DNA of 32,518 bases, from positions 1 to 32,518 of the forward strand of contig JAIOIU010000126.1 of NCBI GenBank assembly GCA_019912425.1. The letters are read 5' to 3'. The position numbers were made by a program, and so were the translations under genes. Below are positions 1-32,518 of this stretch, piece after piece (position 1 is the first letter of the stretch; each line of letters starts with the position of its first letter). The notes under the pieces are model-generated. The model did no database searches and had not been told where the DNA came from. It was given only the letters and a program-made list of their open reading frames with translations. Source of the DNA: Candidatus Methylomirabilis tolerans (lineage in GTDB: Bacteria > Methylomirabilota > Methylomirabilia > Methylomirabilales > Methylomirabilaceae).

Positions 1-69
1 CGCGAAGAATGGCTGGCAGAGTGACCCCAAACTCCCAAACCCGCAACCAACCCAACCGACCTACCCGAC

Positions 70-165
70 GAACTAAACGCCGCACGCAATAAACGCAACG
101 AACGCAGCACGCAATCGACGCCGCACGCAATCGACGCAATGAACGCAATCGACGCGATGACGCGC
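70..165. repeat. Degenerate short tandem-like repeat rich in CGCAA/ACGC units
   Basis: The first 230 bases are low in complexity. The ten-base word GCAATCGACG occurs exactly at 111, 127 and 145, and the surrounding bases are variants such as ACGCAACGAACGC. Spacing is irregular (16 and 18 bases), so this is neither CRISPR nor a coding repeat. Bases 1-24 read in frame to a TGA and may be the tail of an upstream gene, but seven codons are too few to name it. From about 230 to 405 I see no gene and no clear terminator. Confidence 0.6.
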
Positions 166-405
166 TTTTCCCGCTCGTCCCGCTGACCAAATCGACCGAA
201 CAGACCAGATAGACGCAACTCATGGTTGGATCAATGGCTGTCGTCCTCAGTGGGTTACCGGAGCCCGGTTGCATTTTGGGTTTCCGTTGCTTAACTCGGT
301 GTCCACGCTACCAGGGAAACATCATCAAAACCTGGGTCTTATGAAGATTCAAACCAATATCATCTGTTGCCATGCCGCCATCATCTGTAATCACTGGATA
401 AGTCA

Positions 406-1650
406 GTGGCTAGCTATCTTTTTGCCATGAAGCGTCTTTTCCTCACGACGGTTGCGGTCAATGGTGCCAATGCCGTCTTTAACCTGTTGGGAACGATCTT
501 ATTGGTACGCTGGTTCGGAACAAGCGTCTATGCGGATTACCTCGTTGATCTGTCTTATCTTTCCTTGCTGTCGATTGTGCTTGAGATCGTGCCAAGTAAC
601 TATTCAGTGTTTCGAGTTCAGGATGACCCGGCACGGATTTATGGACTTGGAGCGCTGGCCATCGTCAGTGCGGTTGGACTGGCTGTAGTTGTGCAAATAT
701 CGGGCTGGGTTTTCACTCTATTTCATGCGCATTCGCTTTGGATCCCCCTTTACGCCGGGTTACTGGCGGTCAAGCGCTACCTCGATATACGACTGCAGTC
801 CACTGGGCGACTGCGCGAATTTTGTGGAATCGAACTGAGAAGCGCCGTTATTCGTATCGTGCTGTTGACGGTGTTTCTATGGTGGGCGGTACAACCAACA
901 GACGCCATATGGGCGTCATTAGCGGGTGCCACACTACTAGCACAACTCTCTTGGTTTGTTCAACACCGGGACGAAGGCTGCTTATTTATATCGTGTTTTA
1001 ACCGATCACTATTGGTGCCGCTAGTTGAGGAACGCTGGAACTATGTGCCGTACTACGCGGGAACTGGAATCAAACGGCTACGCGACAATCTGGTCCCGAT
1101 TTTAGCCAATAGTTTTTTTATTAGTCGCGAAGCATTGGGGGCTTTTTTACTGGTATACCGCGGTCTCCTATTCACCCTCGGGCAGATACGGATTATAGAG
1201 ACTATACTCAACCATCGGCACACGCTCGCGGCTGTTCTGGAGTTGCCTTTCTTTCATCGAGTATTGCTGGCAACTGTGGGACAGGTTATCTGTATTGCTG
1301 CAACAGTGGTTCTCATCGTGGTCTCTAGCGTTGAAACACTGCCATTTCTAACAATACTGCTTTTGAGCGTTATTGTGTGGCCGTATGTTTTTTCAATACT
1401 CGAACGGACGAAGGCATATTCGAGCTACGACACTCGATGCGTGAATTCAGCTATGGTGGCCTACTGCGTTTCAGCCGGAGGATTGGCTTGGTTGTTCCTG
1501 ACGCTCAACTTGCAAAATCCAAGTACATTCAGTCTGGCGCTGATTGGCGCGGAGGGATTATCACTTTCGATAATGTACCTGCTTGCAAGGACCAGAGCAT
1601 CCGCAGCAAGGGGAAGGCTCACAGTTCGAAGATCGGCTGATGCCGCCTAA
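406..1650 (+). CDS. Polysaccharide flippase-like membrane protein (Wzx/MOP type)
   Basis: A 414-residue, strongly hydrophobic protein with about twelve predicted membrane spans and short charged loops. This is the size and layout of MOP-superfamily polysaccharide exporters, which flip undecaprenyl-linked repeat units across the inner membrane. It is the first gene of a same-strand run of glycosyltransferases with a Wzy-like gene further along, the usual setting of a Wzx protein. An in-frame TAA at 388-390 limits the start to GTG 406 or ATG 427. Neither has a convincing Shine-Dalgarno site, so the start is uncertain. The next gene begins inside its last four codons. Sequence motifs for this family are weak, so the call rests on topology and context; another multispan polysaccharide protein is possible. 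Confidence 0.65.
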   Translation: MASYLFAMKRLFLTTVAVNGANAVFNLLGTILLVRWFGTSVYADYLVDLSYLSLLSIVLEIVPSNYSVFRVQDDPARIYGLGALAIVSAVGLAVVVQISGWVFTLFHAHSLWIPLYAGLLAVKRYLDIRLQSTGRLREFCGIELRSAVIRIVLLTVFLWWAVQPTDAIWASLAGATLLAQLSWFVQHRDEGCLFISCFNRSLLVPLVEERWNYVPYYAGTGIKRLRDNLVPILANSFFISREALGAFLLVYRGLLFTLGQIRIIETILNHRHTLAAVLELPFFHRVLLATVGQVICIAATVVLIVVSSVETLPFLTILLLSVIVWPYVFSILERTKAYSSYDTRCVNSAMVAYCVSAGGLAWLFLTLNLQNPSTFSLALIGAEGLSLSIMYLLARTRASAARGRLTVRRSADAA

Positions 1651-2806
1651 GAAATTAATCTACATTCTGAATAGTTATTCATCAAGCGACTCTTCACACT
1701 TCAACCATGTGCCGGCATTGCTTGAAGCGTTGGCCGCGCGTGGAATTGAAGTTGTGTTGGTTATTGAGAAAGCGGATTCCATCCCCACATTTACCGATAC
1801 GAATATCAGTGTCATTCGAATCAAGCATCGTCACAGCCTTAGCCGCTTTCTGGAATTATTTATGGTGATTACACATTTACGGCGCCGCGGCTTTATGCGA
1901 ACTTATGTCCGAATTGCCGCGCCGGCAGCGCTTATTGCGGCATTGGTGTATCGGCTTTTCGGCGGACAAGTCTTTTTCTGGCAAAGCGGTACTACCATAG
2001 AATTCGATTCAGCCCAACCGATGTCTCTGAAAAAACTGAAATGGTACGTAGTTTCATCTATCCCGAATTCCTTAGCGCGCCGGCTTGTCCACTACTTCGT
2101 CACGGGACCGGCTTACATGGTCGATTATTATTCGCGCGTTGGCGGCGTTAAGAGAGAAAAAATTCGCCTGCTGTACAATGACGTTGATATTGCCCGCTTT
2201 ATCCCCCCAGTCGATCGCGTTGTCCAAAAGGCAGCTTTTTTAAAGGCGCACGGTTTAAAGCCGGATACCGTGATTTTACTGTTGGTGCATCGGTTCTCGC
2301 CCGTTAGGCGTATTGCTCGTTATCTTCCCAATTGTTTGACTCACTTACGTGCTGTAGGGTTACTCAATCGCGTCGTTGTTGTTGTTGTTGGAACTGGTCC
2401 GGAATTACCGTTTATCCAGGTGGAGGTTCAAAACCTTGGTATTGCCGAACGATGCCTCTTTCTGGGAAGTGTACCGAATCGTGAAATCCAACAGATGTAT
2501 GCCGTGGCAGACATCTTCCTTCATCCGAGCTACAACGAAGGCTTCCCTCGCGTGGTCCTGGAAGCAATGGCGGCGGGGTTGCCCATTGTCTCCACCGATG
2601 CCGGTGGGACTCGTGAATTAATGGGCGATGCTCAGTCACGCCTCGTCGTCTCAAGGGATGATCCTCATGCTTTTGCTGTCTGCCTTGAAAGAATGATCAA
2701 TGATCCCGGATTAGGAGAGCTGCTGGGACGGGAAAATCAGAAACATGTAGAGAGGTTTTCAACGGTAAATGTTGCGGCGATGTATGACGAGGTGCTCTTT
2801 GCATGA
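1640..2806 (+). CDS. Glycosyltransferase family 4 (GT-B fold)
   Basis: A 388-residue GT4-type sugar transferase, expected at the cytoplasmic face of the inner membrane and transferring a nucleotide-activated sugar to a lipid-linked acceptor. The C-terminal half has the hallmark segment SYNEGFPRVVLEAMAAGLP, with the EX7E glutamates at about residues 300 and 308. The donor-domain lead-in VVVVVGTGPELPFI is also present. The N-terminal half (LIYILNSYSSSDSSHFNHV) matches the usual first beta-alpha unit. The frame extends upstream to 1583, but ATG 1640 fits the family start and overlaps the flippase stop by 11 bases, which suggests translational coupling. Codons are more AT-rich than in the oxidase genes later in the window. 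Sugar specificity cannot be read from sequence. Confidence 0.85.
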   Translation: MPPKKLIYILNSYSSSDSSHFNHVPALLEALAARGIEVVLVIEKADSIPTFTDTNISVIRIKHRHSLSRFLELFMVITHLRRRGFMRTYVRIAAPAALIAALVYRLFGGQVFFWQSGTTIEFDSAQPMSLKKLKWYVVSSIPNSLARRLVHYFVTGPAYMVDYYSRVGGVKREKIRLLYNDVDIARFIPPVDRVVQKAAFLKAHGLKPDTVILLLVHRFSPVRRIARYLPNCLTHLRAVGLLNRVVVVVVGTGPELPFIQVEVQNLGIAERCLFLGSVPNREIQQMYAVADIFLHPSYNEGFPRVVLEAMAAGLPIVSTDAGGTRELMGDAQSRLVVSRDDPHAFAVCLERMINDPGLGELLGRENQKHVERFSTVNVAAMYDEVLFA

Positions 2807-3942
2807 GAGCTACCTGTTTGTTTCATATTAGTGGCAACCAGTATCCTCCGCTCCCTGCGAGGCATCACACCACCAGAATCTGGGATGAACTATCAAAGGG
2901 GTTTGATGAATACCATGTAATTGCCCGCGGGAAAGGTAATCGGTACATCCACAGTGTTGCGCGATCAATACATCTGCATTTGCTGCCGGCTTTCGGGACG
3001 CGAACGTGGCCGTTCTTTTTCGTTAGCTGGGCGTTGCCGTGGTTGGTGCTCAGATACAAGCCGACTCATTTGCTCGTCCAATGTCCGGTTCTCGGTGGAT
3101 TAGCTGCGGCCTTCTGCTCGAAAGTCTTTCGTATACCGCTGTTCGTTGAGCTTCACGGGGCTCATTATTTTGCGCCTGTCAAACCCGGCTGGAAGAGTGT
3201 CATAGAGCACGTAATCTATCGTAAACTTTCCAGCATCACTTTTGGGGCGTCAACGCGAGTGCGTAGTCTGTCCGAACAGATGAATGAATACATCTTACGG
3301 GCTTACGGGGAATCGGTCGCCAGAAAGGCCATGGTGATTCCCAATCGCGTGGACCTTGACATATTCCGTTATCACAAAGACGCCTATGCGATAGGTGATA
3401 TGGTGCGCATAATAACGGTCGGAAGTTTCTCAAAACTTAAAAACCACTGTGAGCTTATCAGGGACTTATACAAAATCGGCATCAGTTTTCATCTGACGAT
3501 TGTCGGCGCTGGTTCTCTAAAAGAAAAGTACGCCGCAATCGCTAATCAATTATCGATATGTGACCGATTAGAAATTATCGAGAGTCTCGATCATCAATCT
3601 CTGGCGACGTTACTCCCAAAGCACGACATCTACATTCATTACGCCCTATCAGAGGGCGTTCCGCGAGCCGTATTGGAGGCAATGGCGGCTGGCTTGCCCG
3701 TGGTGGCCACACATGTCGGTTTTATCGGAGGGATATTGCGCAACGGAGAGAATGCCATTGTCATTGAGAAGCCTTACGCTGACGGTCTCATGAAAGCCGT
3801 CAGATTGCTTGTTGAGTCGGGAGATCTGCGTAAAAGGCTGGGGATTGCCGCACGTCATACAATCGAAACTCGGTTCGAATGGAGTCGTGTGTTTGAACGG
3901 TATCGCTCTGCTATCAGATCCATGCATGAGATTGAGCAATAG
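2803..3942 (+). CDS. Glycosyltransferase family 4
   Basis: A 379-residue GT4 enzyme. The donor-binding region carries ALSEGVPRAVLEAMAAGLP, with the EX7E glutamates at about 284 and 292, preceded by the typical strand IITVGSFSKLKNH and the segment LTIVGAGSLKEKY. The N-terminal domain contains FVELHGAHYF, a common acceptor-domain motif of the family. Its ATG overlaps the stop of the previous glycosyltransferase (ATGA), so the two are probably translated as a coupled pair. Length is normal. It is one of several parallel GT4 genes, each expected to add one sugar to the repeat unit. Donor and acceptor are unknown. Confidence 0.85.
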   Translation: MRATCLFHISGNQYPPLPARHHTTRIWDELSKGFDEYHVIARGKGNRYIHSVARSIHLHLLPAFGTRTWPFFFVSWALPWLVLRYKPTHLLVQCPVLGGLAAAFCSKVFRIPLFVELHGAHYFAPVKPGWKSVIEHVIYRKLSSITFGASTRVRSLSEQMNEYILRAYGESVARKAMVIPNRVDLDIFRYHKDAYAIGDMVRIITVGSFSKLKNHCELIRDLYKIGISFHLTIVGAGSLKEKYAAIANQLSICDRLEIIESLDHQSLATLLPKHDIYIHYALSEGVPRAVLEAMAAGLPVVATHVGFIGGILRNGENAIVIEKPYADGLMKAVRLLVESGDLRKRLGIAARHTIETRFEWSRVFERYRSAIRSMHEIEQ

Positions 3943-3945
3943 CCG

Positions 3946-5025
3946 ATGCGTGTCTTAAGGATTTATCCTTTTCTTCCGCCACTAGCCGGTGGGATGGAAA
4001 AGCATGTTCTCCGTCTGACGGAGGAACAGAGGCGTTTGGGTCATGAGGTGACCATAGCGTTCAATAGCGGGCAGGCCTCATCCCTGAACGATATTCGCGT
4101 GTTGCCATGGGTGAATCTTCGCACTATCAGGCCGCAAGCTGTTCGTGATCTGTGTTTTTATTCACATCTAATCTCGAAAATTTCAGCACAGGGGTCCCGT
4201 TTTGATATTGTCCATGTTCATGGTGATTGGAGTGCATTTCTTTTTGGCCGATTGGTGGCGCGTGCAGCAAGCGCGCGTACACTGATTGGAAGCCTTCATG
4301 GCGCGGCCAGACAAGGAAAATGGCGCGCTATGTATCGCTTTGCATTAAACGGCTATTCAATGGTTTATGCGACAGGATCTCGTGAGGCTCAGTATATCGG
4401 ATCATTAACCGGACGGCCCGTCCGTTGGCAACACAGTGGAATCGACGCCGTCCTTTTCACTAACGATATTTCTGAGACGCCTAATCGAACCATTGATGTT
4501 GTCAGTGCCGGTAGTTTCGTCCCATGCAAGAATTATGAGTTGGTTGTTGAGGTAGCTTGCGCGATGCCGAATGTCACATTTCTGCTGATCGGCGACGGGC
4601 CTCGACGGTGTGCGATTGAAGCTCAGTGTCGGCGTCGTGGCATTTCAAATATCACTTTTGCGGGACATCTGCCCCCCGCCGATGTCGCCCAACAGTTGAG
4701 GCACGCTCGAATTTATCTACAGACTTCATTATCCGAAGGTACGCCAACAGCGTTATTAGAGGGCATGGCCTGTGGATTAGCCGTGATCACCTCACAATCC
4801 AACGATTATGAGGAGTTGATCCAACCTGGGCAAAACGGGTTTGTTATCGAAGGATTTCGGGCCGAGCCCTATGTCCGGCGAATTCAGGAACTTCTGGGCA
4901 ACGAGAACAGGCTTCATGAGATTGCTCGCCGCAATAGTAAGCAGGCTCTGCGGTATGGCTGGTCGGATGTTGCAAAACGAATTACGGAATGGAGCATGCC
5001 TGATGCCATCGATCAAGGTAGATAA
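3946..5025 (+). CDS. Glycosyltransferase family 4
   Basis: A 359-residue GT4 enzyme. It begins with the classic MRVLRIYPFLPPLAGGMEKH, the N-terminal strand plus glycine-rich loop that touches the donor phosphate. The EX7E pair lies at about residues 264 and 272 in SLSEGTPTALLEGMACGLA. The start lies three bases after the previous stop, so it belongs to the same transcription unit. Segment FDIVHVHGDWSAFLFGRL fits the DxxHxH region of the acceptor domain. Nothing is missing from the fold. The product should be cytoplasmic or peripheral at the inner membrane. Confidence 0.86.
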   Translation: MRVLRIYPFLPPLAGGMEKHVLRLTEEQRRLGHEVTIAFNSGQASSLNDIRVLPWVNLRTIRPQAVRDLCFYSHLISKISAQGSRFDIVHVHGDWSAFLFGRLVARAASARTLIGSLHGAARQGKWRAMYRFALNGYSMVYATGSREAQYIGSLTGRPVRWQHSGIDAVLFTNDISETPNRTIDVVSAGSFVPCKNYELVVEVACAMPNVTFLLIGDGPRRCAIEAQCRRRGISNITFAGHLPPADVAQQLRHARIYLQTSLSEGTPTALLEGMACGLAVITSQSNDYEELIQPGQNGFVIEGFRAEPYVRRIQELLGNENRLHEIARRNSKQALRYGWSDVAKRITEWSMPDAIDQGR

Positions 5026-5038
5026 GGCGTGCGATAGA

Positions 5039-6082
5039 ATGACGGTGCTTCAGCTTGTCACCGGTCTGGGTGTGGGTGGTGCGGAGCGCGTTGTAATCGA
5101 GATGGCAGGGCGACTCACGAATCAGCATTGCAGTTCCGTGGTTGTTGCTCTCAATAGCGACTGCGGGCTCATGAAACAGTACGACAACGTGGATTTTCAT
5201 GTCATTCCCCTTGGGATGCGCAAGAACCCCTGGTCATTCATTAAGGCGGCAGTCGAATTGATAAAGATAATACGCCGTGAAAAAGTTTCGCTCATTCACG
5301 CGCATATGTTCCACGCATTGTGTCTTGGTGTAGTCTGCAAAATAGCTTTGCCGGGTGTGAAGCTGATATTCACGAGCCACAACACCAAAGGTTTTTCGCG
5401 GCTGCGACGCATATTCATCCGCATAACGAAAGCGTTGCGTGATGTCGATGTGCTTTTTATGACCGGGCAACATCCTGAGATGAATGCGGCACGGACTCTG
5501 GTGATTCCAAATGGCGTTCAGGTGGGTCTCGTCAATACCATCAATATGAGAGATGCCAAAAGTCGGCGAGTGTTTCTATTTGTCGGTCGGCTTGAGCCGC
5601 CGAAAGATCCTGTCGCACTTATCCGTGCATTTGCTGCCATGCGGCATAAAGACTGCGACCTCTGGATGGCCGGTGATGGTGTCCTGCGGCGACAAGTAGA
5701 ACGAGAGATCGGGGCTTTTGGTCTTAATGATCGTGTGCGGCTATTGGGAATTCGTCATGATATATCTCAACTGCTTGAACAGGCTGATTGCTTTGTCATG
5801 TCGTCGCGCTGGGAAGGGTTACCCGTTGCCATCCTTGAAGCGGGTGCAGCAGCCTTGCCTGTTGTCGCGCCCCCGGTCGGCGCGATTCCCGCGTTGATTG
5901 ATGACGATTGCGGTTATTTGGTTGACGTGTCTGAGCTTTCAAGTGCGCTCGACGCCGTGATGGACAATTACGCCGATGCCAGCAGGCGCGGGAAACGACT
6001 CCGAAATAAGATTGTCAGCAAATTCACCTTGGATCAAACATCCCGTGCTCACGCCGATCTTTATAGGAGTGTGCTTAAATAG
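5039..6082 (+). CDS. Glycosyltransferase family 4
   Basis: A 347-residue GT4 enzyme starting MTVLQLVTGLGVGGAERVV, the canonical GGAE-type N-terminus. The EX7E glutamates are at about residues 259 and 267 in SSRWEGLPVAILEAGAA. The open frame runs back to 4841, inside the preceding gene, but those residues do not resemble the family. ATG 5003 (12 codons earlier, overlapping the previous gene) is an alternative; 5039 is preferred because it places the first beta strand at the N-terminus. It closes the first block of glycosyltransferases and is followed by 143 bases without a recognisable gene. Confidence 0.85.
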   Translation: MTVLQLVTGLGVGGAERVVIEMAGRLTNQHCSSVVVALNSDCGLMKQYDNVDFHVIPLGMRKNPWSFIKAAVELIKIIRREKVSLIHAHMFHALCLGVVCKIALPGVKLIFTSHNTKGFSRLRRIFIRITKALRDVDVLFMTGQHPEMNAARTLVIPNGVQVGLVNTINMRDAKSRRVFLFVGRLEPPKDPVALIRAFAAMRHKDCDLWMAGDGVLRRQVEREIGAFGLNDRVRLLGIRHDISQLLEQADCFVMSSRWEGLPVAILEAGAAALPVVAPPVGAIPALIDDDCGYLVDVSELSSALDAVMDNYADASRRGKRLRNKIVSKFTLDQTSRAHADLYRSVLK

Positions 6083-6225
6083 CTCCTCGCTGCCGTCGCT
6101 GAACCGGGCTACACCATTGGCCTGTGGACGCTGTCAAAAAGCCGACTTCTACGTTTATCCTTGAAAGCGGCTCATGCGAGTGGCATCACGGAGCTGTCAA
6201 GTAGTCGCAACCAGTGGGGGAATAA

Positions 6226-7365
6226 ATGCGTGGCGGTTCCAGCTTGCTGCAGTTCACCATGCCTGTCCTTGTCCTCCTTATGACTGGTCTCTGGTTCGCC
6301 CAACCCACAGAACCACAATCGTCCGCACTTGCAGCCGGGCCAGACGAAGGGGGGAGCAAAAAACTCATTTATTACGGCTGGGGCGTTCGTGACACGCAGT
6401 ATGTTCGGGACCACTGGCAAGCGATGGAGGAGATGCCGTTTGACGGTACCGGAATCAGCATCGCGATTGACCGCTCCAAGCCGACGACTGGCAACGGCGC
6501 AACAGAGAATCTCGTGAGCTGGCAAGTGATGGGGCGACGGTCGTTTCGGGTGGAGGAGTTTCGTCGTGCCATCTCAGATCTCCAGACCGCGAAGTGGCGC
6601 CGATTTACCGACAACTTCCTCCCTATCGCGCTCTCTGCCTCCGGGTCGGCAGCCGGGTTAAACTGGTTCGACGAAGAACGGTGGCGCATCATCGCGAACA
6701 ACGTCGGCGTACTGGCGAGGATCGCGGCAGAGGCTCGCCTGAAGGGGCTGATCCTAGACCCGGAGCATTATAACTACGCGCTGTTTAGCTATACCAGTCA
6801 GCGCTGGCAGATCGACAGGTCCTTCGACGAGTACGGTGAGGTGGCCCGCCGGCGAGGCCGTGAGGTCATGACCGCGATCGCCGCGCACTTGCCCGATGCC
6901 AGGATTTTTGCCCTCTTCGGACACACGCTGCCATTAAGTCAGCTCAGACCCGGCAAGCGCCTGGAAGATACAGAGTACAGCCTATTGTGTGCATTTTACG
7001 ACGGCCTCCTGGAAGCCATGCCGGCTGGGGCCTACCTGATCGATGGGTACGAATTCGCCTATCCCTTCAAGGAGCGGCACCGGTTTCTCGAAGGCTACCG
7101 ACGCATCCGTCAAGACGCTCTTCAGGTGAGTGCAGTGCCTGAGGAGTACCGAAAGAAGGTGAGGGCCGGGTTTGGACTGATGCTCGACTATGGGGGCCGG
7201 CCGGACTACTTTACGCCGAAGGCGTTGCAGCAGGCTCTGGCGTATGCCATAGAGATCAGCGATGGCTATGTCTGGCTCTACAGTCAGGGTCCCCAATTCT
7301 TCCCGCCCTCGCAGATTGACCCCTCGTATATCGACGCGCTCGCCGCGGCGCGTCGCAGTAACTAG
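6226..7365 (+). CDS. Exported protein of unknown function, possibly glycoside-hydrolase-like
   Basis: A 379-residue protein with an N-terminal signal peptide: basic MRGG, a hydrophobic core to about residue 25, and a small-residue cleavage region near LAAG (about 35-37). ATG 6226 is preceded by GGGGG at 6216-6220. The mature part has repeated segments that resemble barrel strand ends: KLIYYGWGV, LKGLILDPEHY, AYLIDGYEFAYPF, FGLMLDYGGRPDYF and GYVWLYSQGPQFF. That acidic/aromatic pattern recalls TIM-barrel glycosidases, but I do not recognise a defined family. Position inside a polysaccharide locus suggests action on the exported polymer. Codon use is more GC-rich than in the glycosyltransferases before it. 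Function is inferred from context only. Confidence 0.6.
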   Translation: MRGGSSLLQFTMPVLVLLMTGLWFAQPTEPQSSALAAGPDEGGSKKLIYYGWGVRDTQYVRDHWQAMEEMPFDGTGISIAIDRSKPTTGNGATENLVSWQVMGRRSFRVEEFRRAISDLQTAKWRRFTDNFLPIALSASGSAAGLNWFDEERWRIIANNVGVLARIAAEARLKGLILDPEHYNYALFSYTSQRWQIDRSFDEYGEVARRRGREVMTAIAAHLPDARIFALFGHTLPLSQLRPGKRLEDTEYSLLCAFYDGLLEAMPAGAYLIDGYEFAYPFKERHRFLEGYRRIRQDALQVSAVPEEYRKKVRAGFGLMLDYGGRPDYFTPKALQQALAYAIEISDGYVWLYSQGPQFFPPSQIDPSYIDALAAARRSN

Positions 7366-7447
7366 CCGGGCTCGTGGCGGGGTGGGGAAGGGTCCTGTTT
7401 ACAGTGTCCATGCTGATCTTGCTCGTATGCCTCAGAGGGGAACGACA

Positions 7448-8092
7448 ATGAGGGTCATCACGTGTCCACGGCCGAGTAAAGCCGGCAAGCTCTACGGTGT
7501 CGTTGATGCTTTCCCAGGTATTTGGAGTGGAAAGGTCTTAGACGTTGGATGTCGCTCGGGCGCTTTTAGGGAAGCGCTTCACCGGTATTACCCGAAGGTT
7601 AAGTACGTTGGGTTGGATCTTTGCTCTGGCGCAGACACTATCGCTGATTTAGGGAAGGGATTGCCATTCGGATGTGCTGTTTTTGACGTAGTCGTTGCTC
7701 TGGATGTCCTGGAACACACGGACAATATACACAGGGCTCTGGAGGAGTTGTGTTGGGTAGCTGGTCGGTTTGTTGTCATCACATTGCCCAATCTCTATGA
7801 GTTGAAGACCAGGATGAGAATCTTGCTTGGACATCCGGTTTCCGGGAAGTACGGCTTGCCTGTCGAGCGACCGCGAGATCGGCACCGTTGGTTTTTCTCC
7901 TTCGATGAAGCCAGAACTTTTATTACTCATTCAGCAAAAATAGGTGGCTTCTCAATTTTAGACGAGGGATGTTTGATTGGGCCTCGCCGTGCGGCCCGTG
8001 GGGTTGGAGAGCTTGCGGTGAGCAGGTTTCCGAACTTATTGTCGCCTTGGTACGTTGCCCTGTTGCAACGGAATACGGCGATTGGTTCATGA
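7448..8092 (+). CDS. SAM-dependent class I methyltransferase
   Basis: A 214-residue methyltransferase. SAM-binding motif I is KVLDVGCRSGAF, and the acidic loop FDVVVALDVLEH is the usual post-motif. The frame is open back to 7262, but ATG 7448 follows AGAGGGGAA (7434-7442) at good spacing and gives the same length as its paralogue at 10340. Both end in an unusual shared block, SGKYGLP then DRHRWxFS with an EA..FI helix, so they form a subfamily of their own. In this locus it probably methylates a sugar or a carrier-linked intermediate; acceptor unknown. Its stop overlaps the next glycosyltransferase start (ATGA). Confidence 0.8.
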   Translation: MRVITCPRPSKAGKLYGVVDAFPGIWSGKVLDVGCRSGAFREALHRYYPKVKYVGLDLCSGADTIADLGKGLPFGCAVFDVVVALDVLEHTDNIHRALEELCWVAGRFVVITLPNLYELKTRMRILLGHPVSGKYGLPVERPRDRHRWFFSFDEARTFITHSAKIGGFSILDEGCLIGPRRAARGVGELAVSRFPNLLSPWYVALLQRNTAIGS

Positions 8093-9219
8093 GAATATGT
8101 TTCCCCGGTGGCGCTCGCTACAGTCAGCAGCTGGACACGACCAGCGCCAAAAAGTTTAAAGCGCTGTCGCAATTAGGGGACCTGTTCGTCATCGGATTTT
8201 CGCTGGACCTTAGACCGCGATATTTCGTGGAGCATGCTCACTTCTATCTGTTGCCGAAGTGGTCCCTGCCTGTAATGCGATACCTGACCATGTTCACTGT
8301 CGGGCCGTGGCTGGTGCTGCGGCTCATTTGGCGACACGGCGTACGTGTGCTGATCGCGAAAAGCCCATACGAAGGGCTGGCGGCCGCGTGGGCGAAGGTC
8401 ATTGCTTGCTGGTTCGCTTGCCATGTCGTCCTGATTGTAGAAAGTCATGGGGATTTTGAGGAATCGCTCTTTCTTCAGCGGCGGGTGGCGATAGCGACTC
8501 TGTATCGATTCTTGATGCGTGCCGCAGCAGGCTTTGCTCTTAGGCACGCTGACCTCTTGAGAGCGGTTTCAACGTCCACGCAAGAACAGTTGCAGCGATG
8601 GGCGCCAGGTAAACCGGTCGTGCGGTTTGTGACATGGACGGATATCGAGGTGTTCCTGGAAGCCGGGACTCACGATGGCGTGCGGCAGCCTGAGATCGTG
8701 TATGCCGGCGTGCTCATTCCACGGAAAGGCGTACACCATCTCATCCACGCGTTTCACCGGATTGCTCCAGACTTCCGAGCAGCACAACTGGTGATTATCG
8801 GCAGAGATGACAACCCCGAGTATGCCGCCGGGCTTCGCGCGACAGTACGGCAACTGGGCTTAGACGGACGGGTACACTTTCTCGGAGGGGTCCCACAAGG
8901 TGAGTTAGCGCGATGGATGGGGCGGGCACAAGTGTTCGTGTTGCCTAGCTACTCGGAAGGATTGCCGCGTGTTGTATTTGAGGCAATGGCGGCAGGAATG
9001 CCGGTAATCGCCACTCGTGTGAGCGGTATTCCAGACATAGTGCAGCAGGACATGACAGGATTCTTGGTGCCCTGTGGCGACGAGGCGGCCCTGATAGAGC
9101 GGCTGCGTTGGGTGCTGGCGCATCCAGCGGAAGCCAATTCACTGGGACAACGGGCACGAGATTTTGCTCGCACTTTTTTTCAACCGAGATCTACGTGGAC
9201 AACTATAGGCGGGTCTTGA
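8089..9219 (+). CDS. Glycosyltransferase family 4, with apparent frameshift in its last codons
   Basis: A 376-residue GT4 enzyme beginning MRICFPGGARYSQQ at an ATG that overlaps the methyltransferase stop. The EX7E pair is at about residues 290 and 298 in SYSEGLPRVVFEAMAAGMP, and the donor strand IVYAGVLIPRKGVHHL is intact. The last 17 or so residues do not look like the family. Adding one T to the seven-T run at 9174-9180 changes the end to FFSTEIYVDNYRRVL, a typical GT4 C-terminal helix, running on to a TGA at 9249-9251, just before the next start. The gene is probably full-length with a homopolymer error or a slipped-strand variant. The core enzyme is complete either way. Confidence 0.82.
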   Translation: MRICFPGGARYSQQLDTTSAKKFKALSQLGDLFVIGFSLDLRPRYFVEHAHFYLLPKWSLPVMRYLTMFTVGPWLVLRLIWRHGVRVLIAKSPYEGLAAAWAKVIACWFACHVVLIVESHGDFEESLFLQRRVAIATLYRFLMRAAAGFALRHADLLRAVSTSTQEQLQRWAPGKPVVRFVTWTDIEVFLEAGTHDGVRQPEIVYAGVLIPRKGVHHLIHAFHRIAPDFRAAQLVIIGRDDNPEYAAGLRATVRQLGLDGRVHFLGGVPQGELARWMGRAQVFVLPSYSEGLPRVVFEAMAAGMPVIATRVSGIPDIVQQDMTGFLVPCGDEAALIERLRWVLAHPAEANSLGQRARDFARTFFQPRSTWTTIGGS

Positions 9220-9258
9220 CTATGGCCGAAGACGTCGGCCAAAGAAGGTGATGGGGAC

Positions 9259-10343
9259 GTGCGACTCCTTCTCTTTAACCTGGCCACGGACGCGGACGAT
9301 CCCATCCTGGGCTTTGCCACCCTCTGGATCGCCGCGTTGGTGAAGCGGATGGAGCGCATCCACGTCATCACGATGCGGGCCGGTCGGATAGAAGTTCCGG
9401 CGAACGTACGGGTCTATTCGGTGGGTAAGGAGAGAGGCTATAGCGAGCCCCGCAGAGCGATAGAGTTCTATCGGCATTTGCTCCAGGTGCTGCGCCATGA
9501 CCGCATCGATATCTGTTTCTCCCACATGGTCCCCATTTTTACCGTGCTGGCGGCGCCGGTTCTCAAGACTAAGGGGATTCCCATCGTGACCTGGTATGCG
9601 CATCCGAGCCTCACCTGGACGCTGAAGCTGGCCCACCACGTATCTGACAGGATGGTGACGAGCGTGCCGACGGCGTACCCGCATCGTAATGATAAGCTAG
9701 TCGTTGTTGGCCAGGGTATCGATATGGAGTTATTTTGCCCGAACGGCCGACCCCCCCGGACAGCCCGCCGATTGTTTTATGTGCCGGACGCCTGTCCCCT
9801 GTAAAGGATCACCCCACATTGCTCAAGGCCGCGCACCTGCTGCATCGGACCTTGGGATCCCCTTTCCGGGTAGTGATCCTGGGCGGCCCTGCGGGTCCGC
9901 AGGATGCGTCGTGTGCGCAGTCGCTCCAGAGGGAGCTGAGGCGATTGAAACTTGAGGATGTGGTGTCCATCGAGCCACCCGTACCGATCACCACACTGCC
10001 CCTGTGGTACGGTCGATGCGCCGTCTATGCCAACTTGACGCCTACAGGGTCCGGCGACAAGGTGACGCTGGAGGCGATGGCATGCGCACGGCCGTGCCTC
10101 GTGGCAAACGAGGGATTCAGAGACACCCTCGGCGAGTATGCCGAAAACCTACTTTTTCGATACGGCGACGCCGAAGACCTGGCATGTCAACTTGAACAAC
10201 TGCTGGCGGCTCCCGCTCAGGAACGGCAGCAAATCGGCAGCTACCTCAGCGAACAGGTGATCAAAATGCACTCGCTTGAGGGACTCGCTGGAAAGTTGTG
10301 TACGGTGTTTGAGCAGCTTGTCCGTGGGGGGGTGAGCGTATGA
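9259..10343 (+). pseudogene. Glycosyltransferase (GT4-like) split by a one-base frameshift
   Basis: Two overlapping frames make one protein. 9259-9804 (GTG start, RLLLFNLATDADD) gives the acceptor domain with VVVGQGIDMELFCPNG. 9735-10343 continues with PPIVLCAGRLSPVKDHPTLL and the rest of the donor domain. The break is at the seven-C run 9751-9757, where one more C joins the frames into about 361 residues. The first EX7E glutamate is not conserved (TGSGDKVTLEAMA keeps only the second). The stop overlaps the next methyltransferase start (ATGA), showing that the full reading frame was once coupled to it. It may be a sequencing error, a phase-variable gene or a young pseudogene; the sequence alone cannot tell. 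Confidence 0.75.
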
Positions 10344-10984
10344 AAGTCGTGCGATTTCATGGTCGAGAAGACAAGTTAGCCCTTAGCTGGGAAACGCTTT
10401 CGAATTACATGAGCGGAAGCGTCTTAGACGTCGGATGTGATGAAAAATATCTTGCAGCTTTTGTTAAAAATTACGTAGGTGTTGGTATAGGTGGGAACCC
10501 CGATTTAATAGTAAATGTGGAAGATGGGCTTCCTTTTAAAGACAAGAGCTTTGATACTACGGTTGCTTTTGACGTTCTCGAACATCTCGATGATATTCAC
10601 TACGGTTTTGATGAGCTGTGCAGGGTTGCAAAGCGATATATCATTGTTGGCCTTCCCAACATGTATGAATGGCGCTTCCGCCTCATGTTTTTGTTGGGAA
10701 AGCGACTATCAGGAAAATACGGTTTGCCCACTAATGCTCCTGTGGATCGACACCGCTGGGTTTTCTCGCTTACGGAAGCTCAATCATTTATCCGGCACCG
10801 AGGATTGCACAATGGGTGTGAGGTTCGCCAAGAAATCATCGGGTACTATAAGTATAGGCGGACCGCAGCTTCCGTCACAACCGCTTTAGGTAGAAGCTTG
10901 GGACACTTAGGGGCGAATCTATTTGCTTACAATTACTGGGCCGTCTTGGAACGTAGCCCAGTGTCTGATGGATCGGAAGCTTGA
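10340..10984 (+). CDS. SAM-dependent class I methyltransferase, paralogue of the one at 7448
   Basis: A 214-residue methyltransferase with motif I VLDVGCDEKYL and acidic loop FDTTVAFDVLEHLDDIH. It aligns along its whole length with the 7448-8092 product, sharing VLDVGC, DVLEH, SGKYGLP and DRHRW and having identical length. The glycine-rich loop is weak: DEKYL replaces the usual GxG that the paralogue partly keeps (RSGAF). The start overlaps the preceding glycosyltransferase stop, and the stop overlaps the following membrane-protein start. Codons are noticeably more AT-rich than in the paralogue, so the two were probably acquired separately rather than by recent local duplication. Acceptor unknown. 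Confidence 0.8.
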   Translation: MKVVRFHGREDKLALSWETLSNYMSGSVLDVGCDEKYLAAFVKNYVGVGIGGNPDLIVNVEDGLPFKDKSFDTTVAFDVLEHLDDIHYGFDELCRVAKRYIIVGLPNMYEWRFRLMFLLGKRLSGKYGLPTNAPVDRHRWVFSLTEAQSFIRHRGLHNGCEVRQEIIGYYKYRRTAASVTTALGRSLGHLGANLFAYNYWAVLERSPVSDGSEA

Positions 10985-12537
10985 TGATGTATAACAATCA
11001 CTCAGATCAACTACATGGCATTGGTAGACCAATCACGCTCATCGCAGGGGTGGGGTTGGTGACCCTGGTCGTTGGCTGGCTTTTGACCGACGGTTCGGGA
11101 GGAGGCACAGGGCATCGTGACTTGTGGCCATGGCTCTTACTCAGCGGCGTGGTAGGTTTATTGCTGATAATTGTACGTCCAATTCTTGCGGTACTCGGCG
11201 TGCTCGCGTTTATTTTTGTGAATCCGTCGTTGTTGCCAAATTTATTAGACATAGGAGAGTTTTCGATCCGCTACGTCGATATAGCCGTCAGCATGCTTAC
11301 GCTCGCGGTTGTCTTCCGCTTTCTGTCAGGACGTGTGATTCCTCTGGAGACATTGAGACAACTCTTCGGACCTATGCTGCCTCTTATATGTTACGCCGGT
11401 CTATCCCTTGCGCTTGTGTGGCTATATACAGCGAATTCTTTTTCGGCTTCCATAGCTTCTTACACCAGATTGCTCGTCACAGCCGGATTTGGGTTGCTGT
11501 TATACACAAGCATCAGTAATTTGCAGGATCTGGAGCTTTTTCATAAGGGATTGATCGGTTTCGGTGTGGCAACCGTTGGTATCGGGATGTGGGAGGCGGA
11601 GCCTGGCCACGTGTTGGATATCTTGGAAATAAACGGATGGGGAACTGAGGCGACAGCCCGATATGGCGGGTTCCTCGGTGTTAATGCTTTAGGTCTTGTC
11701 GCCGGATTGTTAATATTGAGCGCTTCCCTTCGTAGAGACAAGACGTCTAATTCGATATCACGTGGAGTTGTGCTGATGACAGGTCTTCTAGGCTTGATCT
11801 TAGCGAAGTCCGCGAGTTCCATACTTGCAACAGCCGGTGTGGTTACGCTGTACAGGATCACCACCCGCGCTCAAAGATTCGGTTTTCTTCGCCTGTTCAA
11901 ATGGGCGATGATTGGGATGGTAGTCGTCGCGGGAGCCACAGTGATCATACAGGCATTACGACCGAGTGATGTCGGCGGCCTCCTAGAACTCAGTGGGGGA
12001 AGTTTCGCTCAGCGGCTCATGATTGCCTATGGTGGGATGCTAATCTTTTTGGAGCACCCATTGGTTGGCGTTGGTTGGCAGGCGAGTGCTACACCGGAAT
12101 TTATCGGATCTCCCAGTCTCAATGCGGTGCTAATGGAAACATTCAGCGCCCTTCCAGGTCACTATTTCTTCCTTGAAACAACCACATCACTCCACAACCT
12201 GTATGTCCAGGTGCTTGTTGAGTTGGGGTTACTCGGGGGAGGGCTGTTCGCGTATGCCTGCGTTCGGATAGGAAGGAGAGTCGCTGGAGTAGTTCGGGGG
12301 CTTCCTGAGGACTCCCCCTATCGGTCACGGGCGGAGTTCTACGCGTTTGGTCTTGTCTTTCTTCTGATCTGGTGGAATACAACTCCACTGTTTAGTGGAC
12401 AGACGGACAGTATGCTAGCCTTCGCGTTCCTTGGCGCCCTTGCAGCAATAGGCCGGCTGGAAAAACAGAGAAGACGGTGTGAGTGTCCTCCTGGTCGTGA
12501 GATGGTGACGCAGAATGAAAGTGCTACACCTCGTTAA
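10984..12537 (+). CDS. O-antigen polymerase/ligase-like membrane protein (Wzy/WaaL type)
   Basis: A 517-residue integral inner-membrane protein with roughly twelve hydrophobic spans and a large periplasmic loop before the last ones. The loop and flanks carry O-antigen ligase-family signatures: FAQRLMIAYGGMLIFLEHPL, VGVGWQASATPEF and SLHNLYVQVLVELGLLGGG. Members join polysaccharide units in the periplasm (Wzy) or transfer the chain to lipid A core (WaaL); sequence does not separate the two. A flippase-like gene in the same locus favours a polymerase. A TTG at 10981 is possible, but ATG 10984 overlaps the upstream TGA. The 3' end overlaps the start of a decayed glycosyltransferase. Confidence 0.8.
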   Translation: MMYNNHSDQLHGIGRPITLIAGVGLVTLVVGWLLTDGSGGGTGHRDLWPWLLLSGVVGLLLIIVRPILAVLGVLAFIFVNPSLLPNLLDIGEFSIRYVDIAVSMLTLAVVFRFLSGRVIPLETLRQLFGPMLPLICYAGLSLALVWLYTANSFSASIASYTRLLVTAGFGLLLYTSISNLQDLELFHKGLIGFGVATVGIGMWEAEPGHVLDILEINGWGTEATARYGGFLGVNALGLVAGLLILSASLRRDKTSNSISRGVVLMTGLLGLILAKSASSILATAGVVTLYRITTRAQRFGFLRLFKWAMIGMVVVAGATVIIQALRPSDVGGLLELSGGSFAQRLMIAYGGMLIFLEHPLVGVGWQASATPEFIGSPSLNAVLMETFSALPGHYFFLETTTSLHNLYVQVLVELGLLGGGLFAYACVRIGRRVAGVVRGLPEDSPYRSRAEFYAFGLVFLLIWWNTTPLFSGQTDSMLAFAFLGALAAIGRLEKQRRRCECPPGREMVTQNESATPR

Positions 12538-12943
12538 CACTCTCGCTGCTAGTGAGGCGGAGCTGCATCTCCTGACGCTGCCCTCTGTGCCGGTACCTGA
12601 AGCGAGCGGGTACCGAAATCGTGATCGCCCACCTGAAAAAGCATGCCTGTGAAAGCCGGTAGTCACAAGTCGAATGCCTCCCTTGACAGAGATCGTGATC
12701 GATCGTGAAACGGGCTTATTAGCTGAGTCGGGCAGTCCAGAGGCGTTCGCCCATGCCATCGCTTGGCTTTTGAAGCATCCAAACGAGGCCCAGGAGATGG
12801 GAAAGCGGGGTTTGGAACGCGTACAGAATTGCTTTTCCGCTGAAAGAATGGGAGCAGAAACCGTGTCACTGTATGAGGACGTACTCTCCCAACCGGGAAG
12901 ACATGAAGGAGCAGGGGCGAGACGAGAAGCCATCTGCCGGTAG
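12515..12943 (+). pseudogene. Remnant of a family 4 glycosyltransferase
   Basis: Three pieces of one GT4 gene can be read in order. From ATG 12515 comes MKVLHLVNTLAASEAELHLL, a near-canonical GT4 N-terminus in which GGAE has become SEAE. One base shift later comes LCRYLKRAGTEIVIAHLKKH, the normal next segment, ending at a TAG. From 12674, back in the first frame, comes TEIVIDRETGLLAESGSPEA and a regular GT4 C-terminal helical tail to 12943. The roughly 230 residues between, including the EX7E motif, are missing. A frameshift plus a large internal deletion makes this a clear pseudogene, wedged between the polymerase and the last glycosyltransferase. Confidence 0.85.
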
Positions 12944-14123
12944 TGAGCGAGCAATCCGTGTGGTCCGCGTTATTGCTAGGCTCATCATCGGCGGCCCGAC
13001 TACGCATGTCGTGAACCTCCACACCGGGATGGATCCACATAGCTTTGCGCAGGTGCTTGCCACTGGCCTTGAGAATCCCGGTGAGGGTTCCCTGCTTGAT
13101 GAGACTCTTGCGCGTGGCGTGAAGCCCATTGTCATTCCGGCAATGGTCGCGGAGGCGAGCTTCAAGTTCCGAGATATGTTGGCCTTATGGAAACTTCACC
13201 GCCTCATCCGTCGTGAGCAGCCCGATATTGTTCATACCCACACCGCCAAGGCTGGCTTCCTGGGACGCGTGGCGGCGCGACTGGCCGGTGTTCCGGTGGT
13301 AATCCACACCTACCACGGTCACATCCTCCATGGATACTATGGACCCGTTACGACCGGGATTTTGCGCGGCATGGAGAAGATGCTGGCCCGTATCACCGAC
13401 TGCATCATCGCGGTCAGTGAGCAGGTGAAAACGGAGTTAGTGGCCTATGGTGTTGCCCCTTCGGAGAAAATTCGTGTTATCCCATTAGGTTTTGACCTGG
13501 ACCCATTTTTGGATTGCGCCGTTCACCGTGGGGAGTTTCGCCGCGAACTTGGCCTCGACGATGAGGCCAGGATGGTGGGGATCGTGGGGCGTCTCGTTGC
13601 TATTAAGAGTCATCGACTCTTCCTGCAGGCGGCCGCCCTGGTGATCGCGAAAGAACCCGCTGCTCGGTTCGTTATCGTTGGCGATGGTGTGTTGCGCCCG
13701 AAGGTGGAGCAACAGGCTTTCGCGTTAGGTATCGCTGATCGGGTCCTGTTCACCGGGTGGCGCCGGGATCTGCCCCATATCTATGCCGACCTGGACGCTC
13801 TGGCGCTTTCCTCCGACAATGAGGGCACGCCGGTATCGGTTATCGAGGCGATGGCAGCCGGCTGTCCGGTGGTCGCCACGCGCGTTGGCGGTGTGCCTGA
13901 TCTAATTACTGATGGTGAGACCGGCTTCCTCGTGCCCCCTAGCGATGCACAGGCTCTGGCCGCTGCCATTCTACGGGTGCTTCGAGACCAGGAGGCCGCC
14001 GGTCGAATGGGTCGAACTGCTCGGGCCTTTGTCCGGCAACGTTTTACCACGAAGCGCCTCATCACTGACATGGAACGGTTATACCTTGAGCTTGTGAACG
14101 GTCAGGATCAACCGTTATCCTAG
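12903..14123 (+). CDS. Glycosyltransferase family 4
   Basis: A 406-residue GT4 enzyme. The acceptor domain carries IIGGPTTHVVNL and the strongly conserved HTHTAKAGFLGRVAARLAG followed by HTYHGHILHGYY, typical of a well-populated GT4 subgroup in capsule and O-antigen loci. The EX7E pair is at about residues 307 and 315 in SDNEGTPVSVIEAMAAGCP. The frame opens at 12873; ATG 12903 follows GGGAAG closely, and the first 20 or so residues are hydrophilic and poorly conserved, so the exact start is uncertain. It overlaps the end of the remnant before it. It is the last gene of the polysaccharide locus and is more GC-rich than the first glycosyltransferase block. Confidence 0.85.
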   Translation: MKEQGRDEKPSAGSERAIRVVRVIARLIIGGPTTHVVNLHTGMDPHSFAQVLATGLENPGEGSLLDETLARGVKPIVIPAMVAEASFKFRDMLALWKLHRLIRREQPDIVHTHTAKAGFLGRVAARLAGVPVVIHTYHGHILHGYYGPVTTGILRGMEKMLARITDCIIAVSEQVKTELVAYGVAPSEKIRVIPLGFDLDPFLDCAVHRGEFRRELGLDDEARMVGIVGRLVAIKSHRLFLQAAALVIAKEPAARFVIVGDGVLRPKVEQQAFALGIADRVLFTGWRRDLPHIYADLDALALSSDNEGTPVSVIEAMAAGCPVVATRVGGVPDLITDGETGFLVPPSDAQALAAAILRVLRDQEAAGRMGRTARAFVRQRFTTKRLITDMERLYLELVNGQDQPLS

Positions 14124-14225
14124 AACCCACTCGATTACAGGGAGGGTTTCTCTAGGGTCAAGGCTAGAGGGGCCGCTTCTTACTGCTGCTACAAATTATT
14201 ACTCAGAGCATAAAATAGCTTGTTT

Positions 14226-14301
14226 CCCCCTTTAGCAAAGGGGGGTAAGGGGGGTTTTGAACGATCGGGAAAACCCTCTCAATCCCCCTTTTTAAAGGGG
14301 G
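14226..14301. repeat. Compound palindromic repeat of the CCCCCTTT...AAAGGGGG type
   Basis: Two perfect palindromes lie here: CCCCCTTT-AGC-AAAGGGGG at 14226-14244 and CCCCC-TTTTTAAA-GGGGG at 14284-14301. Between them is a third stem, GGGTTTT (14252-14258) with AAAACCC (14270-14276). The element can fold as three consecutive hairpins. The reverse complement of the first palindrome recurs at 32392-32410, so this is a dispersed family. It sits downstream of the polysaccharide operon and could also stop transcription, but no clean T-tract follows. Confidence 0.8.
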
Positions 14302-14377
14302 AAGTTACTGGAGATGTTGTGCAAGAGTGCAATCTGGTTAATGCTCCCCGTAATAATTTGCATACGGGAGGTTGGCG

Positions 14378-14545
14378 ATGCAAAAGAGATTCAGGGAGCG
14401 ATGTGCCACATTTGATATTGATCAGTATGTCGTCTCTCAGGGTCTTAACGGACTATTCCATGTATTAGGGGAAGAGAAACGTAAGATCAGGACCGATCCG
14501 ACAGCCCGCGTGACCGATCTTTTGAAGGAGGTCTTTTCCAGGTAA
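14378..14545 (+). pseudogene. C-terminal stub of a DUF4197 protein
   Basis: A 55-codon frame (ATG 14378, TAA 14543-14545) with GGGAGG seven bases upstream. From residue 12 it reads FDIDQYVVSQGLNGLFHVLG then EEKRKIRTDPTARVTDLLKEVF, which matches the conserved end of DUF4197 proteins (residue pattern YV...LDGLF..L..EE..IR..P.AR.TDLL..VF). Complete members are a little over 200 residues, so only about the last fifth remains. The palindromic repeats sit directly upstream where the rest should be, suggesting that insertion or deletion at the repeats truncated the gene. It could still be translated as a short peptide. The family match is from memory of the consensus. Confidence 0.7.
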
Positions 14546-14612
14546 TTAGGGCAGAGGTCTAAAAGAAGAGGAATGGCACGATGAATCATAACAGACAAGG
14601 GGAACTCACACC

Positions 14613-15419
14613 ATGACCATACCGCCGATAGAACTCATCATCGACCTCTTGATCCGTTACGGGTTTCAGGTTCTAGGGGCCATTATTGTCCTGGCGGCTG
14701 GTCTACTCGTAGCGCGATGGATCGGGAACGTCGTTCGCGCATGGACCTCGCGTCAGCAGATTGAGCCTCCAGTCAGAATGTTGCTCGTCCGCATTGTCCG
14801 TGTGGTGGTCATTCTCCTCACGGTCGTGGTGGTGCTTGGTAACCTGGGAATCCAGATGTCACCCTTTCTCGCCGGCATCGGCGTGGCCGGACTCGGCATC
14901 GGGCTGGCGCTCCAGGGCGTCCTGAGCAACATCGTTGCGGGCCTGACTATCATCTTTACAAAACCGTATCGTGTCGGCGAGTACATCGAACTGGCCGCGG
15001 AGCAGGGTGAGGTCCACATGATCGATCTCTTTTCAACGACGCTCATTCATCCGGATCTGTCGAAGGTCGTCATTCCCAACCGCAAGATCGTTGGAGAGAT
15101 CCTGCACAACTTTGGGACCATGCGACAACTGAACCTAAAGGTAGGCGTCGCGTACGGCACGGACCTGAACAATACGATGGGTCTCGTACGACAGGTACTT
15201 GATGGCAGCGCATACGTGCTGAAGGAGCCGATCCCTTTAGTAGGTATCAGTATGCTCGGTGAGTCGGCCATCGTCATCTCGGTCCGTCCGTGGGTCAAGG
15301 TCGACGATTACGAGACCGCCCAGGCAGAGCTGTACCAGACAATTGTGGAGCGATTCCATGACGGTCGCATTGCCATCCCGCTTCCGCAGCGGGAAGTGCG
15401 TCTGGTGTCCGGATCATGA
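14613..15419 (+). CDS. Small-conductance mechanosensitive channel (MscS family)
   Basis: A 268-residue inner-membrane channel that opens under membrane tension and releases solutes on hypo-osmotic shock. Three transmembrane helices lie at about residues 10-35, 52-72 and 84-112. The third is glycine- and alanine-rich (GVAGLGIGLALQGVLSN), the pore-lining helix of the family. The beta domain follows (KPYRVGEYIEL), then the alpha-beta C-terminal domain ending VRLVSGS. Length is close to Escherichia coli MscS (286). AAGGGGA lies about ten bases before ATG 14613. The stop overlaps the DUF748 gene start (ATGA), so the two are translationally coupled. Confidence 0.9.
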   Translation: MTIPPIELIIDLLIRYGFQVLGAIIVLAAGLLVARWIGNVVRAWTSRQQIEPPVRMLLVRIVRVVVILLTVVVVLGNLGIQMSPFLAGIGVAGLGIGLALQGVLSNIVAGLTIIFTKPYRVGEYIELAAEQGEVHMIDLFSTTLIHPDLSKVVIPNRKIVGEILHNFGTMRQLNLKVGVAYGTDLNNTMGLVRQVLDGSAYVLKEPIPLVGISMLGESAIVISVRPWVKVDDYETAQAELYQTIVERFHDGRIAIPLPQREVRLVSGS

Positions 15420-18415
15420 GCCCCTCGGTGGTGTCGTTGTTAGGCCGGCTGATGCCTCTGCATCGTTTCCGAAAACTGCTCATCTGGTCCGGTGCGATCT
15501 TCGCGGTATTGATACTATTTGCGTTCTTTGGTCTCCCTCCGCTTGTACGATCATTTCTGATGCGAACACTCTCGGATACGCTTCACCGCGAAGTCACGAT
15601 CCAGCAGATCAAGATCAATCCTTTCACGCTCTCACTGACGGTGAAAGATCTTCTGATCAAAGACCGCGAGACACCCGAAACGTTCGTGTCGTTTGATCAG
15701 CTCTTCATCAACCTCCAGAGCTTGTCCGCGCTCCGCTGGGCTGTAATTCTAAAGGATATGCGCGTAGATCGGCCCTACATCCGGATCGTCCGGCATCAGG
15801 ATGGCTCCTACAACTTCTCCGATCTCCTGGTAGCGAGTGACTCGGGCCAGGGTGGCAATACAGCCGCTCGCAGGTTCTCACTCAATAATATTCGGATCGT
15901 GGACGGCAGCGTGGACCTGCTGGATCAGCCAAGGCAGACAAGTCACACCGTCAGAGACGCGAACATCGTGATTCCGTTTCTCTCAAACTTCCCCTACTAC
16001 CTGGAGACATCTGTCGAACCACGATTGTCGGCAACAATCAACGGCAGCCAGTATGTCCTTGAAGGCAAGACAAAACCGTTTGCCTCCTCTCGGCAGACCA
16101 CTTTCGATATCGATATCGCCGATCTCGATATTCCCCACTATCTCGCGTATGTCCCGATCGAGACCAACTTCAAGATCCGTTCAGGGAAGTTGACCGTCAA
16201 GGCGCAACTCTCCTTCGTTCAACACCAAAGGCAGACCTTGACGGTAGAAGGCCGCCTCGCACTGCGACAGGTCTCCGTAAGCGATGCGCAGGGTCAACCG
16301 CTTCTGACGTTCCCGCTTCTGGACATCTCACTCGCACCCACGGAACCCATTGCCAGGCGCTTTCATATGGCATCCGTAACGCTGGAAGCGCCGGAACTGT
16401 TCATCAGGCGCGATCCCAATGGGGTGACGAACATCCAGACCCTTTTTCCTCGTAATCCGGATCCCCCAACCGACGTCAAGGCTCAAGATGCGCCCACCCC
16501 TGCCGTAGTGGATATCGACACGTTTCAAGTAAGTAAGGGAACGCTTTCCCTTTCGGATGCGGCTGCGGCGATGCTCTCCAAAGCCGAGCAGCGCACTGAG
16601 GATCACACACCTACGAAGCCGGCCGTTATCGTTGCTGACGAGATCAGCGTGAAGGCCGATAACCTCACGACTACACAAGGTCGCCAGGGCACGACCGTCG
16701 TTTCGTTCCGTCTGAATAAGGGGGGAACGGCCACGGTCAGTGGTCCGGTCGGTCTTACCCCACCGTCCGCGCAATTGGCCGTACGCCTCAAAGCGATCGA
16801 TCTCCGCCCTTTTCAACCCTATTTCACTGATCGGGTCAAGATCCACGTCACGCGGGGCGCCGTGTCAACGGCAGGCAATCTGTCGGTCGGCTATCAGGAT
16901 GAGTCCGGCCTGCAGGCTGTCTACAAAGGAAGCGCATCTGTGGCGCAGTTTGGATCTGTCGACAAGGTTCATGCGCAGGATTTTCTGAGTTGGCAGTCTC
17001 TCGCGTTCGGCGACCTCGATGTGGGCTATAACCCGACCTACGTGCATATCGGGAAGGTTGCGCTGACCGACTTCTACGCCGGACTAATCGTTCATCCCGA
17101 TGGCTCCGTGAATCTCGCGCAGATCATGGAAAAGAGAACGCGAGAGGATCAGCCGGTCCCCGCGGACACCTCGACCACTGTCCCGCCGCCTGCCCCCGCC
17201 AAGACCTCCGGGCAAGCCGGCACCGATGTCCGAATCCGAACGGTTACCCTTCAAGGCGGACGTATCAGTTTCTCGGACGCATCGGTGAAACCGCCGTATT
17301 CCATGGACCTGGCAGAGCTCGGTGGGAGGGTGTCCGGACTGTCGTCAGGTGAAGCTACCCTCGCGGATGTTGAGCTCAGAGGTAAGGTCAATCAGTTTGC
17401 GCCCCTCGAGATCGTAGGGAAGATCAACCCGCTGCGCGAGGACCTTTTTGTAGACCTGAAAGTCAGATTTAAGGATATGGACCTCAGCGCCATGACCCCC
17501 TACTCCGGAAAATATGTCGGCTACACGATCGAAAAGGGCAAGCTCTCCTTCGATCTGAATTATCAGATTGCCAAGCGGAAGCTGGATTCCACGAACAATC
17601 TGTTTCTGGATCAGTTCACCCTGGGAGAGAAGGTGGAGAGCCCGACCGCCACGAGCTTGCCGGTCAGATTGGCTATTGCCCTCTTGAAGGACAGAAATGG
17701 AGAGATCCGCCTGGACCTTCCAGTGACCGGGAGTCTTGACGACCCTAAATTCAGTGTCTGGAAAGTTGTACTGCAGATCCTCGTCAACCTGATCTCAAAG
17801 GCAGCCACGGCTCCGTTTGCCCTGCTCGGCGCGCTCATGGGGGGTGGAGAGGAATTGGGATATCTTGAGTATGAGCCAGGAAGCGCGACCGTGACCGGTG
17901 CGAACGCTCAGAAGATTGAAAAGCTGGTCAAGGCGCTGTATGAGCGGCCCTCGCTGAAGCTTGAGATCGCAGGCCATGTTGATCCCGAAAAGGATAAAGA
18001 CGGGCTGCGCCAGATTCAGTTTATGAGGAAGCTAAAGGTCCAGAAATTCAATCAGCGTCTCAAACAGGGCCAGGCATCGATCCCGGTCGATGAACTGACC
18101 ATCGAGCCCGCCGAATACGAGCCATACCTGAAGCTGGCCTACAAGGCGGAAAGATTCCCCAAACCACGTAACTTCTTAGGGTTTGCAAAGGATCTTCCGG
18201 TTCCTGAAATGGAGAAGCTGATGCTGACCCACACCCAGATCACGGATGACGACCTGCGGCTGCTGGCTTCTCAGCGTGCCGGAAAGGTTAAGGACGCCAT
18301 CCTGCGATCGGAAAAGGTTGAGTCGGAGCGGCTGTTTATCATTGAGCCCAAGTCGCTCGCGCCTGAGAAACGTGACACGCTGAAACAGAGCCGCGTTGAT
18401 TTCACAATCCGCTAA
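15416..18415 (+). CDS. DUF748 / AsmA-like envelope protein
   Basis: A 999-residue protein with one N-terminal membrane anchor (about residues 20-42) and a long periplasmic part. The opening after the anchor (REVTIQQIKINPFTLSLTVK) and the repeated beta-rich blocks match DUF748 proteins, relatives of the AsmA/TamB/YhdP bridge-like group implicated in lipid transport and outer-membrane homeostasis. The last 170 or so residues (GSATVTGANAQKIEKLVKAL, LEIAGHVDPEKD) resemble the OmpA-like module that often ends DUF748 proteins. A Pro/Thr-rich linker lies near residues 575-595. It is coupled to the MscS gene upstream. Cargo and function are not known from sequence. Confidence 0.82.
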   Translation: MSPSVVSLLGRLMPLHRFRKLLIWSGAIFAVLILFAFFGLPPLVRSFLMRTLSDTLHREVTIQQIKINPFTLSLTVKDLLIKDRETPETFVSFDQLFINLQSLSALRWAVILKDMRVDRPYIRIVRHQDGSYNFSDLLVASDSGQGGNTAARRFSLNNIRIVDGSVDLLDQPRQTSHTVRDANIVIPFLSNFPYYLETSVEPRLSATINGSQYVLEGKTKPFASSRQTTFDIDIADLDIPHYLAYVPIETNFKIRSGKLTVKAQLSFVQHQRQTLTVEGRLALRQVSVSDAQGQPLLTFPLLDISLAPTEPIARRFHMASVTLEAPELFIRRDPNGVTNIQTLFPRNPDPPTDVKAQDAPTPAVVDIDTFQVSKGTLSLSDAAAAMLSKAEQRTEDHTPTKPAVIVADEISVKADNLTTTQGRQGTTVVSFRLNKGGTATVSGPVGLTPPSAQLAVRLKAIDLRPFQPYFTDRVKIHVTRGAVSTAGNLSVGYQDESGLQAVYKGSASVAQFGSVDKVHAQDFLSWQSLAFGDLDVGYNPTYVHIGKVALTDFYAGLIVHPDGSVNLAQIMEKRTREDQPVPADTSTTVPPPAPAKTSGQAGTDVRIRTVTLQGGRISFSDASVKPPYSMDLAELGGRVSGLSSGEATLADVELRGKVNQFAPLEIVGKINPLREDLFVDLKVRFKDMDLSAMTPYSGKYVGYTIEKGKLSFDLNYQIAKRKLDSTNNLFLDQFTLGEKVESPTATSLPVRLAIALLKDRNGEIRLDLPVTGSLDDPKFSVWKVVLQILVNLISKAATAPFALLGALMGGGEELGYLEYEPGSATVTGANAQKIEKLVKALYERPSLKLEIAGHVDPEKDKDGLRQIQFMRKLKVQKFNQRLKQGQASIPVDELTIEPAEYEPYLKLAYKAERFPKPRNFLGFAKDLPVPEMEKLMLTHTQITDDDLRLLASQRAGKVKDAILRSEKVESERLFIIEPKSLAPEKRDTLKQSRVDFTIR

Positions 18416-18442
18416 TTGAAGCGACCAGCTTTCGGCCGGGTT

Positions 18443-18468
18443 GTCGGGTTACGCTGTGCTAACCCGAC
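18443..18468. terminator. Perfect 9-bp hairpin, candidate terminator or REP-like palindrome
   Basis: GTCGGGTTA (18443-18451) pairs perfectly with TAACCCGAC (18460-18468) across an eight-base loop. It stands 28 bases after the DUF748 stop and before the oxidase promoter, a natural place for a terminator. No T-run follows, so it is either a Rho-assisted or bidirectional structure or a copy of a dispersed REP-type palindrome; hairpins of similar sequence are common in other proteobacterial-like genomes. Confidence 0.5.
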
Positions 18469-18511
18469 CCACGGCTGAGCGCTGATTGATGGCCGCTATT
18501 TCCGTTTGACA

Positions 18512-18540
18512 TTGACACCGTCTTGGGCGAATGCTAGAAA
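18512..18540 (+). promoter_or_regulatory. Sigma70-like promoter of the cytochrome oxidase operon
   Basis: Perfect -35 TTGACA at 18512-18517, a 17-base spacer and -10 TAGAAA at 18535-18540 with an extended TG at 18532-18533. A second TTGACA overlaps one base earlier (18506-18511). Transcription would start near 18547, giving a leader of about 60 bases before the subunit II ATG at 18608. Confidence 0.6.
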
Positions 18541-18607
18541 CCCTTATAGTCTTTCTTTAACAGCGTGTCTGTAACGATCCGGTAACTCTGATCGAGGCGC
18601 ACGGGGC

Positions 18608-19303
18608 ATGTTTCTGGACTGGCTTCCTGAAAATATCTCAACCTATGGGGGGGAGATCGACTCGATCTTCTGGATGATCTATTACATCACGCTGGCCTGG
18701 TTCGTTGTCACCGTGGGAGCCTTGCTCAGCTTCGTTCTGCTCTTTCGCCGCCGCGATGGCCGACGCGCCGCCTATATTACGGGCAATAAACTTTCGCAGG
18801 CTGCGTGGATTCTCGTCCCGACCGTGCTCGTCCTTGCGCTTGACTTATGGATCGATTTTCGAGGAGGCGATGCATGGGCGAAAATCAAGCTTCACGTACC
18901 ACCAAGCGAGCTCCAGATGCAGGTCACTGGAAAGCAGTTTAACTGGGAGATTCTGTATCCAGGGCCGGACGGCCGGTTCGGAACGGCGGATGATCTTCAG
19001 ATCGACAATGAGTTGCACGTCCCGGTAAACAAGGTTGTCGGTGTCACCCTCAAGTCAAAAGATGTCATCCATAGTCTGTTCCTGCCGAACTTACGCCTGC
19101 AGCAGAACGTGATACCCGGACGTGAGTTTCAGGCCTGGTTCCAGGCTACCAAGACCGGCGTGTTCGAGATCCCCTGCACCGAGCTCTGTGGATTCGGCCA
19201 CTCAGGGATGATCGGACATTTGACCGTCCACACGGCTGAGGAGTATACCAAGTGGATGAAGGAACAGTGGCCTTCCGCAACGGGAGAGGCGATACTACGC
19301 TAA
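18608..19303 (+). CDS. ctaC: Cytochrome c oxidase subunit II
   Basis: A 231-residue subunit II of a heme-copper oxidase. It takes electrons from cytochrome c through the binuclear CuA centre and passes them to heme a. Two N-terminal membrane helices (about 21-46 and 64-83) are followed by a periplasmic cupredoxin domain. All CuA ligands are present: H155, then C190, E192, C194, H198 and M201 in PCTELCGFGHSGM. The aromatic patch GKQFNWEILYPG lies at about 108-119. There is no fused cytochrome c domain, unlike caa3 enzymes. No lipobox or long signal sequence is seen. It leads the operon II-I-III-IV and follows a good promoter. Confidence 0.96.
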   Translation: MFLDWLPENISTYGGEIDSIFWMIYYITLAWFVVTVGALLSFVLLFRRRDGRRAAYITGNKLSQAAWILVPTVLVLALDLWIDFRGGDAWAKIKLHVPPSELQMQVTGKQFNWEILYPGPDGRFGTADDLQIDNELHVPVNKVVGVTLKSKDVIHSLFLPNLRLQQNVIPGREFQAWFQATKTGVFEIPCTELCGFGHSGMIGHLTVHTAEEYTKWMKEQWPSATGEAILR

Positions 19304-19325
19304 ACTCCAAGGACATAGACCAACC

Positions 19326-21062
19326 ATGACTCATCCGCCAAGGGTAGTTCCCATTCCCTCGTCTGCTCCCCATGCGGCGCACGAGGAGCATGGCTTTTGG
19401 CGCACCTATGTCTTCACAATCGATCACAAAACGATCGCCAAACAGTATCTTTTTCTTGGCCTCGTGATGGCGTTCGTAGGCAGCTACCTGGCCTATGTGA
19501 TGCGCTGGCAGCTTGCCTTTCCCGATACGTCGATCCCTGGATTCGGATTTGTGGGGCCGGAGACATACAACGCGCTTATCACCAACCACGGCACGATCAT
19601 GGTATTTTTTGTGGCAATGCCGATCTTGCTTGGAGCGTTTGGAAACTTCCTGATCCCACTCATGATCGGCGCCAGGGATATGGCCTTCCCGCGGCTCAAC
19701 ATGCTCTCCTTTTGGATCCTCGCGGTCGCTGCTCTCGTCATCCTGGCATCATTCTTTGTTCCCGCTGGTGGGGCTGCCGCCGGTTGGACCGGCTATGCGC
19801 CGCTGAGCGCGAGGGCGGAATATACCGGTGTGAACTGGGGGATCAACCTCTGGCTTCTTGCTCATGCCCTTGAGTTTGCCTCCTTCCTGATGGGTGGCAT
19901 CAATTTCCTCACCACCGCGATCACCATGCGGGCGCCGGGGATGACCTTTTTCCGTCTTCCGCTCGTTATCTGGATGCTTCTGACCGCTTCCATCATCTTC
20001 TTGCTCTCTGTCGGACCGCTGATCGCGGCAGCCGTCATGCTCTTGATGGATCGGCTCCTGGACACCAGCTTCTTTGTGCCTGAAGGGGGCGGTGATCCCC
20101 TGCTCTGGGAGCATCTCTTCTGGTTCTTCGGCCATCCTGAGGTCTACGTCCTCCTGTTGCCTGGGCTTGGGGCGGTACTGGAAGTCCTGGCTGTCTTCTC
20201 GAGGAAACCAATCTTTGGCTACCGATGGATCATCTACGCAACCATCGCTACTGGGTTCCTCAGCATGATTGTCTGGGCACATCACATGTTCGTCAGTGGC
20301 ATGGATCCCCGGCTCGTCATGCCGTTTAGCATTTCCACCATCCTGATCTCCGTGCCAATTGCGCTCATCGTTTTCGCGATGATCCTCACCCTGTGGAAGG
20401 GCTCGATCCGTCTGACGACGCCGATGCTCTGGGCCTTGGGGTTTGTCGTGATGTTCATTTTCGGAGGACTCACCGGCATTGTCCTTGGTTCTGCGCCGGT
20501 CAACATTCAGGTCCACGGGACCTACTTCGTCGTGGCCCACTTTCACACCGTTCTCTTAAGCGTCGTCATATTCGGCGGTTTTACCGGCCTGTACTTTTGG
20601 TTTCCAAAGATGTTCGGTCGGATGATGAATGAGCCCATGGGAAAACTGCACTTTCTGCTCACTCTCATCTTCTTTAATCTGACTTTTTTCCCTATGCATG
20701 CCGTCGGCCTCGCTGGAATGCCGCGCCGTATTGCCAACCCGCTCCAATACGAGTCCCTGACAGCGATTCAACCGTGGAACGTCTACATTACGATCGGTGC
20801 GATCGGGCTTATCGTCGCTCAGCTTCCGTTCCTGATGAACTTTGTCTGGAGCATCCTGGCCGGTAAGAAGGCGGAACCCAACCCCTGGGAGGCGGCAACG
20901 CTCGAGTGGACCGCCCCCTCACCTCCGCCTCACGGCAACTGGGGAGAAACGATCCCGACCGTCTATCGCGGTCCGTATGAGTACAGCCCTCCAGGTGTTC
21001 GCGAGGATTATCTTCCGCAGGATCGCGCCCTGGCGGCGAGTTCTGCTCAGAAGAAGCGTTGA
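19326..21062 (+). CDS. ctaD: Cytochrome c oxidase subunit I
   Basis: The 578-residue catalytic subunit with about twelve membrane helices, which reduces oxygen to water and pumps protons. Heme a ligands are H88 (ITNHGTIMVFF) and H407. Heme a3 ligand is H405 (VAHFHTVL). CuB ligands are H270, H319 and H320, with Y274 forming the usual His-Tyr crosslink in GHPEVY. E272 in that motif marks an A1-type (D-channel) enzyme. AAGGA at 19309-19313 precedes the ATG. The soluble C-terminal tail after about residue 520 is rich in proline. Nothing essential is missing. The last codons abut the subunit III start. Confidence 0.97.
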   Translation: MTHPPRVVPIPSSAPHAAHEEHGFWRTYVFTIDHKTIAKQYLFLGLVMAFVGSYLAYVMRWQLAFPDTSIPGFGFVGPETYNALITNHGTIMVFFVAMPILLGAFGNFLIPLMIGARDMAFPRLNMLSFWILAVAALVILASFFVPAGGAAAGWTGYAPLSARAEYTGVNWGINLWLLAHALEFASFLMGGINFLTTAITMRAPGMTFFRLPLVIWMLLTASIIFLLSVGPLIAAAVMLLMDRLLDTSFFVPEGGGDPLLWEHLFWFFGHPEVYVLLLPGLGAVLEVLAVFSRKPIFGYRWIIYATIATGFLSMIVWAHHMFVSGMDPRLVMPFSISTILISVPIALIVFAMILTLWKGSIRLTTPMLWALGFVVMFIFGGLTGIVLGSAPVNIQVHGTYFVVAHFHTVLLSVVIFGGFTGLYFWFPKMFGRMMNEPMGKLHFLLTLIFFNLTFFPMHAVGLAGMPRRIANPLQYESLTAIQPWNVYITIGAIGLIVAQLPFLMNFVWSILAGKKAEPNPWEAATLEWTAPSPPPHGNWGETIPTVYRGPYEYSPPGVREDYLPQDRALAASSAQKKR

Positions 21063-21067
21063 CACAT

Positions 21068-21634
21068 ATGGCCGCCGTATCCGAACAGTCCGCTCCCGCG
21101 CTACGCGGCAAGATCGCCATCTGGTGGCTGATTGCCTCTGAGGTGATGGTCTTTGGAGGCGCCGTCGGCAGTTATATTATGGCTCGAGCGGCCAGCCCGG
21201 GATGGTCGGCAGAGGCCGCTCATCTGAGCACCTCCATGGCAACGATCAACACCTTTGTCCTGCTGACCAGCAGTATGACCATGGCGATGGCCTTTGCCGC
21301 CTACCAAAAGGATGATCAGCGTGGGGTGCAAAAATTCCTGCTGTGCACCATCCTGCTTGGGCTGGCATTCCTCGGAATCAAAGCCTATGAGTATATCTCC
21401 CACATTACGGAGAACGCCGCACCGTGGAGCGGTTCCTTCTGGTCTTTTTATTACCTGCTGACGGGACTACACGCGCTGCACGTCATTGCCGGGGTCGTTG
21501 TGAACGTCATCCTGTTGCTGGCGGCAGGGAGAGGGTTGCGCACCGGTTATCGGATCGAGATTGCGGGGTTGTACTGGCACTTTGTCGACATCGTCTGGAT
21601 CTTTCTCTTCCCGCTTCTCTATCTTTCGTACTGA
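21068..21634 (+). CDS. ctaE: Cytochrome c oxidase subunit III
   Basis: A 188-residue subunit III in the five-helix bacterial form. The first helix contains WWLIASEVMVFGG with the conserved glutamate, and the C-terminus ends in GLYWHFVDIVWIFLFPLLYL, the most conserved stretch of the family. Subunit III stabilises subunit I and supports proton uptake. ATG 21068 lies six bases after the subunit I stop. A TTG at 21059 would overlap that stop and is the alternative start. No strong Shine-Dalgarno site is visible, consistent with translational coupling. Confidence 0.94.
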   Translation: MAAVSEQSAPALRGKIAIWWLIASEVMVFGGAVGSYIMARAASPGWSAEAAHLSTSMATINTFVLLTSSMTMAMAFAAYQKDDQRGVQKFLLCTILLGLAFLGIKAYEYISHITENAAPWSGSFWSFYYLLTGLHALHVIAGVVVNVILLLAAGRGLRTGYRIEIAGLYWHFVDIVWIFLFPLLYLSY

Positions 21635-21646
21635 AGGAGGCCCTAA

Positions 21647-21925
21647 GTGACTACTGAACGAGTTCACCCGAACTATGTGGCTATCTGGGTGTGGCTGGTC
21701 GTGTTGATGGTCGCCGGTCTCCTCGCAACCCATTTGCCATTGGGAAAACCGGCTATCAATAATCTGATCTTTGCGATTGCAACCGTCAAGGCTGTGCTGG
21801 TCGCGCTGAACTACATGCACCTGAAATCTGAGAATTGGCTGATCTATGCTCTGGCGATCGTTCCAGTGCTCCTCGTCGTTGCCATGACCTTAGTTCTTTT
21901 TCCAGACATCGTCTTCCACCATTGA
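21647..21925 (+). CDS. ctaF: Cytochrome c oxidase subunit IV (prokaryotic type)
   Basis: A 92-residue protein with three membrane helices (about 12-28, 37-58, 64-87). The middle helix holds VKAVLVALNYMHLKSEN, the signature of small bacterial oxidase subunit IV proteins that help assemble or stabilise the complex. It starts with GTG, six bases after a perfect AAGGAGG (21634-21640), which settles the start. It follows subunit III by 12 bases and is the last oxidase subunit of the operon. Confidence 0.9.
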   Translation: MTTERVHPNYVAIWVWLVVLMVAGLLATHLPLGKPAINNLIFAIATVKAVLVALNYMHLKSENWLIYALAIVPVLLVVAMTLVLFPDIVFHH

Positions 21926-21963
21926 GCGCGTCTTGTGACGCAGCGTGAGGATTCTGTATAACT

Positions 21964-23079
21964 ATGGCTAAAGGCGCAAATGTCATCATTATCGGCGGCG
22001 GGATTATCGGCGTGGCCACCGCCTACGCCCTGACGCGAGCGCACGTCAAGCGTGTCGTCCTGATCGAACGCGGAGGGCTCGGGCGGCAGGCATCGCGGGC
22101 GTCGGCAGGCATGTTGGTGCCTCAGGCAGAGGCGGAAGAGCCCGGACCTTTCTTCGATCTTTGCCTTGCCGCAAAGGATCGCTATCGGGGGCTGGCCGAT
22201 GAAATTCGAGACGCAACCGGCGAGGACATTGAGTATTGCCGGTGGGGGCTGCTATACCTCGTTGATCCGACCGAGCACGAAGCCGCCAAAGGACGAGCGG
22301 CCTGGCAGCGATCGGCCGGCCTGCGCGTGGAGGAACTGTCCGGACGTGAGGTGCGTGCCTTGGAACCTGCCCTGAATCCAGAGATCGGCGGCGCGCTCTT
22401 CTTTCCGGATGAGGCCCATGTCAGACCCTGTACCGTCGTGTCCGGGCTGGCGGCGGGGGCGCGCGCCGGCGGCGCTGAGATCCTGGAGAACGTCGAAGCG
22501 GTCGACTTTATTCTGGATGAGGACCGGCTGCGCGGCGTGAACGTCGGAGGAAAAACCATCCTGGCAGACACTGTAGTCGCCTGTGCCGGCGCATGGTCCG
22601 GCCGCCTTCTGGATCGCATCGGCCATAGACTTCCTATGGAACCTGTGCGAGGCCAGATCATTCGGGCTCGATTTGAACGTCCGCCACTCACCCACCCCGT
22701 CTGGGGCCCGGTTGGGTATCTCGTTCCGCGACTGAACGGGGAACTCCTGATCGGCACAACCGTTGAACAAGCGGGATTTGTCTCGGCCTCTACACTTGCA
22801 GGTGTGGCGGAGCTGTGTGAAGCCGCCAGGACGATGGTGCCCAACCTGATGACCGCGCCTCTCGACAGAACATGGGCAGGACTACGTCCCAGACTGCCGG
22901 ATGGTCTGCCTGCCATTGGTCGCTTTGCGAATATTCCGAATCTGATCGTGGCCACGGGGCACTACCGTAACGGGATCCTGCTCGGACCCCTGACGGGAGA
23001 GTTGATCGCCGATCTGATTCTGGACAAAGAGCCGTCTTTTCCCCTCCAGCCTTTCTCTCCGGATCGATTTGCCGGCTGA
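21964..23079 (+). CDS. thiO: Glycine oxidase ThiO (FAD-dependent)
   Basis: A 371-residue flavoprotein of the DAO family. It has an N-terminal FAD-binding Rossmann motif (VIIIGGGIIGVATAYALT), the acidic end of strand two (VVLIERGGLGRQAS), and SRASAGMLVPQAE typical of glycine oxidases. The C-terminus carries LRPRLPDGLPAIG and ATGHYRNGILLGPLTG, both conserved in ThiO. The enzyme oxidises glycine to iminoglycine for the thiazole ring of thiamine. GAGGA lies about 12 bases before the ATG. It follows the oxidase operon by 38 bases and may be read from it; there is no room for a TPP riboswitch. No other thi gene is in the window. A related amino-acid oxidase is the alternative. Confidence 0.88.
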   Translation: MAKGANVIIIGGGIIGVATAYALTRAHVKRVVLIERGGLGRQASRASAGMLVPQAEAEEPGPFFDLCLAAKDRYRGLADEIRDATGEDIEYCRWGLLYLVDPTEHEAAKGRAAWQRSAGLRVEELSGREVRALEPALNPEIGGALFFPDEAHVRPCTVVSGLAAGARAGGAEILENVEAVDFILDEDRLRGVNVGGKTILADTVVACAGAWSGRLLDRIGHRLPMEPVRGQIIRARFERPPLTHPVWGPVGYLVPRLNGELLIGTTVEQAGFVSASTLAGVAELCEAARTMVPNLMTAPLDRTWAGLRPRLPDGLPAIGRFANIPNLIVATGHYRNGILLGPLTGELIADLILDKEPSFPLQPFSPDRFAG

Positions 23080-23182
23080 CGCGACGGGCTAACGCTGGGC
23101 CAGGCACCTCTCCACTCCTGTCATAGCGTCATAGGCGGGAAGGGCGATCCAAGAATGTTCACCTCATACCTAGAAATATCCC

Positions 23183-23212
23183 TTGCCATCGATAGGAATA
23201 ACCGGCTATATT
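23183..23212 (+). promoter_or_regulatory. Predicted promoter of the AAA ATPase gene
   Basis: -35 TTGCCA (23183-23188), 18-base spacer, -10 TATATT (23207-23212). The -10 lies inside the first copy of a repeated operator-like site (23201-23222), so a protein bound there would block RNA polymerase. Transcription would begin near 23219. Confidence 0.45.
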
Positions 23213-23254
23213 TATGACCGGTATTGACACTAATCGGGTATAATAATGACCAGT
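23201..23254. repeat. Two 22-base operator-like direct repeats at the ATPase start
   Basis: Copies at 23201-23222 and 23233-23254 match at 17 of 22 positions (consensus A-Y-CGG-S-TATA-W-T-W-ATGACC-R-GT). They lie exactly 32 bases apart, about three helical turns. The first copy has palindromic ends, ACCGG and CCGGT, and covers the -10 element; the second covers the ATG at 23246. The layout suggests a repressor site, perhaps autoregulatory. Confidence 0.55.
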
Positions 23255-24577
23255 GGTAACCAGCTTATCGAGACGATCAAATCCATCATCCTGGACTTTC
23301 AGGACACTCCGCTGGAGACCGGAGTACCCCGACGTTTGCGCATCGAAACGCTTCACGGTAAGGCTACCGTCTGCATTGGGGTGCGGCGGAGCGGGAAGTC
23401 AACGTACATGTTCCAGGTGATCCAGCGGCTATTAGAGGGCGGAGTCTCCCGACAGAACATCCTGTACCTGAACTGTTTTGACGACCGCATCCACACCCTG
23501 CAGCAGGACAACCTTGGTCTGATCACCGAGGCCTACTACTCCCTCTACCCGGAGAAAAAAAACACTGAGACGGTCTACTGCTTTTTCGACGAGATTCAGG
23601 CCATCCCCGGTTGGGAGCGCTTCATCGACCGCTTGATGCGTACGGAACAATGCGAGGTCTTCCTCACGGGCTCGTCGGCCAAGATGCTCTCGAAGGAGAT
23701 TGCCACGCAGATGCGCGGGCGGGCTCTCTCATGGGAGATGTTCCCGTTCTCGTTCAGAGAATTCCTGGACTACAAAGGCATCGAGAGCGAGGGCGCGCTG
23801 TCGACCAAGAAACGGTTCCTCGTTCAGAAGGCATTTGAGGCATACTGGGAGACCGGTGGCTTCCCCGAGGTCGCCGGTCTTGGTCGGAACCTGCGGATCA
23901 AGACCCATCAGGAATATTTTCACACCATCCTTTTTCGAGATCTGGTCGAGCGCCACGACGTGTCACATCCGAAAGCGGTAACCGATCTGGCGCACTGGCT
24001 GGTGGATAACACGGCGTCGTTGTACTCCGTCAACAGTCTCACGGGCTATCTCAAATCACTGGGCCACAAGGCCCCGAAGTCCGCGGTGTCGGATTACCTG
24101 GAATGGTTTGAGGACGCCTACGTTCTGTTCACCGTGCGTATCTTCGACCCGTCGCTCGCACGCAGGAACGCCAATCCGAAAAAGATCTACTGTATCGATC
24201 ATGCCCTGGTCACGTCGGTGTCCTCAGGAATGCTGGTCAACTCCGGTCATCTCCTTGAGAACCTGGTCTTTACAGCCCTTCGGAGTCTTTATCCAGAGCT
24301 CTACTACTATAAGACGAGGACCGGGCGGGAGGTCGACTTCATCGTCCCGATGCGTGGTCTGCCGCAGATGTTGGTCCAGGCATGCGAGTCTCTGGCCAAC
24401 CCGCAGACACGAAAACGAGAAACAGCGGCGTTGGGCGAAGCGATGGCGGAGCTAAAGCTCACAACAGGAACCATCGTGACCCGGAGCGGGCATGAGCGAA
24501 TCGAGGTGGACGGTGGAACCATCGAGGTCGTTCCGGCATGGCGATTCCTCCTTGACCTACCGGAATCAACGGGATAG
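23246..24577 (+). CDS. AAA-type ATPase with DUF4143 C-terminal domain
   Basis: A 443-residue ATP-binding protein. Walker A is GVRRSGKST (residues 45-53), Walker B is YCFFDEIQ (D115, E116), and the sensor segment FLTGSSA is at about 139-145. An arginine-containing MRGRALSWEMFPFSFREFL follows, as is standard for the AAA_14 group. The C-terminal DUF4143 part has LLENLVFTALRSLYP and GREVDFIVP, a pattern like PD-(D/E)XK nuclease cores. Biological roles of the family are poorly known; many copies behave like mobile or selfish accessory genes. The start overlaps the second operator-like repeat. It stands alone with its own promoter and ends before a DUF2784 gene on the same strand. Confidence 0.88.
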   Translation: MTSGNQLIETIKSIILDFQDTPLETGVPRRLRIETLHGKATVCIGVRRSGKSTYMFQVIQRLLEGGVSRQNILYLNCFDDRIHTLQQDNLGLITEAYYSLYPEKKNTETVYCFFDEIQAIPGWERFIDRLMRTEQCEVFLTGSSAKMLSKEIATQMRGRALSWEMFPFSFREFLDYKGIESEGALSTKKRFLVQKAFEAYWETGGFPEVAGLGRNLRIKTHQEYFHTILFRDLVERHDVSHPKAVTDLAHWLVDNTASLYSVNSLTGYLKSLGHKAPKSAVSDYLEWFEDAYVLFTVRIFDPSLARRNANPKKIYCIDHALVTSVSSGMLVNSGHLLENLVFTALRSLYPELYYYKTRTGREVDFIVPMRGLPQMLVQACESLANPQTRKRETAALGEAMAELKLTTGTIVTRSGHERIEVDGGTIEVVPAWRFLLDLPESTG

Positions 24578-24706
24578 CCATAGATATTGGCTCGTTGGTA
24601 ATTTCTTGCGAAGCGCCGGATAAAGTTATAGGATTCGGCTCAACTGCAAATATCAATAGTTGAACAGTTGCCGCTCGAGCCCCCGCAATCCAAGGGCGAA
24701 CCGGAA

Positions 24707-25078
24707 ATGCTGTACCTATTGCTGGCAGATCTTCTGGTCCTGCTGCACTTGACCTTCGTCGTCTTTGTCGTCCTGGGCATCCTCTTGGTACTGCGTTGGC
24801 CACGGCTGGCTTGGGTCCACCTTCCAAGCGCGCTCTGGGGCGCGCTCATCGAGTTTGCCGGGTGGGTCTGCCCGCTTACCCCCCTCGAAAATCGGTTCCG
24901 GCAACTGGGTGGTGATGCGGGCTACTCTGGCGACTTCGTGGAGCACTATCTGCTGCCGATCCTGTATCCGCAAGCCCTGACACGACAGACGCAGATAGCG
25001 CTTGGAATGCTGGTGCTCATCCTCAACGCAACGGGGTACGTCATCCTATGGCGTCGTCACACAAGCGGACCCGGCTAA
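24707..25078 (+). CDS. DUF2784 membrane protein
   Basis: A 123-residue protein with about three to four membrane segments (about 5-30, 35-55, 97-116). Conserved features fit DUF2784: an N-terminal LLADLLVLLHLTFVVFVVLG, then HLPSALWGALIEFAGWVCPL and the TPLENRFRQ..GxxGYSGDFVEHYL segment. The frame is open upstream to a TTG at 24668, but ATG 24707 follows AAGGG and gives the family length. The function of the family is unknown. No operon partner is evident: 129 bases separate it from the ATPase gene. Confidence 0.85.
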   Translation: MLYLLLADLLVLLHLTFVVFVVLGILLVLRWPRLAWVHLPSALWGALIEFAGWVCPLTPLENRFRQLGGDAGYSGDFVEHYLLPILYPQALTRQTQIALGMLVLILNATGYVILWRRHTSGPG

Positions 25079-25367
25079 CTGGCGCTTGACCATACCGCTC
25101 ATGGAGTTCGTATCTGCTGCCGATGAAGAAGATGAAGGAGTCAGTGAGGTACCATATGGAGAAGGTGCAGACGGACAGTTGCAAGAGCGGCGATTGGACA
25201 CTTCATCTTGGGCGCGGTTTCCCGTGCGACCTAAAGGCCTGTCCGACAGTGTCAAGGTGAGCTACACAAGTGGGTCCCGAGTGCCCCCGCTGCAGGCTAT
25301 GGGAGCTGAGCCGCAACGCATAATCCTTGCAACCGCCTCCCGACCCAACCCTCGAAGTCACGTACTC
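25079..25367. other. Gap of about 290 bases with no convincing gene
   Basis: No recognised gene. The best candidate is a 34-codon cysteine-containing frame, ATG 25156 to TGA 25258-25260, with GAGG just upstream. The same frame continues past the TGA for 20 codons containing ECPRC, to TAA 25321-25323. Neither part resembles a family I know. A longer frame covering 25002-25436 has no domain-like composition and overlaps the DUF2784 gene. Confidence 0.4.
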
Positions 25368-25646
25368 TTACTGCAAGTCTTTGTGACGGCGCAAGCGCGC
25401 CTCCTCCTCCGCTTTGGCTTCCTGGCGGCGCCTTGATGCCTTGCGAATCGGGACCATGATCCCAATGAGTACGCCGGCAGGAATCGTAAGAAGTAAGGTC
25501 AAGCTCATGAGATTCACTGGCGGCGCAGCATCTCCCTCAGATGCGATCATCCAGATCGGTCCAAGAACAAATGCTCCGACGAGACCGACGATGAATCCCC
25601 CGGACATCCCCACGATCGCTCCCACAAGGCATCTTCGGACAAGCAT
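25368..25646 (-). CDS. Small two-helix membrane protein, unknown function
   Basis: A 92-residue protein with two hydrophobic helices (about 7-35 and 45-67) and a strongly charged C-terminal tail (RKASRRRQEAKAEEEARLRR), likely helical or coiled and cytoplasmic. On the - strand GAGAGGG lies about a dozen bases before the ATG, which supports translation. Composition is clearly protein-like. It is not similar to a family I can name. It lies downstream of ctaB on the same strand, 168 bases away with a hairpin between, so it is probably a separate transcript. Confidence 0.6.
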   Translation of the reverse strand: MLVRRCLVGAIVGMSGGFIVGLVGAFVLGPIWMIASEGDAAPPVNLMSLTLLLTIPAGVLIGIMVPIRKASRRRQEAKAEEEARLRRHKDLQ

Positions 25647-25717
25647 GACGTCATTACCCTCTCTAGAGTTTCATATCTTCGCGGTCACTTCATGTTGCTG
25701 AAATCAGTTCGACCGAT

Positions 25718-25742
25718 GGAATACCTGCTCGCGGGGTATTCC
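25718..25742. terminator. 8-bp hairpin downstream of ctaB
   Basis: GGAATACC (25718-25725) pairs perfectly with GGTATTCC (25735-25742) over a nine-base loop. It stands about 70 bases after the ctaB stop on the - strand, where a terminator is expected. No T-run follows on either strand, so intrinsic termination is doubtful. Confidence 0.4.
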
Positions 25743-25814
25743 GTAGCCTCTGTCGCGGTGACCCACTGAATCGCTGCCGGGAAGGAACACGGGCACTCAC
25801 CGAGCCTGCGGCAA

Positions 25815-26720
25815 TTAGAACGGCACCCGGTCCAGCACCATCAGCAACAGCAGTGCCGGAAGGTGCACCAGCGACACGAGCAACAGTCGCCTTACGTCTG
25901 TTGTCGATCGCCACAGGGTAAAGGCATACGCGCACCCAAGCACGCCAATGCCCAGCGTCAGCGCACCCAGGAAATAGACTGGGCCGGCAAACCCGATAAG
26001 GGTCGGCAGCAGACTGACGACAAGTAAGACCAGGCAGTCGAAGACAATCTGACGTCCTGCAATGTTATCACCCGGATCGATCACAGGCAGGAGTCGAATC
26101 CCTGCTCGCGCATAATCGTCCTTGTACAGCATGGCGATTGCTCGCGTATGAGGAAGCTGCCACAGAAACATGATCGCGAACAGCACCCAAGCCTCGATCC
26201 CGAGCCTTCCTGTGGCCGCCGCCCAGCCGATCACCGGCGGCAGCGCCCCCGGCACGGCTCCCACAACCGTACAGAAGGCGGTCCTGCGCTTCAGCGGCGT
26301 GTAGAGAAACAGATAACTTCCCACAATAACGATGGCCACCACACTACTCAGAGTATTGACCGAAATGGCCAGATACAGCAGGCCCGCGACCGCGATCGAC
26401 ACTCCGAACAGGAGCGCTTCCACAGGCTGCAGCCGACCAGCCGGCAACGGCCGGAGCCGTGTACGCACCATTCGCGCGTCCGTGTCCCGTTCGAGGAACT
26501 GATTCAGCGCGAGCGTTCCACCCGCAGCAAGTGCCGTCCCGACCAGCACATGCAGCAGTGTCGCGTAGTCCGGCGTACTGCGAAGGCCCAGGTAAAAGCC
26601 TACGAAAGTAGTCAGTAGCACCATGGTGAGAATGCCCGGCTTCATCAGTAATACAAAATCCGCCACTCGCCTGTATGTGCGCGTGAACTCGGCGCCTACT
26701 GTTTCAGATGTCAGCATCAT
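25815..26720 (-). CDS. ctaB: Protoheme IX farnesyltransferase (heme O synthase)
   Basis: A 301-residue UbiA-superfamily prenyltransferase that adds farnesyl to heme b to make heme O, the first step to heme A. About nine membrane helices. The first prenyl-diphosphate/Mg site is NQFLERDTDARMVRTRLRPL (residues 73-92) and the second conserved loop is YKDDYARAGIRLLPV. The open frame continues 160 codons upstream to 27200, but that part is antisense-like noise inside ctaA. ATG 26718-26720 overlaps the ctaA stop (ATGA), fixing the start and showing coupling. Product and neighbour together supply heme A to the oxidase at 18608-21925. Confidence 0.95.
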   Translation of the reverse strand: MMLTSETVGAEFTRTYRRVADFVLLMKPGILTMVLLTTFVGFYLGLRSTPDYATLLHVLVGTALAAGGTLALNQFLERDTDARMVRTRLRPLPAGRLQPVEALLFGVSIAVAGLLYLAISVNTLSSVVAIVIVGSYLFLYTPLKRRTAFCTVVGAVPGALPPVIGWAAATGRLGIEAWVLFAIMFLWQLPHTRAIAMLYKDDYARAGIRLLPVIDPGDNIAGRQIVFDCLVLLVVSLLPTLIGFAGPVYFLGALTLGIGVLGCAYAFTLWRSTTDVRRLLLVSLVHLPALLLLMVLDRVPF

Positions 26721-27688
26721 GCGCGCACCCGCTCGTCGAGTAATCCCTGGCCGGTAACAGCCTCTGATGACGTGAGCAACCGATAGACTCGAAGCGTCAG
26801 CACGATACAGACTGCCAGCATCAGCGCACCCGTGATTCTGTGAGTGGTTGGAAGCGCCAACCGAATAAAGGCCGCGTAGGGGATTTCGATGGAGGTAAAA
26901 CGATTCACATACGACCCGAGGCCCAACAAAAGCTGTAACACCAACAGGCCGACAAGTAGGGTGACAGGCCGCACGAACTTCACCTGATCCGAGTAATGTC
27001 CCAGGATCCGTCTTGCGAGACACCACACGTGGATACTGACAAGGGCAGCACAAAACAGATGGGCTTGAAACCAATCGCCGATATGCGTCAGCATGCCTCC
27101 AAAGAAGATCTGAAGGTACACCGCGCCGGTTGTCAGGAGGCAAAGCCGCTTGACCGCTCCGACATCCGCCATGACAACCCTCCCGGGCCTGTGTTCCCAC
27201 TCGTACGAGGTCACCACCACCACACTCGTAATGAGGGCGAAGAAGGCTTGGGCAAGCAGGCTATGGATGAGTGCGAGTTCGCTCCCGGCTGATATCAGGA
27301 TCACTCGAAGACCGCCGAGCACCCCCTGGACGATCACCGCGCCGACGGCAGCAACGCCGAGTGACCGAGCCGATCTTCCCGACTCCTTCACCCAGAGCAC
27401 AATGGCCAATGCCAGGGTGAGCAGACCCACGATGGATCCGATCAGCCGATGACTGTGTTCGTAAAAGACGCCCCCCACCATGTGTGACCATGGGTAGAGG
27501 AACATGTTATACCCGAACGTGGTCGGCCAGTCCGGCACCGCCAGCCCCGCCCCGGTATTCGTGACCAGACCGCCGACGAAGATCAACACCAACGTTGACG
27601 CCGCGGTCACCAGGGCGAATCGATGTGGCCACGAGCTGGAGTCTCGCGCGTCGGTATCGGGCATTGACCTCTCGCTATCATTCGACAT
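26717..27688 (-). CDS. ctaA: Heme A synthase (CtaA/Cox15)
   Basis: A 323-residue membrane enzyme that oxidises the C8 methyl of heme O to the formyl of heme A. It has eight membrane helices in two four-helix halves. Candidate heme ligands are the histidines in YEHSHRLIGS (78, 80), IHSLLAQAFF (142), VSIHVWCLARR (220) and TTHRITGALM (283). The conserved loop is TNTGAGLAVPDWPTTFG (43-59). No cysteine pair is present in the first extracellular loop. AAGG precedes the ATG by about seven bases. The gene is transcribed away from the YVTN propeller gene and ends overlapping ctaB. Confidence 0.95.
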   Translation of the reverse strand: MSNDSERSMPDTDARDSSSWPHRFALVTAASTLVLIFVGGLVTNTGAGLAVPDWPTTFGYNMFLYPWSHMVGGVFYEHSHRLIGSIVGLLTLALAIVLWVKESGRSARSLGVAAVGAVIVQGVLGGLRVILISAGSELALIHSLLAQAFFALITSVVVVTSYEWEHRPGRVVMADVGAVKRLCLLTTGAVYLQIFFGGMLTHIGDWFQAHLFCAALVSIHVWCLARRILGHYSDQVKFVRPVTLLVGLLVLQLLLGLGSYVNRFTSIEIPYAAFIRLALPTTHRITGALMLAVCIVLTLRVYRLLTSSEAVTGQGLLDERVRA

Positions 27689-27697
27689 AGACTACCT

Positions 27698-27726
27698 TAT
27701 CTAGCTGAGCTACAGAACGAAGTCAA
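27698..27726 (-). promoter_or_regulatory. Possible promoter of ctaA-ctaB
   Basis: On the - strand TTGACT (27726-27721), a 17-base spacer and TAGATA (27703-27698). The -35 is good and the -10 weak. The start of transcription would lie only a few bases before the ctaA ATG, so the mRNA would be nearly leaderless. The 95-base divergent gap is shared with the propeller gene. Confidence 0.35.
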
Positions 27727-27783
27727 TCGTAAAATCCGCACCCGGGAACAGCAGTGGAAAGTTATCATAGCGATAGCCTTTCG

Positions 27784-28740
27784 ATGAACCGCTGGGCAGT
27801 CAGTAAGACTCTCCTCACTATCCTCACGGTATTCCTTTGGGTGCAGACCGCCTCAGGGGCTGAGGTCTGGGCGACCAATCAATTGTCGAACACCATCAGC
27901 ATCATCGATAGTGAGGCGCTTGCAGTGCTCACCACAATCCCTTCCGGCGGGAAGGAGCCCCACAATATCACCTTCAGCCCAAACGGAAAAGAGGCGTGGG
28001 TGACCCACGTCGGTTCCAATACAATCAGCATTATTAATACAACAACGCGGGAGGTGACAACCACACTTCCTGCGGGAACCCGGACCCATGCTATAACTTT
28101 CAGTCCAAATGGCAAGCTGGCCTACATCACCAACCCCGGTTCGAACGATCTTTGGATCATCGATGTGTTGACCAGAAAGGTGATTGAACGGATTTCAGTT
28201 GGGAAAGCCCCGCAGATGGTCGTCTTCTCCCGTGACGGAACACGGGCGTTTGTCTCGCTCAGCGGGGATGAAGAGGTGTGGGTCCTCGATGCGGCCACAC
28301 ACAAGACTCTTGCCACCATCCTGACCGGAAAAGATGCGATGGGTCTCGGCCTCAGCAACGACGGGCAGTATCTGTATGTCACAACAGGGGGAGAAAGCAG
28401 GGTTGTCGTGATCGATACGACCTCTTTGAAAGAGGTCAGATCAATCGAGACTGAATTCGATACCCATGGACTGGCTGTCTCACCGGATGGTCTGTATGTG
28501 TACGTGGCCAACAGGGGCTCCAATACCCTGTCGGTGATCGAGGCCAGGACGAATGCCGTAATCCGTTCCATCCCTACCGGTAAGAGTCCGGATATGTTGA
28601 CCCTCTCCCCCACTGGCCGGCAGATGTATGTGACAAATCGAGGCGATGATAGCATCTCGGTCATCGATATCGTCACAGCACAGGTCATGGCCGTCATTTC
28701 GGTCGGGCGAGCCCCTCATGGCATCGCCTTTCGTCCTTAG
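27784..28740 (+). CDS. Exported seven-bladed YVTN beta-propeller protein
   Basis: A 318-residue periplasmic or surface protein. A signal peptide (MNRWAVSKTLLTILTVFLWV) ends near SGA/EVW. Seven repeats of about 42 residues follow, each with a YVTN-like strand: VWATNQ, AWVTHV, AYITNP, AFVSLS, LYVTTG, VYVANR and MYVTNR, usually followed by SNTISIID-type strands. This is a closed seven-bladed propeller. GTG 27754 is a possible earlier start but would put an acidic stretch before the signal peptide, so ATG 27784 is preferred. Members often accompany periplasmic redox enzymes; here it heads a run of five exported proteins. No cofactor motif is visible, and its role is inferred from context. Confidence 0.88.
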   Translation: MNRWAVSKTLLTILTVFLWVQTASGAEVWATNQLSNTISIIDSEALAVLTTIPSGGKEPHNITFSPNGKEAWVTHVGSNTISIINTTTREVTTTLPAGTRTHAITFSPNGKLAYITNPGSNDLWIIDVLTRKVIERISVGKAPQMVVFSRDGTRAFVSLSGDEEVWVLDAATHKTLATILTGKDAMGLGLSNDGQYLYVTTGGESRVVVIDTTSLKEVRSIETEFDTHGLAVSPDGLYVYVANRGSNTLSVIEARTNAVIRSIPTGKSPDMLTLSPTGRQMYVTNRGDDSISVIDIVTAQVMAVISVGRAPHGIAFRP

Positions 28741-28795
28741 CCCTGAAAGCGTTTCTCATGACTGGTGGTACTCTGAAGCGACATCCCGAAATCGC

Positions 28796-28822
28796 TTGAC
28801 AAACACTGTTTGAACCTTTAAT
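28796..28822 (+). promoter_or_regulatory. Possible promoter of the cupredoxin-like gene and those after it
   Basis: Perfect TTGACA at 28796-28801 and TTTAAT at 28817-28822 (five of six), spacer 15 bases, shorter than ideal. It lies in the 111-base gap before ATG 28852. It would give a leader of about 20 bases that contains the AAGGAGG ribosome site. Confidence 0.4.
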
Positions 28823-28851
28823 TTTTGTTCCACTAACAAGGAGGGCGACGC

Positions 28852-29577
28852 ATGCGACGTTTTGGAATATTGCTCTGTGTTGTTGCTTCCGCTATTGTCC
28901 TCACTGCTCTCACGCCCACAGCCTATTCCTATCAGGAAATCACAGTCAGCGATGGTGGAACGATCAAAGGGAGGGTGGTGTATCAGGGGTCACCTCCGTC
29001 GATGAAGACGATTATTCCCACAAAGGACCAGGAGGTCTGTGGGAACATCCGCGAGGAACCCCAGATCATCCTGGGCGAGGATCGCAGCCTTCAGGATGCA
29101 GTAGTGTTCCTGAAAGCGGTCGAGAGCGGCAAAGTCTGGGCGCAGTCCGCAAAAACACCCGAACTGACCAATCGGAAATGCGACTTCGTGCCGCATGTTC
29201 AGGTGGTACCGGTTGGATCGGATCTCGAGATCATCAGTGATGACCCTGTCCTGCATGCCACGCACGGATTCCTGGGAAAACGAACCGTCTTTAGCGTGAC
29301 ATTGCCGAACCAGGGCGATCGAGTCACACGACCCCTCAAGAAATCCGGGGTTGTCCGGGTGGAGTGCGATGCGCATGGCTGGATGCTTGGGTGGATCTAT
29401 GTCGCCGACAACCCCTACTATGGAATTACTGGTAAAGACGGCATGTTCACAATTACAGATGTTCCGCCCGGTGCCTACACCCTCGTTGTCTGGCAAGCGT
29501 ACACCGGATTTACTGAAACTCCGGTCATCGTAAAGGCAAAGGAGGTGGTTTCAGTCAGTATCGAGGTGAAGAAATAG
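28852..29577 (+). CDS. Exported cupredoxin-like protein with regulatory-like C-terminal domain
   Basis: A 241-residue exported protein. Signal peptide residues 1-26 (cleavage near AYS/YQE). ATG 28852 sits seven bases after a perfect AAGGAGG. The middle part resembles a blue-copper fold: H135 in SDDPVLHATHG and the C172-H175-M178 triad in ECDAHGWMLG give the His-Cys-His-Met set of a type 1 copper site. A further CDFVPH segment is at 110-115. The last 60 residues (YYGITGKDGMFTITDVPPGAYTLVVWQ) match the carboxypeptidase regulatory-like beta-sandwich. The expected role is periplasmic electron transfer or copper binding. Copper binding is inferred from spacing only. Confidence 0.75.
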   Translation: MRRFGILLCVVASAIVLTALTPTAYSYQEITVSDGGTIKGRVVYQGSPPSMKTIIPTKDQEVCGNIREEPQIILGEDRSLQDAVVFLKAVESGKVWAQSAKTPELTNRKCDFVPHVQVVPVGSDLEIISDDPVLHATHGFLGKRTVFSVTLPNQGDRVTRPLKKSGVVRVECDAHGWMLGWIYVADNPYYGITGKDGMFTITDVPPGAYTLVVWQAYTGFTETPVIVKAKEVVSVSIEVKK

Positions 29578-29623
29578 GCGGCATCGGAACCTATGCGTCT
29601 CACGCATGAAGGAGGTTCGCGCA

Positions 29624-30856
29624 ATGGATGATTATAGCCGTGATCGTGACCGACTCAAACTCCTGAGATCGAAGGCAAGACGCTCGTGGCGGCAAAAGAT
29701 CGGCGCTTCTGCAGAGACCGAGAGCCATCGCCGTGAGATGGATCGAGTGTTACGGCAGCCCGGTGAACATCCTGACAGGACCATGGAACTCACCCGCCGC
29801 ATGTTCCTTCATAAATCGTTACTTGCCGGTGCCGCCGCCGGCGTCGCCTCAGCGGGATGGTTTCCGTGGCTGAATACCCTCGATTTGGCCTTCGGCGCCG
29901 AAGCCTTCAAATTCGTCTGGGTCTCGGACTCCCACCTATACCCAAAAACGCTCAACACTCGTTTTGTCGATAAGGTGACCCGCGCGATGAAAGAAGTCCA
30001 AGCCATGTCGCCGCCTGCTGATTTTCTGATCTATGGAGGTGATTTGGCGCAGCTCGGGGACCCGGTCGAGTTGGACCTCGGGGCCGAAATCCTCAAAGAG
30101 GTGACCATCAAAAAGGTCTTCATCCCCGGAGAGCACGACTGGTACCTCGATATGGGAATGAAGTGGGAGAAGCTCTTTGGCAACTCCTCCTGGACCTTCG
30201 ACCACAAAGGGGTCCGCTTTATCGGACTCGATACCGTCAGCCGCGGTCCGGACTATTGGACAGCCAAGAAGATGACCCCCAAAGAGCGGATGGGTCATAT
30301 GGCGACACTTGATGGGAGTGTAGCCGGCTCCTGGGCCGGTGTCGGTCGCGATCAGCTCTTATGGCTATCCACCACCCTATCCAACTGGCCAAAGAATAGA
30401 CCGGTCGTCATCTTCAGCCATAACCCGTTGTACGAATACTACCCACCGTGGAACTTCTGGGTGCGGGACTGGCGCGAGGTTCACGAAGTTCTCAAGCCGT
30501 TTACCAACGTCACGAATATTCACGGTCATACTCATCAAGTCCTCTATAACGAGATCGGTAAGATGCGTTCGATTGGAATGCTGGCCACCTCCTGGACTTG
30601 GCCGTATGCGCCTGAAGGGGTCCCGACTCTCACAAAATGTAAGGTTCGAGTCGATCCCGGGGATCCGTTCGATGGGGTCGGTTGGTCGAAGCTCACCGTG
30701 AGCGCCGCAGAAAAACTCGAGAATGACTATGTGATGTGGCGGAAGGATATCCTGGGGGAGACTCCGTGGGACTCGGGATGCGCGGATAACGCCAATCAGA
30801 TCCTGAGTCCACGACTCGCCGACCGTGAGTGGCCATACTACGGCGCATACAAGTAA
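29624..30856 (+). CDS. Tat-exported calcineurin-like metallophosphoesterase
   Basis: A 410-residue two-metal hydrolase. Metal motifs in order: D102-x-H104 (VSDSHLY), GD with D140 (YGGDLAQLGD), GEHD at 169-172, H266 (FSHNP) and GHTH at 301-304. The usual asparagine of GNHD is glutamate (E170). A twin-arginine signal, TRRMFLHKSL, with a hydrophobic core lies at about residues 57-80, preceded by an unusually long charged N-region of about 55 residues. ATG 29624 follows AAGGAGG (29609-29615) by eight bases, so the long start is well supported; ATG 29783 (MELTRRMF) is the alternative. SoxB belongs to the same superfamily, but the match is not to SoxB itself, which is longer. Substrate unknown. Confidence 0.85.
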   Translation: MDDYSRDRDRLKLLRSKARRSWRQKIGASAETESHRREMDRVLRQPGEHPDRTMELTRRMFLHKSLLAGAAAGVASAGWFPWLNTLDLAFGAEAFKFVWVSDSHLYPKTLNTRFVDKVTRAMKEVQAMSPPADFLIYGGDLAQLGDPVELDLGAEILKEVTIKKVFIPGEHDWYLDMGMKWEKLFGNSSWTFDHKGVRFIGLDTVSRGPDYWTAKKMTPKERMGHMATLDGSVAGSWAGVGRDQLLWLSTTLSNWPKNRPVVIFSHNPLYEYYPPWNFWVRDWREVHEVLKPFTNVTNIHGHTHQVLYNEIGKMRSIGMLATSWTWPYAPEGVPTLTKCKVRVDPGDPFDGVGWSKLTVSAAEKLENDYVMWRKDILGETPWDSGCADNANQILSPRLADREWPYYGAYK

Positions 30857-30892
30857 CCACTGGTTGGTCGCACATCCAAGAGGAGGACCACG

Positions 30893-31351
30893 ATGAAGCG
30901 TCTACGTAAGATGAGAACCATATTGGGTGCCTCCCTATGCCTGCTCCTCGTCGTCGCATCCGGACAGAATCCGGCATTCGCCCATAAGGCGAAGCACACG
31001 CCTGAGCAACTCAAGGCGTTCGAGCAGGCCTTCCTCGAACAGGTGAAGGTCGGTGATCTGCTTTTCCACGGTGACGGAGACACCCAGAAACGGCTTGACG
31101 TGACCCTTTCCAACACCGGGATGGCATGCGCGATGTGTCACCCATTCGCCTCAGACACCCACCCGTACACGTTTCCTAAATTTCAGGAACAAGTCAGCAA
31201 GTTTGCAACGCTGCGAGATATGATCAACTGGTGTATCGAGAAGGCGGCCGAGGGCGAGAAGATCGAGGACGATTCGGAAGCCATGAAAGCTCTGGAGACA
31301 TATATCTATTGGTCTACCCGTGGTTCGAAACTGGAGCCTGGAACACACTGA
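30893..31351 (+). CDS. Periplasmic monoheme cytochrome c, SoxA/TsdA-like
   Basis: A 152-residue exported cytochrome. Signal peptide to about AFA (residue 30). ATG 30893 follows AGGAGG by six bases. One heme-binding motif, CAMCH, lies at 79-83 in NTGMACAMCHPFASDTHPYT. Downstream, LRDMINWCIEKAAEGEKIED then ALETYIYW resembles the L..RIN.C......G....S..M.A...Y..W pattern of SoxA and TsdA heme domains, in which the cysteine (here C114) is the distal heme ligand. M110 is the other possible ligand. It is the likely electron acceptor or partner of the SoxYZ-like carrier encoded next. Confidence 0.85.
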   Translation: MKRLRKMRTILGASLCLLLVVASGQNPAFAHKAKHTPEQLKAFEQAFLEQVKVGDLLFHGDGDTQKRLDVTLSNTGMACAMCHPFASDTHPYTFPKFQEQVSKFATLRDMINWCIEKAAEGEKIEDDSEAMKALETYIYWSTRGSKLEPGTH

Positions 31352-31423
31352 TTCAGCCCACACAGTCTGGATCAGTGTTCGATAACAGACGCAGACAGCA
31401 ATACAGGCGGGGGGCTTACGTCA

Positions 31424-32278
31424 ATGGGGGGACGCGCGATGTCGAGACGGCACTTCCTCCGTCTCGCCTCCAGCCTGGCAGCGCTCGGGTACACTATACA
31501 AGAGGTTGGCCGGCTGGCCGATGCCTTTGCCTCTGAGTTGCCAGGCTCCAACGATCCGAGCGCTTCAACCTGCCGCGATCAGTCGTATTTGCCCAGTCTC
31601 CGGGTTCCGCCCGTCACGCGTAATGGCGCGCATGTCCCAATTGTTGCCGAAATGCGCCACCCGATGGAGCCCGATCACTATATCAAGAGTCTCCAGATTC
31701 TCAACGAAAGCGATCCGATCCCCTCAAAGGGGATCTTCTACTTCAGCCCGGCCAATGGGCGGGCTTATCTCTCCGTTCAAGCTCGCATGCACAGCGGCGC
31801 CTCCGCCGTGCGGGTCATTGCCGAGTGCACCCGCCATGGACGTTGGACAACAAGCCAACCCATTACGATTCCTGAAGGAGGGGGTGGGTGCGCAACCGCC
31901 GCTGAAGGGGGAGACAACGTACTCATGGATGACGCAATCCGTCCACCGGTCATCCGAATCCCCGAGTTGGTCGAGCGAGGGAAGATCAGACAGGGAGAGA
32001 TCATTCATGTGCAGGTGAAACTTAAGCATCCGAGCCGAACCGGTTTGGCTCTACAGGGCTCGGCGTTTGTTCAGACCGCCGACCCCTTTTACCTGAAAGA
32101 GATGAAGGTGTTGTATGGGGATCGCCTGGTAAGCCGTTACGAGATGACCCCCGCTATCAGCGACAGTCCATTTATGACCTTTACGTTGAGGGTGATGGAA
32201 GAATCGACCGTTCGGATCGTTGTGACCAACAGTCGCGGCCAGCAGTTCGAGACATCACACAAGATTGTGTTGGCTTAA
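31424..32278 (+). CDS. SoxY-SoxZ fusion carrier protein, Tat-exported
   Basis: A 284-residue fusion. Twin-arginine signal SRRHFLRLASSLAAL at residues 7-21. The SoxY-like domain (about 60-155) ends in ITIPEGGGGCATAA, where C156 corresponds to the sulfur-binding cysteine of SoxY's C-terminal GGCGG arm. The SoxZ-like domain (about 172-284) contains KIRQGEIIHVQVKLKHPSRT and the SPFMTFTLR strand. Such fusions are known as SoxYZ-like carriers associated with quinoprotein dehydrogenases; none of those enzymes lies in this window. ATG 31439 (MSRRHF) with GGGGGGA upstream is an equally good start. The carrier cysteine is in a linker rather than at a free C-terminus. Confidence 0.85.
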   Translation: MGGRAMSRRHFLRLASSLAALGYTIQEVGRLADAFASELPGSNDPSASTCRDQSYLPSLRVPPVTRNGAHVPIVAEMRHPMEPDHYIKSLQILNESDPIPSKGIFYFSPANGRAYLSVQARMHSGASAVRVIAECTRHGRWTTSQPITIPEGGGGCATAAEGGDNVLMDDAIRPPVIRIPELVERGKIRQGEIIHVQVKLKHPSRTGLALQGSAFVQTADPFYLKEMKVLYGDRLVSRYEMTPAISDSPFMTFTLRVMEESTVRIVVTNSRGQQFETSHKIVLA

Positions 32279-32391
32279 CTTGTGGTTCTTCCGGAATAAA
32301 CGTGGGTGGAGGCCGAGTCTTCAGTGCTGGACATGGACACACCCCCTTTGCCAAACGAGGCCATGAGGGGAGAGAAAAACCCCCTTCGATC

Positions 32392-32410
32392 CCCCCTTTG
32401 CTAAAGGGGG
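32392..32410. repeat. Dispersed palindrome CCCCCTTT-GCT-AAAGGGGG
   Basis: A perfect 8-bp inverted repeat with a three-base loop. It is the reverse complement of the copy at 14226-14244. It lies 114 bases after the SoxYZ stop and may act as a terminator for the exported-protein genes, but its recurrence marks it as a dispersed element. Between 32279 and 32391 I see no gene. Confidence 0.75.
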
Positions 32411-32518
32411 AGAAGAGGTAGATGCGCAAGCATGCAGTCCCCCCTCAGAACAAGGTGTCTGGCTGGCTCAAATTCATCCCCTGGAGAAAAGGTAGATGTG
32501 CAAGCATGTGGTCCCCCC
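32410..32518. repeat. Two 35-base direct repeats, 74 bases apart
   Basis: Copies at 32410-32444 and 32484-32518 agree at 31 of 35 positions. Both contain GGTAGATG, then GCAAGCATG, and end in TCCCCCC. The second runs to the window edge, so the array may continue. The first starts at the last base of the CCCCCTTT palindrome, suggesting palindrome and repeat form one unit. Confidence 0.7.

Follow-up and report, generated by a model that had tools for sequence, protein, structure and literature searches.

Among the described systems closest to the gene set reported here is the Sox system (SoxAX, SoxYZ, SoxB and SoxCD), and SoxB is a widely used marker gene of periplasmic sulfur oxidation. Single components also resemble the thiosulfate dehydrogenase TsdA, the class III cyclic nucleotide phosphodiesterase family of GpdQ and Rv0805 and the SoxYZ-like carriers of ped and xoxF clusters. 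The set was found in Candidatus Methylomirabilis tolerans; members of Methylomirabilis are methane oxidisers of low-oxygen sediments. A precedent for the compensation of a missing SoxB is cited in a passage of PMC11237559, where SoxH takes this part in Sulfurimonas sp. CVO.

The window, the whole stretch of 32,518 nucleotides that was analysed (contig JAIOIU010000126.1), carries five consecutive genes that were originally suggested to form a periplasmic module analogous to Sox, acting on sulfur or a C1 compound. No description of such a module was found in the literature searched. Papers on Thioalkalivibrio and Paraburkholderia that name a metallophosphoesterase proved irrelevant to it.

Results and Discussion

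All five open reading frames were located at 27784–32278 on one strand and each product is predicted to be exported, which confirms the proposed arrangement, the leaders being read from the sequence. The features of the locus are as follows.

27784–28740, + strand: PROP, a YVTN/YncE-type beta-propeller with a Sec-type leader, optional and loosely attached
28852–29577, + strand: CUPR, a cupredoxin domain followed by a C-terminal CarboxypepD_reg-like domain, with a Sec-type leader
29624–30856, + strand: MPE, a Tat-exported metallophosphoesterase of the GpdQ/Rv0805 branch (start in the open reading frame list, 29606)
30893–31351, + strand: CYTA, a single-heme SoxA/TsdA-type cytochrome c
31424–32278, + strand: SoxYZ fusion with a Tat-type leader (start 31424 or 31439)
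32279–32518, no strand: an interspersed-repeat island that begins here, where the contig ends

Sec-like leaders were read in PROP, CUPR and CYTA, and Tat motifs in MPE (TRRMFLHKS) and SoxYZ (SRRHFLRL). MPE probably starts at 29624 and not at 29606, because a Shine–Dalgarno sequence (AAGGAGG, 29609–29615) sits within the longer frame. A promoter and terminator scan was uninformative, with counts no different from shuffled expectation.

The gene set lies far above chance expectation, and the conserved unit consists of four of the five genes, CUPR, MPE, CYTA and SoxYZ. CUPR stands directly upstream of MPE in 67 of 68 eligible loci and CYTA directly downstream in 64 of 64, in both cases across at least eight phyla. 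In 99 relatives, MPE and CYTA always occur together or not at all (both in 22, neither in 77; Fisher P 1.7e-22). SoxYZ of the window type occurs in 19 of the 22 MPE genomes vs 2 of the 77 without MPE, and in both of the latter (G081 and G091) the locus is broken. The fusion is the fourth gene of the unit in Methylomirabilota and Tectomicrobia, while in rhizobia separate SoxY and SoxZ, a cytochrome and a flavocytochrome c sulfide dehydrogenase (FCSD) join the cluster; the rhizobial flavoprotein matches solved FCSD with E 8e-116. Three or more of the five genes thus co-occur in collinear order across phyla, and the claim of a module stands. The four-gene set is very old and tightly kept across many bacterial phyla. 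The propeller (PF21783, E 5e-28; TIGR02276, E 5e-73) had been counted as a member but falls outside this core, as G004, G016, L152, L155 and the window are the only cases in which it adjoins the module. A 643-aa frame in L107 and L076 that suggested a CUPR–MPE fusion was rejected; a frameshift or deletion is likelier, because the CUPR C-terminus is lost while the MPE Tat leader is kept.

MPE is the most conserved gene of the set. It matches PF00149 (E 4e-10) and exhibits the motifs DxH, GD, GEHD, H and GHxH, consistent with the predicted metallophosphoesterase-superfamily hydrolase. The branch is not that of SoxB, for which no match was obtained with NCBIfam profiles; its nearest relatives of solved structure, GpdQ and Rv0805, share about 15% identity with it by structure. 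The AlphaFold model was used for the fold class alone because its pLDDT is only 62. The best NCBIfam match is a class III cAMP phosphodiesterase (E 3e-10), and with 39.9 bits MPE stays far under the cut-off of 225 for NF008359. An invariant Glu replaces the Asn of GNHD, placing the protein outside the GNH[DE] membership pattern.

CYTA matches PF21342 (SoxA-TsdA) above cut-off (E 3e-10), compared with 32 bits against a cut-off of 110 for TIGR04484 SoxA, and is the sole protein with this domain in the window genome. Its profile retrieves SoxA (2c1d, 1h31) and TsdA (4v2k). A single CXXCH is formed by C79-A-M-C82-H83, and Cys114, a putative axial ligand, is invariant in 20 sequences. This residue aligns with the Cys of the SoxA 'MINAC' motif and with TsdA residue 96 (4wqd/4v2k), the known axial heme ligand. 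The alignment supports the probable His/Cys heme put forward originally.

For CUPR no family exceeded its cut-off by sequence. The AlphaFold model (pLDDT 91) matches the solved cupredoxins 5fc9, amicyanin and plastocyanin, and H135, C172, H175 and M178 are invariant. Predicted fold and ligand set together support the suggested assignment as a type 1 (blue) copper protein. Similarly, a Sox-type carrier with a bindable cysteine is borne out by the SoxYZ fusion, which contains SoxY (E 2e-18) and SoxZ (E 7e-14) Pfam domains above cut-off and an invariant Cys156 in GGGGCA at their junction. It is the only SoxY in the window genome, and its scores do not reach the equivalog cut-offs of SoxY_true, SoxZ_true and TIGR04557 (92.2 bits vs 140 for the last).

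The absence of SoxB noted for the window holds beyond it: no match was found in the window genome or in 13 further genomes of the genus. Likewise, no Methylomirabilis-genus genome reaches the SoxC cut-off (best in the window genome 17.8 bits vs 420), and truncated Sox systems also lack SoxCD. No FCSD exceeded the cut-off in the window genome and no SoxX was present among the window proteins scanned. A strict replacement of SoxB by the module was nevertheless rejected: both occur together in 8 of the 22 MPE genomes, among them several Rokubacteria. SoxY is present in 36 of the 41 genomes with the CUPR-type module and a full SoxB in 13 of them; the five without SoxY are two Nitrospirota, a Syntrophobacterales, a Deltaproteobacteria MAG and a Gemmatimonadota MAG. 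A divergent MPE–CYTA clade with a MauG-type neighbour (Myxococcota, Kryptonia, Nitrospinota and two Methylomirabilis-genus genomes) showed no SoxY in the nine genomes tested, so the core MPE–CYTA chemistry does not depend on SoxYZ.

The original description lacked the probable electron-acceptor side, for which the neighbourhood offers either a C-family oxidase or a MauG/CCP-type enzyme. A divergent C-family HCO subunit I lies within 6 kb in 49 of 58 high-identity loci, together with CcoO-like, CcoI, DsbD_2-type and SCO genes. Its assignment as NO reductase was rejected, since its helix VI has no Glu and its helix VII retains the Tyr; in addition, NorB 4xyd scores 66 bits vs 241 for the best cbb3. 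In Methylomirabilis and Myxococcota, MauG/CCP-type di-heme enzymes occur in place of this oxidase. Such genes flank the unit in Methylomirabilis, on both sides in four genomes, and a contig of the same species runs through the repeat island and reaches the MauG/CCP-type gene that contig C74 carries. A MauG/CCP-like gene also precedes MPE in 10 of 11 divergent-clade loci. In the GTDB scan none of 68 high-identity loci had MauG directly upstream of MPE; there an O2-reducing oxidase usually stands in its place.

We propose, at slightly less than an even chance, that CUPR, MPE, CYTA and SoxYZ oxidise a reduced sulfur compound without SoxB and pass the electrons to a terminal reductase. The substrate would most likely be thiosulfate or another sulfane-sulfur species. 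In an oxidative step the predicted His/Cys heme of CYTA would join it to the cysteine of SoxYZ; where a lineage has no SoxYZ, the partner would be a different thiol or a further molecule of substrate. As a di-metal hydrolase, MPE may then cleave the bound oxidised group, in the role that SoxB plays but from a separate metallophosphoesterase branch. From CUPR and/or CYTA the electrons would reach the C-family oxidase in most lineages and the MauG/CCP-type di-heme enzyme in Methylomirabilis. The analogy to the Sox cycle gains from the SoxA/TsdA-like CYTA, the attached SoxYZ or SoxY/SoxZ/FCSD and the absence of SoxB from the genus sample. It is plausible but unproven, because MPE falls within the GpdQ/Rv0805 branch and the divergent clade does without SoxY. 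Nothing found points towards a C1 compound as substrate.

The frequent oxidase neighbours could also mean that CUPR–MPE–CYTA is an accessory unit of the C-family oxidase, for electron delivery, copper or heme maturation or assembly, with SoxYZ and FCSD as passengers of a respiratory cluster. We consider this unlikely. The oxidase was not found in the window genome and is absent from 8 of 8 Methylomirabilis-genus genomes with MPE–CYTA, 15 relatives have it without the trio, and none was seen near nine divergent-clade loci; an obligatory role of the oxidase for the trio was rejected. CYTA, moreover, represents the catalytic SoxA/TsdA type and not a generic electron carrier. The same MauG neighbours that may serve Methylomirabilis as acceptor could instead belong to a system of protein modification or peroxide defence, in which an H2O2-using di-heme enzyme modifies or regenerates MPE, CUPR or CYTA, with SoxYZ as thiol partner. 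Its chances appear slim, given the lack of an upstream MauG in the high-identity loci, and a peroxidase would equally be an electron acceptor.

Against the sulfur reading stands the fact that the nearest solved relatives of MPE hydrolyse phosphodiesters. MPE might accordingly act on a periplasmic phosphodiester, cyclic nucleotide or phosphorus compound, with CYTA and CUPR as a linked redox step, an option supported by the class III best match. It is distinctly unlikely in view of the low score and the invariant Glu, and it leaves both the obligate SoxA/TsdA-type heme partner and the repeated linkage to SoxYZ and FCSD unexplained. Highly improbable is a PQQ/C1-associated set as in ped and xoxF clusters, with SoxYZ-like carrier, SoxH and propeller. 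SoxYZ and PROP (198 bits vs TIGR03866) do match families with PQQ-associated names, and the ped cluster contains both kinds (PMC12997753), but both scores are under the curated cut-offs (140 and 287), and neither the scanned window proteins nor the identified conserved neighbours include a recognisable PQQ dehydrogenase or SoxH.

Sulfur oxidation by CUPR–MPE–CYTA–SoxYZ thus remains our preferred reading, and the module looks like an undescribed SoxB-free route. If so, Methylomirabilis, Rokubacteria, Nitrospirota and the symbiotic plasmids of rhizobia would carry a module that needs no SoxB, sulfur oxidation would be undercounted, and sulfur would be coupled to methane and nitrogen metabolism. 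The wider idea of a second Sox-type cycle is on the doubtful side: a GpdQ-branch Tat hydrolase with a GEHD metal site would stand for SoxB, a one-heme SoxA/TsdA protein for SoxAX and a cupredoxin would provide the link to a C-family oxidase or a di-heme peroxidase, widespread in bacteria that SoxB surveys miss, including Methylomirabilis and rhizobia (symbiotic plasmids). For a strongly conserved gene set with no function found, Sinorhizobium meliloti, which has the cluster on pSymA, Mesorhizobium, Cupriavidus necator and Thiocapsa roseopersicina offer a compact, cultivable test case.

Comparison with Known Systems

With the Sox system the module shares a SoxA-type heme domain with its Cys ligand position, a SoxYZ carrier with an arm cysteine and an exported di-metal hydrolase of the metallophosphoesterase superfamily. 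It differs in the GpdQ/Rv0805-branch hydrolase in place of SoxB, the lack of a SoxC over cut-off, the fused SoxYZ with internal cysteine, the cupredoxin within the unit and an MPE–CYTA core that occurs without SoxYZ in some phyla. The TIGR04557 quinoprotein dehydrogenase-associated carriers are similar in their SoxY–SoxZ fusion and optional propeller, whereas the module scores below their cut-off and has no recognised PQQ dehydrogenase or SoxH nearby. CYTA has the CXXCH domain and the Cys at the residue 96 position in common with TsdA; however, the second heme domain is absent, Arg82 and Arg92 of TsdA correspond to Gln100 and Met110, and CYTA is always paired with MPE. MPE in turn exhibits the fold and dimetal motifs of GpdQ and Rv0805, from which it is set apart by its Tat leader, the invariant GEHD for GNHD and its constant redox partners. 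In the neighbouring subunit I of other genomes the His ligands and helix-VII Tyr of cbb3 oxidases are kept, but it reaches only 216–223 bits vs the ccoN cut-off of 583, and the CcoO-like subunit has additional cytochrome c domains.

Results and Discussion

Five open reading frames, all on one strand, occupy 27784-32278 of the window, as the original prediction had it, and the predicted export of all five products agrees with leaders read from the sequence (two twin-arginine, three Sec-like).

Proteins encoded at 27784-32278, all on the same strand
PROP: YVTN/YncE propeller; Sec-like leader
CUPR: no sequence-family name, CarboxypepD_reg-like C-terminus; Sec-like leader
MPE: Metallophos protein; twin-arginine leader
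CYTA: SoxA-TsdA cytochrome; Sec-like leader
SoxYZ: SoxY-SoxZ fusion; twin-arginine leader

The putative blue-copper protein, CUPR, has a predicted cupredoxin fold (pLDDT 91), with 5fc9, amicyanin and plastocyanin as top matches, and its residues H135, C172, H175 and M178 are invariant in 19 aligned sequences. MPE retains the DxH, GD, H and GHxH motifs and carries an invariant GEHD in place of GNH[DE]. Its start is probably at 29624, since an AAGGAGG at 29609-29615 falls within the longer frame. CYTA contains a single CXXCH, and its Cys114, invariant in 20 sequences, aligns with the Cys of SoxA MINAC and with TsdA residue 96, the known axial heme ligand of that enzyme. This agrees with the His/Cys heme proposed for CYTA, which remains a probable assignment from alignment. 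In SoxYZ, the invariant Cys156 is placed at the SoxY/SoxZ junction.

The window genome comprises 2.65 Mb and is 99.96% complete, contig C126 being the entire window. Of 99 relatives, 22 carry both MPE and CYTA and none carries just one of them (Fisher P 1.7e-22); SoxYZ of the module type is found in 19 of the 22 compared to 2 of the 77 others (G081 and G091), in both of which the locus is broken. A scan of GTDB contigs with an MPE profile gave 80 loci, 68 of which (MPE identity at least 55%, sufficient flank) form the high-identity set. CUPR lies directly upstream of MPE in 67/68 of these loci and CYTA directly downstream in 64/64, with median gaps between matched segments of 97 bp and 86 bp, respectively. 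Among the hosts are Methylomirabilota and Rokubacteria, Tectomicrobia, alpha-, beta- and gammaproteobacteria, Nitrospirota, Thermodesulfobacteriota and SAR324, names of MAGs being labels as deposited. MPE of the same-species contig L102 is identical to that of the window, and the Rokubacteria genome G038 holds two copies of the unit (contigs C116 and C146). Apart from the window species, only G004, G016, L152 and L155 have PROP next to the unit, which makes PROP an optional member. The proposed five-gene module therefore stands for the collinear trio CUPR-MPE-CYTA and largely for SoxYZ, not for PROP; at least three of the five genes co-occur in order across many bacterial groups, in the relatives as well as in the GTDB loci.

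The SoxYZ fusion is the fourth gene in Methylomirabilota, Tectomicrobia and some MAGs labelled Deltaproteobacteria. In rhizobia, SCO and CUPR-MPE-CYTA-HCO-I-HCO-II-CcoI (HCO, heme-copper oxidase) are followed on the opposite strand by FCSD-cytochrome-SoxZ-SoxY, so that the sulfur carrier of the trio comes in two different forms. This order was uniform in the genomes checked individually, with the exceptions of L194 (FCSD and cytochrome not detected) and L185 (SCO not detected). The flavoprotein of S. meliloti pSymA matches a solved flavocytochrome c sulfide dehydrogenase (FCSD) with E 8e-116, as well as PF21706/PF09242. The same replicon (L182) holds, around position 3380, another CYTA-like match, which is partial and lies in opposite orientation between GroEL and the oxidase genes; L126 and L129 have partial matches of a similar kind. 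Four Rokubacteria loci (L087, L088, L093, L096) pair another SoxYZ fusion (38-42%) with a PROP-related propeller, the trio being absent; three have a YeeE-type sulfur transporter nearby (PF04143 confirmed in L087 and L088).

In most lineages a divergent C-family oxidase follows or precedes the trio, with subunit I within 6 kb in 49/58 loci.

Divergent C-family oxidase with CcoO-like subunit, far below the curated ccoN/ccoO cut-offs
L113:10608-13662
L103:10656-13686
L154:9911-12999
many other loci

Subunit I scores 216-223 bits against a ccoN cut-off of 583; its His ligands and helix-VII Tyr are kept and the NorB-type Glu is absent. Its CcoO-like companion subunit bears additional cytochrome c domains, and a Cu ATPase of CcoI type, a DsbD_2-type protein and SCO go along with it. 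The same oxidase was also found in Rokubacteria without the trio.

The Methylomirabilis genomes searched lack this oxidase. In its stead MauG/CCP-type di-heme genes flank the unit, on both sides in G004, G006, G008 and G013. The window genome carries such a gene on contig C74, at a distance of 81 bp from the contig end. L102 extends 1.65 kb beyond SoxYZ through a repeat island, and the terminal bases of C74, compared by eye, are the reverse complement of its end; the di-heme gene is thus very probably the next after SoxYZ. Interspersed CCCCCTTTGCTAAAGGGGGAG-type repeats, in which the window's contig ends, occupy window 32342-32518 and L102:10737-12243, the latter with an embedded 116-aa ORF that, judged without a family scan, resembles a DUF559-type endonuclease. 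The Methylomirabilis module adjoins a conventional oxidase (COX2-COX1-COX3, 18608-21634) and its heme-A genes (UbiA/CtaB and COX15/CtaA, 25815-27688, opposite strand, directly upstream). Farther away, a series of group 1 glycosyltransferase genes (406-14123) with a Wzy/O-antigen-ligase-type protein (10981-12537) is probably an exopolysaccharide or O-antigen cluster. In sister Methylomirabilis genomes a CUPR paralogue (36-39%) has as neighbours a multiheme cytochrome of 880-908 aa and a membrane subunit of cytochrome b type (L062:285-3803, L063:14896-18334, L065:1123-4621), which suggests that cupredoxins of this family work with a bc-like complex as well.

We found no description of the module in full-text searches of openly accessible literature. 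A SoxA/TsdA-type heme domain that is invariably paired with a di-metal hydrolase, the recurrent attachment of SoxYZ and FCSD, and the adjacent terminal reductases make periplasmic sulfur oxidation the preferred reading of its function. With the Sox cycle as closest working analogy, CYTA would load the sulfur, SoxYZ carry it and MPE hydrolyse it, electrons leaving via CUPR/CYTA. The strongest objection to this part of the original prediction comes from a clade of divergent MPE-CYTA pairs (43-50% identity), present in Myxococcota, Kryptonia, Nitrospinota and two genomes of the genus Methylomirabilis. There a MauG-type gene lies directly upstream of MPE in 10/11 loci, no CUPR adjoins the pair, and SoxY was found in 0/9 genomes tested, so the core chemistry does not require the carrier; the product may pass to a small thiol or a second substrate molecule instead.

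Other readings are kept as rivals. The trio could be an accessory of the oxidase that adjoins it in most lineages and is missing in Methylomirabilis, or MauG-type modification could be its role, the di-heme genes being neighbours in Methylomirabilis and the divergent clade. A phosphodiester substrate is considered for MPE, whose closest solved relatives by sequence and by fold are GpdQ and Rv0805 (model pLDDT only 62) and which, at 40 bits vs a cut-off of 225, is not a member of the curated class III phosphodiesterases. A PQQ/C1 reading is likewise retained beside sulfur oxidation.

Searches of the window genome for Sox genes gave one SoxY and a single SoxA/TsdA-family domain, CYTA; SoxB and FCSD were not found in it, and no SoxC exceeded the cut-off. 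SoxY accompanies the CUPR-type module in 36/41 genomes and full SoxB in 13/41; among the 99 relatives SoxB occurs independently of MPE (in 8/22 genomes with MPE, 29/77 without). A published precedent for a non-SoxB hydrolase standing in for SoxB, cited in PMC11237559, is SoxH in Sulfurimonas sp. CVO. With one heme, CYTA is not TsdA, and SoxYZ (92 bits vs a cut-off of 140) is not a TIGR04557 carrier. Without SoxB, the module is by definition not a Sox system, and it may work like one.
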